A stretch of 64,000 bases of DNA, taken from Niabella sp. (GTDB lineage Bacteria > Bacteroidota > Bacteroidia > Chitinophagales > Chitinophagaceae). Every line of letters starts with the position of its first letter. Position 1 is the first letter of the stretch. The notes beneath the pieces were generated by a model. It made no database searches. It had not been told where the DNA came from and saw only the letters and a program-made list of their open reading frames with translations. Positions 1 to 64,000 of the stretch are shown one piece after another. The DNA lies in the NCBI GenBank assembly GCA_027493055.1, contig JAPUDO010000020.1:49345-113344 (forward strand), given 5' to 3'. Position numbers and translations under genes: made by a program.

Positions 1-415
1 TGGTATTGCTGAAGAACTGTGCTATTTCCTTACCGGTATTTCTCCCATGTGCAACCAAAGTATTAAAAAGCACCTTAAAATTCTTTACATCTATCACATA
101 CAATCTTTTCCGGTAGCTGGGCTGATCAAAATCAATGATTGTGAGAACGGAATCATTATTCAGCAAACCGTCCTCGTCCAGCTTCTGAAAGCCCTGAACA
201 GCATAATCAAAAGCTTCCTGCGAAAGGCCCTGAACATTTAAACGAAGGCTGTCATACACATATTTAATGGATAGGACATGTTTTTTATTCAATGTATTCT
301 GTTCGGAAGTTGTTTTTTCTTCCTTAGCTGATTCAATCTTATTAATAGTCCACGACATAAAAGCTACTGACAATACACAGACACCGAGTAACCTTAAATA
401 GTTTTTCAATTGCAT
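1..415 (-). CDS. Murein L,D-transpeptidase catalytic domain family protein, 3' end cut by window
   Basis: An ATG at 415 opens a minus-strand frame that stays open to the window edge (138 codons visible). It begins with a hydrophobic segment (about residues 5-22, likely signal anchor or signal peptide). A stretch then reads FDYAVQGFQKL, DSVLTIIDFDQPS, KRLYVIDV and LVAHGRNTGK. This pattern (open, defined strand, AHGRNTG) is what I recognise from the YkuD_2-type 'murein L,D-transpeptidase catalytic domain' family of Gram-negative bacteria. The catalytic Cys/His part lies outside the window, so activity cannot be judged. Such proteins act on periplasmic peptidoglycan. The family call comes from motif memory, not a search. 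Confidence 0.78.
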   Translation of the reverse strand, partial: MQLKNYLRLLGVCVLSVAFMSWTINKIESAKEEKTTSEQNTLNKKHVLSIKYVYDSLRLNVQGLSQEAFDYAVQGFQKLDEDGLLNNDSVLTIIDFDQPSYRKRLYVIDVKNFKVLFNTLVAHGRNTGKEIAQFFSNT

Positions 416-659
416 ATCTTCTTCAGATTTTTCATTTTTTAAACTACAGGGATGTTTTTCTATAAGTGTATGTAAGCTCTGGAAAGGCGAATAATAAAAA
501 CGCCTCCTAAAGAAGAATATTGTACCGGAATTCTATAATAGGAAAATTTTAACAATTGATCTGTCTGTCAAATATGTCTCTAATTTTTTCACAAAACACT
601 GTATATCAAATAGAAAGAATATAAAAAGACACGATCTGCGCAAGGGTTAAATCCTAATG

Positions 660-692
660 GCCTTCGGCTACTTATTGAATGTAGCCAAAGGC
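660..692. repeat. Inverted repeat, 12-bp arms, 9-nt loop
   Basis: GCCTTCGGCTAC (660-671) faces GTAGCCAAAGGC (681-692), with 11 of 12 positions pairing. There is no clear T-run on either side, so it is not a canonical terminator. It lies downstream of the minus-strand efflux operon and could stabilise its 3' end. Confidence 0.55.
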
Positions 693-716
693 TGCAACAT
701 AGTCCTGCGAAACAAA

Positions 717-752
717 ATGTTTCACAGAGCATCGATGTTTCGCAAAGCATCG
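717..752. repeat. Tandem 18-bp repeat, two units
   Basis: ATGTTTCACAGAGCATCG (717-734) is followed directly by ATGTTTCGCAAAGCATCG (735-752), with two differences. The second unit is nearly self-complementary (CGATG ... CATCG) and can fold as a hairpin. Function unknown. Confidence 0.6.
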
Positions 753-822
753 TTTAACAGCGTTTTTCGGGACCTATAGATAGCTATCATTCGCGGCCAC
801 CCAAGCAAATAAAGCAAAACGG

Positions 823-2406
823 CTAATGCATAGCCTCGCTTAAATCAATGGCTTCCCGGGTTTTCCGTCTCCGTATAAACAAAATAAAAGGAATACAAAC
901 CAAGAACAGTATCCCGAGATATAAAAACACATCCATATAGGATAACACCGCAGCCTGTTTGGTGATTGAAAGATCAAGGGTTTTATATGCCGAACCCAGC
1001 GCAACATCGGGCGTCATCCCTTTGGCTACAAATCCCTGCTTTATTGCCATTACCCTTTGCTGCACATTGAGGTCGTTTACATCCAGTTTGGATATGAGGT
1101 CGTTCCTGTACAACATATTCCTGTTACTGATAAAAGTAGTGATAGCCGCTACACCAAATGACCCTCCCAGTTGCCGCATCATTCCGGTAAAAGCAGCCCC
1201 CTGCCCTATCTGCTGGCCTTTTAAAGTAGAGAGCGCCATGGTAGTGATGGGTATAAACAGCAGGCTTAATCCCAGCCCCCTGACAATCAGCATCCAGAAA
1301 AAATTATCCGCACCTGTATTGGGTGTAATAATTTTATATCCCCATAAACTATACACAAAAAATAACAATAATCCAACCGCTACCATATACGGCTGTGGTA
1401 CCCCTTTAGAGATAAGCCGCCCTACTACAGGCATCATAAATGCTGTTGCAAGGGTAGCGGGTATCATTAACATGCCCGATTGAAAAGCTGTCCACCCTAG
1501 CAGGCTTTGCGTGTACAGCGGTATAATAAAGGTAGATCCATACAGTCCAAACCCAAGTATAAATGACATTACCGTTCCGATCCGGAGATTACCGTTCTTT
1601 AATACCCGCAGCTCTACAATAGGGTTTTTACAGGTAAGCTCCCGCCATATAAAAAAGAACAGGCCAAACACTGCCAATGCGGTAAAAACTACTATCATTG
1701 AGCTCTGGAACCAATCTTCCTCATGCCCGCGTTCCAAAATAAACTGCAGCGATCCTACGGTAACAGCAAGCAGGAATATACCCAGCCAGTCAATTTCGCT
1801 TTTGGACTTTTTCTCCGCATACTTAGGGCTTTTTATAAATTGCAGCGTTAACAGCACCGCAATAATACCTAAAGGAATATTAATATAAAAAATATAAGGC
1901 CAGCTGAAATTATCTACAATATAGCCTCCCAGGGGCGGACCTAATGTGGGACCAACAATCACACCCAAACCATAAATAGCCTGTGCCATGCCACGTTTTT
2001 CGGCAGGATAAGACTCTGTAATGATCGTTTGGGAAGTAACCAGCAACGCCCCTCCGCCTACGCCCTGTAAGAACCTGAAAGCAACCAGCTCCCAGATACC
2101 GGTAGCATTCCCGCACAGGAAAGAACATACCGTGAAAAGCACAATAGAAAAAGCAAAATAATTCCGCCTTCCAAATTGCTGCGACAACCAGCTGGTCATT
2201 GGCACTATAATTACATTACCGATAGCGTACGCTGTAATAACCCAACCCACTTCTGAAAGCGTTGCACCCATATTCCCCTTCATATCATTCAACGCCACAT
2301 TCACAATGGTGGTATCTACAATCTCCAGCAACGCGCACACGATCGCCGTCAGTGTTACAATAAAGCGGCGAAAGCCATATTCAACCAACGAATTTTGATC
2401 TTCCAT
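823..2406 (-). CDS. DHA2-family MFS drug efflux transporter (EmrB/QacA type)
   Basis: The 527-residue polytopic inner-membrane protein has the length and about 14 hydrophobic segments expected of drug:H+ antiporter family 2. Visible motifs are DTTIVNVAL (residues 31-39, DHA2 motif D1), the loop QQFGRRNYF (76-84, motif A region) and GLGVIVGPTLGPPLGGYI (147-163, antiporter motif C). It is the last gene of a minus-strand operon after tetR, a TolC-type channel and an HlyD/EmrA-type adaptor. It should therefore be the proton-driven pump of a three-part system that exports hydrophobic compounds across both membranes. The substrate cannot be read from sequence. Confidence 0.93.
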   Translation of the reverse strand: MEDQNSLVEYGFRRFIVTLTAIVCALLEIVDTTIVNVALNDMKGNMGATLSEVGWVITAYAIGNVIIVPMTSWLSQQFGRRNYFAFSIVLFTVCSFLCGNATGIWELVAFRFLQGVGGGALLVTSQTIITESYPAEKRGMAQAIYGLGVIVGPTLGPPLGGYIVDNFSWPYIFYINIPLGIIAVLLTLQFIKSPKYAEKKSKSEIDWLGIFLLAVTVGSLQFILERGHEEDWFQSSMIVVFTALAVFGLFFFIWRELTCKNPIVELRVLKNGNLRIGTVMSFILGFGLYGSTFIIPLYTQSLLGWTAFQSGMLMIPATLATAFMMPVVGRLISKGVPQPYMVAVGLLLFFVYSLWGYKIITPNTGADNFFWMLIVRGLGLSLLFIPITTMALSTLKGQQIGQGAAFTGMMRQLGGSFGVAAITTFISNRNMLYRNDLISKLDVNDLNVQQRVMAIKQGFVAKGMTPDVALGSAYKTLDLSITKQAAVLSYMDVFLYLGILFLVCIPFILFIRRRKTREAIDLSEAMH

Positions 2407-2662
2407 TTTTTATTTATTAAGTTCACGGGACGTAGATGCTGAATACCAGATACTGGTTTCTGGTTACTGGATCACATTCACCTTTGAGCTTTTGTCTTCC
2501 GCTTTTCACTTTCGTCTCATATATCCTACATTAACCTGATGCTGGTCAGCGGGAACTTGGAACCTGAAACCTGGAACTTTAAACTGTTCAACCTGTCATC
2601 CGTCCTCTTATGTGTTACTTGATCATAGACGATAGACTGAACTATGAACCATGTACTATGAA
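2407..2662. repeat. Intergenic stretch made of degenerate short repeats
   Basis: The 256-bp gap between the pump and adaptor genes is built from imperfect short repeats. Examples are CTGGTTTCTGGTTACTGG (2453-2470), ACTTGGAACCTGAAACCTGG near 2554-2573, and ACTATGAACCATGTACTATG (2641-2660). No ORF or clear hairpin is seen. Runs of this kind are common between genes in this phylum, but their function is unknown. If the operon is co-transcribed, this is an unusually long internal spacer. Confidence 0.45.
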
Positions 2663-3787
2663 CTAATTCAGATGCACATCCACTACTACATTCATGCCTG
2701 CCCTGAGCTTTTTGATGAGCGGATCATCAGGGTGCTCAAATTCAATTTTAACCGGCAGGCGCTGTACTACTTTTACAAAGTTGCCACTTGCATTGTCCGG
2801 GGGCAGCAATGCAAAACGGGCGCCTGTAGCAGGCGACAAAGAAGCCAGTTTTGCTTCAAATTCCTTACCGGGAAAGGCATCTGCTTTTATAACCACTTTT
2901 TGCCCTTCCACCATTTTATTTACCTGGGTTTCTTTAAAATTGGCCACCACCCATTTATCATCATTCAATACCACGCTGAACAATTGTGCGCCGGCCTGTA
3001 TGAATTGCCCGGCCTGTACCGGTACTTTTGATACCACTCCGCTTTCAGCAGCAGTGATTACAGTATAACCTAAGTTTAATTTTGCATTCTCTACCTCAAC
3101 CTCCCGCTGCCTGATGCCTGATCTTGCTATATCTGACTGCTCTTTACTTGCTGTTACCTGCCCCTGAACCACGCCCGTTTGTGCTGCCGCCTGGTTGCGT
3201 TGTGCTATTAAGATCTGTAACTGCTTATCAGCAGATTGTTTGGCAGCTAAAGCCTGCTCATACTGCTGTTGTGTAATAGAATGATCTTTAATAAGATTTT
3301 CATATCTCTTTAAATCCTCCGAGGCTCTCCACACGTTCACCTTAGCTGCTTCAATTTGTGCGTTCACCGTTTCAACAGCTGCCGCAGCCGTGCCTATATT
3401 TTTATGAGTAGCTTCAGTATTTGCCCGGGCAGAAGCCAGGTTACTGCGGGCTGTGGACAGGGCTGCTTCTGCCTGCTCAAGCGCCATAGCAAGATCTCTT
3501 TTATCAAGAACAATTAAGGTATCTCCTTTTTGCACCACCTGGTTATCTTTCACTCTCACTTCGCTGATATATCCTGAGATCTTTGAAATAACAGGGCTCA
3601 GGTTAGCTTCCACCTGTGCATCATCGGTTTCTTCATGCTTCTGACTATGAATATATCTTGTTATTCCCAGGTACAAGCTCCCTACTATCATCACAGCAAG
3701 TATAATAAAGAATATCGGGCTTCTTTTTTTAGCAGGTACATTTTCTCCTGCAGGTTCTTTTGTTTCAGTAATTGTATTATTTGCCAT
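2663..3787 (-). CDS. HlyD-family periplasmic adaptor (EmrA-like membrane fusion protein)
   Basis: This 374-residue protein has a basic N-terminus, one membrane segment (about residues 24-43) and a biotinyl-lipoyl-like half motif (LSPVISKISGYISEV, KDNQVVQKGDTLIVLD). A long Ala/Gln-rich coiled-coil hairpin follows (about 90-220). The second lipoyl half is seen in VITAAESGVVSKVPVQAGQF, followed by a beta-barrel domain. This is the EmrA/HlyD architecture that bridges an inner-membrane pump and an outer-membrane channel. The TolC-type gene ends 17 bp upstream and the MFS pump lies downstream, so it is the adaptor of that efflux complex. Confidence 0.93.
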   Translation of the reverse strand: MANNTITETKEPAGENVPAKKRSPIFFIILAVMIVGSLYLGITRYIHSQKHEETDDAQVEANLSPVISKISGYISEVRVKDNQVVQKGDTLIVLDKRDLAMALEQAEAALSTARSNLASARANTEATHKNIGTAAAAVETVNAQIEAAKVNVWRASEDLKRYENLIKDHSITQQQYEQALAAKQSADKQLQILIAQRNQAAAQTGVVQGQVTASKEQSDIARSGIRQREVEVENAKLNLGYTVITAAESGVVSKVPVQAGQFIQAGAQLFSVVLNDDKWVVANFKETQVNKMVEGQKVVIKADAFPGKEFEAKLASLSPATGARFALLPPDNASGNFVKVVQRLPVKIEFEHPDDPLIKKLRAGMNVVVDVHLN

Positions 3788-3804
3788 TTTTGTAGAATTA
3801 GATT

Positions 3805-5139
3805 TTATTGATAAAGCACACCGGTTGTTTCTAATAATTTCCTGTAAGCCAGCGCTGCATCGGCCCTGGCATTTAAAACATTTATTTTAGCAGACAACAA
3901 CGTTACATTGGCCTCCAGCAGATCAGTAATGGTTACCAGGTTATTGTCGAACTTATTTTTGGTAATACGATAATTTTCTGTGGCCTGATCCTGCACTTTC
4001 TCATATACTTCAATTTTTTTCTTTGCTACGAAGGCATTCTGATAATCTTTATTCAGATTGAGCCTGATCTCATCCACCAACATAGCCTGTGTAGCAGATA
4101 ACTGCGTTTCCCTTGCTTTAGACTGCTTTAGAACAGCATTGCTTTTCCATAAATTAGCCAGGTTATATTGTACCCCTATACCGGCATTAACAGCATTAGT
4201 AACCGTTAATACCTTGGGAATATCTGCTGCTACATAACCACCGGTTAAAGCTAACGTAGGGTAATTTTCGGCCTTTGCCGCTTTGGTGCTTAGTACGGCC
4301 GCCTTCTGCTGAAAGTCTATTGCCTGCACATCCTTGCGGTTCTGCAGGGCCAGCTGCTCATAATCGGCATAAGATCGGTCTTCCATCTGCTGCCCGGCAA
4401 AAGCTGCATCCACTTCCAAAACAGTGGTTTCGGGTAACCCTAGCAGCAGGTTCATATTTACATTAGCTATATTAAGGGCATTTTCTGTTTCCAGCAACTG
4501 CAGCTCAATATCTGAAGTTTGCAATTGGGCCTTCAACCGATCATTACGGGCAATGATGCCGTTATTTTCCTTGTTTAAAAAATCTGCGTCTCTTTGCTGG
4601 GAGGCTAACAGATTCTCTTTTATAACTTTCACTGCCTGGACGGCCTTGAACAGGTTTACATAAGCCTGGCTTATATTATAAGCGATAGCATTCCTGTCTT
4701 TTCCGGCATTCAGATTTGCGGCTTCCAATAAATATCGTGATGATTCAATGCCATATTTTATACGGCCGCCGGCAAACAGGGGTAAAGAAAAATTGGCCAT
4801 ACCATAAACAGCCTGATTCACTTTTGGTGATTTTGACGCCTGCGATGTGCCTTCTCCTTCTGAAGATTGCCGGGCCGTTTTCAGGTCAATATTGGCATTG
4901 GTAAGCCTTAGGTAACTGCCACTGATCTTCAGGTCCGGCAATTGCCTGTTTTTGGCTTCTGCAATAGCAGCTTCCGCTTCTGCAATTTTTGCATCATCAA
5001 TTTTCAGGTTATTGCTGTTAGCAATACCTAACTGCAACGCCTCTTCAAGCGTTATTTTTCTAACCTCCTGCGCTGTTACATTAACACAGGAGAAGAACGC
5101 TGCGGATAAAAACCATAGCGCCTTAGTTTTTAGACTCAT
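3805..5139 (-). CDS. TolC-family outer-membrane efflux channel
   Basis: This 444-residue protein has a signal peptide ending near residue 24 (VTAQ). Two repeated Ala/Asn/Gln-rich helical halves follow, matching the outer-membrane efflux protein family (EVRKITLEEALQLGIANS at the N-terminus; ITDLLEANVTLLSAK in the second half). It should form the trimeric exit duct for the adjacent EmrA/EmrB-type pair. The gene overlaps the 3' end of the tetR gene by 17 bp, which points to co-transcription and translational coupling. Confidence 0.93.
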   Translation of the reverse strand: MSLKTKALWFLSAAFFSCVNVTAQEVRKITLEEALQLGIANSNNLKIDDAKIAEAEAAIAEAKNRQLPDLKISGSYLRLTNANIDLKTARQSSEGEGTSQASKSPKVNQAVYGMANFSLPLFAGGRIKYGIESSRYLLEAANLNAGKDRNAIAYNISQAYVNLFKAVQAVKVIKENLLASQQRDADFLNKENNGIIARNDRLKAQLQTSDIELQLLETENALNIANVNMNLLLGLPETTVLEVDAAFAGQQMEDRSYADYEQLALQNRKDVQAIDFQQKAAVLSTKAAKAENYPTLALTGGYVAADIPKVLTVTNAVNAGIGVQYNLANLWKSNAVLKQSKARETQLSATQAMLVDEIRLNLNKDYQNAFVAKKKIEVYEKVQDQATENYRITKNKFDNNLVTITDLLEANVTLLSAKINVLNARADAALAYRKLLETTGVLYQ

Positions 5140-5746
5140 ACCCTAAAATACTTTTAGTAATAAATTTTAAATGCTCTTTTACTTTTTCGAAATAAACATC
5201 CTGTATCCACTCCCTTGTAACCTTAGCTCCATAATGCTCAGCATATAAATGCTTGTTGATAAGGGATTGCATTATGGTCCCTGTAATGGTAGTATGAAAT
5301 AAAACCGGGTCTACCTTATTTTTAAAAACCCCCGATCTTTCTCCTTCTGTTATAACCTGGTCAAAAAACCTGGCATATATTTCTTTAGACTTACTTAAGA
5401 ACCTGAGCACACTTTTATTCTTATTAGTGGCCTGCTCTGCGAGTATCACTTTATAAAATGACCGGTTATTTTTTACCCTGTCCACATAACCCGCAATAGC
5501 TTTCTCAATCTTTCCTATGGGACCAAGAGACTCATCCTCTATTATTTCTTTAACCGAATTCAGTCCCACAGACATACGCATCCTGAACATCTCCCCCATC
5601 AGCTTCTCCTTGGATCCGAAATAGTAGGAAATCATAGCTATATTAATCTTAGCCGCTTTAGCTATATCCCGTACAGAAGTTGCATCAAAACCTTTGTCTG
5701 CAAACAGCTCCTCGGCCTTTTCTAATATAAACTCCTTTTTTGTCAT
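5123..5746 (-). CDS. TetR/AcrR-family transcriptional regulator
   Basis: The predicted 207-residue protein starts MTKKEFILEKAEELFADKGF. It carries a typical TetR helix-turn-helix, TSVRDIAKAAKINIAMISYY, with the following FGSKEKL. The rest is an alpha-helical ligand and dimer domain. I prefer the ATG at 5746 over a TTG at 5767: the seven extra residues do not fit the family and the TTG lies inside the palindromic operator. As first gene of the tetR-tolC-emrA-emrB order it most likely represses its own operon until an exported compound binds. Confidence 0.9.
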   Translation of the reverse strand: MTKKEFILEKAEELFADKGFDATSVRDIAKAAKINIAMISYYFGSKEKLMGEMFRMRMSVGLNSVKEIIEDESLGPIGKIEKAIAGYVDRVKNNRSFYKVILAEQATNKNKSVLRFLSKSKEIYARFFDQVITEGERSGVFKNKVDPVLFHTTITGTIMQSLINKHLYAEHYGAKVTREWIQDVYFEKVKEHLKFITKSILGYESKN

Positions 5747-5756
5747 TCCGGATGCA

Positions 5757-5797
5757 AAATTAAACAATTGTTTAATTTAATCAAACATTTGTTTAAT
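5757..5797. promoter_or_regulatory. Double TetR-type operator
   Basis: A perfect 22-bp palindrome (AAATTAAACAA followed by its exact reverse complement, 5757-5778) sits 11 bp upstream of the tetR ATG. A second copy of its core, ATCAAACATTTGTTTAAT (5780-5797), matches 16 of 18 positions. The centres are 21 bp apart, about two helical turns, so two dimers could bind the same face of the DNA. The site should be the autoregulatory operator. Confidence 0.75.
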
Positions 5798-5870
5798 ATT
5801 TTTTTTTAGAAAGTAATGGCGTATTGACAGAACGGAATAACAGACTGATTCACAAATATGCATACTCATG

Positions 5871-5902
5871 AAAAAAGTGCAACCCTTGCGGTATTGCACT
5901 TT
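5871..5902 (-). terminator. Rho-independent terminator after amtB
   Basis: Read on the minus strand, AAAGTGCAA (5902-5894) pairs with TTGCACTTT (5882-5874) around an 11-nt loop and runs into T residues (5876-5871). It lies 23 bp past the amtB stop codon. Confidence 0.8.
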
Positions 5903-5924
5903 CCTGTCTCATGTAAAACTATGA

Positions 5925-7244
5925 TTATAAAGTTTCTCCCAGCTGGCTCACATCCAGGCCCTGGGCCTCTTCTTCTTCGCTAACACGTAAAGGAGTAATC
6001 AGGTCTGTTATTTTTAAAATGATCATCGACATAATAAATACGGCTACTAATACACCAATGGCAACCAGCACATGTGTAGTGAACAGTTTTGTTTCTCCAA
6101 AAAATAATCCTTTGTCTGCAACTACAGAGTTGATACCGGGGCTGGCAAAAACACCTGTAAGTATCATACCCACCAAACCACCTACACCATGACAGGGGAA
6201 CACATCCAGCGTATCATCAATACTTGTTCTTGTTCTCCATTCAACCATCAGGTTACTAACAAATGCAGCAACCACACCAATTACCAAAGCGTGCGGAATG
6301 CTTACAAAACCGGCAGCAGGAGTTATAGCCACCAACCCTACAACAGCGCCAATGCTGGTACCCATAGCCGAAGGTTTTTTACCTCTTAATGCATCAAACA
6401 TGATCCATGCAAACGCAGCGGCGCCAGATGCAACAGCAGTAGTACCCAAAGCTATAGCAGCCAGGTTGTTGGCACCCATTGCAGAGCCACCGTTAAAGCC
6501 AAACCAGCCAAACCAAAGTAAACCGGTACCTAATAACACATAGGTAATTCGGGCAGGCTTCATTTCCTGGTCAGTTCTTTTTCTTAAATAGATAGCACTT
6601 GCCAAAGCCGCCACACCTGCGCTCATGTGCACTACTGTTCCGCCTGCAAAATCCAAAACACCCAGTTTTGCTAAAAATCCATCAGGGTGCCAGGTCATGT
6701 GCGCCAGCGGGGCATAAATGAATACGAAAAACATTAAAATAAATAAAATATAAGAAGTAAAGCGTACGCGCTCAGAAAATGCCCCGGTAACCAGCGCCGG
6801 TGTGATAATAGCAAATTTCAACTGGAAAAATACAAAAACCGCCAGGGGAACTGTTGGTGCGGCAGCCCAGGGCTTTCCATCTGCAATGCCGTTTAAAAGA
6901 AAAAAGGTGGACGGATTCCCTATAAATCCGCCAATATCATCTCCAAAAGCCAGGCTGAATCCAAAAACCACCCAAATAATAGAAACAAAGGCCATACAAA
7001 TAAAACTTTGTAACATTGTGGAAATCACATTTTTCTTTTTAACCATGCCTCCATAGAAAAAAGCGAGTCCGGGTGTCATAATTAACACCAGCGCTGTTGA
7101 AGTAAGTAACCAGGCAGTATCCCCGGTATCAATAGCGGGATCAGTAGGGCTTGCAACAGGATTGTGCCCCATAAAAACACAAAGAAGGGTTACCAACACA
7201 AGCAGTAGGAAAGGAACAATAGCCAGTTTTTTGGTCATGTGCAT
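5925..7244 (-). CDS. amtB: Ammonium transporter
   Basis: This 439-residue Amt/Rh-family channel has an N-terminal signal-like segment, as in many AmtB precursors, and about 11 further membrane spans. Seen in sequence are GDTAWLLTSTALVLIMTPGL at the first pore helix, DFAGGTVVHMSAG with the pore Asp and first pore His, and FPCHGVGGLVGMILTGVFA with the second pore His. These twin histidines conduct ammonia/ammonium across the inner membrane. No glnK/PII gene is next to it. MTKK at residue 3 is an alternative start. Confidence 0.95.
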   Translation of the reverse strand: MHMTKKLAIVPFLLLVLVTLLCVFMGHNPVASPTDPAIDTGDTAWLLTSTALVLIMTPGLAFFYGGMVKKKNVISTMLQSFICMAFVSIIWVVFGFSLAFGDDIGGFIGNPSTFFLLNGIADGKPWAAAPTVPLAVFVFFQLKFAIITPALVTGAFSERVRFTSYILFILMFFVFIYAPLAHMTWHPDGFLAKLGVLDFAGGTVVHMSAGVAALASAIYLRKRTDQEMKPARITYVLLGTGLLWFGWFGFNGGSAMGANNLAAIALGTTAVASGAAAFAWIMFDALRGKKPSAMGTSIGAVVGLVAITPAAGFVSIPHALVIGVVAAFVSNLMVEWRTRTSIDDTLDVFPCHGVGGLVGMILTGVFASPGINSVVADKGLFFGETKLFTTHVLVAIGVLVAVFIMSMIILKITDLITPLRVSEEEEAQGLDVSQLGETL

Positions 7245-7314
7245 AGTTAATTTTTTTAATGTGATTAAATTAAATCATAATTAATAAATAAAACAATTAT
7301 GACGATTATATTTA

Positions 7315-7322
7315 CAAAATTA
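7315..7322 (-). promoter_or_regulatory. Candidate -7 box for amtB
   Basis: On the minus strand the octamer is TAATTTTG, an exact match to the Bacteroidota -7 consensus TAnnTTTG, 70 bp upstream of the amtB start. No good TTTG -33 box is present at the usual distance. The whole 7245-7385 spacer is extremely AT-rich, so chance matches are likely. Confidence 0.35.
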
Positions 7323-7385
7323 TAAATTTTATTTCAATAAAAATTGTAAAAACGTCAATTATAAATATATATATTTTTATATAAT

Positions 7386-7961
7386 ATGAAAATACAAATA
7401 GCAAACTCCTCCCATGCAGAACAAATAAGCGCTATTTATGCTCCTTTTGTTACTGACGGATTGGTAACTTTTGAGACCCAAATACCTGGTATTGAAGAAT
7501 TTGAAAACAGGATTGCCCAATACTCCCAAAAATACCCCTGGTTAGTGATGGTTGAAGAAACTACTGTTTTAGGATATACGTACGCATCAGCATACAGGGA
7601 GCGGGTGGCTTATCAGTGGGTAGCCGAATGTTCTGTGTACATCCACCCGGATCATAAGAAAAAAGGCATTGCCGGGCGCCTGTATGCAGCCCTGTTTAAA
7701 TTGCTGCAGCGGCAGGGTATATATAAAGTGTATGCTGTTATTACGGTACCTAATCCTGAAAGTGTGGGGTTCCATGAAAAAATGGGCTTCCGGTGGTTTG
7801 CCACTTACGAAAACGTAGGTTATAAATCAGGCCATTGGTGCCATGTAGGCTGGTGGCAGCTTACACTAAAGGAGCCTGACGAAAACATCCCGGTCCCGCC
7901 GCTTTTTTTTCCTGATTTAGATCCGGAAATGGTAGAAAAAATTTTACAGGGATTAGCGTGA
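7386..7961 (+). CDS. GNAT-family N-acetyltransferase (phosphinothricin acetyltransferase-like)
   Basis: This 191-residue protein has the Gcn5-type acetyl-CoA site, VYIHPDHKKKGIAGRLYAAL (motif A), and the motif-B region VITVPNPESVGFHEKMGF. The overall pattern (start MKIQIANSSHAEQISAIYAP, end GYKSGHWCHVGWWQLTL) is that of the Pat/YncA branch, which acetylates small amines such as phosphinothricin or methionine sulfone. The C-terminus extends about 25 residues beyond the core. Its 3' end overlaps the convergent aminotransferase gene by 9 bp, so no terminator separates them. Confidence 0.88.
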   Translation: MKIQIANSSHAEQISAIYAPFVTDGLVTFETQIPGIEEFENRIAQYSQKYPWLVMVEETTVLGYTYASAYRERVAYQWVAECSVYIHPDHKKKGIAGRLYAALFKLLQRQGIYKVYAVITVPNPESVGFHEKMGFRWFATYENVGYKSGHWCHVGWWQLTLKEPDENIPVPPLFFPDLDPEMVEKILQGLA

Positions 7962-9155
7962 AACCCTTCCAGGATATACCTTTAATGCTTCCTGCAGGCA
8001 ATCCATAGCATTGCTGATAGACTCTTTATTGATAACATAAGCCATCCTTACCTCGTTAAGGCCCAGGCCGGGGGTTATATAAAAACCTGTACCGGGGGCA
8101 AACATAGCGGTTTGATTGTTATAAGAGAATTCCTCCAGCATCCACTGACAAAATTTATCAGAATCATCAATCGGCAATTTTGCCATAGCATAAAAAGCAC
8201 CTCCGGGATTGGGGCAATACACCCCGCCCATCTGGTTCAAACGACTTACCAGCAAATCTCTCCTGCCCATGTACTCGGCTTTCGATGCATCAAAAAAATC
8301 ATCGGGCAGGTCAATAGCAGCTTCAGCCAGTATCTGGGCCAGCCCGGGAGGGCTAAGTCTTGCCTGTCCAAATTTTAATGCAGCATTATAAACGTTCCTG
8401 TTTTTGGTAACCAGTGCCCCTATACGCGCACCACAGGCGCTATATCGCTTGCTGATCGTATCTAAAAGTATGGCATTCTCCTCCAGGCCCGGCAAATGCA
8501 TTACACTGGTGTACTCGCTATCACTGTAACAAAATTCCCTGTAAGCCTCATCACTAAGAAAATACAGACCATGTTTTTTGCAGATAGCACCTATTTCCAG
8601 CATCTCTTCGTTGCTATACAGATATCCGGTTGGATTATTAGGATTACAAACAAGGATAGCCCTGGTTTTAGGGGTAATAGCTTTTTCAAATTCACTGACA
8701 GGTGGCAGCTTAAATCCTGTTTCTATAGTAGATCTTACCGGTACCACATTAACGCCTGCCTCACATGCAAAACCGATATAATTAGCATATAAAGGTTCTG
8801 AAATAATAACTTCATCCCCCTCATCCAAACAGGCAAAAAAAGCAAACAGTATGGCTTCACTGCCTCCTGTGGTGATCAATATTTCATTGTAGTTTACAGA
8901 GATCCCTGTTTTAGTATAATAAGTGGCCAGTTTTTTCCTGTAGCTTTCGTTACCCGCACTATGACTGTATTCAAGTATAGGCATATCAGCATGTTTCACT
9001 GCCTCCATCATGGCCGCGGGCGTTTCAATATCGGGCTGGCCGATATTTAAATGATACACTTTTATATTTTTTTTCTTAGCGGCTTCTGCGTAAGGAACCA
9101 GCTTCCTGATGGGAGATGCAGGCATTTGCTCCCCCCTCTTCGATATATTAAGCAT
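7953..9155 (-). CDS. PLP-dependent aminotransferase, class I/II
   Basis: This 400-residue fold-type I aminotransferase shows NPNNPTG (171-177), the Asp of SDEAY (202) that contacts the pyridine nitrogen, the Schiff-base Lys of SKRYSACGARIG (about 236) and a C-terminal Arg in NEVRMAYV. These features fit the aspartate/aromatic aminotransferase group and a cytosolic amino-acid transamination role. The exact substrate is not evident. Neighbours (GNAT, DUF1573) do not form a pathway. Confidence 0.9.
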   Translation of the reverse strand: MLNISKRGEQMPASPIRKLVPYAEAAKKKNIKVYHLNIGQPDIETPAAMMEAVKHADMPILEYSHSAGNESYRKKLATYYTKTGISVNYNEILITTGGSEAILFAFFACLDEGDEVIISEPLYANYIGFACEAGVNVVPVRSTIETGFKLPPVSEFEKAITPKTRAILVCNPNNPTGYLYSNEEMLEIGAICKKHGLYFLSDEAYREFCYSDSEYTSVMHLPGLEENAILLDTISKRYSACGARIGALVTKNRNVYNAALKFGQARLSPPGLAQILAEAAIDLPDDFFDASKAEYMGRRDLLVSRLNQMGGVYCPNPGGAFYAMAKLPIDDSDKFCQWMLEEFSYNNQTAMFAPGTGFYITPGLGLNEVRMAYVINKESISNAMDCLQEALKVYPGRVSR

Positions 9156-9190
9156 ACAACAAAATTACAGTCTTCATGGTGTAACATCAT

Positions 9191-9217
9191 AAAAAAATCC
9201 CTTCTCAGGGAAGGGAT
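9191..9217 (-). terminator. Rho-independent terminator after the DUF1573 gene
   Basis: On the minus strand ATCCCTTC and GAAGGGAT form an 8-bp stem (9217-9210 with 9204-9197) around a 5-nt loop, followed by seven T residues. It lies 26 bp downstream of the DUF1573 stop codon. Confidence 0.85.
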
Positions 9218-9242
9218 CCGAAATCATTCGGTATAAAGCTTT

Positions 9243-9632
9243 TTATTTTTTGGCTACTACCTCCCCGGTGAAATAAACAATCTTGGGCTCGGTATATCCG
9301 GCTAAATAAATTTCCACATCCCTGTTCACAGGCCCCAAAGCTGATGGCTTATAAGACACTTTCACTTTCCCCGTTTTACCGGGCAGTATGGGCTCTGCAG
9401 GCTTTTCGGGAACGGTGCATCCGCAGCCGGCCTGAACCGTTTTCACCACCACAGGTTTTTTGGTTTGGTTTACAAATTCCATATCAAAAGTAACTGCATC
9501 TCCGGGCGATACTTTACCAATATCATACTTTTCCTTTGCCATTTTAATAGCCGCATCTGCCGATTGCGCACTAATAATATTTACAGACAACAGGAATAAC
9601 AAGGAGAAAATAAAACTGACCTTCTTCATCAT
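9243..9632 (-). CDS. DUF1573 domain-containing exported protein
   Basis: This 129-residue protein has a signal peptide (about residues 1-22, ending ISAQ) and one Ig-like DUF1573 domain. Recognisable parts are YDIGKVSPGDAVTFDMEFVN, the Cys pair in VQAGCGCTVPE and the Pro-rich GKTGKVKVSYKPSALGP. The family is widespread in Bacteroidota and exported; its molecular role is not established. It is a single-gene unit with its own terminator and a candidate promoter upstream. Confidence 0.88.
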   Translation of the reverse strand: MMKKVSFIFSLLFLLSVNIISAQSADAAIKMAKEKYDIGKVSPGDAVTFDMEFVNQTKKPVVVKTVQAGCGCTVPEKPAEPILPGKTGKVKVSYKPSALGPVNRDVEIYLAGYTEPKIVYFTGEVVAKK

Positions 9633-9662
9633 TAAGATTTTCTTAGTTTACAAATTGGATTA

Positions 9663-9670
9663 CAAAAGTA
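9663..9670 (-). promoter_or_regulatory. Candidate -7 box for the DUF1573 gene
   Basis: TACTTTTG on the minus strand matches TAnnTTTG exactly, 30 bp upstream of the ATG. No clear -33 TTTG is seen 17-23 bp further upstream. Confidence 0.45.
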
Positions 9671-9848
9671 TTTAAAAAGACGCAATAAGCATGGGGAAAG
9701 TTGCATTAAAACAATGCCCTGCCACCTGTTATTAAACAACCGTACGGGTAAGCTGCTACATTGGCAGGTTCCTTTTATCTTTTATTGATATAATCACTAC
9801 ACTAAAATGCTTATTAATACGTTATATTCATATTTAACACTTCTCACT

Positions 9849-9856
9849 TATTTTTG
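9849..9856 (+). promoter_or_regulatory. Candidate -7 box for the E1 dehydrogenase gene
   Basis: TATTTTTG matches TAnnTTTG exactly and ends 4 bp before the ATG at 9861. If used, transcription would start at or very near the start codon, giving a leaderless mRNA. No -33 TTG is evident. Confidence 0.4.
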
Positions 9857-9860
9857 TCGA

Positions 9861-12251
9861 ATGGATATGTCACACTCCGAAATTGCAGGACAAAATGAAA
9901 TGCTGTCTTTTGAGAAATTTAAAGACGGAGTTTTACATGATTACTATATCGCATGCTTAAGCAGGGAGATCAGCCTGCTTGCCCGCAAGGAAGTGCTTAC
10001 CGGTAAGGCCAAATTCGGCATATTTGGAGATGGTAAAGAAGTAGCACAGGTAGCCCTTGCCAAATTTTTTAAACCGGGAGACTGGAGAAGCGGATATTAT
10101 CGCGATCAAACCATGATGCTTGCCCTGGATAAATCTACTCCCCGCCAGTATTTTGCCCAGCTTTATGCCGATCCCAATCCAGAGCTTGAACCATTCAGCC
10201 AGGGCAGGCAAATGAACTGTCATTATACCAGCCGTAATACGCGGGAAGACGGGGAATGGGCCGACCTGGTAAGCATAAAGAATACCTGTACCGACATGTC
10301 TTCCACAGCCTCCCAGATGCCAAGGGCTGTTGGCATTGGCCTGGCTTCGAAGCTTTTCAGGGAAGTAGAGGAATTAAAACAGTTCAAACATTTATCCGAC
10401 AACGGTAACGAAGTGTGTTTTTGTACTATTGGCGATGCTTCTACCAGCGAAGGCCATTTCTGGGAAGCTGTAAACGCTGCCGGAGTGTTGCAGGTTCCAG
10501 TTGCGATTTTTGTTTGGGATGATGGTTATGGCATTTCGGTACCCAGAGAATATCAAACCACCAAAGGTTCTGTATCCAAGGCATTGAAAGGCTTTGAAAA
10601 AGAAGAAGGAACCAACGGGTTTTATATAGCCACTTTAAAGGGCTGGGATTACATGGGCATGGTAGAAGTGTTTGATGAAGGCATTCAGCTGGCAAGAGAT
10701 ACCCATACACCGGTAATTTTTCATGTGGAAGAGCTTACGCAACCCCAGGGCCACAGCACATCGGGCAGCCACGAAAGATATAAAAGCCCCGAAAGGCTTG
10801 CATGGGAAAAAGAATGGGACTGCTTAAAGAAAATGAAAGCATGGATACTGGAAAATGCTTTGGGCGATGAAGCCACACTTGCCAGGATAGAAACTGATGC
10901 CCGCCAAAATGTAAGAGAAGCCAGGGACAGGGCCTGGAAAGAATATCTTGCACCTATTAAAGAACAGGTACAGAAAAGCCGCGAAGTAATTGAGGCATTG
11001 ATCCCTGATAACCTGGAGCATGAGGATGAACTAAGAAAAATATCGAAGGACCTGGGCTCACTCAGGGAACCTTTACGCAAAAACAGTATGCAAAGCGTGT
11101 ATAAGGCATTGCTGCTCTGTGGCGAGAAAGCAACCAGCGAAGCAAGGGATTATTATAAAGAGCTCCAGGAGGAAAACAAGCAGCTTTATAATACTTATTT
11201 ATACGAGGAAGGGCCTAAAGGCGCTCTAAACGTGGAAGTAGTGCCCCCTGTAATTACTGATGATTCGCCCCTGCTCAACGGCTACCAGATCATTAACAGG
11301 TATTTTGACGGGCTGTTTGCATCCAATCCGAAAGTGTTTGCTTTTGGCGAAGACCTTGGAAAGATTGGTGATGTAAACCAGGGCTTTGCGGGGTTACAAA
11401 AAAAGTATGGCAGTCAAAGGATCTTTGATACCGGGATTAGAGAACTATCCATTATAGGCGAAGGCATCGGGCTTGCCTTAAGAGGACTACGCCCCATTGC
11501 AGAGATACAATATCTTGATTATGTAGTGTATGGCCTTCAGCCCTTAACTGATGATGTAGCATCGCTTTATTACAGGAGCGGCGGTAAACAAAGCTGCCCT
11601 ATCATTGTAAGAACAAGAGGGCACCGCCTGGAAGGTATATGGCATAGCGGATCACCTATGGGTATGATCATCAATGCTCTTCGGGGTATGTATATATGTG
11701 TTCCCAGGAACTTTGTACAGGCAGCGGGTATGTATAATACACTTTTAAAAAGTAATAATCCCGGGCTTGTGATAGAAAGCCTTAATGGCTACCGTTTAAA
11801 AGAAAAGCTTCCCGCTAACTTAAATGACATAACCGTTCCATTAGGCATTCCTGAAATTTTGCAGGAAGGGACAGATATTACTATTGTAAGCTACGGCTCT
11901 ACCATCAGGATCGTACAACAGGCCATGAAGCTGGTGGAACCGCTAAATATCAGCTGTGAGCTGATTGATGTGCAAACCCTGCTGCCCTTTGACAGGAACC
12001 ATATGATCCTCGAATCCCTCAAAAAAACCAACCGTATTGTTTTTGTAGATGAAGATGTGCCGGGCGGTGCCGCAGGCTACATGTTCAATAAAGTAATGGA
12101 AGAGCAGGGCGGCTACCGGTATTTAGACGTAGCGCCCAGAACAGTTACGGCCAAAGACCACAGGCCTGCTTATGGCAGTGACGGCGATTATTTCAGCAAA
12201 CCTAATGCAGAAGAAGTGGCTGCTGTGTTAACAGAAATGATGAAAGAATAA
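9861..12251 (+). CDS. Fused 2-oxoacid dehydrogenase E1 component, alpha plus beta subunits
   Basis: The first half is an E1-alpha-type thiamine-diphosphate domain (GDASTSEGHFWEAVNAAG, the TPP/Mg-binding region). The second half is an E1-beta transketolase-like domain (FAFGEDLGKIGDVNQGF, DTGIRELSIIGEGIGLALRG) with a C-terminal transketolase domain (LLPFDRNHMILESLKKTNRI). Such single-chain E1 proteins oxidatively decarboxylate pyruvate or branched-chain 2-oxoacids in Bacteroidota. I start it at ATG 9861 (796 aa): the 18 residues from an earlier ATG (9807) are hydrophobic and atypical, and a promoter box lies just before 9861. No E2/E3 genes are adjacent. Confidence 0.9.
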   Translation: MDMSHSEIAGQNEMLSFEKFKDGVLHDYYIACLSREISLLARKEVLTGKAKFGIFGDGKEVAQVALAKFFKPGDWRSGYYRDQTMMLALDKSTPRQYFAQLYADPNPELEPFSQGRQMNCHYTSRNTREDGEWADLVSIKNTCTDMSSTASQMPRAVGIGLASKLFREVEELKQFKHLSDNGNEVCFCTIGDASTSEGHFWEAVNAAGVLQVPVAIFVWDDGYGISVPREYQTTKGSVSKALKGFEKEEGTNGFYIATLKGWDYMGMVEVFDEGIQLARDTHTPVIFHVEELTQPQGHSTSGSHERYKSPERLAWEKEWDCLKKMKAWILENALGDEATLARIETDARQNVREARDRAWKEYLAPIKEQVQKSREVIEALIPDNLEHEDELRKISKDLGSLREPLRKNSMQSVYKALLLCGEKATSEARDYYKELQEENKQLYNTYLYEEGPKGALNVEVVPPVITDDSPLLNGYQIINRYFDGLFASNPKVFAFGEDLGKIGDVNQGFAGLQKKYGSQRIFDTGIRELSIIGEGIGLALRGLRPIAEIQYLDYVVYGLQPLTDDVASLYYRSGGKQSCPIIVRTRGHRLEGIWHSGSPMGMIINALRGMYICVPRNFVQAAGMYNTLLKSNNPGLVIESLNGYRLKEKLPANLNDITVPLGIPEILQEGTDITIVSYGSTIRIVQQAMKLVEPLNISCELIDVQTLLPFDRNHMILESLKKTNRIVFVDEDVPGGAAGYMFNKVMEEQGGYRYLDVAPRTVTAKDHRPAYGSDGDYFSKPNAEEVAAVLTEMMKE

Positions 12252-12289
12252 TGATATTTGCAAGACGCAGCAGTACCCATATTAATAAC

Positions 12290-12318
12290 AATGCCAGGCT
12301 TACACCTGGCATTTAATT
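12290..12318 (+). terminator. Terminator between E1 dehydrogenase and ftsB-like genes
   Basis: AATGCCAGG (12290-12298) pairs with CCTGGCATT (12305-12313) around a 6-nt loop, followed by TAATTTTG. It sits between two convergent genes and may serve mainly the plus strand, 38 bp after the E1 stop codon. Confidence 0.8.
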
Positions 12319-12340
12319 TTGTTGCAGCCCCCGTAAACTA

Positions 12341-12727
12341 TTAATTTTCTGAACCTGGAACCGTTTTTGTTTTATCTTCTGTTACAAAAATATCCTCATT
12401 ATCACGCTTCATAAGATATTTTTCGCGGGCCAGCTTTTCAATCACCACGGGGTCAGTTTCCAGCTCAGCCTTAACTTTCCGCAGCTCAGATAACTCACGG
12501 GTATAATGTTCTTTGCTTTGATTGAGGTTATTCAGCTCTTCTCTCCTTTCCATAGTTGTGATCAGATCATTTTTATCTAAAAACAACATCACTGCCAAAA
12601 AACCTACAGAGGCAATTAAATATTTGTTGGTAAGAAAACGGGAGACCCGGCCCAAAGCCTTCCTTTTTTTAGGCGCCTGTTCCATTACGGGTTCCTTTTC
12701 AGTAACAAAGTCTACAAATTGCTCCAT
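12341..12727 (-). CDS. FtsB/DivIC-like septum formation initiator family protein
   Basis: This 128-residue protein has a basic N-terminus, one membrane segment (about residues 34-52) and a coiled coil (ERREELNNLNQSKEHYTRELSEL). It then has VIEKLAREKYLMKRDNEDIF, the conserved end of the FtsB/DivIC family. These bitopic proteins join the divisome (FtsQLB complex) at the septum. It lies directly after eno on the same strand, the eno-ftsB order also known from other Gram-negatives, which supports the call. Confidence 0.88.
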   Translation of the reverse strand: MEQFVDFVTEKEPVMEQAPKKRKALGRVSRFLTNKYLIASVGFLAVMLFLDKNDLITTMERREELNNLNQSKEHYTRELSELRKVKAELETDPVVIEKLAREKYLMKRDNEDIFVTEDKTKTVPGSEN

Positions 12728-12776
12728 AAGAAAAATTTTTTACTGTTAACCTCTGCAAAGATACTGGCTGTTTATT

Positions 12777-12842
12777 ACAGTGCAAATGTACAGTCTGCCG
12801 TTGCCTGTAAAAGGCCGCAAAGCAGCATGTCATTTGCACTGT
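12777..12842. repeat. 12-bp perfect inverted repeat around a 42-nt core, between eno and ftsB
   Basis: ACAGTGCAAATG (12777-12788) is the exact reverse complement of CATTTGCACTGT (12831-12842). The 42 nt between them contain further complementary pieces (CTGC ... GCAG), so the transcript of the eno-ftsB spacer could fold into a long branched hairpin. It lacks a T-run and so does not look like a standard terminator. Confidence 0.6.
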
Positions 12843-12873
12843 TACCGGTTACAAAAGTAATGTAACTATTGGC

Positions 12874-14175
<1,302 letters not shown>

Positions 14176-14177
14176 TT

Positions 14178-14207
14178 AAAATGTACTTTTTTAAATTTGA
14201 GGCGCAA
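14178..14207 (-). promoter_or_regulatory. Candidate promoter for eno
   Basis: On the minus strand TTG (14207-14205) is followed after 19 nt by TACATTTT (14185-14178). This is one mismatch from the TTTG-N19-TAnnTTTG pattern and 14 bp upstream of the eno ATG. Confidence 0.4.
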
Positions 14208-14279
14208 TTTACTTAATCCTATGCGTATCTGGTACACAAATATTTGAAAAAGTATATCACAGGTGTGGATAAACATCAT

Positions 14280-14299
14280 AATCATGAAATATCATGATT
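14280..14299. promoter_or_regulatory. Hyphenated palindrome upstream of eno
   Basis: AATCATGA (14280-14287) and TCATGATT (14292-14299) form a perfect 8+4+8 dyad between the carbonic anhydrase terminator and eno. It could be an operator for eno; no regulator is identified. Confidence 0.3.
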
Positions 14300-14350
14300 T
14301 TCATCAGCTTCCCGGCGGGGAATATGGATCAAAAATAAATGCTGAAAGCA

Positions 14351-14380
14351 AAAAAAGCATGGCTGTATAAACCATGCTTT
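14351..14380 (-). terminator. Terminator after the carbonic anhydrase gene
   Basis: On the minus strand AAAGCATGG and CCATGCTTT (14380-14372 with 14362-14354) form a 9-bp stem, followed by a T-run. It closes the SulP-carbonic anhydrase operon 24 bp past the stop codon. Confidence 0.85.
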
Positions 14381-14403
14381 ACATTAGACAATGGCATTAA
14401 GCA

Positions 14404-15042
14404 CTATATATTATCATATACATAAATAGGATCAATTACTGTATCTCCCGGTTTGATGTTAACCACCTCTTTAATGATACCATCTTTTATCCCATACACC
14501 CAGCCATGAATTTCGGGACCCTGGTGGTCTTTCCAGGCTTTTTGGATAACCGAGGTTTTGCAAAGTTTTTCTGCCTGCTCTTTAACGTTCAACTCTACTA
14601 ACCTTTCGGCTCGTTCTTCTATATTTTCAATAGCGTCCAGCTCTTCCCTGTTATGCCTGTACACATCTTTAATCACTCTCAGCCACATATTCAGCACCTG
14701 GTCAAAATCATTATTGCCCATGGCCGCTTTTACCCCACCACATCCATAGTGGCCGCAAACAATCACATGTTTTACTTTAAGGTGCTTAACCGCATATTCC
14801 AGCACACTAAACAGGTTTACATCAGTATGTATAACCAGGTTGGCGATGTTCCGGTGCACAAAGATCTCACCCGGTAAGGTACCTGTAATTTCGTTGGCGG
14901 GCACGCGACTGTCGCTGCACCCGATCCATAAAAATTCAGGTGTTTGCGTTTGCGCCAGGCTATCAAAAAAAGAAGGGTCTAATGATAATGTTCTGGATGC
15001 CCATTCTTTATTAGCTATCAATAGTTCGTTATATGATTTCAT
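14404..15042 (-). CDS. can: Beta-class carbonic anhydrase
   Basis: This 212-residue cytosolic zinc enzyme interconverts CO2 and bicarbonate. The beta-class zinc ligands and catalytic dyad are visible in WIGCSDSRVPANEI (Cys, Asp-Arg) and VCGHYGCGGVKAA (His, Cys). The length is normal. It starts 20 bp after the stop codon of the SulP anion transporter and is followed by a terminator, so the two form an operon. This suggests that the transported anion is bicarbonate or that transport is coupled to CO2 hydration. Confidence 0.95.
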   Translation of the reverse strand: MKSYNELLIANKEWASRTLSLDPSFFDSLAQTQTPEFLWIGCSDSRVPANEITGTLPGEIFVHRNIANLVIHTDVNLFSVLEYAVKHLKVKHVIVCGHYGCGGVKAAMGNNDFDQVLNMWLRVIKDVYRHNREELDAIENIEERAERLVELNVKEQAEKLCKTSVIQKAWKDHQGPEIHGWVYGIKDGIIKEVVNIKPGDTVIDPIYVYDNI

Positions 15043-15062
15043 GTTTTATTTAATGTTTAAAG

Positions 15063-16724
15063 TTATTTATTTTTACTGTTATTACCGTTTCCATTGATTA
15101 CAGATTCTATCACTTCTTCATAATTTCTCCTGAGCACGGCATTGTCATTATTATTAGCCAGTACTTTATAAGAAAAACCATGATCTATAAATCCGCTGGT
15201 ATATAGCTCCACTTTGATATTTTTTAACGGAGCATGCAGTGTAAAGTCCTCAATAGTTTCTACTACATCCCTGTCAATATAATCGGCTCTTTTTGCGTCT
15301 ATGATCACATGCGCATTATCGGGCACTGCTTCCAGCTTGTTCTTAATAATTGCTTTATTAAGGAAAGAAACGTCTTTACGCAGCCGGAACAGGTACCTTT
15401 TATCATCATGTACTACAAAAACCGCTTTCCTGAAGTTGGACCTTATGGAGAAGAAAAGCCCCACAACAATACCTACAATCACTCCTTTCAGAAGGTCTGT
15501 GGCCAGTATGGCTGCTATAGTTATCACAAATGGCAGAAATACATCCCATCCTTTCCTGTAAAATGCCTTGAAAAGAGAGGGCTTTGCGAGCTTATAGCCC
15601 GTAAAGACCAGGATAGCAGCAAGCGCAGCTTTAGGTATCAGGTTTAGTAAAGCCGGTATAAACGCTACTGAAAGCAATAGAAAAATACCATGATAAATGG
15701 TTGACATTTTTGTTTTTGCTCCTGAATTAACATTTGCCGATGATCTTACAATTACGCTTGTTACCGGAATACCGCCTATCAGTCCCGAAAGCAGGTTACC
15801 TAAACCCTGGGCTTTCAACTCCCTGTTGGTAGGTGTTACCCGCTGGTAAGGATCCAGGTCATCAACGGCCTCAATACTTAACAAACTCTCAAGGCTTGCC
15901 ACCAGTGCAACTGTCAGGGCAAGTCCCCACACCTGCGTATTAGTGATCATGCTCCAATCCGGTGTTGAAAAGAAGGACAAGAACTCCTCTGCAGAACCTG
16001 CGATAGGTATGTTCACCAAATGATCCCCCGACAATGGTGCCACAAACTGAGCGCCTGCAAATAAGGCATTAAGCCCTACTCCAACAAATACTATAATCAG
16101 CGGAGTAGGTATTAATTTAATAATTCCTTTTTTGCCGGCTACAAGGCCTTCCCAAATAAAATAAAAAGCAAGGCATACAACTCCTATTATAAAAGCCCCG
16201 CTGTTAATTTTAGTAAAGGCCCTGAAAAAGTTAACAAATATATTGCCTTTATCAGGGCTGGGCGTATTTTCATCAATATCAGGAGAACTGCTATCGCCCA
16301 GTAAATGGGGAAACTGGTTCAGGATCAGTATAAGACCTATTGCCGCCAGCATACCTTTAATAACACTGTTGGGTATGTAATCGCCTATCACACCGGCTTT
16401 AAGAAATCCCAATACCAGCTGCATAGCGCCGGCAAGAACCACCACCAGTAAAAATGCTTCAAACGAAGCTAAAGAAGTGACGGCTGCAGCAACAATAGCT
16501 GTTAAACCCGCTGCGGGGCCGCTGACACTTAACTGAGAACCACTGAAAATACCCACTACAATACCCCCGCACACACCGGCAATAATGCCACTGAATAAAG
16601 GCGCATTAGACGCCAACGCAACACCTAAACACAGGGGAAGCGCTACTAGAAAAACTACTATAGACGCAGGCAGGTCACTTGCCAGCGACCTGATATAACC
16701 TGTCGATCTGGTTTGATTTGTCAT
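15063..16724 (-). CDS. SulP-family anion transporter with STAS domain
   Basis: This 553-residue inner-membrane protein opens with DLPASIVVFLVALPLCLGVALASNAPL (SulP signature region). It continues with about 12-14 hydrophobic segments and ends in a STAS domain (about 430-540; HVIIDAKRADYIDRDVVETI). SulP members carry sulfate, bicarbonate or other anions with H+ or Na+. Co-transcription with a carbonic anhydrase gene 20 bp downstream favours bicarbonate as the substrate here, but this is inference from context. Confidence 0.9.
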   Translation of the reverse strand: MTNQTRSTGYIRSLASDLPASIVVFLVALPLCLGVALASNAPLFSGIIAGVCGGIVVGIFSGSQLSVSGPAAGLTAIVAAAVTSLASFEAFLLVVVLAGAMQLVLGFLKAGVIGDYIPNSVIKGMLAAIGLILILNQFPHLLGDSSSPDIDENTPSPDKGNIFVNFFRAFTKINSGAFIIGVVCLAFYFIWEGLVAGKKGIIKLIPTPLIIVFVGVGLNALFAGAQFVAPLSGDHLVNIPIAGSAEEFLSFFSTPDWSMITNTQVWGLALTVALVASLESLLSIEAVDDLDPYQRVTPTNRELKAQGLGNLLSGLIGGIPVTSVIVRSSANVNSGAKTKMSTIYHGIFLLLSVAFIPALLNLIPKAALAAILVFTGYKLAKPSLFKAFYRKGWDVFLPFVITIAAILATDLLKGVIVGIVVGLFFSIRSNFRKAVFVVHDDKRYLFRLRKDVSFLNKAIIKNKLEAVPDNAHVIIDAKRADYIDRDVVETIEDFTLHAPLKNIKVELYTSGFIDHGFSYKVLANNNDNAVLRRNYEEVIESVINGNGNNSKNK

Positions 16725-16809
16725 AAAATTTTAATAATTAAAATCGGGTCCTTCCCCAATAAAAGGGCAGACATAAAGAAATAAAGCATTCAATAAAAGA
16801 AACGGGATA

Positions 16810-17148
16810 TTATGCCCATGCATTATTGGGCGGGGGACAATGCAGCTCACCATGATAGGCCACATAAGTAGCTTCATGCGCATGAATATAGGCTACGCTC
16901 ACCTGGAAAGGAGACACATGCACATCATAGTGCGTTTCATGAACATATTCTTCCGTAAGGGTTAAGCTATTAGAAGGTGTTTTTTCTTCTGTAGAATTAG
17001 AATAAGGATTGTTATCACAGGTATTTCCCTGCGAAACATCATTTTTGATCTTATTCAATGAATTGTAAGTTATGGGTAAGCCTACAGTTAACAGCATCAA
17101 AAGACCTGCTAAAACAATGGACGATATGCCGCTTACTAACTTATTCAT
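16810..17148 (-). CDS. Small His-rich membrane-anchored protein, unknown
   Basis: I do not recognise this 112-residue protein. It has one N-terminal hydrophobic segment (about residues 8-27, signal anchor or signal peptide) and a polar Asn/Ser/Thr-rich linker. The C-terminal part is rich in His and Tyr (ETHYDVHV, AYIHAHEATYVAYHGELHC) with seven His and one Cys in about 45 residues. The exported His cluster could bind metal. It lies 85 bp upstream of the SulP-carbonic anhydrase pair on the same strand, so it may be the first gene of that unit. Coding is supported by the signal-like start and a normal-looking protein, not by homology. Confidence 0.6.
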   Translation of the reverse strand: MNKLVSGISSIVLAGLLMLLTVGLPITYNSLNKIKNDVSQGNTCDNNPYSNSTEEKTPSNSLTLTEEYVHETHYDVHVSPFQVSVAYIHAHEATYVAYHGELHCPPPNNAWA

Positions 17149-17266
17149 TCAATTGCCGCGAAGATATATGAAAATATTTTTTTGAAATGCTTCAAAAGCA
17201 AAAACATTACATTTTCTTAACTTATCAGAACTCTGAAGGTACGAACACTCTGCAAGTAACTACCTA

Positions 17267-20134
17267 TCATTGACTGTGCACCACAAATTTATAGCTGCCA
17301 GACCCAAGCTCAAACTGTGTGTAAGTATCCGCTTTCCCCTTCACAAGAATATCATTTACTTTTGCAAGTTTTTTACCGGACATTGTAATGCGATCTTCTC
17401 CCGCAGGTATATATACTTCCGCTTTTGTATTAACAGGAATGGTTACATATTGAATAAAGCCCGTTTTTGTCTTTTTCCAGGATGAATAAATATTTCCATG
17501 TACAGAGTGATAAGATACTTCTGCAGAATCTACTCCGGTTGGGATTATCTCTGGCTTTATCACAAACGTTTTAAACCCTGGCTCCAATGGTCTGATACCA
17601 CCTATATGCTGGAACATCCATTCGCATACTGCACCAAATGCATAGTGGTTAAAGGAATTCATGCCTGCATTATTTTCAAATCCCTTTCCTTTGATATAGC
17701 TGTTCCAGCGCTCCCATATCGTAGTAGCACCATTCATCACCTCAAATCCCAGGGAAGGGTATGCCGTGTCTTTTATAAGCTTATAAGCAAGATCACTGCT
17801 TCCTGCGGATGATAACGCAGGAAGCAATGGTTTAAAACCCAGGAAGCCTGTTGCCAGTTGACCATTGTTTTCCATTATAAGCTCACGCAGGTATTTTCCG
17901 GCTGATATAAGATGCTCCGATGATAATATATCCATATAGATAGCATTACCATAAGCGGTTTGGGTATGACCCGAAAAGCCCAGCGAGCCATCTACATACC
18001 CTTCACCGTTACTATAAGCTGCCGTATCGGTTTTAAATTTTCCACCGGCGCCAATATAATGCGCAGCAAAAGCTGTTTTAATTTTTTCTGCAATATTGCT
18101 GTATTTTTTTGCTGCGGCCTCTTCCTGTATTCCATTTGCCATCTCTGCCATCAGCCGGGCGCAATAATAATAATAAATGGTAGCCAGCATATCCGGCGGT
18201 GTTTTCTTACCAACCGAAAGCCAGTCACCAAATCCTCCTTTGGGTACAATATCTTCAAAAGAAGCTTCAGGAAAATAATATTTTCCACGACTCTTCTTTT
18301 CAAGAAAATCCATATACCGCTGCATATAAGGCCATGACTTTTTTACGATACGGATATCACCATACATCTTAAAAATATCATAGGGGCAAATGATCCCTGC
18401 TTCGGCCCATCCGGGTGAATAGGTATCATTTGACCTGATAGCAGCTTTGCCATCAGCGCCTACCGGCATTGGTACATATACCGGGTAACTGCCATCCGGC
18501 CATTGCGCATCGTTAAGATCGGTGATCCACTTGGTATGAAAGGCCGCAATATCATTATTATATGATGCAGAGCGCATATATACCTGTGCATCTCCTGTCC
18601 ATCCCAGCCGCTCATCCCGCTGAGGGCAATCGGTGGGAATATCAAAATAATTTGATCGCTGCGTCCATGTAATATTTTCATATAGCTTGTTCAACATTGG
18701 ATCGCTTGTTTTGAAGCTGCCAGTAACCGGCGTAGCTGCGCTCATTACTATTCCCCTGATATCAGAAAGGGAGGGCTTACGGCGAAGCCCGCTGATCTCC
18801 ACGTATTGAAATCCATGGTAAGTAAATTTGGGCATCCAGGTTTCTCCGCCAGCATCTCCTCTTGCTATATAGGTATCCGTACTGCGGGCCCTGCGTAAAT
18901 TTTCTGTCATAAGCCTTCCATCCGGAAAAAGCATTTCCCCATACCTGATCACTACAGTATCACCTTTATTACCCTTTATGTTAAGCCTGATAACACCCGC
19001 AAAGTTTTGCCCCAGATCTACTATATATTTTTTCCCGGTCTGCTGCTGTATGGATACGGGACTAAGCTCTTCTATTATGCGAACAGGATTACCGGGATAC
19101 AACTGTAATGAAAGAGAATCTTTTCCAGGAAACAACTGTACTTTATCCCATCTGCTGTCATTAAAGCCTGACATGTTCCATCCTGTCTGTTCCAGGTTAG
19201 CATCCACCGTTTCACCATTCAGTATATCGGCTTCAAGTATGGCTCCCACAGAAGCTTTCCATGAATGATCTGTTACAATAGTTTCTCGGCTTCCGTCAGT
19301 GTATTCTATTTCAAGCTGCGCCTTTAACAAGGGAACCTTACCATAAAAACTATGGGTAACAGGACTGCCAATCAGTAAGGCATATCCTAAATACCCTGCG
19401 TACCATCCGGTAGACAGTATCGCACCAAATGTATTGCTGCCAGTTTTCAGCTCTGTAGTTACATCATAGGCATTATAGTACACTCTTTTATTGTAATCCG
19501 TCCATCCCGGAGCAAAATAATCATTGCCAATTCTTTTACCGTTGATATAAAACTCATATAATCCCAGAGCACTGACAAATAAATTTGCTTTTTTGATATC
19601 CGGTTTCAAAACAGACTCCCTGCGTAAGTAAGGTGCAGGAGGCAGATGATATTCTTTATTGGTTGATAAGGTATTTACATCACATCCTATCCATTGCGCC
19701 TTCCAATCGCTTTGCTGCATAAACGCAGTATGCAAGGTTGCCGGCCGGCTCCATGGCCCCGGATTTCCCTTCGCATCCCAGCTTCTTACTTTCCAATAAT
19801 ACGTCTTATTCGATTGCAGCGCACTACCATTATATTCTACCTGTATAGTCTCCTCCGAGAGAACTTTTTCTGAATTCCATATATCTGCGCTCCCGGGGGT
19901 AAGCCGCGCTTCCGAAGAAGCTACTATTACCTGGTATGCCGTTTGAAATTGATTGCGCACAGCAGAACGTAATTCCCAGCTAAGCCGGGGTTTTACTACA
20001 TCGGTAAAATCGTTCATTTTATATTCTACACGAAGATTGGTACCCTGCAGATCGGATTGGGCGATTACTTCCAAAGGAATACCGAAAAACAACATTATCG
20101 TTACCGCAGTTATTGCATATTTTAAAAATCGCAT
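17267..20134 (-). CDS. GH78 alpha-L-rhamnosidase
   Basis: This 955-residue enzyme has a signal peptide (1-26, ending VIAQ). It has the multidomain layout of bacterial GH78 rhamnosidases: a fibronectin-like N-terminal domain, beta-sandwich domains (about 135-470), an (alpha/alpha)6 catalytic barrel and a C-terminal beta domain. DCPQRDERLGWTGDAQ (502-517) carries the conserved acidic residues of the active site, and WERWNSY lies late in the barrel. It should release terminal alpha-L-rhamnose in the periplasm or at the cell surface. It is the last gene of the long minus-strand PUL. Confidence 0.93.
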   Translation of the reverse strand: MRFLKYAITAVTIMLFFGIPLEVIAQSDLQGTNLRVEYKMNDFTDVVKPRLSWELRSAVRNQFQTAYQVIVASSEARLTPGSADIWNSEKVLSEETIQVEYNGSALQSNKTYYWKVRSWDAKGNPGPWSRPATLHTAFMQQSDWKAQWIGCDVNTLSTNKEYHLPPAPYLRRESVLKPDIKKANLFVSALGLYEFYINGKRIGNDYFAPGWTDYNKRVYYNAYDVTTELKTGSNTFGAILSTGWYAGYLGYALLIGSPVTHSFYGKVPLLKAQLEIEYTDGSRETIVTDHSWKASVGAILEADILNGETVDANLEQTGWNMSGFNDSRWDKVQLFPGKDSLSLQLYPGNPVRIIEELSPVSIQQQTGKKYIVDLGQNFAGVIRLNIKGNKGDTVVIRYGEMLFPDGRLMTENLRRARSTDTYIARGDAGGETWMPKFTYHGFQYVEISGLRRKPSLSDIRGIVMSAATPVTGSFKTSDPMLNKLYENITWTQRSNYFDIPTDCPQRDERLGWTGDAQVYMRSASYNNDIAAFHTKWITDLNDAQWPDGSYPVYVPMPVGADGKAAIRSNDTYSPGWAEAGIICPYDIFKMYGDIRIVKKSWPYMQRYMDFLEKKSRGKYYFPEASFEDIVPKGGFGDWLSVGKKTPPDMLATIYYYYCARLMAEMANGIQEEAAAKKYSNIAEKIKTAFAAHYIGAGGKFKTDTAAYSNGEGYVDGSLGFSGHTQTAYGNAIYMDILSSEHLISAGKYLRELIMENNGQLATGFLGFKPLLPALSSAGSSDLAYKLIKDTAYPSLGFEVMNGATTIWERWNSYIKGKGFENNAGMNSFNHYAFGAVCEWMFQHIGGIRPLEPGFKTFVIKPEIIPTGVDSAEVSYHSVHGNIYSSWKKTKTGFIQYVTIPVNTKAEVYIPAGEDRITMSGKKLAKVNDILVKGKADTYTQFELGSGSYKFVVHSQ

Positions 20135-20183
20135 AAATGTTAATATCGTTTATAGAGCGCAAAATAAGTGTATCAATTTGTCT

Positions 20184-21947
20184 TTATCGTATAACTCTTA
20201 CTTTTTTAGGTGCCTGTACGGTTGTATGGACTTTTCCATCCTGTTGTTTTACATGTTTTATTTTGATTACGCCATAAGGTGTGGGGAACGTTCCCTCGGC
20301 AAAATTCAGGTCGCCAAGATGCGGTTCTATCTTTACCACCCTGCAACCGGGCGCCATTACTTTAACTCCCAGCACATATTCGCTTAACCAGGGTGTGGGA
20401 CCGGATGCCCAGCCATGACAGAGGCTATGCCTGAAGCCTATGTAGCAGTAGGCGCCATAATCACCATGAATATCTTTCTGACCCGGCAAAGGCAATGCAT
20501 CTATACGGGAAGCGCCCGGCAGCCAGTCAAGGTTAAAGTCTTCCCAGAATGTAGTAGCTCCCAGCTTTAGCATAGCACCCCAGTAAGTGCGGATAGCATC
20601 CATAGCTTCCTGATAGTTGCCTGCCTTTGCCATAGCCTGCAGCATATAATATCCATAAAAGGTAGAGAAATTACGTGCGCCGTCAACACTGATAATTTCT
20701 TTATCAGCCTTTTCAGCAGGCAACAGATCTGCAAGCGCCATCAGCGCGGCGGCCTGCTTGGAATGATTGGGATCCGGTACATGGGTTTTCAGCTTTGCTA
20801 TAGCTGCTTCGCATTTTTGTACTGCATCCGGCTCATTTAAGGTCTTACATAACTGTGCACCTGCATCTAATGATAAAATCATCATCGCCTGCAAACCTGC
20901 ATTCACTCCTTTTACATTTTCGCTCGATGGCCAGTCAAGAAAACGTGTTCCATCCAAAGTTTCTTTTCCGCTACTATCTATTTTGGTTATGATCTGATCT
21001 AATAATTTTACCAGGTAATTTTTCTGTTCCTTAAGATAATTGAGATCGCCATGATGCATATACCAATCCCTGTGAATAATGATCCACCACATTGAGTAAG
21101 TGCTGATACCGTTCATCCAGCCGGGTAGTGGTGTGATGTCTCTTGAAAGATCAAGGCTTTTAGGTACCACTTCATTGTTACCAAATACAGCGGCAATAGC
21201 AGCAGTTTCAGGATGCATATCGCCTACCCATACCAGCCGGTCGCGCTTAATACCATCCCATAAATAATCCTGCATATTAAGGTGCACCGTATAGGCACCT
21301 GTCATCCATATCTTATTAAGCAAAGTATCGCTGCAATTAAAAGATCCGAGATAAGGGATATCCCTGAAAGTAAAGATAGCGTTCACTTCCTTCAACTGCA
21401 ATTCTATATTCGCATCAATCAGATCAATACGTACAAACCTGAAGCCGGTATTACCTACCTCCAGTTTTCCCAGCCAGGGCACTTCTACGATCATGTCGCG
21501 CATCGCATGGTCGTTCGTAGCATTCTGTTTTGGCTCTATCTCACTCATAGCTTCACTGGCAGATTCACCAAAACGTATACGCAGCTTTACCGGCTTATTG
21601 CCGGGATACATGCCCGTTACAATCTGCAGACCGCCATGCAGCTCATGGCCAAAATCAAACAGCAGTGCGGGTTTAATAGCCCCAGTACTTTTTAATATGC
21701 ACATATCGCTGTTGGAGAGATCGGCCTGGCCATTACCGTTCTTTAACAACCTTGATGCATTTTTAATATTATCCGCAGCATTTTCTGTCTGCCACATAAT
21801 TCGTTCAGGAGAGAGGTAACGTCTTACAGTCTCTACTGACCGGGCTTTACCTACAGTGGCTTTGTCAAAAACCGGGGGAAGCTGCGCCCCGGCGACACCA
21901 GGTAACAGCATCAATAACAAGCATTGCGTTATAAAAAGTCTTATCAT
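20184..21947 (-). CDS. Second alpha-L-rhamnosidase-like glycoside hydrolase (six-hairpin barrel)
   Basis: I start this 587-residue protein at ATG 21947, where a clear signal peptide begins (MIRLFITQCLLLMLLPGVAG). It sits 4 bp after the previous stop; longer starts add untypical residues. There is a beta-sandwich region and then an (alpha/alpha)6 domain of the bacterial rhamnosidase type (LWDGIKRDRLVWVGDMHPE; WEDFNLDWLPGASRID; HGWASGPTPWLSEYVLG). It has KRDRLVWVGDMHPE where classical GH78 has DCPQRDERLGWTGD, so it is a divergent branch whose specificity could differ. It lies 49 bp upstream of the classical GH78 gene. Confidence 0.82.
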   Translation of the reverse strand: MIRLFITQCLLLMLLPGVAGAQLPPVFDKATVGKARSVETVRRYLSPERIMWQTENAADNIKNASRLLKNGNGQADLSNSDMCILKSTGAIKPALLFDFGHELHGGLQIVTGMYPGNKPVKLRIRFGESASEAMSEIEPKQNATNDHAMRDMIVEVPWLGKLEVGNTGFRFVRIDLIDANIELQLKEVNAIFTFRDIPYLGSFNCSDTLLNKIWMTGAYTVHLNMQDYLWDGIKRDRLVWVGDMHPETAAIAAVFGNNEVVPKSLDLSRDITPLPGWMNGISTYSMWWIIIHRDWYMHHGDLNYLKEQKNYLVKLLDQIITKIDSSGKETLDGTRFLDWPSSENVKGVNAGLQAMMILSLDAGAQLCKTLNEPDAVQKCEAAIAKLKTHVPDPNHSKQAAALMALADLLPAEKADKEIISVDGARNFSTFYGYYMLQAMAKAGNYQEAMDAIRTYWGAMLKLGATTFWEDFNLDWLPGASRIDALPLPGQKDIHGDYGAYCYIGFRHSLCHGWASGPTPWLSEYVLGVKVMAPGCRVVKIEPHLGDLNFAEGTFPTPYGVIKIKHVKQQDGKVHTTVQAPKKVRVIR

Positions 21948-21951
21948 ACAA

Positions 21952-23730
21952 TTATTTATTAACCGCTTTACCAGCATTTTTGGACGGCTGAGGCATATAA
22001 CAATAATTAAAGCGACCTCCCGGCACTGCATCCCCGTTCACATACCAATCCATAGGATCTTCCTGCTGCATATTGTCGCTCCATTTAAATTCAAAAGCGT
22101 TCAGGCGGCTTCCCTCAAGAAGGGTTACCGGAAGAGTGATCATTAGCTTATTTTTATCAACCGTTTTTTTAAGCGCCGCTTTATTGATCGTTTTCCAGCC
22201 ATCACTTTTGTATTGTTGAAGTATATTGCCGTGGATAATGCGGTAATCATAACCATTCCAACCTGTTTCAGCGTTCCTGTCCCAATCAATATACAGCCGC
22301 ATCCAGTTATCTCCGGAGGAAGCCGTTATTTCATTTACAGTTTCAGCATAAAAAAATAAATTTTTACTATTGTGTGTCACTTTAACCAGCCGAAAATCAT
22401 TTCTACCTGTAGTATTGGTGTATACAACCGCAGGCTTTGACTGCGCACCGGGATGACTACGGTGCTGTGTATCTCCTGTGTAATCGCTATATACGAAAGA
22501 TATCTTCTGCCAATCGTTAATATCACGTACCTGTTTTACCGGCGGTGCAATATAGTTTTTTTCAATTCCTTTATAACACCGGATATTATTGACCAGCTGC
22601 ATAAAATAATTATCCTTTAATCCTGCTGTAAGCGTTGGTTCTATATCACGACTGTATTCAGGACTGGCCTGGTCACAAAAATAGGAATGTTCCGGGTTCT
22701 CATCCGTACTCTTCCATCGCCCTGCTATCCATTCATTCCATCCCGTAACGAAGATAAAAGGCAGGTCTTCTTTGAGAACATGATCCCATTGCTCCTGGAA
22801 ATTATATCCGTACCGGATATCTGTAGCGGGGTTACCGTGATTATTATTATGATAGCTTCTTCCCCAATTGTCCCGGTTGCCATAAAAAGCAGACCCACCC
22901 ATACCCGCAAGCGGGTTCGGATGCTGGGCAACGGAAACATTGGCAATTTCACGCTCACCACGGTGGTTATAATGTACTTGGGGTTTTCTTTGAAAACTGA
23001 TCCAGGGCCAGCCATTGATTACCTGAGGCACAGTCGGCCACTGCGATTCCCTGAAAGTGAAGAAGGACTTAAAATCTTTTCCTTCCGCTTCTTTTGTAAC
23101 GCCAATGATCAGTGGTTTTCCATCCAGGTAAAACCAGCATCCGGGATGGCGGTACTGCGCACCTTCCTTATAAAACGTGTTGTATATCGCCTGCATCGTT
23201 TTTCCCGATTCAGTATTTGTATAAAAAACAATCGACGGCGGTGTTTTCCCCTGTGCCCTTAGAGCATCAGCAGCTTTCATCAGCAATTCAGATTGTAACG
23301 GGTATATAATGGTATTGGTTGCGTCCAGCACCAGCAGATCCACACCTGCGTCTGTAAATAGCTGCATATTTTTCAAATGTACCCAATAATCATCACCACG
23401 GTAATAACCATAAACGGGTTTCCCCCAAAAGTAATAATGCCCCGTACCTCCGCCCCAGTTCTTATTTTCGCTATCCTCAAGCACTTCCGGATGTTTTTTA
23501 ACTATAGCGCCCAGGTCCCAATTTCCCGGAGAGGTGGGTGAATGCTTATCTCCCTGCCATAGAAAATAAAATAAGGCAATATGCCGGTCAGGCTTCAGGT
23601 CACCCACTGCATCGCTCTGTAATAATGTTCTACCCAGCTCATCAGTGCCAAATAAAGGCTGGGCTATGATATCCTTTATTATTACCTGCAATATTACTAC
23701 AGGTAGTATGTATTTCATTATTTGTATCAT
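21952..23730 (-). CDS. GH99/GH71-like TIM-barrel hydrolase with C-terminal sugar-binding-like domain
   Basis: This 592-residue exported protein starts MIQIMKYILPVVILQVIIKD. Its ATG overlaps the RidA stop codon as ATGA. The N-terminal two thirds show the pattern of GH99/GH71-like enzymes: HIALFYFLWQG, VDLLVLDATNTI, FIFVTGWNEWIAGRW (the WNEW motif). The last about 160 residues (FRLVKVTHNSKNLFFYAET, MRLYIDWDRNAETGWNGYDY) look like a CBM9/DOMON-type beta-sandwich. GH99 members are endo-alpha-mannosidases/mannanases and GH71 are alpha-1,3-glucanases; the substrate here is open. Family membership is judged by motif only. Confidence 0.72.
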   Translation of the reverse strand: MIQIMKYILPVVILQVIIKDIIAQPLFGTDELGRTLLQSDAVGDLKPDRHIALFYFLWQGDKHSPTSPGNWDLGAIVKKHPEVLEDSENKNWGGGTGHYYFWGKPVYGYYRGDDYWVHLKNMQLFTDAGVDLLVLDATNTIIYPLQSELLMKAADALRAQGKTPPSIVFYTNTESGKTMQAIYNTFYKEGAQYRHPGCWFYLDGKPLIIGVTKEAEGKDFKSFFTFRESQWPTVPQVINGWPWISFQRKPQVHYNHRGEREIANVSVAQHPNPLAGMGGSAFYGNRDNWGRSYHNNNHGNPATDIRYGYNFQEQWDHVLKEDLPFIFVTGWNEWIAGRWKSTDENPEHSYFCDQASPEYSRDIEPTLTAGLKDNYFMQLVNNIRCYKGIEKNYIAPPVKQVRDINDWQKISFVYSDYTGDTQHRSHPGAQSKPAVVYTNTTGRNDFRLVKVTHNSKNLFFYAETVNEITASSGDNWMRLYIDWDRNAETGWNGYDYRIIHGNILQQYKSDGWKTINKAALKKTVDKNKLMITLPVTLLEGSRLNAFEFKWSDNMQQEDPMDWYVNGDAVPGGRFNYCYMPQPSKNAGKAVNK

Positions 23731-24116
23731 ACCTGATCTGGCACTATCGCAATGCAATCAATTTCGACCTTAATACCTTTTCCCAAAACAGACTGGACAG
23801 TTGTACGCGCAGGTTTTATTCCCGAAAAATAGCGCTCATAAATCACGTTATACCTGTCAAAGTCGTTCCAGTCGCTTAAATGTGCAGTACATTTAACTAC
23901 ATCGTTCATAGTTGCTCCGGCGGCTTCCACAATAGCTTTGATATTTTCAAGGGTACGTTCTGTTTCTTCCTCAATAGTTCCTAAAACAAATTGTGAGGTC
24001 TTGAAATCAACTGATGCCTGGCCACTGACAAACAAAAACCCGTTGGCTACAATTCCGTCTGAAAAAATCCCCGTTACAAACTCCGGTTTTCTTTCCGGAT
24101 GGTTAATTCTCTTCAT
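23727..24116 (-). CDS. RidA-family protein (copy 1)
   Basis: This 129-residue Rid/YjgF/YER057c/UK114-fold protein has the core GFLFVSGQASVDF, the ligand-pocket Arg in KPARTTVQSVLGKG and the C-terminal VEIDCIAI. RidA hydrolyses reactive imine/enamine intermediates; other Rid members are catabolic deaminases. It has no signal peptide and so is cytosolic, although its neighbours are exported. It is about 83% identical by eye to a second copy at 36214-36603 in the same transcription unit. Its stop codon overlaps the next start (ATGA). Confidence 0.9.
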   Translation of the reverse strand: MKRINHPERKPEFVTGIFSDGIVANGFLFVSGQASVDFKTSQFVLGTIEEETERTLENIKAIVEAAGATMNDVVKCTAHLSDWNDFDRYNVIYERYFSGIKPARTTVQSVLGKGIKVEIDCIAIVPDQV

Positions 24117-24143
24117 ATCGATATTTTAAAAATCTATGTGGTA

Positions 24144-25697
24144 TTATTTATTCGTTGTTACAAGAATTCCGTTGGCTACAGCCCGTTCTGAACCATCAGA
24201 GGGACGGTTCGTGATCTGGCCATTCACTGTCATACATGCCGACCCTCCCCCATCAAGGTTTACACCAGAATATGCACCCAGTGCCTTCAAAATATACCCA
24301 ACCTGCCCGGTTGTTACTCCTACAGAATAATTTGCCTGCCGCCCGTCAATTACCATAAGATAAATTTTTGTTCCATCTTCTGAGTATCCTGCAGCAGTAC
24401 GGGGATGAATATCGTTAAAGGGATTTACAGGCACGCCCTGTTCCAATATAGCAGCCTGATAGCCAATGATGTTAGAACGTGGATCTGTGATCATTTTGTC
24501 ATTTAACTTAATATCTGTTTTAATACCTATTTTATCACCAGGCTTAAAATTACTAAGAAATGCCCGCGAACTGTTACCCGAAGCAGATCCATTCCCGACA
24601 AGAATAGCTCCCTGATCTGTGAAATCTTTCCCTTTATAGGGAGTTTGTGCGGGGATGGTTGTTTCAATATCATGTTCTACAGCTGTTACCGTAAACTCCA
24701 TGCGCTCATTTATCCGCCATCCTCCTGCGGGCTGGGAAAGAGAAACCATTATACTGGTATAAGGCGACCATGCGAAAGGCGCATTCGTTGCATAGGCACT
24801 CGCTAAATTATTAAAAAGCACTAATTCCCCTGACCCGGCATACCCATTCACCTCTTTAAGAGGAAAAGTGCTGCTGCCCGCATCCACCTGCCCGGAAAAA
24901 GATACATTTCCATGAGCCGCCTTTCCATTATTTTCTATAACCAGGCCATTCGACCAGAAGTTAGGGGTTTGTGTCAGCATTCCATTAACAGCTTCCATGC
25001 CATGCGGCCGGTTATCAATATAGGCATACCCCGTAGTATTTGTTGCAGGCAGCAAATAATAATCACCATTTATTACAGCAACCGGCTTTCTTCCCTGGGC
25101 ATTATATTCCGCTATTTTCCGGCTATGCACTGCAGAAGGTCGTTCCCTGTTCACCTGCTTTGATGGCAGGGCGGCCCATACTTCAATCTTATTACCAGGA
25201 ATCGTAACATCTACTTCCAGAACGTTTACTACAAGTCCTTTTCCTAATGTACCTAAATCATTTACAAATTCGGGTATCTTAAACTTTAACCATTTAATAC
25301 CCGGCGCAACCTCTTCATAATCCAGCGTGTCGGCTGCGTACGTAACCGCACCCATTGGAATTTCAAGATCCTGGCGAACGGTAACAGGTATTTTCTTTTC
25401 AATCCCGTTAGAACGGACCACTATATGTGTTGTTCCCCGCTTTTTTGCCCATACCCAGCCAGATGATGATACTGTGGCAACGTTTTTATCTTCCGACTCC
25501 CAGGAAAAAGAAGCATTATGCGCATTAACAGGTACCGGCTCAGCAACCAGCAACATGGATGTTCCCACATTTAAGGTAATTGCCGGTTGTGCTATACTAA
25601 TATCAGTTAGCACTTCAGGGATTTGCATATCCTGTTCCCGCTTGCAGCTCAAGACTATAGCCAGGAAAATAGTCATTCCAATAAACAACTTTTTCAT
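24144..25697 (-). CDS. Phosphodiester glycosidase (NAGPA-domain) lipoprotein with Ig-like domain
   Basis: I start this 517-residue protein at ATG 25697, giving a lipoprotein signal with lipobox LAIVLSC (Cys18). An upstream TTG adds eight residues. Residues about 30-110 form a BIG2-type Ig-like domain (ITLNVGTSMLLVAEPVPVNA, VSSSGWVWAKKRGTTHIVV). The rest matches the phosphodiester glycosidase family: PVAVINGDYYLL, GYSEDGTKIYLMVIDGR and LGAYSGVNLDGGGSACM. These enzymes relate to the uncovering enzyme that removes GlcNAc from GlcNAc-phospho-mannose. In this PUL it could remove a sugar-phosphodiester decoration. Confidence 0.85.
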   Translation of the reverse strand: MKKLFIGMTIFLAIVLSCKREQDMQIPEVLTDISIAQPAITLNVGTSMLLVAEPVPVNAHNASFSWESEDKNVATVSSSGWVWAKKRGTTHIVVRSNGIEKKIPVTVRQDLEIPMGAVTYAADTLDYEEVAPGIKWLKFKIPEFVNDLGTLGKGLVVNVLEVDVTIPGNKIEVWAALPSKQVNRERPSAVHSRKIAEYNAQGRKPVAVINGDYYLLPATNTTGYAYIDNRPHGMEAVNGMLTQTPNFWSNGLVIENNGKAAHGNVSFSGQVDAGSSTFPLKEVNGYAGSGELVLFNNLASAYATNAPFAWSPYTSIMVSLSQPAGGWRINERMEFTVTAVEHDIETTIPAQTPYKGKDFTDQGAILVGNGSASGNSSRAFLSNFKPGDKIGIKTDIKLNDKMITDPRSNIIGYQAAILEQGVPVNPFNDIHPRTAAGYSEDGTKIYLMVIDGRQANYSVGVTTGQVGYILKALGAYSGVNLDGGGSACMTVNGQITNRPSDGSERAVANGILVTTNK

Positions 25698-25763
25698 TCT
25701 TGTATTTTTAATTTTTATCAAATGGAACTCACGTATATGGAATATTTTCCCGGACGTTTTATC

Positions 25764-26453
25764 CTAACCTCGTAAATACCCTGTTTCAGCAATAGGCGTT
25801 ATCCTTAACATCTGATGTCCTAAAGAATGAAATCCGTATGCTACATCAACCCGTTCTACATTATGTGTTTGTTCCCAACGTTTGGTGATATGAAGAACCA
25901 TTTCCGACTCTTCTCCCATTTGATTTGTAAGCGGAAAGATGCGTACCTCTTTACAAACACGCAACATTTCTGAAACAGATGCATAATGAAAGTCAGCCCC
26001 CAGGCGATCATATAAAAACAAAAAATGAGCACATAATCCTAGCTCAAATGATTGGGAAGCAAATGGAGTACGATGAGGAAATTCATATGGCACATAACGC
26101 CCTTCCTGCTTTCCTGTTTCAAAATCAGCCAGAAATAAATTTGTAGCTTTTTCCCGTATTTGTTCTGTCTCCAAAAATATTTTCTGCTCATTACCTGGCA
26201 ACTGGGATACATAGACATAGGAATATTCAAGTGCCTCATTAAATTTCTCTTCAAGTACTTCTGTTTCCTGGCTGTAAACAGGATCCAGGGAAATGGCTTT
26301 ACGGCCTTGCTGATACATTTCGAAATTAAAGCTACCGGTTCCATCAGCAAAACACAATATGCTTTTACTTAAATCACCTGCAGAAAGGCTGAACATGCTA
26401 CAATACTCCTCTAAATTCCTTCCCCAAGGCACAATTTCATTTATATTCAACAT
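25764..26453 (-). CDS. SAM-dependent methyltransferase-like protein
   Basis: This 229-residue cytosolic protein opens MLNINEIVPWGRNLEEYCSMFSLS. It then has a Rossmann-type glycine loop, ILCFADGTGSFNFEM, an acidic residue after the next strand (AISLDPVY), and FELGLCAHFLFLYDRLGADF with a later SEMLRVCKEVRIFPL. This order fits a class I methyltransferase fold that I know as an uncharacterised bacterial family with the NEIVPWGR start. The substrate is unknown. It lies inside an otherwise exported-enzyme PUL, 39 bp after the TIM-barrel hydrolase, so either its product is used in the cytosol or it is a passenger. Confidence 0.65.
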   Translation of the reverse strand: MLNINEIVPWGRNLEEYCSMFSLSAGDLSKSILCFADGTGSFNFEMYQQGRKAISLDPVYSQETEVLEEKFNEALEYSYVYVSQLPGNEQKIFLETEQIREKATNLFLADFETGKQEGRYVPYEFPHRTPFASQSFELGLCAHFLFLYDRLGADFHYASVSEMLRVCKEVRIFPLTNQMGEESEMVLHITKRWEQTHNVERVDVAYGFHSLGHQMLRITPIAETGYLRG

Positions 26454-26492
26454 ACTCTGATTGGCTAATACTACTTATGCTAATATTATTTG

Positions 26493-27761
26493 TTAACTAC
26501 CAGGAATTACTTCTACTTTCAGCAAAACTCCCTGGCCGGGTTCCAGTGAATACCAGATTCCAGGCCAATCAATCAGCCTGCCGGTTACATGTGATAGAAT
26601 TTTTATAGATGCCGGATTAATTTTTGATGAAAACTTAGGGCGTACAAAAGTAGAGGCTTTAAGATCTTTATTTACAATCATTATCCACTTGCTGTTATCC
26701 TTCGTATGCGTAAATTCACCAATAATAAATGCAGTTCCCGCTTCCATTCCCTGAATCAGGCTTGAATCGGTAATACTATGATTCCTTTGGGGAATACTAT
26801 CCCCGCCCATATGATACACATCTGTGCTTTTTAAGTTAAGTAATACAGGCGCCAGGGCCTGCACTCTTTTGTTCATTCTTTTCATGTTGTAATAGGGTAC
26901 GGGATTAATATCATGAAACTCATCAAGCGGTGCCCCGTTCCAGTTGCCCAGCTCCGGCGCTTCCATAAGATGTAATGTTTCACCTACAAACTTATAGTAA
27001 CCCAGTCCCTTTGCGCCATAGGCTAACGCGCCATATACCTGTAACATCAGATCGTTAAAGGTAGGCGAACGATACCCAAAATGAGCCGCTGTCAGTAAGA
27101 TAGTATGAAAGGGTATATTGTTTCTAAGCGATGCTGAGCGTATATCCCACATATTAGCCCAGTAACCCCAGGAAAAGCCATGCCTGTCGCTTTCACCAAT
27201 AGGATAATTATCATAGGAAATAAACATGGGCTTGCATTGATCTACAAAAAGCTGTACGTATGTAGAATCATACCATCCTCCCATGCCAGGAGGCAAATTA
27301 ATATAGGCCCATTTACCCGGAGCGATCTCATTTACTAACCTTGCTGTTTTTCCAAGCTCTGACAACTGGTTACCATCTGGTTCATCCTTAAGATGGTAGC
27401 CAAATACAGCCGGGTGCCGGTTATATTTTTTTACCAGTTCCCTTATAGCGGGGGTTCCTTTGACAGCATTAAAGGCGCTATCCCATCTTGGCGTAACTTT
27501 ATCGTCAAACAATATTGCCTTTACTTTATTGGCCTGACAGACATCTAAAAACGCTGGCGGTACAAATGCAATTAAATTGATACCGCAATCAGCCATTTTT
27601 TTAATAGTGGCAGCATCACGTACATCATCCCAGGCAAGTATAGGAAAAAATGAATTTTCACCTGAGGTGTTCCCGGCTTTTTGAGCCAAACTGTTTACAG
27701 AAAACAATACAGCTATATATAAACAAAAAATCTTTCCTTTCATAATAGTCATTAAAATCAT
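26493..27761 (-). CDS. Exported TIM-barrel glycoside hydrolase-like protein
   Basis: This 422-residue protein has a signal peptide from Met7 (MKGKIFCLYIAVLFSVNSLA), so ATG 27743 is the likely start within the frame. Strand-like motifs of a clan A-type barrel are visible: FPILAWDDVRD, INLIAFVPP, HPAVFGYHLKDEPDG with a plausible catalytic acid Glu at the end of strand 4, PMFISYDNYPIGE and GLGYYKF. The C-terminal part is a small beta-sandwich. It resembles beta-galactosidase/GH42-like or GH5-like proteins, but I cannot assign a family. Confidence 0.7.
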   Translation of the reverse strand: MILMTIMKGKIFCLYIAVLFSVNSLAQKAGNTSGENSFFPILAWDDVRDAATIKKMADCGINLIAFVPPAFLDVCQANKVKAILFDDKVTPRWDSAFNAVKGTPAIRELVKKYNRHPAVFGYHLKDEPDGNQLSELGKTARLVNEIAPGKWAYINLPPGMGGWYDSTYVQLFVDQCKPMFISYDNYPIGESDRHGFSWGYWANMWDIRSASLRNNIPFHTILLTAAHFGYRSPTFNDLMLQVYGALAYGAKGLGYYKFVGETLHLMEAPELGNWNGAPLDEFHDINPVPYYNMKRMNKRVQALAPVLLNLKSTDVYHMGGDSIPQRNHSITDSSLIQGMEAGTAFIIGEFTHTKDNSKWIMIVNKDLKASTFVRPKFSSKINPASIKILSHVTGRLIDWPGIWYSLEPGQGVLLKVEVIPGS

Positions 27762-27813
27762 TTACATTTTTAGTTTTCCTAATAAAATTATAAGTGCCAT
27801 ATCCCCATATATT

Positions 27814-28098
27814 TTATTGTATTTTCTGAAGCCCTTCAAATATCCAGTAGTGCTTTTTAATCCCGATCTCATCCATCAGGTTTCTGACTTCTATCGTTCC
27901 TCAATCGTGCGTATTGTACCCTTTTCCTGCATCGTTGCCGTGCAACCAGTGCAGGGTTGGCCATAAACAGGCTTTAAATCTAATGCTTCGATAAAAATCA
28001 TTACAGACCCCATTCTGCCCATGATGTGCCATTTGTACGTAATCACATGTAAGATCAGCCCGGTATGGCCCATTCAACAATTTATCACCACCCTCAAA
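27814..28098 (-). pseudogene. 3' remnant of an MBL-fold (ComEC/Rec2-like) hydrolase gene
   Basis: Starting at the codon right after the DUF4091 stop, the same minus-strand frame stays readable for 94 codons except for one TGA at 27903-27901. It encodes LLNGPYRADLTCDYVQMAHH, GQNGVCNDFYRSIRFKACLW, a decayed PT-like segment, NDAGKGYNTHD then stop, GTIEVRNLMDEIGIKKHYW and FEGLQKIQ, ending with TAA at 27816-27814. The AHHGQNGV plus CLWPT plus EVRNLMDE order is the C-terminal end of MBL-fold hydrolases found in Bacteroidota sugar loci. The TGA replaces the usual Trp. The 5' two thirds are absent, so this is a dead fragment. Confidence 0.75.
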
Positions 28099-29865
28099 TT
28101 AACCAACCCGCTCAAAGAGCTTCTTCCTGAAATCCTGGTACCATTGCTCCGTTTTAGGAAAATTTGCATAGTCTTTAATAGATGCAAGCAATGGATCAGA
28201 TGGTTTTAAACCTGCTGATTGCAGTAAAGCGTAGTCCTGCAATCCTTCTGCAAACATCTCCCACCTTACCGAATCAAGAGGCCCGTTAGGACCCGGGTAA
28301 ACCACAAAAGGATCACCAAATGGAAGCCCGGGCCATGCAGTTACGTCACCATTACTAAACGGATCTGTTATTTCGCTGGTACAGAATTTATACCAGTAAT
28401 TATAGCCCCAGTGAAGAAATCCCGATGCCTCTAATTTGTAAAGAACCAGGCCTGTCATTCTTATTTTAGACAAAGGTGTATCAAATAAGCGCTGCAAATA
28501 ACCGTCCCGCGGACCACAGCAATAATAAACCCAGGTATCGATCCCGACTGCTTTAAATGCTAATGCTGTAGTAATACTTGGAACCGGCATATCTGTGATC
28601 TTTTCTTTTGCAAAGGCCGGATCACTCAGTGCATCCATAACTTTCATCCAGGGCGCTATTTCCTTTAACAAGGCCCGCGCTCTTTTATAATCAGCTATCT
28701 GGGCTTCCCCATCCGGTTCGTCAGCACAATGGAAAAACGACCGTTCCAGTATCCCTTCCTCCTCTAAAAAGCGCTTGAACTGTGGAAGGAACTGCTCCAG
28801 GAACTTCCTATATGTATCAGAAGTTCCGCTTATCTCCGGCGGCCACAGCATTTGTTCCACTACACTTCCGGCACGCTCGTATATGCGTTGGGGATATTTA
28901 CCACTGGTAGGTGCTGGAGTGAAAAAATGTGTCCATTCAACATAATTAGCTCCGTGCTTCAATGCTAACCGTACCCATTTTCGTACATCACCAAAATCAA
29001 ACTCATACTTATCATCGGCCACCCTTCTAACCTTCAGCAATTGTGCCGGGCGCTTTAATAACTCGTGGCGAGCATTAAAAATGGGCACATAAATAACATC
29101 ATTATGATGCGCTACAAGGTTCTTGATAAACTGATCCGCTAATTCCCAAAACCGAACACCACAAGGCTCTATTTTGTAAAATTCCCAGATAGAGTCGGCA
29201 GATACCCAATTGGTCACAGGGAAATTTTCTCTCTGTTGCAGCACCAGTTTCCTGACATCAATCTCTACCGGAAAAACTATGGAAAAACTTTCGGGATTCG
29301 TTAATCCTACATAGCCGTATCGATTTATAAGCGTTAATTTAACCTCGCATCTGACCATTCCTACATTAGCGTCTTTGGGGACTCTCATGGTAATCCAAAA
29401 TACTCCATTCGATTCAGGACCTACATGAGTGCTCTGCTCTTCAAAAAGAGGGTCGGGACACAAGCCGGGAATAAAGCCTATACCTTCCATATCTTTTTTG
29501 GGTGTGTAGGTATTCAATTGTTTCATTGGCACAAACCCTACTCGCCGAACCCGTATCTGCACCCCATCAGCTCCCAAGACCTCGCATTTCACTTCTGCAG
29601 AATCTGTTGTTAAATTTCTAAAACAGGCCTGAAAAGAAATCTGCTCATTCCGGGCTACCGTAAACGCTAATTTCTGCTTTGTACCTACAGGGGAATTAGG
29701 GTAAACCCTTCTTAACGAAGTTTCCAGCCAGAATTTTAATCCATTTTTTTCTACCGTACCAGCAGTATCCCCTACAGATGAAAGCGTATTTGCAAAAGCA
29801 GGCTTTCCAAAAATTGTTAATGCACCCGCTGCTACCGCGTTTTTAATTACAGATCTTCTTTTCAA
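28099..29865 (-). CDS. DUF4091 (GH123-like) glycoside hydrolase
   Basis: This 588-residue protein starts MKRRSVIKNAVAAGALTIFG, a twin-arginine-like signal. A beta-sandwich comes first (about 40-210). A TIM-barrel-like part follows with NYVEWTHFFTPAPT, FFHCADEPDGEAQIADYKRA (an acidic DEPD) and DTWVYYCCGPRDGY. The DUF4091 end is LHWGYNYWYKF and VRWEMFAEGLQDYALLQSAG. DUF4091/GH123 proteins include beta-N-acetylgalactosaminidases, but most PUL members are uncharacterised. It lies between the DUF1735 lipoprotein gene (41 bp upstream) and the MBL remnant. Confidence 0.85.
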   Translation of the reverse strand: MKRRSVIKNAVAAGALTIFGKPAFANTLSSVGDTAGTVEKNGLKFWLETSLRRVYPNSPVGTKQKLAFTVARNEQISFQACFRNLTTDSAEVKCEVLGADGVQIRVRRVGFVPMKQLNTYTPKKDMEGIGFIPGLCPDPLFEEQSTHVGPESNGVFWITMRVPKDANVGMVRCEVKLTLINRYGYVGLTNPESFSIVFPVEIDVRKLVLQQRENFPVTNWVSADSIWEFYKIEPCGVRFWELADQFIKNLVAHHNDVIYVPIFNARHELLKRPAQLLKVRRVADDKYEFDFGDVRKWVRLALKHGANYVEWTHFFTPAPTSGKYPQRIYERAGSVVEQMLWPPEISGTSDTYRKFLEQFLPQFKRFLEEEGILERSFFHCADEPDGEAQIADYKRARALLKEIAPWMKVMDALSDPAFAKEKITDMPVPSITTALAFKAVGIDTWVYYCCGPRDGYLQRLFDTPLSKIRMTGLVLYKLEASGFLHWGYNYWYKFCTSEITDPFSNGDVTAWPGLPFGDPFVVYPGPNGPLDSVRWEMFAEGLQDYALLQSAGLKPSDPLLASIKDYANFPKTEQWYQDFRKKLFERVG

Positions 29866-29906
29866 TTTCAGCGTTTTAAATTTTCAAAAAATAATTTTTA
29901 TAAAAA

Positions 29907-31106
29907 CTAACGAACATCCCAAAACCCAACCAGGTTAAAGTTGAACTGCCATACCAAACCACCATTATCTACTGCCAGAAGCGCAGACTCTTTAGAAAGT
30001 ATATTTCTGTATTTATTCCATCCACTGCCTACATGCTGCGGCGTTCCTAAAGTAAGTCCCGTTGCATTAACAGCATAATAAAACATTTCGCCCTGCGAAT
30101 CGACTGCTAAAAAACCATCCTGATAGGCTTCAATTTTTGTAAACCCGCTGAAGCTATCTCCAAGCAGTGTTGTCTGATCCCAAAGAATGTCACTCTTTTT
30201 AACCAGATAAAGCTCTCCACCTGGTTTTCTGCATATAAGAGCGTTATGTGCCTTTGAATAACTGACAATATCATAAGCATTGAAGTTGTTTCCTCTTACA
30301 ACTCCTTCAAAAGATATTGCCCTGCTTTTCACATCAAAAGGGTATTCCCATAATATGCCGGTGCCCGCCCATCGGGTTATAAGCCTGTTATCTGCTCCAA
30401 TTACCTTGTCAAAAATATTCCAGCCACCATTTGGAACTATATTATTAGTACCATAAGCCTGGTTTTCATTGCTCCATTCATAGGTTGAAAAAAGCCCGTT
30501 TGTTTCTACCAAAATAAGCGCGTTCTGATAAGCAACAAGTGAGATCAAACTTCTTCCAAGCAAGTCAAAAACCTTAGCAGGCGGCTCTTTACCAGGAGGA
30601 TAGCTTCCGGTAATCAGCAAATAAACTGTTTTTAGCTTTTGATTGATTTCAAAACCAGAACTTGCAGACGATATACCAACCGGCAATAAATAGGACACAC
30701 CCGGCTCTATAAAACCCTCCGTTTTAATTTCGATATCTATAGGTGATGAAAAATAATCGTTTCCTTTAATAGTAGCACTTTTGTTTATTAAAACATAGCT
30801 GCCTTCAGGAACTATCTGATAGTTTGTATAATTCTTTGCATTGTACGCCTGAACCGAATCGGAATAAACCTCAAACGACAGGTTGATATCTGATGGAGCC
30901 GGCGAGGTACCTCCCAGGCCAGCGTTTATCTGGATCTTCTGAACAGAATCGGTTATAGCTAATACCCTGGCAAACACTCCTGTGCCGCTTGCCTGGGTTA
31001 TATAAATTTTTTTAAACCGGCTCAGGTCTTCCACTTCAATTGCCTTTTTATTGCATGAGAATGAAAGCATAAAGCACAATAGCAGGTATATAAATTTAAG
31101 CTTCAT
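29907..31106 (-). CDS. DUF1735 surface lipoprotein with tachylectin-like beta-propeller
   Basis: I take ATG 31106, which gives a lipoprotein signal (MKLKFIYLLLCFMLSFSC, Cys18) and a 41-bp gap to susD; a longer frame from 31154 would hide it. Residues about 30-170 match the DUF1735/BT_3987-like N-terminal domain (FEVYSDSVQAYNAKN, YVLINKSATIKGNDYFSSPI, GVSYLLPVGISS). The rest shows repeated blades (NGGWNIFDKVIGADNRLI, DGFLAVDSQGEMFYY, ESALLAVDNGGLVW) of the tachylectin-2 type. It is probably a surface glycan-binding protein working with SusD. Confidence 0.82.
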   Translation of the reverse strand: MKLKFIYLLLCFMLSFSCNKKAIEVEDLSRFKKIYITQASGTGVFARVLAITDSVQKIQINAGLGGTSPAPSDINLSFEVYSDSVQAYNAKNYTNYQIVPEGSYVLINKSATIKGNDYFSSPIDIEIKTEGFIEPGVSYLLPVGISSASSGFEINQKLKTVYLLITGSYPPGKEPPAKVFDLLGRSLISLVAYQNALILVETNGLFSTYEWSNENQAYGTNNIVPNGGWNIFDKVIGADNRLITRWAGTGILWEYPFDVKSRAISFEGVVRGNNFNAYDIVSYSKAHNALICRKPGGELYLVKKSDILWDQTTLLGDSFSGFTKIEAYQDGFLAVDSQGEMFYYAVNATGLTLGTPQHVGSGWNKYRNILSKESALLAVDNGGLVWQFNFNLVGFWDVR

Positions 31107-31147
31107 ATTATTTCTCTTTAATGTTACTAACTTACGTTTCAATCTTA

Positions 31148-32869
31148 TTACCATCCGGGATTTTGGTTCCTGCCAAAATCAGGGATTATAGAAGCGTCCT
31201 TGGTTGGGATCGGGAATAACAGATACTTATTTTCAGCAACGTTTGTTCTTCGTACAACAAACCTTTCGTAAGAAAATGAGCCATTGCTGTTTTTTACAGG
31301 CTCCATTCCTGTTACCAGCTTATCCGTTTTTTCAAGTATCTTCCATCTTCTTACATCCCAAAAACGGAGCTCTTCAAAAGCAAATTCTACTCTTCTCTCC
31401 TTACGAATACGCTCCCGCAATTGTGCCTGGTTTAATGTTGCTGGAAGTGATGGCATATTGGAACGGTTCCGCACTGTATTCACAGCAGTAAAAACTTCGG
31501 TACCTGGTCCCCGTGCTTCGTTCTCTGCTTCTGCATAATTTAAATACAGTTCTGCCAGTCTTATTTTTTTCCAATTGCATGAATTTTGTGTACTCTGGTC
31601 GGGAATTTTTGGATCAATAAACTTTCTTAAATAATACCCGGTATGTGTGTTTCTTCTGTTAGGCGGTGATTTTAATAACTGGTCAGCACCCCCGGCAAAC
31701 ATTTCCATAGTATGTAAAACACCGCTTCCCATGTCATAAACTGCATTATTATACCATACAGTTGCATAAAAGCGCGGATCTCTGTTCTCGTATGGTTTGG
31801 AAGGATCATACCCAGATCCGGAATTGATGACAGGCTGCAGATGATCATCATCCAGGTAACCCAGGATAGGCGGCTCGCCTGTTGTTTTCATATCATAACT
31901 ATCCACTAGTTCCTGTGACGGACAGGAGCCTGCTTTCATCATTCCAGGCTTACTGGGAATACTATTTATGAGTGCCGAATTACACCCCAAAGGACGTTCA
32001 AAAATGGTTTCCCTATCCCTCGGTGACTCCGCTACATCCGCGTTATTTAAAAAATACTCGCTGTAATTATCAAAAAGAGCGAAATTGCCATTTGCTGTAA
32101 GAGCGGTCAGCGCTTCTTTTGAGGCTACAGCCGCTGCATTCCATTTAGCCAGGTCATTTGCCGGATTCCACAACGGACTGGCATTTTGCAGTAAAACCTG
32201 GGACTTAAGCGCATAGGCTATAGCCCGCGTCATTCTTCCCCGCTCGTTGGCAGATGTAATTCTCATTGGAAGTGCCGTATTGCTGATCACTTCATCACAA
32301 TCCTTAACAATCATATTTGTCACCTCCTGAAATGTAGGTCTTGATAATTGGGAGTAATCGAACTTACTATCAAACGGTTTATCTACATAGGGTAATGGCC
32401 CGTATTTTTTTATTAATTCAGAATAGTAGAATGCGCGCAACAATTGTGCTTCGGCTTTAAATCGCATTTTCAAATTTCCCGTTGTTACATTGGCATTGTC
32501 TATATTTTCCAAAAACACATTAGCATCGTATATCCCTCCCCAAAGTGCAGTGTAAGTATCGCCTGTAGGGTCGAAAGCCGGTGTAAGCGCACCACTTAGC
32601 CATTGATTAGCCATGCCAGAATTTTCGTTGCCTACATCACTATCGTGCGCTTCATCGGTAATACCCGCTAAAAATGCATAAAAATGATAAAACCAGTAAT
32701 AGCTTGGTATATGACCATACACCCTGTTTAAATACGCCCCTGTCCGGTTTTCGTCACTGAATATTTCATCTAAAGACATGCGCCCATCCGGGGTGATATC
32801 TAAAAATTTCTTTTTACATCCGCAAAAACAGATGGCAATAAAGATGAAGTAAAATGCTACTTTTCTCAT
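31148..32869 (-). CDS. susD: SusD/RagB-family outer-membrane lipoprotein
   Basis: This 573-residue lipoprotein (lipobox ICFCGC, Cys18) continues KKFLDITPDGRMSLDEIF, the usual SusD opening. It has TPR-like helices (KMRFKAEAQLLRAFYYSELIK) and ends with CNWKKIRLAELYLNYAEAEN, RRVEFAFEELRFWDVRRWK and a final FGRNQNPGW. SusD proteins cap the SusC transporter at the cell surface and bind oligosaccharides. susC ends 18 bp upstream, so the two are one translation unit. The symbol is used for the family; starch is not implied. Confidence 0.96.
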   Translation of the reverse strand: MRKVAFYFIFIAICFCGCKKKFLDITPDGRMSLDEIFSDENRTGAYLNRVYGHIPSYYWFYHFYAFLAGITDEAHDSDVGNENSGMANQWLSGALTPAFDPTGDTYTALWGGIYDANVFLENIDNANVTTGNLKMRFKAEAQLLRAFYYSELIKKYGPLPYVDKPFDSKFDYSQLSRPTFQEVTNMIVKDCDEVISNTALPMRITSANERGRMTRAIAYALKSQVLLQNASPLWNPANDLAKWNAAAVASKEALTALTANGNFALFDNYSEYFLNNADVAESPRDRETIFERPLGCNSALINSIPSKPGMMKAGSCPSQELVDSYDMKTTGEPPILGYLDDDHLQPVINSGSGYDPSKPYENRDPRFYATVWYNNAVYDMGSGVLHTMEMFAGGADQLLKSPPNRRNTHTGYYLRKFIDPKIPDQSTQNSCNWKKIRLAELYLNYAEAENEARGPGTEVFTAVNTVRNRSNMPSLPATLNQAQLRERIRKERRVEFAFEELRFWDVRRWKILEKTDKLVTGMEPVKNSNGSFSYERFVVRRTNVAENKYLLFPIPTKDASIIPDFGRNQNPGW

Positions 32870-32887
32870 TATATCAGGTATTGATTT

Positions 32888-35800
32888 TTAAAAATTAATA
32901 TTAAGGCCAAGATTATATATCCTCACTAAGGGATAGGATAAATCTCCCGTAAGCTCCGGATCGAAGTTTTTAGTGGGTAGCCGGTCAAAGGTGATTAAGT
33001 TAAGACCATTTATATACACCCTGGCTCCTTTTATACGTAACCTTTCAAATAGTGCCGGGGAAAAATTATACCCGATCTCAACATTTTTCAACCTTATATA
33101 ACTTGCATCATTTATAAAAAAACTATTTTCAATCTCATTGGGATTTGCCTGTGTTGTTAATCTCGGGTATTCGATTGGCAGCCCATTAGCCACTCTTTCT
33201 TCTGTCCAGCTTCCTAAATGTCTTGCAACATAATTGCTCACAGAATTGGTTCCCCTGTACATGTAATAGTTTGAAACATTTGTTACTCCCTGAACCAGTA
33301 AACTAAAATCTATTCTCTTAAAAGTAGTTTGTATAGCTGCTCCAAATGTATATTCAGGTACTGATGAAAATAATATGGGCGCCCTGTCTCTGAAATCAAT
33401 CAGCCCGTCTCCGTTTATGTCACGATATTTAAAATCACCTGCGCGGGAAGCATGTCCACCAACATTTTGTACCGGGGAGAGCCTGATTTCCTCTGAGCTT
33501 TCAAAATATTTATCAACAATATAACCAAACTGCTGGCCTATCCTGTATCCGGTTTCCCTGTATCGATAGGCATAATCTTCGGGAAGTAACGGTTCATCGG
33601 CATTTAACTGTTTATTTCTTGCATAGCTCATATTCAGCTTGGCAATCAAAGAGAAATCAGGCTTTATTCTTTTGTTGTATCCCAGCTCAACTTCGTATCC
33701 CCTATTTTGAACAATCCCTATATTTACAGGCGCCAATACACTAATAGGAAGCCCGTTCAAAGCAGGTACGGTACCCCTGTACCTGAGAATATTATCTCTT
33801 TTTTCAGTGAAAATATCTGCAATTAATGTTAGTGAATTAAGCAATCCCAATTCAATTCCTATATTCGTTTTTCTTGAAACTTCCCACTGCAGGCCTTCAT
33901 TTTTTAAAAGGTTAATGGCAACAGTTTGTCCCAGGCCGAGGCTGGAGCTATACCCGCCACCGGTTACCTGAACATTATCTAAATACAGAAAACGCTGCCC
34001 TCCAATCCTGTCATTTCCTACCAAACCATAAGAAGCCCTCAGTTTTAGCAAATTAACCGTTTCGGAGTTTTCCAAAAACTTTTCCCTGGATACCACCCAG
34101 GCGCCCGAAACCGCGGGGAAAAAACCATAGCGTCTCTTCTTAGCAAATTGCTCTGACCCGTTATACCCTGCATTGAGTTCAAAAAAGTACTTTCCATCAT
34201 AACCATAAGACCATCTTGTAGCAAGACCTCTGAGGTTATACGGTAATTCGGCATTAACAATCAGGCTCTGTTGCTGAAACAGGAGCAAAGACGTTAACGA
34301 ATGTTTTTTAAACGAGCGGGCATAATTTAAAGAAGCCTGAAGATTGGACATAGAGGTAAAGCTCCTGGAGCCGGAAATACTGAGCGGTGTATTAACCCCG
34401 GCATTGGAAGGCACATAATACACACTGTCCATTCCATCAGCACCTTTCAGGTTGGGGTCCACTACCTGCATCCAGCTTTCATAGCCTCTTGAGGCGCTTA
34501 GGGTATTAACCGGGGTTAAATCAAAAGAGACCATCGCTTTAGCAGAAAGACCCTTAGTAATAAAATCAAGCTTTTGATTCATTCCGTAGGATGCAGTGAT
34601 CCTTCCGCTGGTAGTTTTTATATAGCCGGAGCGATTGATTAATGCATACTGCGACCATTGCCCGGCGCTGCCTACCAATATCTCACCATCTTTAGTTAAA
34701 GGACCCGCAACGTTTGCCGGCATGTCGTTTCCAAATGCAATAATATATAAAGAAGGATCGCTTCCTGTAGCGCCCCATGGTGAATTAATATTTTCCACAT
34801 AACCTGCAACATTAAGAAATGCATCCAGGCCTTTATTTAAGCGGAAGTCAATATTTGATCTGAAAGTATAACGGTCTAAGCGGAAGCTCGGATCATAGCC
34901 CATTGGCTGATCCGGTTCAGTTTTAAATTGCCCCCCCTGCCTTAAATAACCTGCATTCACAAAATAATTTGCAATTTTTCCTGCACCGGAAATATTCAGA
35001 TTATGACGCTGCATTAACGCGTATTTTTTTAAATTGATTTTATTCCAGTCATTGTCAGGATACCTCGTTGGGTCGTCCTGTAACCTGTACCGTTCCAGCG
35101 CATACTCCGAATAGGGCTCATTCAATCCATCGTTTCTAAAAGCCTGGTTTCTTAATGTAGCATATTCGTAAGCGTTAACAGGTTTGATCAGCCGCGGAAA
35201 ATCCTGCGTCCCGGTTTCAAATGAATAGTTCACTTCCGGTATCTCAGACTTTCCTCTCCTGGTTGTAACTAAAATAACACCGTTGGCGCCCCGCACGCCA
35301 AATACAGCCGTTGAGGAGGCATCTTTTAATATTGTAATGGATTCAACTTCATTCGGGTCAACAGCAGTAAGACTTCGTTCAATACCGTCAACCAAAACAA
35401 TCGGGCTTTGTGTATTAATGGTTCCCTGCCCTCTTATAAACAATTGTGTTACATCACGCCCCGGCTCTCCACTTTTCTGAATTACAGTTAATCCCGGTAA
35501 TCTTCCTGCAAGTGAAACAGCCAGGTTAGCTGCCGGACTTTGTTTAAGCTCCTTTGTTTGTATGGAAGCTACAGCCCCTGTGACACTTAGCTTCTTTTGC
35601 TGGCCATATCCAACTACTACCACTTCATCCATATCATTTGGTAAAGGCGTCAGAACGATATTTGAATAATCATTATTTTTTACAGAAATTTCTGCCTTAA
35701 TATACCCTACACTGGATATAACAAGAACTGCATTTTCATCTGTTACATTTATAGAAAACTCACCATCGGCAGTTGTTGTAGTGCCATTATCAGTACCTTT

Positions 35801-36106
35801 TTCAACTATAGTCACCCCAGCCAAAGGCTCTCCTTTTTCGTTGGTAACCTTTCCCTGTACAGGTAATATAAGAACAGTTCCTCTGCTGACCTTCTGATAC
35901 CTCCCGTACACATCAATAATACCGGCTATTGTATAACCGGTCAAAGTATTCCCGTCATCCGGTCTTTTTACCGGCAACCCTGTAAAGGCTACAGCACGAA
36001 AAGAAGTTGTTAATAAAACGGTTAGAACAAAGTATATCAGCCATACCCTCTTTACCGGGCGGTACGGTAAAAATGGACTAACGGAATAAGCACTTTTTCT
36101 CATCAT
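32888..36106 (-). CDS. susC: SusC/RagA-family TonB-linked outer-membrane transporter
   Basis: This 1072-residue protein has a signal peptide (about 1-40). An unusual stretch of about 45 residues precedes the CarboxypepD_reg-like domain (VQGKVTNEKGEPLAGVTIVE). The plug follows (VVVVGYGQQKKLSVTGAVAS, LFIRGQGTINTQSPIVLVDG, DASSTAVFGVRGANGVILVT), then a beta-barrel ending in LGLNINF. No STN signalling domain is seen, so control by a sigma/anti-sigma pair is unlikely; the AraC gene is the better candidate regulator. It imports glycan fragments together with SusD. Confidence 0.96.
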   Translation of the reverse strand: MMRKSAYSVSPFLPYRPVKRVWLIYFVLTVLLTTSFRAVAFTGLPVKRPDDGNTLTGYTIAGIIDVYGRYQKVSRGTVLILPVQGKVTNEKGEPLAGVTIVEKGTDNGTTTTADGEFSINVTDENAVLVISSVGYIKAEISVKNNDYSNIVLTPLPNDMDEVVVVGYGQQKKLSVTGAVASIQTKELKQSPAANLAVSLAGRLPGLTVIQKSGEPGRDVTQLFIRGQGTINTQSPIVLVDGIERSLTAVDPNEVESITILKDASSTAVFGVRGANGVILVTTRRGKSEIPEVNYSFETGTQDFPRLIKPVNAYEYATLRNQAFRNDGLNEPYSEYALERYRLQDDPTRYPDNDWNKINLKKYALMQRHNLNISGAGKIANYFVNAGYLRQGGQFKTEPDQPMGYDPSFRLDRYTFRSNIDFRLNKGLDAFLNVAGYVENINSPWGATGSDPSLYIIAFGNDMPANVAGPLTKDGEILVGSAGQWSQYALINRSGYIKTTSGRITASYGMNQKLDFITKGLSAKAMVSFDLTPVNTLSASRGYESWMQVVDPNLKGADGMDSVYYVPSNAGVNTPLSISGSRSFTSMSNLQASLNYARSFKKHSLTSLLLFQQQSLIVNAELPYNLRGLATRWSYGYDGKYFFELNAGYNGSEQFAKKRRYGFFPAVSGAWVVSREKFLENSETVNLLKLRASYGLVGNDRIGGQRFLYLDNVQVTGGGYSSSLGLGQTVAINLLKNEGLQWEVSRKTNIGIELGLLNSLTLIADIFTEKRDNILRYRGTVPALNGLPISVLAPVNIGIVQNRGYEVELGYNKRIKPDFSLIAKLNMSYARNKQLNADEPLLPEDYAYRYRETGYRIGQQFGYIVDKYFESSEEIRLSPVQNVGGHASRAGDFKYRDINGDGLIDFRDRAPILFSSVPEYTFGAAIQTTFKRIDFSLLVQGVTNVSNYYMYRGTNSVSNYVARHLGSWTEERVANGLPIEYPRLTTQANPNEIENSFFINDASYIRLKNVEIGYNFSPALFERLRIKGARVYINGLNLITFDRLPTKNFDPELTGDLSYPLVRIYNLGLNINF

Positions 36107-36213
36107 AGCATTTATTTATAGTTTTTATAAAATATTTTTTACTTATTTAAGCCAGTTATTCGATCTCTTTCCTGAAAACAGGCAGATCTGTTTAAATGAA
36201 TTTTCGGTTTAGC

Positions 36214-36603
36214 TTAAGATGGCATTTTTACAATACAATCAATTTCAACCTTAATACCTTTTCCTAATACAGATTGAACTGTTGTCCTTGCCGGCTTTAC
36301 TCCCGGGAAGTATTGTTCATATACTTTATTATACCTGTCAAAATCATCCCAGTTGCTTAAATGCGCTGTGCACTTTACTACATGATCCATAGTGGCACCG
36401 GCAGCTTCTACAATGGCCTTTATATTTTCCAACGTTCGATGTGTTTCTTCTTCTATTGTTCCCAGCACAAACTGAGAGGTTTTAAAGTCAACCGAGGCCT
36501 GTCCGCTAACAAATAAAAAACCGCCTGCCAAAACACCATCAGAAAAAATACCTGTTACAAAACCTGGGTCCCGGTTTGGATTATCGATTCTTGTTTTACT
36601 CAT
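36214..36603 (-). CDS. RidA-family protein (copy 2)
   Basis: This 129-residue cytosolic Rid-fold protein is nearly the twin of copy 1 (23727-24116). The block GFLFVSGQASVDF continuing through LGTIEEET, and the ending ARTTVQSVLGKGIKVEIDCI with its pocket Arg, are shared. Codons differ at many silent positions, so the duplication is not recent or the copies came separately. It lies between the ceramidase-like gene and susC. It may detoxify or process an imine/enamine made during catabolism of the PUL substrate. Confidence 0.9.
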   Translation of the reverse strand: MSKTRIDNPNRDPGFVTGIFSDGVLAGGFLFVSGQASVDFKTSQFVLGTIEEETHRTLENIKAIVEAAGATMDHVVKCTAHLSNWDDFDRYNKVYEQYFPGVKPARTTVQSVLGKGIKVEIDCIVKMPS

Positions 36604-36734
36604 AATTAATAGTTATTAAATGATATTTAATAATTCCCCTTCAATACATATAGTATATTCAAACAACTTCACTATCAGCCGTATAAAAAATTGAATATAT
36701 TGTCCGGAGTGTATCTCAGATATTCCATTAATAT

Positions 36735-38096
36735 CTAACTACGCCTTTCTTTATTAACCGAAAGGGGTATCATTTCATTTACCGCATGTACAACAAGGTC
36801 TTCTGCTTCTTCTGATAATGGAGACGGCTTGTTATACCAGTACATACTGGCATCTGCTTCGTATCCGCCTTCTTTTATTACCCGGCAAGAAGCGATATAG
36901 CAGGATACATCATTTGCATACGAATTGATCCAAAGGCGTGAGGCGTCCCATTCGTTTTTAAGCCGTACGGCATAGTCCACTACAACTTCACCACCTAAAT
37001 TGATCATTATCATTTTATCTCCGAAGCTCCAGGTTTGAATAGGGTATTTGAGATCTTCGGGAAGATTCTCCCCTCTTTGAATACGATCCAATGCCAACCG
37101 CGCATAATATCCTTTTATAGTAGTATCTTCTTTTGCTAATTCAATCAATTCAGGCACAGAGGGCACACTGGAAAAAGGTAACCTGATCCATTTCATATTA
37201 CATGCCGGCGGCTCAGTTAAGGGTTGAAGATGGGCTGATTTTAGCAGATGATCCACATTATCAGCAATCTCTCTACCATAAGCCTGCATGTGTTCCATTT
37301 TATCTCTTAGTCTGGGATGCAGATCTCCCGCACAGCCGATAGCAATCAGCGCCATAGCCCCGTGATACCTGGCTTCAATTATTTTTTGCGCTTCACCCAT
37401 CCAGTCACTATGTATTTCATTTACATCCGGCCCAAGGCTGATCCCATGGCAAGCATAATTTACCAAAACAGCTCTAATTGCGCCTTCCGGACTTGTAATA
37501 CGTAAAACAGGTAACGCATGATCAACCGGACCTCCTTCAGCTCTACGGTTTTCAGAAAATGAAGCTTCTCCCTGCCCCCAGTCTACGAATGCAGGCCTTC
37601 TATCCCGCAATGCCGCCAATGCTACCTCTTCAAGCTTTTCACTCAACATTTCGTTGAACGCTGCAATATGTATCAGTTGGTCAAGCTCTAAAAGAGAATC
37701 ACTGAAACTATATTTTAAAGGATACTCACCCCTGCATTGCAGGTGGTTTATAAGACAGCCGATCTCAGGCCCACCATGTGTATGAGTGGCACAAATAGCA
37801 ACTTGCGCCTGGCTCATTCCCATCCTTTTTGAAAGCTGCTCTATTAACCGGCTTGTTACACGCCATTGGATCCCCAACAGCTCAACAGTAATAAAAATAG
37901 AAGGCCGTTGCGCATCACTTCCAAAAGCTATAGCCTTAGCATATAATTTTTGTAATACCTTGTCTGACTCTGTTTTACTGCGGGCACCAAACCCCGAAAG
38001 TCGTATAGGAGTGCGTGGCGTAATATCTGCTTCTGCAAGGCCAACTTCTATACTTCCGTTCAGATCTTTATGTATCGGTTGTGAATATGAACTCAT
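36735..38096 (-). CDS. Neutral ceramidase N-terminal-domain-like protein with altered nucleophile motif
   Basis: I start this 453-residue protein at ATG 38096 (MSSYSQPIHKDLNGSIEVGL), 134 bp below the shared regulatory element; an earlier start adds 30 untypical residues and lies nearer the promoter. The family is seen in VGLAEADITPRTPIRLSGFG, ICATHTHGGPEIG (Zn-binding His) and YACHGISLG. True ceramidases have GDVSPN with the nucleophilic Ser; here it reads GDLHPR. It also has no signal peptide. So it is probably not a ceramidase but a cytosolic hydrolase of another kind. It is the first gene of the PUL unit. Confidence 0.8.
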   Translation of the reverse strand: MSSYSQPIHKDLNGSIEVGLAEADITPRTPIRLSGFGARSKTESDKVLQKLYAKAIAFGSDAQRPSIFITVELLGIQWRVTSRLIEQLSKRMGMSQAQVAICATHTHGGPEIGCLINHLQCRGEYPLKYSFSDSLLELDQLIHIAAFNEMLSEKLEEVALAALRDRRPAFVDWGQGEASFSENRRAEGGPVDHALPVLRITSPEGAIRAVLVNYACHGISLGPDVNEIHSDWMGEAQKIIEARYHGAMALIAIGCAGDLHPRLRDKMEHMQAYGREIADNVDHLLKSAHLQPLTEPPACNMKWIRLPFSSVPSVPELIELAKEDTTIKGYYARLALDRIQRGENLPEDLKYPIQTWSFGDKMIMINLGGEVVVDYAVRLKNEWDASRLWINSYANDVSCYIASCRVIKEGGYEADASMYWYNKPSPLSEEAEDLVVHAVNEMIPLSVNKERRS

Positions 38097-38203
38097 GATA
38101 AGTAAATTAAATTTTAGAATAAATTCAATATCGCAATATTCCGGCAAGCGTTTACTGAAAACATAATTCCAACCTGTACTGAACAAAACATCAAATCACT
38201 TAT

Positions 38204-38271
38204 CAAATTTATTAAGCAATATTTTAGACTTTTTACCCTATATAGATAAATATCTATCTTATTTTGTCTTT
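38204..38271 (-). promoter_or_regulatory. Regulatory element A plus -7 box of the PUL operon
   Basis: The 42-bp core at 38230-38271 matches a core at 46392-46433 in 35 of 42 positions (plus-strand blocks TTTTTACCCTAT, ATAAATA and TATTTTGTCTTT in equal spacing). Both lie upstream of minus-strand operons. On the minus strand an exact -7 box, TAAATTTG (38211-38204), follows 18 nt below the core, so the core would lie at and just upstream of the -33 position, as expected for an activator site. No TTTG -33 box is present. A 7+2+7 palindrome (38242-38257) exists only in this copy. AraC control is inferred. Confidence 0.65.
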
Positions 38272-38451
38272 CTTTTCTATGTGCTCAACTAAGCAGAAAA
38301 ACTATTACAAAAACAATATAGCCAGGAGACTAAAAGAGGAGAAGCCCCAACACTATCAATACAAGGGATGGTATATACGAATAAAAACAGGTCTTGGCTG
38401 GCAGACGCTATAAATCTGCATTACAAATTTTAAAAACAGGAAAGCTCTATT
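38272..38451. other. Spacer between araC-type gene and PUL promoter, with a possible 44-codon ORF
   Basis: A plus-strand frame from ATG 38279 to TAA 38411-38413 encodes 44 residues (starts MCSTKQKNYYKNNIARRLKE, ends KTGLGWQTL). It begins 8 bp after the regulatory core. I know no homologue and see no clear ribosome site. I do not call it a gene, but record it because nothing else lies between the AraC gene and the promoter. No terminator for the AraC gene is obvious. Confidence 0.25.
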
Positions 38452-39330
38452 TCAAGCGAGCTCCTGTGAAAATGCTTTGAAATAATTTAACCGATATTGT
38501 CTCGGCTGGCAATTTTTGAATTTTTTAAATTGCCTGTAGAAGAAAGGAATACTTTCAAAACCAGAATCGTAGCAAATTTCGCTTATAGGCTTATCCGTTT
38601 CTATAAGCAGTTTACATGATTTGCTGATTTTATATTCATTCAAAAACTCGAAAAAAGTCTTCTTCATTGTCTTGCTGAAAAATCTTGAAAAATATTCAGG
38701 GCTCATGTATAGCTGTTCTGCAACATCTGCAAGAGATATCTTCTCCTGATAATGATCATCAATATATTTATACACTATATTGATACGATCGCTGTTACAG
38801 CGGTCAAGATCGCAGGAAAACTTTTGCTCGCATAGTAAACGAAACCTGGAAGTTTCGCTCAATTCCTGTAATATCTGCATTAATAAGATGAACTTTTGTA
38901 AGGGAGGAAGCATCGGCAATTCAAGGCATCTCTCTTTTAATCGTGATGCTACTACCTGATCAAACTTAACCCCTTTCTCTGATAGTTCAAGAAGGTTTCT
39001 TATAGCTTTAAACTCGCAGCTCCGAAGCCATGTTTTGTTGAAGAACTCTTCTTTCAAATATATCACTATTGCATTGGGAGATTGTTTATGATAACCCGAT
39101 TCATTGATCCAGCAATGTGGCAAATTTGAACCTAACAGTACAAGATCATCATTAAAGAAATTTTCAACACTATTTCCTACGTATCTAAGCCCCTGGCCTT
39201 TGGGGATATAAGTTAATTCATATTCATAGTGATAATGCCAGGGGTAATCAAATTCTTTTTTACCTTTTTGCAAAACCACATTGAATAAATCAGATTCATC
39301 AGGCGGGATCGGCTTATAATTCGGTTTCAT
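38452..39330 (-). CDS. AraC-family transcriptional regulator
   Basis: This 292-residue protein has an N-terminal cupin-like sugar-sensing domain (DYPWHYHYEYELTYIPKGQG, FFNDDLVLLGSNLPHCW). A C-terminal pair of helix-turn-helix motifs follows (ISLADVAEQLYMSPEYFSRF and ISEICYDSGFESIPFFYRQF, ending CQPRQYR). It is the last gene of the catabolic operon, 43 bp below the SSS symporter gene. Its position between the two units that share a 42-bp upstream element makes it the likely activator of both; its own expression would then be self-amplifying. Confidence 0.92.
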   Translation of the reverse strand: MKPNYKPIPPDESDLFNVVLQKGKKEFDYPWHYHYEYELTYIPKGQGLRYVGNSVENFFNDDLVLLGSNLPHCWINESGYHKQSPNAIVIYLKEEFFNKTWLRSCEFKAIRNLLELSEKGVKFDQVVASRLKERCLELPMLPPLQKFILLMQILQELSETSRFRLLCEQKFSCDLDRCNSDRINIVYKYIDDHYQEKISLADVAEQLYMSPEYFSRFFSKTMKKTFFEFLNEYKISKSCKLLIETDKPISEICYDSGFESIPFFYRQFKKFKNCQPRQYRLNYFKAFSQELA

Positions 39331-39373
39331 AAACTAAAAATACATTTTTTCTGTTTTTTTGTTCTAAAGTCAC

Positions 39374-40975
39374 CTACCAGTAACGCCAGTAAATATAACA
39401 CCAGGCCACGGCATATAACACCGCCCAGAACTTAACCTGTTTCCACCACGGTCGTTTTACGCCATCATCAAGCATAACAAGCCATGAAGGTTTCCAGATA
39501 AACGATTTTACCTGATCAGTAGTAGGCGGAGTAGAATATAAAGAAACAACCATAACGAGCAACATCGTCAATACCTGTGAAATACCGCCGGCATACAACC
39601 AGTGAAGCCTGATCTCCAACAGGTTTAAAACCCAGGCAAGCACTAACTGAATGACAACACCGCCCAAAAGCCCTGCCACAGCGCCTGCATAACTCGTTCT
39701 TTTCCAAATAACACCCAGTATTATCACCGAAATAAAAGGAGTTGCTATATACGTAACGCCCATCTGGAAATACTTGAAAAGCCCCACCGTTCCTACCAAT
39801 GGCGCCACCCAGGAGGCAATTAACAGCGCTGCTGCTCCTGAGATCTGTCCCGAAATGATCATTTCCTTATCACCGGCATTTTTCCGTAGGAAACTGCGGT
39901 AAATATCCAGTGAAAAAATGGTGGATATGGAATTGGAAAGCGCGCTTACAGAAGACATAATCGCCGCAAAAAAGCCAGCCAGTACAATACCCTTGACCCC
40001 GGAAGGCGCAAATGTTTGCAATGCAAGCGGAAAAGCTTTATCGTAATTGTCAGGTAATAAGCTGGCCCCCTGGTGCATCACATCCAACCAATGATACATT
40101 ACCAACCCCATCAAACAGGTAACAATCGGCAGTATGATACCAATAAAACCAGCAAAAATGATTCCCATCATGCCGTGCCATGTATTTTTGGCAGACAGAA
40201 TACGCTGTATCATTACCTGGTTAGATGATTGGTAAAATAAGAACACACCAAAAGAGGCTACAATAAGCCCTAAAAAAGGAGCTTCAGGATCGGAAGGCGG
40301 GTGATATAAGTGGAAGCGATCAGGAGCTGCTTCTACCATGGCATTCCAACCACCGGGAATATGATCCAGAGCCAGCCAGAAAAAGAGAACTCCCCCGATC
40401 ATAAAGAGTACACATTGTATGGCATCTGTCCACATCACTGAATTCAACCCGCCAAGCAAGGTATAACTTCCCGTAGCCACCACAATACCGGCCATTACAT
40501 AATACTGGTTCCATCCGGTTAGTTCACTCACAGTAATACTGCCCCCGTAAAGAACGGGAGGAAGAAAGACAAATACATAACCGATGATCATGACCACGCT
40601 ATATATACTGGCACAGGCAGGTCCGAAACGGCGCTTCAAAAATTCGGGTACCGTCATGATCTTATTGCGTAAATACATCGGGATGAAAAAGATCATTGTC
40701 AGCAAATACGTAGGCAAGGCCCACCAGGTCCAGTTGGCAATACCCATCCCATCTTTATAAGTTGCGCCCATTGTTCCCACTATTTGCTCGCTTGAAACTG
40801 TGGTGGCAACAAAAGCAGCCCCAACCAGGTACCAGGGCATCTTGCCCGAGGCCAAAAAGTACCCCTTTACAGTCCGGTCAGTCCGCCTGGCCGCTATGAG
40901 CCCGATCACAACGACAACCAGGGTAATCCCTCCAATGATAATAAGATCAAGCACGGAAAGGCTAAAACTATTCAT
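39374..40975 (-). CDS. SSS-family sodium:solute symporter
   Basis: This 533-residue inner-membrane protein has about 14 hydrophobic segments and the SSS pattern. This includes VKGYFLASGKMPWYLVGAAF, VATTVSSEQIVGTMGATYKD, GGLNSVMWTDAIQCVLFMIG and AAIMSSVSALSNSISTIFSLD. It resembles the sugar-transporting SglT branch in layout. Placed between a deacetylase and the AraC gene in a sugar-acid catabolic operon, it probably imports the released monosaccharide or sugar acid with Na+. Confidence 0.93.
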   Translation of the reverse strand: MNSFSLSVLDLIIIGGITLVVVVIGLIAARRTDRTVKGYFLASGKMPWYLVGAAFVATTVSSEQIVGTMGATYKDGMGIANWTWWALPTYLLTMIFFIPMYLRNKIMTVPEFLKRRFGPACASIYSVVMIIGYVFVFLPPVLYGGSITVSELTGWNQYYVMAGIVVATGSYTLLGGLNSVMWTDAIQCVLFMIGGVLFFWLALDHIPGGWNAMVEAAPDRFHLYHPPSDPEAPFLGLIVASFGVFLFYQSSNQVMIQRILSAKNTWHGMMGIIFAGFIGIILPIVTCLMGLVMYHWLDVMHQGASLLPDNYDKAFPLALQTFAPSGVKGIVLAGFFAAIMSSVSALSNSISTIFSLDIYRSFLRKNAGDKEMIISGQISGAAALLIASWVAPLVGTVGLFKYFQMGVTYIATPFISVIILGVIWKRTSYAGAVAGLLGGVVIQLVLAWVLNLLEIRLHWLYAGGISQVLTMLLVMVVSLYSTPPTTDQVKSFIWKPSWLVMLDDGVKRPWWKQVKFWAVLYAVAWCYIYWRYW

Positions 40976-40997
40976 TAAATTAAATTATAAGTTGCTA

Positions 40998-41705
40998 TTA
41001 AGGTAATACCCGACGTGTGAGCCCGCGCTGGGAAGCATCCAGTCTTGTGAAAGCCTCAGCATACCGACAACCCGCTGCAAGGCCCCTGAATCCGGCCTGC
41101 ATCTGAATCATCCAATTCATATCAATACTTGCCAGATCTTCCATAGCAACAAACTGACTTTCATGACATGCCAGCATGGCTTTTTTAGTGTCAAAGACAT
41201 TTGTTATATCTACATATTCGGTAGGTTGAAAACCAATCCCTCCGATGTTGTCCATGTAATACAGCTGTGCACCTGCAAACCGACAAGCAGGCAAAGACTG
41301 ACCTGGCATGTGCGGCAACCCTTTTTGGAAATAGGAATCAAACACGAGCTGACTTACATAACGATGATCGGGGTGATAATCATTTGGTGAATGCGTAAAA
41401 ATAACATCCGGATCTGCTTTTCTCAGCACATCGATCATAAGGTGTCGTTGCGCCCTGTCCGGAAATACCAGTTCGTCCGTAACACCCACCCAGATCAGAT
41501 CCGCCCCAATAATATTTGCCGCCGCCTGCGCTTCCTTTTCCCGGGTAGCGCTCAGTATATCAGGTTTTACCACGGCATCACCGATACTGCCATCCGTAAA
41601 AATAGCAATGCTTACCCTATGTCCTTCCTGCGCATAACGGGTAAGCGTTCCGGCACAAAGCAATTCGGTATCATCAGGATGCGCAGCAACACAAAGAATA
41701 TTCAT
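40998..41705 (-). CDS. PIG-L family deacetylase
   Basis: This 235-residue LmbE/PIG-L protein has AAHPDDTEL near the N-terminus (the AHPDD zinc and catalytic motif) and the third zinc ligand in SPNDYHPDHRYV. Family members remove N-acetyl groups from GlcNAc-like sugars or conjugates in the cytosol. There is no signal peptide. In this operon it may deacylate an amino- or acyl-sugar before oxidation. The gene is tightly packed (26 bp after the RraA gene, 22 bp before the symporter gene). Confidence 0.92.
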   Translation of the reverse strand: MNILCVAAHPDDTELLCAGTLTRYAQEGHRVSIAIFTDGSIGDAVVKPDILSATREKEAQAAANIIGADLIWVGVTDELVFPDRAQRHLMIDVLRKADPDVIFTHSPNDYHPDHRYVSQLVFDSYFQKGLPHMPGQSLPACRFAGAQLYYMDNIGGIGFQPTEYVDITNVFDTKKAMLACHESQFVAMEDLASIDMNWMIQMQAGFRGLAAGCRYAEAFTRLDASQRGLTRRVLP

Positions 41706-41731
41706 AATTTTTTTATTTTTAATAATATCTT

Positions 41732-42415
41732 TTATAGTACCCCGTACCGGTTGTAAACAGTTCTTAAAGAATCCCCGTTCAGCAGGTCGGTTCGTGATTG
41801 GTTTTCCTTACATACTTTTTCATAAGCCAGTTCCAGCACCTGGTCTTCAACAGAACGGGGTACTATTACCACCCCATCAAAATCGGCAAAAACAAGCTCT
41901 CCCGGATGCACCAGCACCTCCCCGCATTTCACCGGCACATCATAAGCCATCACCCGGCCTCTTCCCAGGCTGTCAACCGGGCGAATCCCTTTATAAAATA
42001 ACGGATAGCCCAGTTCGATGATCTTTGTACAATCTCTTATCATGCTATCGCAAATCGTACCAACCGAACCATTCCTTTGGGCAATGGTACTCATCAGCTC
42101 ACCCCAAGGTGCGTTCGTACAGGCATGATCCGTAGAATGGATCACCACATCATTGGGTTTCAAAGAGTCTACGGCCTCTATTTCCAGGTCATACGCATCA
42201 TCTTCAACATAGTCGGTTTCCATCCAGCGAAATGTTCGGGCTCTGCCGACAATTACACAGTTATTGGGATCAAGGGGCCTTAAACGCTGATGCATAGCGC
42301 AGTTCCTGTGCCCTAATGTGTCCAGCACATCGCAGACGATAGGAACATATAGTTTTTCCCGGATCCATCTGAATTTTTCAGTGTCGTTAATAAAAAGAAT
42401 CGTTTTAGAGTTCAT
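41732..42415 (-). CDS. RraA-family protein (HMG/CHA-type aldolase-like)
   Basis: This 227-residue RraA-fold protein keeps the aldolase signature WGELMSTIAQRNGSVGTICD followed by SMIRD, whose Arg-Asp pair binds substrate and divalent metal in 4-hydroxy-4-methyl-2-oxoglutarate aldolases. True RNase E regulators lack such a context. It follows the lactone/acid/dehydratase genes. I infer that it splits a 2-keto-3-deoxy sugar acid into pyruvate and an aldehyde, which is unusual for this family in sugar pathways. Confidence 0.88.
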   Translation of the reverse strand: MNSKTILFINDTEKFRWIREKLYVPIVCDVLDTLGHRNCAMHQRLRPLDPNNCVIVGRARTFRWMETDYVEDDAYDLEIEAVDSLKPNDVVIHSTDHACTNAPWGELMSTIAQRNGSVGTICDSMIRDCTKIIELGYPLFYKGIRPVDSLGRGRVMAYDVPVKCGEVLVHPGELVFADFDGVVIVPRSVEDQVLELAYEKVCKENQSRTDLLNGDSLRTVYNRYGVL

Positions 42416-42464
42416 GGTTGTATATTTAAGAACTGTTACTTAAGGTTATAATCACGTTTTTGAA

Positions 42465-43229
42465 TCAGCATTCCTTCCAGGCAAAAGGTTGCATCCGGCG
42501 AGGCAGTATACATCGGTCAGCTATCCCGTATTGCGAGCAAAACCATTTAAAAGTTTCGGGATTTTCCGCATTTAGCTCCATCAAATCATAATGGTTGGGC
42601 AGTACATACCGGGGCTGTAATACCTGTGCAAACAGCGCGGCCTGCTCCGGCCCAGGGTTGCCCCATTTTCCGTTAATGGGAACCAGCATCACTTCCGGAT
42701 TTGCAGGCGCCGCCTTCAGGACGAGCGGATGAAATTCGGTATCGCTGGTGTGATAGACGCTTCTTCCGTTGGCAAATTGTATAAAATACCCCGTTGTATC
42801 CAGCACATCAGCGCCTGTTGGCAAGGCAAAGGCACCGGTAATCTCCACAAAACCAAACTGTCTGCTTTCCCCCGCATGCAGGATAACAACCCGCTCCTCC
42901 GGGATGCCCAGGGCGACCAGCTTTTTGGCAGCCTGCCGCGGCGCCACAAACCAGGTTTTTTCCTTATCCTTGTAAAGCGAAATGGTAGCAGGATCAAGAT
43001 GGTCTAAATGATCGTGCGTAACAACAAAGATATCCGCGCTGAGTACTGCAGGATCAACAGGCACTGGATAGCGACGCGAAAGCTCGGGCGCATCTTTAGC
43101 AGCAGCATCGGAAAGATAAGGATCAATTACTATGGTAATATCTGCCGCCCGCACTATATAGCCTGCCTGACCCAGCCACCATAAGGCAGCTTCTGACGCT
43201 TCCAATTTATAGTCAAGAACCTGTTTCAT
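42465..43229 (-). CDS. UlaG-like MBL-fold metallo-hydrolase
   Basis: This 254-residue protein has WWLGQAGYIVRAADITIVID and the metal motif VVTHDHLDHLDP (HxHxDH). Further metal and active-site residues are in YHTSDTEFHP and LPNHYDLMELNAENPETF. This matches the UlaG branch, known for L-ascorbate-6-phosphate lactonase, so a sugar-lactone or phosphoester hydrolase is plausible. It lies 10 bp after the dehydratase gene. With the amidohydrolase in the same operon there are two possible lactonases. Confidence 0.88.
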   Translation of the reverse strand: MKQVLDYKLEASEAALWWLGQAGYIVRAADITIVIDPYLSDAAAKDAPELSRRYPVPVDPAVLSADIFVVTHDHLDHLDPATISLYKDKEKTWFVAPRQAAKKLVALGIPEERVVILHAGESRQFGFVEITGAFALPTGADVLDTTGYFIQFANGRSVYHTSDTEFHPLVLKAAPANPEVMLVPINGKWGNPGPEQAALFAQVLQPRYVLPNHYDLMELNAENPETFKWFCSQYGIADRCILPRRMQPFAWKEC

Positions 43230-43239
43230 TTTAAAATAA

Positions 43240-44391
43240 TTAAAGATTCACACAGAACTTTTTCACGGCTTTCTCATTGATCTCAATACCCAACCCCGGT
43301 CCCTGGGGCACCGGGATATAACCATCGGCATCCATCTGAACCGGATTCCTTATAACCTCTCTCAGCATTGGGCTATCACAAACATTGTATTCAAGAAAAA
43401 GCGACCTGGGCAACACAGCATTTACATGAAGGCTGGCAGCCGTATTGAGATCCGTTAGCCAGGCATGCGGACATACATCCACACCTGCATATTCGGCCTC
43501 CCACATAATTTTGCGCGCCTCGGTAAAACCACCGCAACGGGTAAGATCCGGCTGGGCTACATCAATACCGCCGCTCTGGATCAGTTGCCGGAAACCCCAA
43601 CCGGTTGCTTCCTGCTCGCCTGCGGCCAGTCTTGTTTTTACGCCTGCCGCTTTAACCCGGGCATACCCCTCATAGTTCTCGGGGGGCATAAAATCCTCCA
43701 GCCAGTAAATATTATAGGGTTCCAGCGCCCTGCATAATTCAATCATATCATAAGGGCTGCGCGGTGCCATCCAGCCGGGGTCCACCATTAATTCCTTATC
43801 AGGTCCCAATGCCTCACGGGCGGCTGCCACTAATTCAATATCGCGTTTAAAATCCTGTCCGAATACGCCCCAGCCAAATTTCACCGCAGTGAATCCACGC
43901 TCCAGGTAAAAAGCGCAGGCGTCCTTTATAGCTTCCGGTGTAGACCGGAAAAGTGTGGAAGCATACGCGCGAATCCGCTCCCGCCTTCCGCCGCCAAGAA
44001 TTTTGTGAACCGGACGGCCAATTGCTTTACCCATAATATCATGACAGGCAATATCAAAACCCGACAACATCTGCATGGCTACTCCCCTTCTTCCGTAATA
44101 AATAGAGCCCCGGTACACTTTATCCCATAGCCGTTCCACATCGAAAGGATCTTCCCCGATAACCAGTGTCCGCAATCCTTCAAAGACCCCCGAACCGCTA
44201 TCAGGTGCATTAACAGCAGCTACAGCAACATGAGAAGAAGTTTCTATATCCGACCATCCTGTAATGCCTTCATCGGTGCTAACCTTTAATAAAAGACAAT
44301 GCTTCACCCCTCTTGCCTCCTCACTGCCTTCCGGGGCTGTATTTTCATAGGGTGATTCGAGAATAAAAGCCTCAACATCTGTAATCTTCAT
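43240..44391 (-). CDS. Mandelate racemase-subgroup enolase-superfamily dehydratase
   Basis: This 383-residue protein has metal ligands in LMVDPGW (Asp204), YWLEDF (Glu232) and LAAGEQ (Glu259). The Asp282-His309 dyad (QPDLTRCGG, VCPHAWL) is typical of the mandelate racemase subgroup. The usual KxK is KFG here (Lys171 only), as in several acid-sugar dehydratases. It should dehydrate an aldonate to a 2-keto-3-deoxy acid. It is not a glycolytic enolase. Neighbours are a Zn dehydrogenase (19 bp upstream) and an MBL hydrolase (10 bp downstream). The exact sugar is not deducible. Confidence 0.88.
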   Translation of the reverse strand: MKITDVEAFILESPYENTAPEGSEEARGVKHCLLLKVSTDEGITGWSDIETSSHVAVAAVNAPDSGSGVFEGLRTLVIGEDPFDVERLWDKVYRGSIYYGRRGVAMQMLSGFDIACHDIMGKAIGRPVHKILGGGRRERIRAYASTLFRSTPEAIKDACAFYLERGFTAVKFGWGVFGQDFKRDIELVAAAREALGPDKELMVDPGWMAPRSPYDMIELCRALEPYNIYWLEDFMPPENYEGYARVKAAGVKTRLAAGEQEATGWGFRQLIQSGGIDVAQPDLTRCGGFTEARKIMWEAEYAGVDVCPHAWLTDLNTAASLHVNAVLPRSLFLEYNVCDSPMLREVIRNPVQMDADGYIPVPQGPGLGIEINEKAVKKFCVNL

Positions 44392-44410
44392 ACGAAATAT
44401 TCATTTAGGT

Positions 44411-45406
44411 TTAATGTGAATCAAATACCAGCGCCACTTTCAGCGCTTTGTCATGCCGGTCGCGCGCCAGGTAAAATCCTTCCTCCCAATTATCGAACGG
44501 AACCTCATGCGTTACCAGTTCTGACAGGTTTAAAGAAGGATCCTGCAAACATTGCAGCGCCATATCCATCCTGTCCTCATCATTACAGCAGCCTACTATT
44601 TCCTGTTCCGAAATATGCAGGTTGAACAGATCAACAGGCACCGGATCTTTTAACAAGCTAAAAACCACCATCCGGCCCCGCTTACGGAGCGATCGCATGC
44701 AGGTGGTTACCGCGTCTGCGGAGCTTACGGCCAATATGGCTACATCTACAGATTGCACCGGTAATGTACCGGCAATTTCCACTCCCGGTATCATCCCAAG
44801 CCGGAACGGTTCCCTGCCGGCAACCAAAACCTTTGCTCCTTCCCTTACTGCCAGCCGGGCGATTATATTCCCGAAAGGGCCGTCTCCTACTACTAATACT
44901 ACCCGGTTGTTTATATCTCCTGCACGCGCTATGGCCTGCAGGCAATTGGCCACCGGCTCCAGCAAAGCGCCCAATGAAAAGGACATCTCATCCGGTATCC
45001 GGCGCACCCTGTCCGCCCTATGCGTAAAGTATTCCGAAAAAGTGCCGTTCCTGTCTATTCCCAGGTGTCCCATATTCAGGCAAAGATGACCAAAGCCGCG
45101 CTCACATTCCACGCAGGTGCCACAGGAAACTACCGGATGCACTGCCACCCGCATACCAGGCAAAATATCTTTTACTGCCGATCCGCACTGCACCACAATC
45201 CCGGCGCCTTCATGACCCGGTACTTTCGGCAGTTCAATACCAAAAGGGTTCATTTTAATATCGTGCAGATCTGATGTACAAATAGTAGCTGCCCGGGTCT
45301 GAATCAGCACTTCATCCGGTTTGGGGAAAGGAACGGGAAGTTCGGTAAGCACCAGTTGATCCGGCCCCTGTAATTGTAATGCTTTCATTATTGCTGGCTG
45401 ACTCAT
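44411..45406 (-). CDS. Zinc-dependent MDR alcohol/sugar dehydrogenase
   Basis: This 331-residue medium-chain dehydrogenase has catalytic-zinc residues Cys43 (ICTSDLHD) and His65-Glu66 (GHEGAG). The structural zinc cysteines are in CGTCVECERGFGHLC (Cys95, 98, 101, 109). The NAD(P) loop is VVGDGPFG. It probably oxidises a sugar hydroxyl, giving an aldono-lactone or keto-sugar. The ATG overlaps the amidohydrolase stop by 4 nt (ATGA), so the two proteins are made together, consistent with consecutive oxidation and lactone opening. Confidence 0.9.
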   Translation of the reverse strand: MSQPAIMKALQLQGPDQLVLTELPVPFPKPDEVLIQTRAATICTSDLHDIKMNPFGIELPKVPGHEGAGIVVQCGSAVKDILPGMRVAVHPVVSCGTCVECERGFGHLCLNMGHLGIDRNGTFSEYFTHRADRVRRIPDEMSFSLGALLEPVANCLQAIARAGDINNRVVLVVGDGPFGNIIARLAVREGAKVLVAGREPFRLGMIPGVEIAGTLPVQSVDVAILAVSSADAVTTCMRSLRKRGRMVVFSLLKDPVPVDLFNLHISEQEIVGCCNDEDRMDMALQCLQDPSLNLSELVTHEVPFDNWEEGFYLARDRHDKALKVALVFDSH

Positions 45407-46272
45407 TGCTTTATTGATAATACGGGGTTGGGCAAGCCCAACAGTTCTAATGAATTCCGGTGAATAATACTTTCAATAACCTCTCCGGGTACGGCAGGCA
45501 GGCCGCTTTTACCAAGTATCTCATTGATCCCACGTACTCCTTTCAGGGAATCCTGCGTGGTGGTAAACGGGAAGTCAGACCCGAAAAGCACTTTTTCTGT
45601 TGCCCGGTATTCTACCAGCAAACGCATGGAATTATAGAATTGCCAGGGACGATAATATAATGCAGAGATATCTGCATAAACATTCGCGTGGCGCCGGATA
45701 ACAGCAATGGTTTCCCCTTCCCACGGGTGGCCCAAATGGGCCAGTACCATGCGCAAATCCGGAAAATCAACCGCGATTGCATCAAAATGAACGGGACGCG
45801 AATAATCTAACAGCGTACCGCCAACAAAGGAAGTACCTGCATGGAAAAGTACGGGCAGGCCATGTTTGGTGCAGTACCTGTAAATCTCGTAATATCGTGG
45901 ATCCGCAGGATGTATATTTTGATAAAGCGGGGCCAGTTTTACACCAACAGCGCCTAACTGCTGATGGCATTTTTCCAGCTCTTCCATAAAATCCGGCTTT
46001 AAAGGATCTATGGAAGCGAAAAATAGTAAACGGTTTGCCGCACAGGATACATGCGCTGCCACAGCCTCATTAGGAATGTTCCAGCCGGTGGCGGATGCCT
46101 GTAACCCAAATACCACTGCTACATCAGCATCCTTCGTAGCATCCAAATGTCGGGCATTTACATCTCCCCAAACAGAAGGGTCAATACCACAACGTTGCAT
46201 ATCTGCCCGGAGCTGTGGCCCAAAATCAGATACCGGATTAAAAACATGGGTGTGAATATCTACAATCATCAT
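45403..46272 (-). CDS. Amidohydrolase-family TIM-barrel protein, possible lactonase
   Basis: This 289-residue amidohydrolase-2-like protein has the metal motif VDIHTHVF (HxH). It also has GVKLAPLYQ, LPVLFHAGTS, VLAHLGHPW and the catalytic Asp of LFGSDFPF. The same fold serves decarboxylases and sugar lactonases. Next to a dehydrogenase and an acid-sugar dehydratase, opening of the lactone is the simplest role. It is the first gene of the catabolic operon, with the shared 42-bp element 120 bp upstream. MIV at the second Met is an equally good start. Confidence 0.85.
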   Translation of the reverse strand: MMIVDIHTHVFNPVSDFGPQLRADMQRCGIDPSVWGDVNARHLDATKDADVAVVFGLQASATGWNIPNEAVAAHVSCAANRLLFFASIDPLKPDFMEELEKCHQQLGAVGVKLAPLYQNIHPADPRYYEIYRYCTKHGLPVLFHAGTSFVGGTLLDYSRPVHFDAIAVDFPDLRMVLAHLGHPWEGETIAVIRRHANVYADISALYYRPWQFYNSMRLLVEYRATEKVLFGSDFPFTTTQDSLKGVRGINEILGKSGLPAVPGEVIESIIHRNSLELLGLPNPVLSIKQ

Positions 46273-46364
46273 GTAAGTTTAAAACAATAAGCCCAAGTTT
46301 CAGCTTAATCAACATGCCTTACCTCTTTTACTGCTGACATTCTAAAACATAAAGAATGACATTG

Positions 46365-46433
46365 TAAATGTACAGTACAAAGTTTCTGTTTTTTTACCCT
46401 ATGCGGATAAATACATACCCTATTTTGTCTTTT
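46365..46433 (-). promoter_or_regulatory. Regulatory element B plus -7-like box of the catabolic operon
   Basis: The core at 46392-46433 is the second copy of the 42-bp element (35 of 42 identical to 38230-38271, no gaps). On the minus strand TACATTTA (46372-46365, one mismatch to TAnnTTTG) lies 19 nt below the core, against 18 nt in the other copy. The core ends 119 bp from the first start codon, against 133 bp in the other. The conserved layout in two places argues for a real activator-dependent promoter. Confidence 0.62.
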
Positions 46434-46752
46434 CGTCTCCTATAATTTTATCATACTTAGTATTGAACCTATAAAGTAATAAAGGAGCAGTATACTTTTC
46501 AACAGATAGACCGTCTTTTATTTAGAAAAAGATATAAGAGGGAGCCGATTTTGCTATGTGATGGTGAAGAAAATAAAAATTCCTGTTTACACAGATGAAG
46601 AGGTGAGAAGGTATAACCTTAACACCAAAAGAAACAGCTATCCCTAAAATAGAGTGAAGTGAAGAATCAAAATCCTTCAAAAAGAAAATAAAAAATGCTG
46701 CTCAGGGCAAATTCACTATACTCCTTCGAAATTATTGTTTACCCGAAAATCA
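46434..46752. other. Non-coding spacer
   Basis: About 320 bp separate the catabolic promoter from the DUF6814-like gene. A 28-codon plus frame (46563-46649) is too short to support. No hairpin terminator, repeat or RNA gene is seen. Confidence 0.4.
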
Positions 46753-47004
46753 TTATGACCTCAAGTCTTCTGAAGTATGCGGCAGTTTTTTATACTCATC
46801 TTTTAAAGCGTACCATCCAAAGATCATTAATCCAATAGCAATAGGAACAAAAATGGCTATAATAATGATCCATATAACAGGGTTGTTAATGTCTTTAGTT
46901 CCGGAAGGATCAATATTCTGTACCGCTCCGGCTGTTAAAAAATAAATAACTGCAGGGCCAAGTAAAAGCCATACTATTCCCAGCATTTTTTTTATGAGGT
47001 TCAT
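46753..47004 (-). CDS. Small two-span membrane protein next to MFS transporter (DUF6814-like)
   Basis: This 83-residue protein has two hydrophobic helices (about 8-26 and 42-66) and a charged C-terminus (KDEYKKLPHTSEDLRS). It resembles a small family (I believe DUF6814) found beside sugar/metabolite MFS genes in Bacteroidota. It starts 21 bp after the transporter's stop codon, so it may be an accessory subunit. Family name from memory; function unknown. Confidence 0.72.
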   Translation of the reverse strand: MNLIKKMLGIVWLLLGPAVIYFLTAGAVQNIDPSGTKDINNPVIWIIIIAIFVPIAIGLMIFGWYALKDEYKKLPHTSEDLRS

Positions 47005-47025
47005 ATATCTTTTTTAATTATTGAA

Positions 47026-48558
47026 TTAATCGTTCACGTTTTCATCAATTTTGTTATCAAGATACACTGCTCCTATTACAAAACAAAGCGCTGCCACAGC
47101 AATCGGGTACCAAAGTCCTACCAACGGATCACTTATAAAAGTAGTTTGTAACAGCACCCCGATAAAAGGCACCAAACCTCCGAATACCCCATTGCCAATA
47201 TGATAGGGTAAAGACATTGACGTGTAGCGAATCCTTACAGGGAACAGCTCTACTAAAAATGCCGCAATAGGCCCATACACCATGGTTACATATAAAATAA
47301 GGCAAAATACAAGCGCTACAAATTTCCAGTACCTGCCAAGTGATAATACCTTATCTTTAATCACAGATTTCCCATTTATTACTTCCTGTGATGCTGTGCG
47401 GATGGTATCAACCTGTTGTTGAGTATATCCTGCACCTGAAGTAAATTTTATGGTTTGTACCGAAGTGACTAACGTATCACCAGAGCCTGGCAATACCTGC
47501 TTTACAGGGGTTTCAACCTTATCAGAGACAATTGCTTCCTGCTGCCAGGCAGATACGTCTGATTCTTCCAGGAAATAGCTGAATATGGGACGATAGGTTA
47601 TAATAGCTATCAGCATGCCAAGCAACATGATCCATTTACGCCCGATCTTATCGCTGAGCCACCCAAAAAATATAAAAAACGGCGTAGCAAAAAGTATCGC
47701 CCAAAGCATGATGGTTCTGCTTTGCTCAAAATTGAGCAGGGCTTTGGTCTCTAAAAAGCTTTGAGCATAAAACTGGCCGGTGTACCAAACCACGCCCTGT
47801 CCCATTACTGCCCCAAAAAGCGCCAGCAATACCATTTTGAAATTGGCCTTATGGCTGAAACTTTCTTTAAGCGGATTTTTAGCCGTTTTACCTTCGGATT
47901 TTAGTTTGGAAAATAATGGAGATTCTTCCATCTTCATTCTTATGTACACCGATACACCCACCAATAAGATGGAAAACCAGAAAGGATAACGCCAGCCACC
48001 CCATTCTGAGTTGAAAGCCGTTTCACTCATATTGAGCTTTACCAGCATAATAACACCTAGTGCAAGGAATAATCCCAGGGTGGCTGTGGTCTGGATCCAG
48101 CTGGTGAAATAACCGCGTCTGTGAACAGGAGCATGTTCCGCAACATAAGTGGCTGCGCCACCGTATTCACCTCCCAGGGCAAGTCCCTGCACCAACCGCA
48201 AAAAAAGTACAATCAAAGGCGCCGCCATACCTATGGTTTTGTATCCTGGTACCAAACCAATTAAAAAAGTGGAACCACCCATTAGTACAAGTGTGAGCAA
48301 AAAAGTAGACTTCCTTCCGAAAATATCTCCCAGCCTGCCAAATACCAAGGCTCCAAACGGGCGTACAATAAATCCGGCTGCAAAAATGGCCAGCGTGCTC
48401 AGCAAGGCGGCTGTAGCATTTCCTTCGGGGAAAAACTCAGTGGAAATAGTTTTGGCCAGCATCCCAAAAATGTAAAAATCGTACCACTCTATCATAGTAC
48501 CAAGAGATGAAGCGGCAATTACCCTGGTTACAATATTTCTTTCGCTTTTTTTACTCAT
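47026..48558 (-). CDS. MFS transporter of the metabolite:H+ symporter type (ProP/ShiA-like)
   Basis: This 510-residue protein opens with SSLGTMIEWYDFYIFGMLAK, and FGRLGDIFGRKSTFLLTLVL is motif A. RLVQGLALGGEYGGAATYVA is typical of MHS-family symporters of organic acids or betaines. A polar insert of about 90 residues (roughly 330-415) lies between hydrophobic segments, longer than the usual loop. No pathway genes except the catabolic operon lie nearby. It may import a carboxylate. Confidence 0.9.
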   Translation of the reverse strand: MSKKSERNIVTRVIAASSLGTMIEWYDFYIFGMLAKTISTEFFPEGNATAALLSTLAIFAAGFIVRPFGALVFGRLGDIFGRKSTFLLTLVLMGGSTFLIGLVPGYKTIGMAAPLIVLFLRLVQGLALGGEYGGAATYVAEHAPVHRRGYFTSWIQTTATLGLFLALGVIMLVKLNMSETAFNSEWGGWRYPFWFSILLVGVSVYIRMKMEESPLFSKLKSEGKTAKNPLKESFSHKANFKMVLLALFGAVMGQGVVWYTGQFYAQSFLETKALLNFEQSRTIMLWAILFATPFFIFFGWLSDKIGRKWIMLLGMLIAIITYRPIFSYFLEESDVSAWQQEAIVSDKVETPVKQVLPGSGDTLVTSVQTIKFTSGAGYTQQQVDTIRTASQEVINGKSVIKDKVLSLGRYWKFVALVFCLILYVTMVYGPIAAFLVELFPVRIRYTSMSLPYHIGNGVFGGLVPFIGVLLQTTFISDPLVGLWYPIAVAALCFVIGAVYLDNKIDENVND

Positions 48559-48679
48559 ACAATCGTTATGTATATTTTTATGGCATCAATGACTGCTGTG
48601 CTTCCGGGCCAGCGCCGATTAACGGCGCAAAACACCAGCATAAATTCAGCCTATAAATATAGGGGAACTTTGCTTAGTT

Positions 48680-49330
48680 TCATACTATCAGCCCATCTTT
48701 CATTTGTAATACCCTGTCACTAAGCTGCGCAAGATCATCATTATGGGTAACGATCAGGAACGTTTGCGCCAACCTGGTTCTTAAATCAAAAATCAGGTCA
48801 TGCAGCTCACGGGCATTTGCCGTATCAAGGTTTCCGGTGGGCTCATCGGCAAATACAACAGAGGGCTGATTGATAAGCGCCCTGGCTACTGCCACACGCT
48901 GCTGTTCTCCGCCACTCAATTCATTAGGTTTATTTCCCAGCCTGTGCGAAACACCCAATACCTGCAATAAATCTTTTGCAGCATTTTCTACCTCTTTCTT
49001 TTTTCTTCCGGCAATCCAGCCAGGAATACACACATTTTCCAAGGCCGAAAATTCGGGCAATAAATGATGGAACTGGAAAACAAAACCAATATTCCGGTTA
49101 CGGAATACCGCCAGCTTTTTGGACCCAAGTCCGTTTATTACGGTATCGTTCATCACAATTTCACCCCTGTCTGCCTTGTCCAGCGTGCCTAAAATATGCA
49201 ATAAAGTGCTTTTACCACTGCCTGATGGCCCTACAATTGATACCACTTCTCCCTTTTTGATCTCAATATCAACCCCTTTCAGCACCTGTATATTTCCGTA
49301 GGATTTATGGATGTTTTTTCCGTATATCAT
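48680..49330 (-). CDS. lolD: ABC transporter ATP-binding protein, LolD-like
   Basis: This 216-residue ATPase has Walker A GPSGSGKST (34-42), the Q-loop FQFHHLLPEF, signature LSGGEQQR and Walker B VVFADEPTGNLD, with the H-loop His in VTHNDDL. The MacB/LolD group (FHHLLPEFSALENV) supplies energy for lipoprotein release from the inner membrane. The permease (LolC/E) is not adjacent, so the LolD name rests on sequence type only. Confidence 0.85.
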   Translation of the reverse strand: MIYGKNIHKSYGNIQVLKGVDIEIKKGEVVSIVGPSGSGKSTLLHILGTLDKADRGEIVMNDTVINGLGSKKLAVFRNRNIGFVFQFHHLLPEFSALENVCIPGWIAGRKKKEVENAAKDLLQVLGVSHRLGNKPNELSGGEQQRVAVARALINQPSVVFADEPTGNLDTANARELHDLIFDLRTRLAQTFLIVTHNDDLAQLSDRVLQMKDGLIV

Positions 49331-49428
49331 TTATATGGTTGTAAGATCAAAAAATATGAATTTTCAAATGTAAAAGTTTGCTTTTTAAATAATATCAAAA
49401 ATGTTTAAAAAAGGTTCAAAAAAAGCAA

Positions 49429-49459
49429 TTTGGTAAATTCCACAATACAATTACTTTTG
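49429..49459 (+). promoter_or_regulatory. Strong Bacteroidota-type promoter for the DUF2795 gene
   Basis: TTTG (49429-49432), a 19-nt spacer and TACTTTTG (49452-49459) match both consensus boxes. The expected start near 49464 leaves a leader of about 60 nt with a 6-bp hairpin, TGCAAC/GTTGCA (49480-49496). Confidence 0.75.
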
Positions 49460-49527
49460 CACAAATTTTTTTGGATAGCTGCAACCCTTTGTTGCACATT
49501 AACGTTAATATAGAAAACCGATATACT

Positions 49528-49749
49528 ATGTTTTGGACACTTGAATTGGCCTCTTATCTTGAAGATGCGCCCTGGCCGGCAACAAAAGACGAACTGATTG
49601 ACTACGCTATACGCAGTGGTGCGCCATTGGAAGTAGTGGAGAACCTTCAGGAACTGGAGGATGAGGGTGATGTTTACGAAACGATTGAAGATATCTGGCC
49701 TGATTATCCTACCCAGGAAGATTTTCTTTTCAATGAAGATGAATATTAA
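49528..49749 (+). CDS. DUF2795 domain-containing small acidic protein
   Basis: I take ATG 49528, giving a 73-residue protein (MFWTLELASYLEDAPWPATK, later APLEVVENLQELEDEGDVYE). The open frame starts 57 bp earlier, but those residues fall in the leader. The LASYLEDAPWPATKDELIDYA pattern is the DUF2795 domain. It is very acidic, with no signal peptide; function unknown. A strong promoter precedes it and a terminator follows, so it is a single well-expressed gene. Confidence 0.85.
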   Translation: MFWTLELASYLEDAPWPATKDELIDYAIRSGAPLEVVENLQELEDEGDVYETIEDIWPDYPTQEDFLFNEDEY

Positions 49750-49772
49750 ACTGTAATAAAATATTTAGTGAA

Positions 49773-49800
49773 GCCACTTTGCAAAAAAGTGGCTTTTTTT
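49773..49800 (+). terminator. Rho-independent terminator after the DUF2795 gene
   Basis: GCCACTTT (49773-49780) pairs with AAAGTGGC (49786-49793) around a 5-nt loop, followed by seven T residues. It ends just before the convergent serine hydrolase stop codon. Confidence 0.9.
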
Positions 49801-49801
49801 G

Positions 49802-51004
49802 TTAATCAATCATTTCGGCCAGGTTTTCAATAAATCTCTGCGCATAAGATCCGGAACGCTTCCAGCCATGACCCATACGTACAATAATCAGGTTCTTTTG
49901 GGGATGTATATATACGAACTGACCTAACATGCCCTGGGCAAAAACAGCAGGCAAATTGTTATAGGCACTATAAAAAGTATTCCCATTTCTGCTGCCCTTA
50001 CCAATGTACCAATTGCTGTTTTGTGATGCCGCAAAATCTGCGGCCTGTACGGAATCATTAAACCTTCTTATCACCCTGCTACTCCACCAATGATTTTTAT
50101 ATCCCTGGTAAGCCAGCATTGTATCGGGGTTTAAAATTGTGCTCACCCACTTTTCTGATAATACCTGATTACCGTTCCAGTTCCCCTTGTTCAAATATAA
50201 ACGGCCCAGCCTGGCAAAATCCCTGAGCGTGGCATTCAGGCAACAGAAGGCCCTGGCAACACCTTTTGCATCAGTTTGCCAGGTAGCATCACTTTCCATT
50301 CCCAGCGGATCCCACAGTTTTTCCTGCAAATAAACGGGCAACGGCTTTTTAGTTGCAGCCTCAATAACGGCGCCCAATATCTGTGTGTTTATACTTTTAT
50401 ATTCAAAGTTTTTGGAGCCCGGCCCTATTTTCGTCTTTTTGAGACGGGCTTTCATATTTCTTGTAAAGCCAAACTTTATTACATCGCTAAACGGGCTGTT
50501 ATAGGTTTCATCACTTTTAACACCAGTACGCATATCCAGCACCTGCTGTACCGTTATATGATTCCAAGCCTTATCGCTTTTTGAAAGCCAGGGCAAATAC
50601 CGGGTTACCGGATCATCAAAAGAGCTGATGTACCCTTCCTGTAGGGCAATCTGAGCCAAAGTGCCCACAAAAGATTTTGCTACGGAAAAGGAAGGAAAAA
50701 CATTTTCAGCATTTAACCCGTTAAAATATCTTTCATATAGAATACTGTCATTTTTTACTATAAGAAATCCATAAGTACCGCTGTTTTTCAGACTTGTATC
50801 TAAATAAGCATCCAAAACGGCATTTGTGCTATGGGCATAAAGGAACCTAAAGGGAGCATTGCTTTTCCGGACCTGCTGTACCCTGAATTTATCTAAATCC
50901 TTTAATTCAAACCGCCGGAATTTATATGCCCGTACTGCATAACAGGAAGAGAATAATACAGCAACCACCAATAAGTAAATGATCCTTAAGTTTTTCACAG
51001 GCAT
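49802..51004 (-). CDS. Serine hydrolase lipoprotein (class C beta-lactamase fold)
   Basis: From ATG 51004 the 400-residue protein has a lipobox (VAVLFSSC, Cys21). The catalytic SVAK (Ser107-Lys110) and Tyr of FEYKSINTQ follow, with later MGHGWKRSG as the third box. The fold covers beta-lactamases, peptidases and esterases; the role here is unknown. An earlier start would overlap the rhaM-like gene; the chosen start is 11 bp after its stop. Confidence 0.87.
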   Translation of the reverse strand: MPVKNLRIIYLLVVAVLFSSCYAVRAYKFRRFELKDLDKFRVQQVRKSNAPFRFLYAHSTNAVLDAYLDTSLKNSGTYGFLIVKNDSILYERYFNGLNAENVFPSFSVAKSFVGTLAQIALQEGYISSFDDPVTRYLPWLSKSDKAWNHITVQQVLDMRTGVKSDETYNSPFSDVIKFGFTRNMKARLKKTKIGPGSKNFEYKSINTQILGAVIEAATKKPLPVYLQEKLWDPLGMESDATWQTDAKGVARAFCCLNATLRDFARLGRLYLNKGNWNGNQVLSEKWVSTILNPDTMLAYQGYKNHWWSSRVIRRFNDSVQAADFAASQNSNWYIGKGSRNGNTFYSAYNNLPAVFAQGMLGQFVYIHPQKNLIIVRMGHGWKRSGSYAQRFIENLAEMID

Positions 51005-51015
51005 CAGGAACAGTA

Positions 51016-51345
51016 TTATAACCGGAATATATTTTTCATCAATACCCACTTCTCCCCGGGTTTAGTAAAAGGCAAAGCCTGCTGATACTTCCACATCAGT
51101 GCTTCCCACTCCTGTACCTTAGGATTAGCCTGGTCTGCAATAGCTTTCTTTTCAAAAGAAAAAGCATCCCCTACCTCCATTATCATAAATAACCTGTTCT
51201 CTACCCGGTATATTTCCATATTCTCAATGCCTGCATCGCGGATGCTTTGCTCTATCTCGGGCCATATTTTCTGATGGTATTGTTCATACTCTGCAATTAA
51301 TGCAGGGTCATTTTTTAAATCTACGGTCAGACAATATTTTTTCAT
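51016..51345 (-). CDS. rhaM: L-rhamnose mutarotase family protein
   Basis: This 109-residue alpha/beta-barrel protein starts KKYCLTVDLKNDPALIAEYE. It has YHQKIWPEIEQSIRDAGIEN with the His of the family site and ends WVLMKNIFRL. RhaM interconverts alpha and beta anomers of L-rhamnose; relatives act on fucose. It lies 46 bp after rnhA, not in the PUL, but would fit the rhamnose released by the two GH78-type enzymes. The symbol is used for the family. Confidence 0.88.
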   Translation of the reverse strand: MKKYCLTVDLKNDPALIAEYEQYHQKIWPEIEQSIRDAGIENMEIYRVENRLFMIMEVGDAFSFEKKAIADQANPKVQEWEALMWKYQQALPFTKPGEKWVLMKNIFRL

Positions 51346-51391
51346 CCGTATATATTTTGTTGTTTAGTGGCATTAAGCTATCTGGCAAGGG

Positions 51392-51859
51392 TTACCGCAC
51401 TTCCTGCTCAAATCCTGTATCTGTTTTCAGGTCTTTCCCATCAGCAGCGGCCGTTGCCAGCTGATCACACCGGTTATTATAGGGGTTGTCAGCATGGCCC
51501 CGCACCCATCTAAGGGTTATGTTAAGTTTTTTTGCAAGATTATAATACTGCATCCACAGATCTTTATTTTTTTTCCCGCCCTTAAAATCTGTCCTTACCC
51601 AATTGTTAAGCCATCCTTTTGTAACCGCATTTACTACATACTGGCTGTCAGAATAAATTACAACAGGCAAAGTGTTTGTTTTCAGGGCTTTCAGGCTTTC
51701 TATAACAGCCATGAGCTCCATCCGGTTATTTGTGGTTCTTTTAAATCCCCCCGACAATTCTTTAGCGTGACCTTTGTACATTAAGATGACACCATACCCT
51801 CCCGGCCCCGGATTACCACGCGATGCCCCATCCGTATAAATAATGATTTCTTTTTCCAA
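51392..51859 (-). CDS. rnhA: Ribonuclease HI
   Basis: This 155-residue RNase HI has YTDGASRGNPGPGGYG with Asp, RMELMAVIESL with Glu, VIYSDSQYVVNAV with Asp, and the late RGHADNPYNNRCDQLA with the His and fourth acid. It removes RNA from RNA-DNA hybrids. The start codon appears to be TTG at 51859; no in-frame ATG fits. A -7 box ends 5 bp before it, so the mRNA could be nearly leaderless. Confidence 0.95.
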   Translation of the reverse strand: MEKEIIIYTDGASRGNPGPGGYGVILMYKGHAKELSGGFKRTTNNRMELMAVIESLKALKTNTLPVVIYSDSQYVVNAVTKGWLNNWVRTDFKGGKKNKDLWMQYYNLAKKLNITLRWVRGHADNPYNNRCDQLATAAADGKDLKTDTGFEQEVR

Positions 51860-51864
51860 TCTAA

Positions 51865-51872
51865 CAAATATA
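51865..51872 (-). promoter_or_regulatory. Candidate -7 box for rnhA
   Basis: TATATTTG on the minus strand matches TAnnTTTG exactly and ends 5 bp before the TTG start codon. No -33 TTTG is seen. Confidence 0.45.
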
Positions 51873-51914
51873 AGCAGGTCAAAAATTCTTTTTATAAGAA
51901 AAAGTTAGGAGGTG

Positions 51915-51953
51915 TTTACAATACGACAAAAAACATGTACATTTGTGACAAAT
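51915..51953 (+). promoter_or_regulatory. Promoter with overlapping operator for the toxin-antitoxin operon
   Basis: TTTA (51915-51918), 19 nt and TACATTTG (51938-51945) form a -33/-7 pair with one mismatch. The perfect palindrome ATTTGTGACAAAT (51941-51953) covers the -7 box and expected start point, 8 bp before the antitoxin ATG. A half-site copy (ACAAAT) follows at 51955-51960. This is a likely autorepression site for the antitoxin. Confidence 0.65.
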
Positions 51954-51961
51954 GACAAATT

Positions 51962-52411
51962 ATGAAAAAGGCACTAAAAAAATACAATCCCAATATATCA
52001 TCAACAATAGTTTCTGAGCCGGAAGTTGTTTATCGCATTACCCCAAAAAACAGTAAAACAGAAACCCTTGTAAAAGATTTTACCTATAAAGATTTTAAAA
52101 AAATCCTGAACAAAGGAGCTTTTACTTTAGCAGAATGGGCTGATATGCTTTTCATGAGTGAGCGCACCTTACACCGCTATGCAAAAGATGACGGGGGCTT
52201 TAATGGCTTACAAATAGAACGCATATTACTGCTGGAAACATTAATTGATACAGGCAACGAAATGTTTGGCCGCGAGGGTTTTAAAATATGGTTGCAAAGC
52301 AGGCCTTTTTCCTTAGGGGGCGAAGTTGCCAAAAGCAAGCTTACTACATACCAGGGAATACAGGAGATCATAGATACTTTAGGAAGAATTCAACACGGTA
52401 TTTCTGCATAA
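51962..52411 (+). CDS. Xre/DUF2384-type antitoxin of a RES-Xre system
   Basis: This 149-residue protein has an N-terminal helical DNA-binding region (LAEWADMLFMSERTLHRYAK). The C-terminal toxin-binding DUF2384 (MbcA/ParS/Xre) domain has ERILLLETLIDTGNEMFG and FKIWLQSRPFSLGG. It should bind and neutralise the RES toxin and repress its own promoter. The stop codon overlaps the toxin start as TAATG. Confidence 0.9.
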   Translation: MKKALKKYNPNISSTIVSEPEVVYRITPKNSKTETLVKDFTYKDFKKILNKGAFTLAEWADMLFMSERTLHRYAKDDGGFNGLQIERILLLETLIDTGNEMFGREGFKIWLQSRPFSLGGEVAKSKLTTYQGIQEIIDTLGRIQHGISA

Positions 52412-52863
52412 TGAAAATCTACAGGATCGTTCGTTCTGAATACAAGGATGACCTTACAGGGCAAGGGGCTTTTTTATATGGGGGCCGCTGGAACAGCAAA
52501 GGCCAATATGCGGTTTATGCCGCCGAATATATATCGCTTGCGGTGCTGGAAATTGCGGTGAACTATGACAGAACACAAACCCGGCTCTTACCATCTTTTT
52601 ATTTGGCAGAGATATACGTACCGGATCATAATATCATTGAGATAGAGCAGCTGGCCCTTAAGCAAAACTGGAGCACTGATATGGATTATACTCAGTATAT
52701 AGGAGACCAGTTCTTACAGTCCAAATCAGAGCTCGCACTAAAAATACCATCGGTTGTAATACCCGAAGAAAGTAACTTCCTGTTAAACCCTATGCATCCC
52801 GATTTTAAAAAGATCAGCATTGAAAACAGCAGGGAATACGGTTTAGATAACAGGCTTCTTTAG
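52411..52863 (+). CDS. RES-domain toxin
   Basis: From ATG 52411 the 150-residue protein matches the RES family: MKIYRIVRSEY, GAFLYGGRWNSKGQYAVYAA (Arg and Tyr of the pocket), EYISLAVLEIAVNYD (Glu, Ser) and SFLNPxHP-like FLLNPMHPDFKKI near the end. RES toxins degrade NAD+. Longer frames run into the antitoxin and are not used. It ends 1 bp before the convergent SET-gene stop. Confidence 0.9.
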   Translation: MKIYRIVRSEYKDDLTGQGAFLYGGRWNSKGQYAVYAAEYISLAVLEIAVNYDRTQTRLLPSFYLAEIYVPDHNIIEIEQLALKQNWSTDMDYTQYIGDQFLQSKSELALKIPSVVIPEESNFLLNPMHPDFKKISIENSREYGLDNRLL

Positions 52864-52864
52864 C

Positions 52865-53248
52865 TTATTTTGCATCGAACCATACTTTTTTTGTTGCATT
52901 CCAGCTGCCGCTGTAATTTATAAACAGCTCTTCGCCTGCCTTTACTTTTCTTACTGTTTTAATAGTAATAGTTTTCCGGGCATAATCCATTTCGTATTCA
53001 CAATTGCTTTTATAGGAATGATTATATACAGATATCCATCCCAAAGCCATGCAGCATTCTTTACTACCATTTCCCCATTCAAATATATAGTCGTGCAACA
53101 GCGTTTTATCTAACAGCTTCCGCTCTGTAGCAGACATAACCAATACCGGCGCTATTTCTACTACCGATCCTTTTGATATATCTTCTGAGGTAAACACTCC
53201 CCTGCCCATCTGGTCTGTATCGGCTATATATAAACAATGTGCTATCAC
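52865..53248 (-). CDS. SET domain-containing protein
   Basis: A compact SET domain is visible: MGRGVFTSEDISKGSVVEIA, YIFEWGNGSKECCMALGW, ISVYNHSYKSNCEYEMD (the NHS motif) and AGEELFINYSG (catalytic Tyr). It is a lysine-methyltransferase-fold protein of about 127 residues. The open frame extends to 53551, but that part lies antisense to mgtE and looks non-coding, so I place the start near GTG 53248 with moderate confidence. Its target is unknown. Confidence 0.8.
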   Translation of the reverse strand: MIAHCLYIADTDQMGRGVFTSEDISKGSVVEIAPVLVMSATERKLLDKTLLHDYIFEWGNGSKECCMALGWISVYNHSYKSNCEYEMDYARKTITIKTVRKVKAGEELFINYSGSWNATKKVWFDAK

Positions 53249-53320
53249 AATAAATGATTTGGAACAAAAATAATTATTCAAAAAATAATTTTGAAAAGCT
53301 ATGCAGATAAGTGAAGTTCG

Positions 53321-53328
53321 TAAATTTG
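53321..53328 (+). promoter_or_regulatory. Candidate -7 box for mgtE
   Basis: TAAATTTG matches TAnnTTTG exactly and ends 4 bp before the mgtE ATG, as in the E1 gene. If used, the mRNA is leaderless. Confidence 0.4.
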
Positions 53329-53332
53329 GCCA

Positions 53333-54724
53333 ATGCAAGTGGAAAAAGGCAATATCTCCCTGGCGGAACAGTTTGAGGTCATCCTTGATTCTGGTAACAG
53401 GTCGGAAATTAAAGAATTTCTTGACAACCAGAATATAAGCGATGTGGTAGATCTGGTATATGAGTTTCCTGAACAGGCTGCGCTGATCATTGCCAATATG
53501 TCTGTACACCGTGCTGTAAACGTATTTAAGCTGCTTGAAGTAACGGAACAAAGAAGTATTATACAGGAATTACCCCCCAGTTATACTGCCGCTCTTTTGA
53601 ATGAGCTCCCGGCAGATGACCGTACTGACTTTTTGGAAGAGCTTCCCGCCAATACGGTACGCGAGCTTATAAAGCTTTTAGATCCCGAGGAACGCAGGGT
53701 TACACTTTCGCTTCTGGGATATCCTGAAAACAGTATAGGCCGCCTGATGAACCCGGACTACGTATATGTTTATTCACATAATACGGTAGAAGAGGTTTTT
53801 GACACCATCAGGAAGTATGGTAAGAACAGCGAGGCCATAAACGTTATTTATGTGATCAATAAGGCCGGCGAGCTTTTAGATGATATACGTATAGGAGAAT
53901 TTATACTGAGCGAGCCGGGAACCAAAGTTTCGGAGCTGATGGACGAAAGGGTTATTTCTTTAAAAGCCTACGATGACCAGGAAACCGCCAGCGAAATATT
54001 TAAAATGAATAATCGTGTGGCCTTGCCCGTGGTTAGTGAGAGCAACAAATTGTTAGGTATAGTTACCATTGATGATATACTTTGGGTGGCCACAGAAGAG
54101 TATAGTGAGGACATGCAAAAGATGGGGGGTACCCAGGCCTTTGAAGAACCTTATCTAGACATACCCCTTTTACGGCTGTTTAAAAAAAGAATTCCCTGGC
54201 TGGTTGTTCTGTTCTTAGGAGAAATGCTTACAGCAACAGCTATGGCTTTTTTCGAAGATGAGATCGCCCGGGCCGTAGTGCTCGCACTTTTTATTCCGTT
54301 GATCATAAGCAGTGGGGGTAACAGCGGTTCTCAGGCTTCGACTCTTATCATCCAGGCCATGGCTGTAGGCGAAGTGCATATTAAAGACTGGTGGCGGGTA
54401 ATGCGCAGAGAGATCATTTCGGGCCTTTTGTTAGGCGCCGTATTAGGCATTATAGGTTTTTTGCGCATATTCGTTTATCATCTCTTTTCTCCCGCTTTAT
54501 ACGGTGAGCACTGGTTGATGCTGGGGTTCACAATAAGCCTTACCCTTCTGGGAGTAGTGCTTTGGGGCACCTTATCAGGTAGCATGCTTCCGATCCTGAT
54601 TAAAAAAATGGGCGCTGACCCTGCGGTTAGCTCGGCCCCGTTTGTTGCTACACTGGTAGATGTTACCGGGTTAATTATCTATTTTTCTGTAGCTTTTATG
54701 TTATTAAGCGGCAGTTTGCTTTAA
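53333..54724 (+). CDS. mgtE: Magnesium transporter MgtE
   Basis: This 463-residue protein has an N-terminal helical domain (NELPADDRTDFLEELPANTV) and a CBS pair (about 140-255; MNPDYVYVYSHNTVEEVFD, VVSESNKLLGIVTIDDIL). A five-span membrane domain follows with IISSGGNSGSQASTLIIQAM at the Mg2+ pore and PFVATLVDVTGLIIYFSVA at the end. Cytosolic Mg2+ closes the channel through the CBS/N domain. Full length; it stands alone. Confidence 0.95.
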   Translation: MQVEKGNISLAEQFEVILDSGNRSEIKEFLDNQNISDVVDLVYEFPEQAALIIANMSVHRAVNVFKLLEVTEQRSIIQELPPSYTAALLNELPADDRTDFLEELPANTVRELIKLLDPEERRVTLSLLGYPENSIGRLMNPDYVYVYSHNTVEEVFDTIRKYGKNSEAINVIYVINKAGELLDDIRIGEFILSEPGTKVSELMDERVISLKAYDDQETASEIFKMNNRVALPVVSESNKLLGIVTIDDILWVATEEYSEDMQKMGGTQAFEEPYLDIPLLRLFKKRIPWLVVLFLGEMLTATAMAFFEDEIARAVVLALFIPLIISSGGNSGSQASTLIIQAMAVGEVHIKDWWRVMRREIISGLLLGAVLGIIGFLRIFVYHLFSPALYGEHWLMLGFTISLTLLGVVLWGTLSGSMLPILIKKMGADPAVSSAPFVATLVDVTGLIIYFSVAFMLLSGSLL

Positions 54725-54841
54725 AACCTCTTTAAGACCTACCTTACCAGGTTGCCTGGTAAAAATTGCTACCTGCCGGGAAAGATACAATTGTTACTGC
54801 TTGTACTGTTGCTATATAGGTAGTTTAACGGGCATGATATT

Positions 54842-54859
54842 TGCGCAAACGGTTGCGCA
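54842..54859. promoter_or_regulatory. Palindrome upstream of glmS
   Basis: TGCGCAA (54842-54848) and TTGCGCA (54853-54859) form a perfect 7+4+7 dyad 45 bp before the glmS ATG. It could be an operator. No ribozyme-like glmS element can be recognised by eye. Confidence 0.3.
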
Positions 54860-54904
54860 CATAATTAAAAACCTTATTTTCGCTGACGTTAAAAATATTA
54901 AATC

Positions 54905-56743
54905 ATGTGTGGAATTGTAGGTTATACAGGAAAAAGACAGGCATATCCGATTGTCATAAAAGGGCTGAAAAGATTAGAATACAGGGGCTATGACAGCGCT
55001 GGTGTTGCACTTCAGCAAGATGAAAAGGTTACTATTTATAAAAAAAAGGGTAAAGTAGCCGACCTTGAAGACAGTATCGGAACCAGCAACGTGGCTGCCA
55101 CTACAGGCATCGGACACACCCGCTGGGCTACCCACGGCGAGCCCAACGATCGGAATGCTCACCCCCACTATGCTGCAAGCGGAAAAATAGCTATGATACA
55201 TAATGGCATTATTGAGAACTATGCACAACTAAAAGCAGAGCTTACCAATAAAGGCTATACTTTTAAGAGCGATACAGATACTGAGGTTTTATTAAATTTT
55301 ATCGAAGAAATCAAAATCAACAACGATTGTTCTTTAGAAGAAGCCATCCGTATTGCCTTAAAGCGTGTTACGGGTGCTTATGTTATTCTATTAATTGATG
55401 ATGAAAATCCTGATACAATTATTGCCGCCCGTAAAGGCAGCCCGCTGGTGATTGGTGTAGGCAAGAATGAGCATTTCCTGGGATCAGACGCATCGCCTAT
55501 GCTTGAATACACTAAAGAGGTGGTATATGTGAACGATTACGAACTGGCTGTAGTAAAGCCTGATGAACTGATCTTAAAAAACCTGGGCAATGAAAAAATA
55601 ACGCCTTATGTACAAAAGCTGGATCTTGAACTGGCAGCTATAGAAAAAGGAGGCTATGATCATTTCATGCTTAAAGAAATTTTTGAGCAGCCCACTACCA
55701 TGTATGATTGCCTTCGCGGCCGCTTAGATGCTTCAGCAGGAACTATAACAATGGCTGGCATTCAGCAGTATGCCGAACAAATCATCAATGCCAACAGGAT
55801 CATTATTATAGCCTGCGGAACCAGCTGGCACGCAGGTTTGGTAGCTGAATATATTATAGAAGAATTATGCCGCATCAATGTAGAAGTAGAATATGCCTCG
55901 GAGTTTCGTTACCGGAACCCGGTTATTAATAAGGGGGATGTGATCATTGCCGTCAGCCAAAGCGGCGAAACAGCCGATACTTTAGTAGCTATAGAAAGCG
56001 CTAAGGAAAAAGGTGCTATTATTATTGGCGTGGTAAATGTTGTAGGCTCTTCCATAGCCAGGGCATCCCATGCAGGCGCCTATACACATGCAGGTCCCGA
56101 GATTGGCGTAGCCTCTACCAAAGCATTTACAGCACAGCTGACCGTTCTTATGATGATCGCTTTAAAACTGGGTTACTTAAAAGGCACTTTATCCGGCAAC
56201 CGCTACAGGCAACTGTTAAATGAGCTGGACATGGTTCCCGAAAAAGCAGCGTGGGTACTGAACCAGCATGAGCATATTCAATCAATTGCCGAAAAATATA
56301 AAGATGCCCGTGATTTTCTTTACCTGGGGCGCGGCTACAATTTTGCCATCGCATTAGAAGGTGCATTAAAACTCAAAGAAATCTCTTATATACACGCAGA
56401 AGGCTATCCTGCGGCAGAAATGAAACACGGGCCTATTGCATTGGTTGACGAATACCTGCCGGTAGTATTTGTAGCTACAAAGGATGCTTATCATGAAAAG
56501 GTGGTGAGCAATATGCAGGAGATAAAAGCTCGTAAAGGAAAACTGATAGCAGTAATAACAGAAGGCGATGAGCAGTCTGCAGCTTTATGTGATGATATAA
56601 TGATCGTTCCAGAAGCCGATGAAGTAATAGCCCCGCTCTTAAACGTTATTCCATTACAGCTGCTCTCCTATTATATTGGTGTTGCAAGAGGGTGTAATGT
56701 TGATATGCCGCGCAATCTGGCCAAAAGCGTTACAGTAGAGTAA
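54905..56743 (+). CDS. glmS: Glutamine--fructose-6-phosphate aminotransferase (isomerizing)
   Basis: This 612-residue enzyme makes glucosamine-6-phosphate, the first step to UDP-GlcNAc. The N-terminal class II glutaminase starts MCGIVGYTGKRQAYPIVIKG with the catalytic Cys2 and has GHTRWATHGEPNDRNAHPH. Two SIS isomerase domains follow (ACGTSWHAGLVAEYIIEELC; GRGYNFAIALEGALKLKEIS) and the end is DMPRNLAKSVTVE. Length and ends match the family. Confidence 0.98.
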   Translation: MCGIVGYTGKRQAYPIVIKGLKRLEYRGYDSAGVALQQDEKVTIYKKKGKVADLEDSIGTSNVAATTGIGHTRWATHGEPNDRNAHPHYAASGKIAMIHNGIIENYAQLKAELTNKGYTFKSDTDTEVLLNFIEEIKINNDCSLEEAIRIALKRVTGAYVILLIDDENPDTIIAARKGSPLVIGVGKNEHFLGSDASPMLEYTKEVVYVNDYELAVVKPDELILKNLGNEKITPYVQKLDLELAAIEKGGYDHFMLKEIFEQPTTMYDCLRGRLDASAGTITMAGIQQYAEQIINANRIIIIACGTSWHAGLVAEYIIEELCRINVEVEYASEFRYRNPVINKGDVIIAVSQSGETADTLVAIESAKEKGAIIIGVVNVVGSSIARASHAGAYTHAGPEIGVASTKAFTAQLTVLMMIALKLGYLKGTLSGNRYRQLLNELDMVPEKAAWVLNQHEHIQSIAEKYKDARDFLYLGRGYNFAIALEGALKLKEISYIHAEGYPAAEMKHGPIALVDEYLPVVFVATKDAYHEKVVSNMQEIKARKGKLIAVITEGDEQSAALCDDIMIVPEADEVIAPLLNVIPLQLLSYYIGVARGCNVDMPRNLAKSVTVE

Positions 56744-56837
56744 TGTTGTTTTATGTACCTGGCACCATTGCTACTATCAGCTTCGTTGCGTCGCACTGTT
56801 CATCGTTCGGGTTATATATCACCCTCTATTCCTATCA

Positions 56838-59048
56838 ATGATCAATGAAATGAACCAGATAAGAAAACATAAAGCAGACCAGCTCGGTTATAATTTCATT
56901 CCCGCTTCTTTTTTACCTGAAGGGAAAGATGAATATTACCTGCGCTTTCAGCAAAACCCGGCTACCGATTACCGGCCTTTAACCAAACAGGAGATCACCA
57001 TCCTCCAGTCTAATCGTAACCGATCGGGCAATTGGGATGATATACTGGTCCGTGATGGCATTGATATACATCTTATAGAAGAATGTACGTTTTACGGACT
57101 GGTAAGGATAGGTAAGCTGGAACAATATTTCCTTGAATTTAGTGAAGTAAGGTTCCCGGTAGGTCTTTATAACAGCCAGATAGTCAGCTGCGATATAGGG
57201 GATAATGTATCTATCAGTAACGTAAAGTATCTGAGCCATTACATTATTGAAGAGGATGTGATCATTGCTAATGTAAATGAAATGACGTGCACGTCTCACT
57301 CCAAATTTGGCAATGGTATTATAAAGGAGGGCGAAAAAGAAAATGTACGTATATGGGTAGAGCTCTGTAACGAAAATGGCGGCAGAAAAGTTTTGCCGTT
57401 CGATGGCATGTTAGCCGGTGATGCCTGGCTTTGGTCAAAATATCGCGGTGATAAAAAGCTGATGGACGCTTTTCAGCGTTTCACTGAAGAAAAATTTGAT
57501 ACACTGCATGGCTATTATGGGACTGTTGGCAAAAGAACGGTTATAAAAAATACGCATATACTCAAAGATGTAAAAATTGGTACAGATGCTTATATTAAAG
57601 GTGCCAATAAATTAAAGAATCTTACCATCAACTCTAACGAAAAAGCGAAATCGCAAATTGGTGAAGGCTGCGAAATGGTAAATGGCATCATGGGTGTTGG
57701 TAGTCGCGCTTTCTATGGCGTTAAAGCGGTGCGCTTTATTCTTTCTCCCTTTTCCCAATTAAAATATGGTGCCCGGCTGATCAACTCTTACTTAGGTGAA
57801 AATGCTACAGTTTCCTGCTGCGAGGTGTTGAACTCCTTAATTTTTCCTGCTCATGAGCAGCACCATAACAACTCTTTTTTATGTGCGGCATTGGTAAAAG
57901 GCCAAAGCAATATGGCCGCGGGCGCTACTATTGGCTCTAATCATAATTCACGAGGAGCAGATGGTGAAATACAGGCAGGACGCGGCTTTTGGCCTGGATT
58001 ATGCGTAAGCCTCAAACACAATTCCCGTTTTGCATCGTTTACCATGATCGCAAAAGGTAATTATCCTGCTGAGCTGGATATTCCCTTCCCCTTTTCTCTT
58101 ATCAGCAATGAAGAGCATTCCAACAAACTGGTAGTAATGCCGGCTTATTGGTTCATGTATAATATGTATGCCATACAAAGAAATGAACGCAAGTTTGCAG
58201 AAAGAGATAAGAGAATTGACAAATTTCCTCTTATAGAATTTAATTGCCTTGCACCTGATACCATCAATGAAATATATCAATCGCTTGGCCTGCTGGAGCT
58301 TTTTACAGGAAAAGCCTTCTATAAAGCCAATAAAATGATTGGCAGCGATGCAGACTATATGTCTAAAGGAAAATCACTCCTGGAGCATCATTCGCCTGTC
58401 ATAAGCGGGCTGGATATACGGGCCGATGGTTTTGAAAATTCAAAAAGGCCGGTACAGATCATAAAGGTTGAAGAAAGTTATATAGTTTATAAAAAAATGC
58501 TGCGCTTTTATGCAGGTAACGAAATGATCCGTTACATTACTGAGCATTCTATTACTGATGCCCAACAGCTGTTACAGGTTATTGAAACCAACAGCAGCAT
58601 CCAGGAATGGGTCAATGCAGGAGGACTGCTGATTACCAAAGACAGGCTGAATCAACTGCTGTCCGAAGCCAGGGAAAATAAGATCAACGGCTGGGAAGGT
58701 GTTCATAACTTTTATAAAACATGTGCCGAAGAATACCCCTTACAAAAGATGCGACATGCTGTTTCCATACTTTTACATATTGACAATATTAACAGCACGA
58801 ATATTGACAACAGCTTTCTCAGGGACCTTTTCCAGCAAACTCTTGAAATAAAAGAATGGATCACTAAAAGTGTTTACCATTCTAAAGCAAAAGACTATAA
58901 AAACACTTTTAAAAATATGGTGTATGATTCTAAAGACGAGCTGGAAAGTGTATTAGGCAGCTTTGAAGATAATAGCTTCATTATACAGCAAAATGAAGAG
59001 CTTGCCGTGTTTAAAGAGCAGGTAGCCATACTATTAAAAACGCTTTGA
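56838..59048 (+). CDS. DUF4954 family protein (left-handed beta-helix)
   Basis: This 736-residue cytosolic protein belongs to DUF4954, known from Bacteroidota. The middle third has hexapeptide-like turns of a left-handed beta-helix (TVIKNTHILKDVKIGTDAYI, KNLTINSNEKAKSQIGEG, GATIGSNHNSRGADGEIQAG), as in sugar-nucleotide acyltransferases. The C-terminal third is helical. The gene follows glmS by 94 bp. An amino-sugar-related role is possible but not shown. Confidence 0.85.
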   Translation: MINEMNQIRKHKADQLGYNFIPASFLPEGKDEYYLRFQQNPATDYRPLTKQEITILQSNRNRSGNWDDILVRDGIDIHLIEECTFYGLVRIGKLEQYFLEFSEVRFPVGLYNSQIVSCDIGDNVSISNVKYLSHYIIEEDVIIANVNEMTCTSHSKFGNGIIKEGEKENVRIWVELCNENGGRKVLPFDGMLAGDAWLWSKYRGDKKLMDAFQRFTEEKFDTLHGYYGTVGKRTVIKNTHILKDVKIGTDAYIKGANKLKNLTINSNEKAKSQIGEGCEMVNGIMGVGSRAFYGVKAVRFILSPFSQLKYGARLINSYLGENATVSCCEVLNSLIFPAHEQHHNNSFLCAALVKGQSNMAAGATIGSNHNSRGADGEIQAGRGFWPGLCVSLKHNSRFASFTMIAKGNYPAELDIPFPFSLISNEEHSNKLVVMPAYWFMYNMYAIQRNERKFAERDKRIDKFPLIEFNCLAPDTINEIYQSLGLLELFTGKAFYKANKMIGSDADYMSKGKSLLEHHSPVISGLDIRADGFENSKRPVQIIKVEESYIVYKKMLRFYAGNEMIRYITEHSITDAQQLLQVIETNSSIQEWVNAGGLLITKDRLNQLLSEARENKINGWEGVHNFYKTCAEEYPLQKMRHAVSILLHIDNINSTNIDNSFLRDLFQQTLEIKEWITKSVYHSKAKDYKNTFKNMVYDSKDELESVLGSFEDNSFIIQQNEELAVFKEQVAILLKTL

Positions 59049-59061
59049 TCCATAATTTATG

Positions 59062-59544
59062 CTACATGGACCTGACTTTAAAAGACCAGGTAATGCTGAA
59101 CTTTGCCACCAGCTCACCGGCTTCGTTTTTTCCTTCAGAAGCAGCAGCTACTATTTGAGGCTCACCTGTTTCAACAGCAGCTATTACAGCACTTTTGAAG
59201 GTTTCTCCATCTGAGCAGGTAAACAGAGTGATACCGGTAGCTTTCTTAAAATATTCAGCATTCACCTTTACTACTAACATAGATACCACGGGCCTTTTCT
59301 TGTAAACATTTGCCATAGCCAAAGCGCCGGTGCTCAGCTCTGCTGCCATAGCAAGACAGGCAAAATAAGTGGAGCGAAAAGGATTTTTACTAAACCACAT
59401 ATAGGGTACCGCTACACTGCAGGACCTGTCCGATATACTTTTGATGCGTACACCGCTAAAGTAAGCCGATGGCAGCTTCCGGAGCATAAACAAATTAAAC
59501 CTGAACGAACGGGCAAGCTTTATAAAGTCATTATGGTTTTCCAT
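59062..59544 (-). CDS. DUF4442 hotdog-fold thioesterase-like protein
   Basis: I start this 160-residue protein at ATG 59544 (MENHNDFIKLARSFRFNLFM). The longer frame to 59655 would run through a terminator. Visible DUF4442/hotdog features are VAVPYMWFSKNPFRSTYFAC, AMAAELSTGALAMA and VSMLVVKVNAEYFKKATG. The family is related to PaaI thioesterases; the substrate is unknown. It converges with the DUF4954 gene. Confidence 0.82.
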   Translation of the reverse strand: MENHNDFIKLARSFRFNLFMLRKLPSAYFSGVRIKSISDRSCSVAVPYMWFSKNPFRSTYFACLAMAAELSTGALAMANVYKKRPVVSMLVVKVNAEYFKKATGITLFTCSDGETFKSAVIAAVETGEPQIVAAASEGKNEAGELVAKFSITWSFKVRSM

Positions 59545-59591
59545 GCTCTTATATCGATAATGTATTCCTAAAGTTATAGCAATAAATAATA

Positions 59592-59618
59592 AAGGCGCCA
59601 TAAGTTTTATGACGCCTT
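59592..59618 (-). terminator. Terminator after the TonB receptor gene
   Basis: On the minus strand AAGGCGTCATAA and TTATGGCGCCTT (59618-59607 with 59603-59592) form a 12-bp stem with one mismatch and a 3-nt loop, followed by TATTATTTATT. It lies 24 bp past the receptor stop. Confidence 0.75.
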
Positions 59619-59642
59619 GAGTATAACACTGCTTGTTGCCTT

Positions 59643-62003
59643 TTACAGCTTCCACTCAAGGGGGATAATTAATCGCGCATTGAAATTGCGTCCCATATTA
59701 AATACACCTACCCTTCCTGTTACCGGATTTTCATCAGCATATTTTAATCTGTTTAAATGACTTTGATAAGCCACATCGCCTATGTTCTGAATTCCAACGC
59801 TCACGGAGCATATCTTTTTACCGGCTATATTTATATCGGAACCAATACCTGCATTGAAAAGCACATAGCCTTTTGTAGCCGTTTCTGTTTCATAGCCTGC
59901 AAAGAAATTATTTTGAGCAGCGACGGTATTCATCTCAATTTTACCATAAAAATTCGATAAGGCTTTCGAAACTGCAGGAAACTCAGCTCTCAGCTCGGTT
60001 AATAAAGTTGCCGGGGCTATAAGGGGTAAATTTGAAGAACCATCAACGGCTTTGGTAAACTTACCTCTTACAAAAGAAAAGGTATTCTCAAAATGCAGCC
60101 AATCCAATGGATGCGGGTGTAGGTCAATGCGCGCTTCAATACCCGTTAATCTTGCACTCTGCTGATTGAATCTGAACACAGGTGTATTATCAATTGAATC
60201 AGGCACACCATTGCTACCAATCGATTTATTATAAAAAATATAATTACTAATGCTGTTAAAGAAAGGCGACACACTAATATCTACATGATTGGTAGTCACT
60301 TCGATACCTGCATCTATAGAAGTTGATACTTCACTCTTCAGACCCAGGTAACCTATTTCATAGCGGTTGGTGCCTTCATGTTCTCCATTGGCCGCCAGCT
60401 CAGATAAGTTAGGTGCCCTGAACCCCCTGCTGATATTCGCTTTTAAAGATATATGATCGCTAATTTCATGTGTTGCTCCAAGGCTTGCCGAAAAGTTACC
60501 GAAGTTTTTAGTAAAGGCATTGAATTTTTCTTCGCCCTCATCTTCCATAGCTTTACTGCTAATACTTCTTGTATCATAACGAAATCCTCCGCTTAAAGTA
60601 GTGGGGCCCCAGGTTTTTGAAGCAACACCATAAGCACCAAAATCAAAGAGGCCATAATCAGGAATAATAGCTTCTGATGCCCTGTTTTTATTCTGTTGCT
60701 GCATACCATTAATACCCAGGCTAACCTTCCAGTTATTATTTTCTGCCAGGTGATAAGCAAGGTTATAATTAATAGTTTTCAAATCAAAAAAAGCTTCGGG
60801 CTCATCGGGTGCATCAGGATCTGCAAATTCCTTCCGCTGGTTTTGCTGAAACCCAATAAGAGCCGCTATCCTGCCCCCATCATTCAGCATAAAAGAATTG
60901 TCCAACGCTATTTTAGTATGCTGAATACCCTGCCAGGGCACTAATGGCGTTCTGCCTTTTTCCAGAGACGGGGTTAAGGTATAACCTTCCAGTACCAGGT
61001 TGCCTTCTTCATCTCTTTCTCCTTCAACCATTCCTAGTTTCTGGTTGAAATGTGAAAACAACAGGTGCGAATATCCCCAACTTTTATTTAAGCCCACGTA
61101 GCCCCCAAAATTTATTTCGCCAAACCTGCTGTTAAGCACGTTACCATCATATTTATTTTTATAATCGCCGGCGCTTTTAATACTTCCATAGGCATTCCAG
61201 TTAAAACCATTGATGTTGCCTCCCACATTAGCATACTGTCCAAACATCCTGTTATTACCACTAAAGGAGGTTTGCAGATTAGCCTGCACTGTATTATTAG
61301 CTACCGGTGTATTGGTAAGAATATTGATAACGCCCCCGATCGCATCGCTGCCATACATTAACGATGCAGGCCCGCGCAGTATTTCAATTTTCTGCGCACT
61401 GTACTCATCTACTTCCAGTCCATGCTCATCTCCCCATTGCTGCCCTTCCTGCCTCATGCCATCATTTATGGTTACTACGCGATTATAACCTAACCCCCGT
61501 ATAAAAGGTTTGGTTATTGCCGGGCCCGTAGTTACTATAGAAATGCCTGGCTCCCTGGCCGCAATATCCAGCAAATTGGTACCAACCGATTGCTGAATAT
61601 CTTTTCTGGAAATAATAGAAACCTGAACCGGGGTACGTTTTAACCGTGTAGCCGATGAAACACCTGTTACGGTTACATTCTCATTTTCCACTACGGATTG
61701 AGACAATAAAAAATCGTGCGTTGAAATACCTGCCACTACAACAGTCTCTACTTTAGATCTATAACCTATATATGAAACCTGTACCGTTAATCTTCCGTTA
61801 GATAGTGCATTAAACCTGTAAATACCATTTGCGTCAGTTGTTGTAGAAAGCTTAAGATCAGGAACAGCAACTGTTGCACCAGCCAGCGGGGCCTGTGTAG
61901 CAGCATCTTTTACAACTCCTGACAGACCAGGTTTATCTTCATTGGCATGAAGCACATTTATTATGAATAACAGTATAAAAGAAAAAATATATTTTAAATG
62001 CAT
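59643..62003 (-). CDS. TonB-dependent outer-membrane receptor
   Basis: This 786-residue protein has a signal peptide (MHLKYIFSFILLFIINVLHA), a CarboxypepD_reg-like domain (about 27-110) and a plug (RTPVQVSIISRKDIQQSVGT, KPFIRGLGYNRVVTINDGMR, GPASLMYGSDAIGGVINILT). A 22-strand barrel ends in ARLIIPLEWKL. Receptors of this single-gene (non-SusC) type bring in metal chelates or cofactors. A small Cys/His-containing protein precedes it, pointing to a metal, but the ligand is open. Confidence 0.93.
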   Translation of the reverse strand: MHLKYIFSFILLFIINVLHANEDKPGLSGVVKDAATQAPLAGATVAVPDLKLSTTTDANGIYRFNALSNGRLTVQVSYIGYRSKVETVVVAGISTHDFLLSQSVVENENVTVTGVSSATRLKRTPVQVSIISRKDIQQSVGTNLLDIAAREPGISIVTTGPAITKPFIRGLGYNRVVTINDGMRQEGQQWGDEHGLEVDEYSAQKIEILRGPASLMYGSDAIGGVINILTNTPVANNTVQANLQTSFSGNNRMFGQYANVGGNINGFNWNAYGSIKSAGDYKNKYDGNVLNSRFGEINFGGYVGLNKSWGYSHLLFSHFNQKLGMVEGERDEEGNLVLEGYTLTPSLEKGRTPLVPWQGIQHTKIALDNSFMLNDGGRIAALIGFQQNQRKEFADPDAPDEPEAFFDLKTINYNLAYHLAENNNWKVSLGINGMQQQNKNRASEAIIPDYGLFDFGAYGVASKTWGPTTLSGGFRYDTRSISSKAMEDEGEEKFNAFTKNFGNFSASLGATHEISDHISLKANISRGFRAPNLSELAANGEHEGTNRYEIGYLGLKSEVSTSIDAGIEVTTNHVDISVSPFFNSISNYIFYNKSIGSNGVPDSIDNTPVFRFNQQSARLTGIEARIDLHPHPLDWLHFENTFSFVRGKFTKAVDGSSNLPLIAPATLLTELRAEFPAVSKALSNFYGKIEMNTVAAQNNFFAGYETETATKGYVLFNAGIGSDINIAGKKICSVSVGIQNIGDVAYQSHLNRLKYADENPVTGRVGVFNMGRNFNARLIIPLEWKL

Positions 62004-62136
62004 AAGTATGTGAATTTGGATACACCATTACAAAGGCCCTGCTATTACACAGTCCGTAACAGTATAGTTCTTGGATATTGTGGAAAATATCCGAAAAGAA
62101 TAAAAAGTAACTTGAATGAATGGAATTATCTTCCCG

Positions 62137-62547
62137 TTAACCTGCCGGAGGTCCTCTCCGAAGACATACATCAAATGCAGATTGGAATAGAGGGCTTTCA
62201 ATTTTATCCGGGCCTTGGACTGCAAAAAATAATAGTGAAGTGGCAGTAACAGGTTCCTCTGCTATAAAAGGAGGAACAGCTATTGTATTTACAAGGCCAC
62301 AATTAAACTTATACGCATTAAATTCCTTTTTTCCTGAAGTGGTATGCTGAAAAGCATAATCAGTATGAGTCGAAAAAAGATCGTGAAAATACTTTTTGGG
62401 TGTAACGCTAATGGTAAATACCAGCAGAAGTATTGCTGCCCAAAACTTTTTTATATTTTCAGTCCTTTTCAATTTATGAAACAGAGTTGCAAAGATAGTC
62501 AAACAAAATAAAAAGCTGCAAATAATCACAGCTTTCCAAAATAGCAA
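62137..62547 (-). CDS. Small membrane protein upstream of a TonB receptor
   Basis: This 136-residue protein has two N-terminal hydrophobic segments and a stretch YFHDLFSTHTDYAFQHTTSG. It then has FNCGLVNTIAVPPFIAEE, TSLLFFAVQG and the ending CLRRGPPAG. I recognise the pattern, a His-rich FHDLF region, one Cys, then a C-terminal RGPPA, from small proteins encoded beside TonB receptors in Bacteroidota. A metal-related role is plausible but not proven. It starts 13 bp after the FAH-family gene and precedes the receptor gene by 133 bp. Confidence 0.7.
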   Translation of the reverse strand: MLFWKAVIICSFLFCLTIFATLFHKLKRTENIKKFWAAILLLVFTISVTPKKYFHDLFSTHTDYAFQHTTSGKKEFNAYKFNCGLVNTIAVPPFIAEEPVTATSLLFFAVQGPDKIESPLFQSAFDVCLRRGPPAG

Positions 62548-62560
62548 TATAAACGGTTTC

Positions 62561-63172
62561 TTATTCCACTTTCAGATTAAGCACAATTTCATCTTCCAGG
62601 ATACCTTCCAACTCGTCTCCGGGTAAGGTTTCACCCACACCTTCAGGTGTTCCTGTAAAAATAATATCGCCTATATTAAGAGAAAAATATTTAGAAATAT
62701 CGGCCAGCAAAGTATTAAAGCCATGAATCATTTTACCGGAATTACCTTGCTGCACCAGCTCGTTATTTTTATAAAAGCCAAAATTGATATTCTTCGGGTT
62801 AGGGAAGTCACTTATGGGACGCCATTTTCCCAATACTGCTGAGTTATCCCAGGCCTTTGCTTTTTCCCAGGGAAGCCCTTTCTGCTTGAGCTCATTTTGT
62901 ATGTCCCTTGCAGTAAAATCTATTCCCAGGGTAATAGCATCATAATATTGATGCGCATATCTTTTGTTGATATACCGTCCATTTTTACAAACCCGTAAAA
63001 CAAGTTCACACTCATAATGAAGTTCGTTTGTGAACTCAGGATAGTAAAAAGGTAAATGAGGCTTCAACAGAGCAGTTTTGGGTTTCAGAAAAACAACAGG
63101 TTCTTCAGAAACCTCATTTCCCAACTCTTTAGCGTGAGCCACATAATTTCTGCCAATACAAAAAATTTTCAT
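62561..63172 (-). CDS. Fumarylacetoacetate hydrolase family protein
   Basis: This 203-residue protein has the FAH C-terminal domain only: MKIFCIGRNYVAHAKELGNE, ELHYECELVLRV (metal Glu residues), GIDFTARDIQNELKQKGLPW (catalytic region) and GDIIFTGTPEGVGETLPGDE. Members are acylpyruvate hydrolases or oxaloacetate decarboxylases in the cytosol. Length fits the short FahD1-like branch. It lies 35 bp after pth. Confidence 0.92.
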   Translation of the reverse strand: MKIFCIGRNYVAHAKELGNEVSEEPVVFLKPKTALLKPHLPFYYPEFTNELHYECELVLRVCKNGRYINKRYAHQYYDAITLGIDFTARDIQNELKQKGLPWEKAKAWDNSAVLGKWRPISDFPNPKNINFGFYKNNELVQQGNSGKMIHGFNTLLADISKYFSLNIGDIIFTGTPEGVGETLPGDELEGILEDEIVLNLKVE

Positions 63173-63207
63173 GATTCAAGAGTTTTCTACAGATCAATAC
63201 CATCTGA

Positions 63208-63780
63208 TCAACCACATACATAGTTATTAACAGTATTCATAGCGGCATTCAATCCCCGGGTTGCGAATATCTCAATAGCTTCCACCGACTTTTCAATTTT
63301 CAGTTTTACTACCGGCTCTTCTTCTTTTGTCCATTTTCCTAATACAAAATCGGATTGCATGCCTTTAGGGAAATTATTACCGATGCCAAATCTCAGCCTG
63401 GGATAAGCAACAGAACCTACAGACTCCTGGATACTTTTTAAACCATTATGACCTCCATCACTCCCGCTGCCCCGTATTCTTAATTTGGTAAGCGGTAATG
63501 CCAGCTCATCTAAAACGGTTAATGTATTATCCAACTCAATTTTCTCTTTATCAACCCAATACTTAAAAGCTTTTCCACTCAGATTCATATACGTTGTAGG
63601 ACAAATGCACACAAAAATCCTGCCTTTCCATTTTATTTCAGCAACAAAAGCAAGACGCTCCTGTTTAAACACTCCACCATGCTTCTGGACAAACGAAGCT
63701 ACTACATCGAACCCTATATTATGCCTTGTGTGCGCATATTCATTTCCAATATTTCCCAACCCTGCAATTAAAAATTTCAT
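63208..63780 (-). CDS. pth: Peptidyl-tRNA hydrolase
   Basis: This 190-residue protein opens MKFLIAGLGNIGNEYAHTRH, which includes the conserved Asn and catalytic His. It continues CPTTYMNLSGKAF, DELALPLTKLRIRGSGSDGG and HNGLKSIQESVG, all signatures of Pth. It recycles tRNA by cleaving peptidyl-tRNA released from stalled ribosomes. Full length. Confidence 0.97.
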   Translation of the reverse strand: MKFLIAGLGNIGNEYAHTRHNIGFDVVASFVQKHGGVFKQERLAFVAEIKWKGRIFVCICPTTYMNLSGKAFKYWVDKEKIELDNTLTVLDELALPLTKLRIRGSGSDGGHNGLKSIQESVGSVAYPRLRFGIGNNFPKGMQSDFVLGKWTKEEEPVVKLKIEKSVEAIEIFATRGLNAAMNTVNNYVCG

Positions 63781-63790
63781 GTTGAACCAT

Positions 63791-63798
63791 CAAAATTA
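63791..63798 (-). promoter_or_regulatory. Candidate -7 box for pth
   Basis: TAATTTTG on the minus strand matches TAnnTTTG exactly, 10 bp before the pth ATG. A TTTA lies 16 nt further upstream, too close for the usual spacer. Confidence 0.45.
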
Positions 63799-64000
63799 CA
63801 AATTATCTGTAAAATAAACACTTATGTTAAAAATAGATACAGAATTATATAATAAAGCAGTCAAATTTTTAAGCGAAAAAAGCCGTGTTATTTAAAATCC
63901 TGCAATATAAAAATCAAATCAGTTTAGATTGATGAATCAAAGAACGTTCAATATAGGATTATGTAGAATAATCTCAAAGCTTTTTTATTACTGGATAAGG
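63799..64000. other. AT-rich window end without a visible gene
   Basis: No supported ORF, hairpin or repeat is seen. A 23-codon frame near 63823 is too short to call. Confidence 0.4.

Follow-up and report, generated by a model that had tools for sequence, protein, structure and literature searches.

The window, i.e. the whole 64,000-nucleotide stretch of Niabella sp. DNA analysed here, harbours two units of minus-strand genes (Table 1): a PUL, which opens with a gene for a Ceramidase_alk-like protein and comprises susC- and susD-like genes, and a sugar-acid operon (operon B), the last gene of which codes for an AraC-family regulator. For the ceramidase-like gene, the ATG at 38096 is the probable start and was preferred over the TTG at 38186. 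Since the nearest PDB entries of the operon B dehydratase comprise mandelate-racemase-type proteins as well as galactonate dehydratases and its NCBIfam matches all fell below the cut-offs, no substrate is named for this enzyme.

Judged by domain searches and structural models, the regulator has the architecture of the AraC/XylS family, i.e. a two-HTH C-domain and a cupin-like sensor N-domain. Pfam HTH_18 (71.9 bits) and HTH_AraC (54.9 bits) both scored over cut-off, and seven helices predicted by AlphaFold within residues 177–291 fit a C-terminal two-HTH domain of ~100 aa. The modelled N-domain consists of seven strands in residues 16–92 followed by helices; its fold matches the sensor domains of AraC and RhaR (PDB, TMt 0.58–0.67), and Cupin_2 remained below cut-off (20.8 vs 27.2). 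The PDB fold matches also include the DNA-binding domain of AraC. As Pfam shows just the AraC-type HTH and a weak cupin in 292 aa, the protein does not qualify as an HTCS.

Table 1 Features of the PUL, of operon B and of their upstream regions
Feature	Positions	Strand	Remarks
alpha-L-rhamnosidase-like genes	20184-22031 and 17267-20134	-	
Second RidA-like gene	23727-24116	-	named by likeness to 36214-36603
NAGPA-type gene	24144-25721	-	
Further same-strand PUL genes	17267-27761	-	after a 337-bp gap; putative same transcript
GH123-type catalytic domain protein	28099-29865	-	
BT_3987-like N-domain protein	29907-31154	-	
SusD-like lipoprotein	31148-32869	-	
SusC-like TonB-dependent transporter	32888-36106	-	
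RidA family protein	36214-36603	-	
Ceramidase_alk-like protein	36735-38096	-	first PUL gene
-7 box, PUL promoter	38204-38211	-	TAAATTTG; 6/6 to TAnnTTTG; 22 nt after half-site 2
Element copy A, putative PUL-promoter operator	38230-38271	-	35/42 vs B; 47.9 bits, model R1
Copy A half-site 2	38234-38245	-	CTATATAGGGTA; 21 bp from half-site 1
Copy A half-site 1	38255-38266	-	CAAAATAAGATA
AraC-family regulator, 292 aa	38452-39330	-	operon B, last gene; candidate binder of copies A and B
Sodium/solute symporter (SSF)	39374-40975	-	operon B
PIG-L family deacetylase	40998-41705	-	operon B
RraA-like aldolase	41732-42415	-	operon B
Metallo-beta-lactamase fold hydrolase	42465-43229	-	operon B; weak L-ascorbate-6-P lactonase match
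Mandelate racemase/enolase-superfamily protein	43240-44391	-	operon B; likely sugar-acid dehydratase
Zinc-type alcohol dehydrogenase	44411-45406	-	operon B
Amidohydro_2 hydrolase	45403-46272	-	first gene of operon B, ATG 46272
-7 box, operon B promoter	46365-46372	-	TACATTTA; 5/6 to TAnnTTTG; 22 nt after half-site 2
Element copy B, putative sugar-acid operon operator	46391-46432	-	55.5 bits, model R1
Copy B half-site 2	46395-46406	-	CCGCATAGGGTA
Copy B half-site 1	46416-46427	-	CAAAATAGGGTA

A 42-bp element upstream of both units

Both units share an upstream element, the two copies of which (A and B) lie ~8 kb apart in the same genome and are identical at 35 of 42 positions in an ungapped alignment. 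The first-pass annotation had reported this identity and the distances to the first start codons, which hold (134 from 38230 to ATG 38096, 119 from 46391 to ATG 46272); its coordinates for copy B (46392–46433), however, were one base too high, and in that register only 16 of 42 positions agree with copy A. When ungapped 42-base segments of the two upstream regions (264 and 753 bp) are compared, 35 identities are the highest value reached, against a maximum of 28 in 200 first-order Markov randomisations of the pair. With an 87-bp query around copy A, copy B was recovered at E = 1e-5 in an alignment confined to the 42 bases, the flanking sequences being different, and nothing beyond A and B was retrieved from the 5.75-Mb genome at E ≤ 0.001. 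Likewise, a pattern of 24 fixed letters allowing up to three mismatches yielded no third site in this genome. The best scores of model R1, which has copies A and B among its training rows, were 55.5, 47.9 and then 14.9 bits genome-wide; a third window site at 20159–20194 (plus strand) with 14.9 bits equals the background level of the genome and was dropped. A further site of comparable quality was not found in this genome, and the exact pattern did not turn up in the viral contigs searched.

Two 12-bp half-sites (CAAAATAGGGTA / CnATATAGGGTA), repeated directly at 21-bp periodicity, make up the element. In the site alignment, the direct-repeat signal amounts to 0.29 per column at offset 21, the next offset reaching 0.03. 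A palindromic operator was rejected, because inverted symmetry (0.17) is weaker than the direct repeat and the inverted repeat of copy A is absent from copy B, as noted in the first reading of the sequence, and also from the copies in the related locus L033. The direct or asymmetric site proposed there has thereby taken the form of a direct repeat.

For the primary sigma factor of Bacteroidetes, a promoter consensus of TTTG at -33 and TAnnTTTG at -7 has been reported (PMC7366714). The TAnnTTTG-like box observed earlier downstream of each copy is indeed present, while its supposedly variable distance (18–19 nt) resolved into one single value once the coordinates of copy B had been corrected. 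Among 22 sites chosen by the 42-mer alone, the exact box occurs at spacer 22 in 14 and at least five of its six letters in 19, whereas all other spacers between 0 and 89 together yielded one exact box. Three of the 22 (L042 7731, L037 8371, L053 19261) retain four letters or fewer. Two rows of locus L051 are absent from this set of 22, one with a 5/6 box at spacer 22 (15618) and one without (13857); their addition gives 14/24 exact boxes and 20/24 with at least five letters. A site in Larkinella has a spacer of 23 (manual count). Upon inspection, the -33 TTTG is absent from both copies, its expected place being taken up by an A-run together with the last bases of half-site 2, an arrangement that would suit a promoter dependent on an activator.

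Occurrence of element and regulator in related genomes

Across 294 genomes of the family, the element model matched 10 of the 11 genomes with an AraC orthologue (over 50 % identity to the window protein), six of these ten having supplied training sites, vs one of the 283 genomes without. In the five AraC genomes lacking a training site, the model detected four (G007, G107, G230, G239) and missed the fifth (G229), in which a site is visible by eye. Held-out sites at AraC loci scored 14.8–28.7 bits, far under the training sites, and other held-out sites up to 36.3 bits. A genome found via its AraC protein alone (G561) carries an element with TACTTTTG at spacer 22 (18.1 bits), and G030 (AraC identity 43 %) has a site recognised by inspection which in the survey fell below the pass level of the model. 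The operon B dehydratase was found in four of the 294 genomes at E ≤ 1e-160; the element tracks the AraC protein (11 genomes), not this enzyme.

The 13 AraC proteins from site-bearing loci form one clade (100/98), L042 being left out of the tree since its partial gene at a contig end was not picked by the ORF filter. The second recognition helix varies hardly at all among them, whereas most other homologues have a different one. Cultivable relatives such as Ilyomonas limi and Larkinella arboricola carry orthologues of the regulator. In two more distant loci of the wider AraC clade (L016, L041) no element was found, even though the recognition helix of L041 is in large part the same.

Upstream of the orthologous operons, the element is present in L033 (three copies, AraC identity 80 %, same gene order). 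In relatives the elements precede susC and catabolic genes, mostly with a -7 box at the same spacing, and across genera the genes behind them differ; in several genomes, the site lies just upstream of araC and is directed into a divergent neighbour. Duplicate rows for places already under named loci (L044, L045, L047, L056–L058) were counted once. Matches per genome, including those on the araC contig, reached eight in G256 and four each in G211 and G107. There is an even chance that the AraC clade and its 42-bp operator constitute a module that moves between genera together with a sugar locus, and that the operator has in some genomes come to occupy numerous promoters on other contigs, forming a dispersed regulon. 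If so, one cytoplasmic sensor, rather than an HTCS, would run glycan uptake and oxidative sugar catabolism.

Proposed regulation and comparison with known systems

Direct half-sites ~21 bp apart that adjoin a promoter represent the operator layout of the AraC/XylS family, and the protein encoded at 38452–39330 is the presumable owner of both copies. Most likely, it binds A and B as operators and activates both operons including its own gene. Two DNA-binding domains of an AraC dimer would sit head-to-tail on half-sites two helical turns apart. With its end 22 nt from the -7 box, half-site 2 occupies roughly the place of a -33 element; from there, bound AraC may contact RNA polymerase and activate in the manner of classical AraC-type activators. 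The cupin-like domain would sense an intracellular sugar or sugar-acid signal, upon which import via the SusC/D PUL would be switched on from copy A, and breakdown via dehydrogenase, dehydratase, hydrolases, aldolase and symporter from copy B. With araC at the end of operon B, the regulator would also raise its own level. The small AraC regulon of PUL and sugar-acid operon suggested at first reading has accordingly gained support from orthologous sites, AraC co-occurrence, the direct repeat and the lack of further comparable sites in the genome.

Operators of another regulator, e.g., of an unlinked factor or of an HTCS whose output domain is of AraC type, could look similar, since HTCS motifs in Bacteroides are likewise direct repeats with ~20–21 bp periodicity (PMC3878776); the distribution of the element with the AraC clade and its position adjoining araC in several genomes render this improbable. 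The preference for activation over repression rests on geometry. A half-site near the promoter might hinder polymerase just as it might recruit it, so that AraC could instead repress both promoters until an inducer arrives. That is unlikely, given that 22 nt separate the half-site from the -7 box downstream, a distance that is mostly constant and places the half-site where an activator would be expected, and that Bacteroides RhaR, a regulator related in kind, is a positive one (PMC3870299).

That more than 100 nt lie between the element and the preferred start codons might be taken to indicate a transcribed leader, riboswitch or attenuator common to both operons, which is very unlikely, as an element upstream of the conserved -7 box falls outside the predicted transcript. 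If a stretch of promoter had recently been duplicated with no bearing on regulation, the presence of two similar copies at a distance of 8 kb would be accounted for; this reading is already contradicted by the restriction of the A/B similarity to 42 bases amid differing flanks and by the conservation of the element before different genes in other genera, and can practically be dismissed.

Joint switching of both operons by one AraC-type regulator is very probable, and adds a well-supported case to a familiar type of bacterial gene control. It predicts that the import of glycans and the breakdown of sugar acids are induced jointly by a metabolite inside the cell, and provides a specific candidate operator for an AraC clade (CAAAATAGGGTAnnnATTnnnCnnnATAGGGTA, 22 nt, TAnnTTTG), observed here in Chitinophagaceae and one Larkinella, that can be used for finding further targets of the same regulator. 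Titles and abstract beginnings of the open-licence PMC matches listed revealed no published account of this regulon, which is weak evidence of absence.

Escherichia coli AraC resembles the window protein in its cupin plus two-HTH architecture, as indicated by the structural matches, and its araI1-araI2 site consists of tandem half-sites 21 bp apart adjoining the promoter; half-site sequence, sigma factor and promoter are different, and looping enables the E. coli protein to act as a repressor as well. The HTCS of Bacteroides thetaiotaomicron share the AraC-type DNA-binding domain and direct repeats (steps of 16+5, 12+9 or 14+6 bp) at susC/susD loci (PMC3878776), but carry sensor, histidine kinase, receiver and AraC domains, in contrast to the 292 aa with cupin-like N-domain found here. 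The overall principle is known, direct repeats with 21-bp periodicity having been described for AraC-type sugar regulators of Bacteroides (PMC3870299). Among these, RhaR of the L-rhamnose regulon is, like the window protein, a one-component AraC-family regulator of sugar catabolism in Bacteroidota, with a predicted direct-repeat motif of 21-bp periodicity; the motif of each group is called unique in that report, and the likeness drawn here concerns the repeat layout (PMC3870299).

An element shared by two operons

The polysaccharide utilization locus (PUL) and the sugar-acid catabolic operon ending in araC (operon B) are each preceded by a copy of a 42-bp element, termed copy A and copy B, respectively. 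An ungapped alignment of the two copies shows identity at 35 of 42 positions, which bears out the degree of likeness claimed in the first-pass annotation; the coordinates given there for copy B were one base too high, and in that register 16 of 42 positions agree. Between the two upstream regions, no ungapped 42-base match exceeds these 35 identities, and the maximum among 200 randomised pairs was 28.

Coordinates, sequences and content of the features in the window
Feature	Position	Strand	Sequence	Remark
Copy A	38230–38271	-		upstream of PUL
Copy B	46391–46432	-		upstream of operon B
Half-site 1			CAAAATAGGGTA	in copy A, CAAAATAAGATA
Half-site 2			CnATATAGGGTA	in copy B, CCGCATAGGGTA
-7 box of A	38204–38211		TAAATTTG	107 nt before ATG 38096
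-7 box of B	46365–46372		TACATTTA	92 nt before ATG 46272
Operon B	46272 to 38452	-		Amidohydro_2, alcohol dehydrogenase, enolase-superfamily dehydratase, metallo-beta-lactamase fold protein, RraA-like aldolase, PIG-L deacetylase, sodium symporter, AraC
PUL				ceramidase-like, RidA, SusC, SusD, then further same-strand genes

Intergenic gaps within operon B range from -4 to 49 bp, and 355 bp separate AraC from the PUL start (ceramidase-like gene). All NCBIfam matches of the operon-B dehydratase and dehydrogenase fell under the cut-off. The PUL contains two closely similar RidA-like genes (36214–36603 and 23727–24116) and a 337-bp gap (27762–28098) which may harbour an additional promoter; the element model, trained on 15 aligned sites (A and B among them) from sequence only, found no match in this gap.

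Across the whole assembly (5,747,285 bases, 131 contigs), an 87-bp query around copy A matched solely A and B at E ≤ 0.001, with the alignment to B confined to the 42 bases. A pattern of 24 fixed letters detected only A and B at up to three mismatches, and a shorter half-site pattern A, B and one further place at three mismatches (reversed control: no matches). The element model scored B with 55.5 bits, A with 47.9 and the next-best place in this genome with 14.9.

The 15-site alignment comprises 70 columns without gaps, and the element core is a direct repeat. Self-comparison of the column profile at offsets from 6 to 27 revealed 21 bp to dominate, with a signal of 0.29 per column versus 0.03 for the next offset and 0.17 for the best inverted symmetry. 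At 21 bp, a mean of 8.4 out of 12 half-site letters agree, versus 3.0–3.9 at 19, 20, 22 and 23 bp. In both copies, the spacer from half-site 2 to the start of the -7 box (Bacteroidetes promoter consensus TAnnTTTG / TTTG, as given in PMC7366714) is exactly 22 nt. Among 22 sites selected by 42-mer likeness alone, blind to the box, 14 carry an exact TAnnTTTG at this spacer and 19 at least five of its six letters; one exact box turned up at the remaining spacers between 0 and 89 taken together. Adding two initially omitted rows (n = 24) gives 14 and 20, respectively. By inspection, no -33 TTTG was found at the expected place in either promoter. Tandem double elements, 52–60 bp apart, occur beside araC in two loci (L099, 2405 and 2465; L053, 19261 and 19209), their outer copies being devoid of a -7 box at spacer 22.

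The AraC regulator and its co-occurrence with the element

The regulator carries an AraC-type HTH domain. In its AlphaFold model (mean pLDDT 78.8), the N-domain is rich in strands and the C-domain has seven helices; among the PDB fold matches are the sensor domains of AraC and RhaR as well as the AraC DNA-binding domain, with low TM-scores (0.35–0.45) for full-length matches. Of 14 AraC proteins labelled site-bearing in a 33-row tree, 13 group in a single clade (100/98); the remaining one (G030, 43 %) is paired with the protein from a congener lacking the site. These 13 show almost no variation in the second recognition helix region, FFYRQFKKFKNCQP, which differs in most other rows; the siteless L041 resembles the 13 in this region.

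L033 (Sphingobacteriales bacterium 50-39), the nearest orthologue (AraC 80 %), has both operons, arranged as in the window and each preceded by the element. A third, weaker copy precedes the metallo-beta-lactamase gene and follows an extra gene inside operon B, HisD-like by eye (L033, 4707–6089). Other Chitinophagaceae with AraC orthologues at 51–65 % have the element near araC, often before susC.

Searching 294 family genomes for both AraC and the element model gave AraC at >50 % identity in 11 (next best, 43 %) and a model match at E 0.001 or better in 11, ten of which have both (G000, G007, G055, G064, G081, G107, G211, G230, G239, G256). G229 possesses AraC and a site, seen by eye and with TACTTTTG at spacer 22, that the model missed; in G263 the match is marginal and partial (E 9e-4, box 2/6), and such an AraC is absent. 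Training sites stemmed from six of the ten co-occurring genomes, and in the AraC genomes without training sites the model found four of five. Among 396 genomes of the order sample the AraC search gave four hits, including G561, which carries the element and, at spacer 22, the box. Across 19 loci with more distant AraC homologues (L015–L032, 3–4 kb each, and L041), the model gave a single match (E 0.031). Since the operon-B dehydratase occurs (E ≤ 1e-160) in just 4 of the 294 genomes, all AraC-bearing, the element tracks AraC and not this enzyme. The five sampled congeners (G022, G119, G189, G237, G277) revealed no AraC orthologue, dehydratase orthologue or model match, whereas genomes of other genera do possess these; the locus at 38452–46432 is patchily distributed and may have been transferred horizontally.

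Elements beyond the araC contig

Extra elements away from the araC contig, some before sugar-metabolism genes, are found in L075, L082, L083 and L085–L094 from three MAGs.

In G211, G256 and G107, model sites are also present outside the araC contig. The first genes after sites include those for an RraA-like aldolase (G211 and G256; 61–62 % to that of the window), two SusC-like proteins (G256), a GH30-type protein, an enolase-superfamily protein (557 nt downstream), a GMC oxidoreductase (box just 3/6), an aldehyde dehydrogenase and a protein matching GH88 below the threshold; G107 additionally has, on its araC contig, a site that precedes an MFS transporter gene. Three of ten downstream proteins had no match in a Pfam scan. 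An exact box at spacer 22 is present in 11 of 15 extra tabulated places (including G561 and G263), a count that is not independent, since most of these places were found with the model, which includes the box. That off-contig elements in three MAGs lie before genes of sugar metabolism and others suggests a dispersed regulon.

Proposed mode of action and known systems

AraC is proposed to bind the element and to act as an activator, presumably together with an inducer. The promoter-proximal half-site, ending 22 nt before the -7 box, lies approximately where the -33 TTTG is expected, a placement that corresponds to the geometry of an activator in contact with the polymerase. As araC is the last gene of operon B, activation would form a feedback loop.

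That this new regulon is genuine is well supported, and it is not surprising. Direct repeats with 21-bp periodicity, as in the present element, are described in PMC3870299 for AraC-family rhamnose regulators of Bacillales, Bacteroides and Enterococcus, and its repeat step resembles the similar steps reported for HTCS motifs of Bacteroides in PMC3878776. The regulon is therefore new, but of a kind already known.
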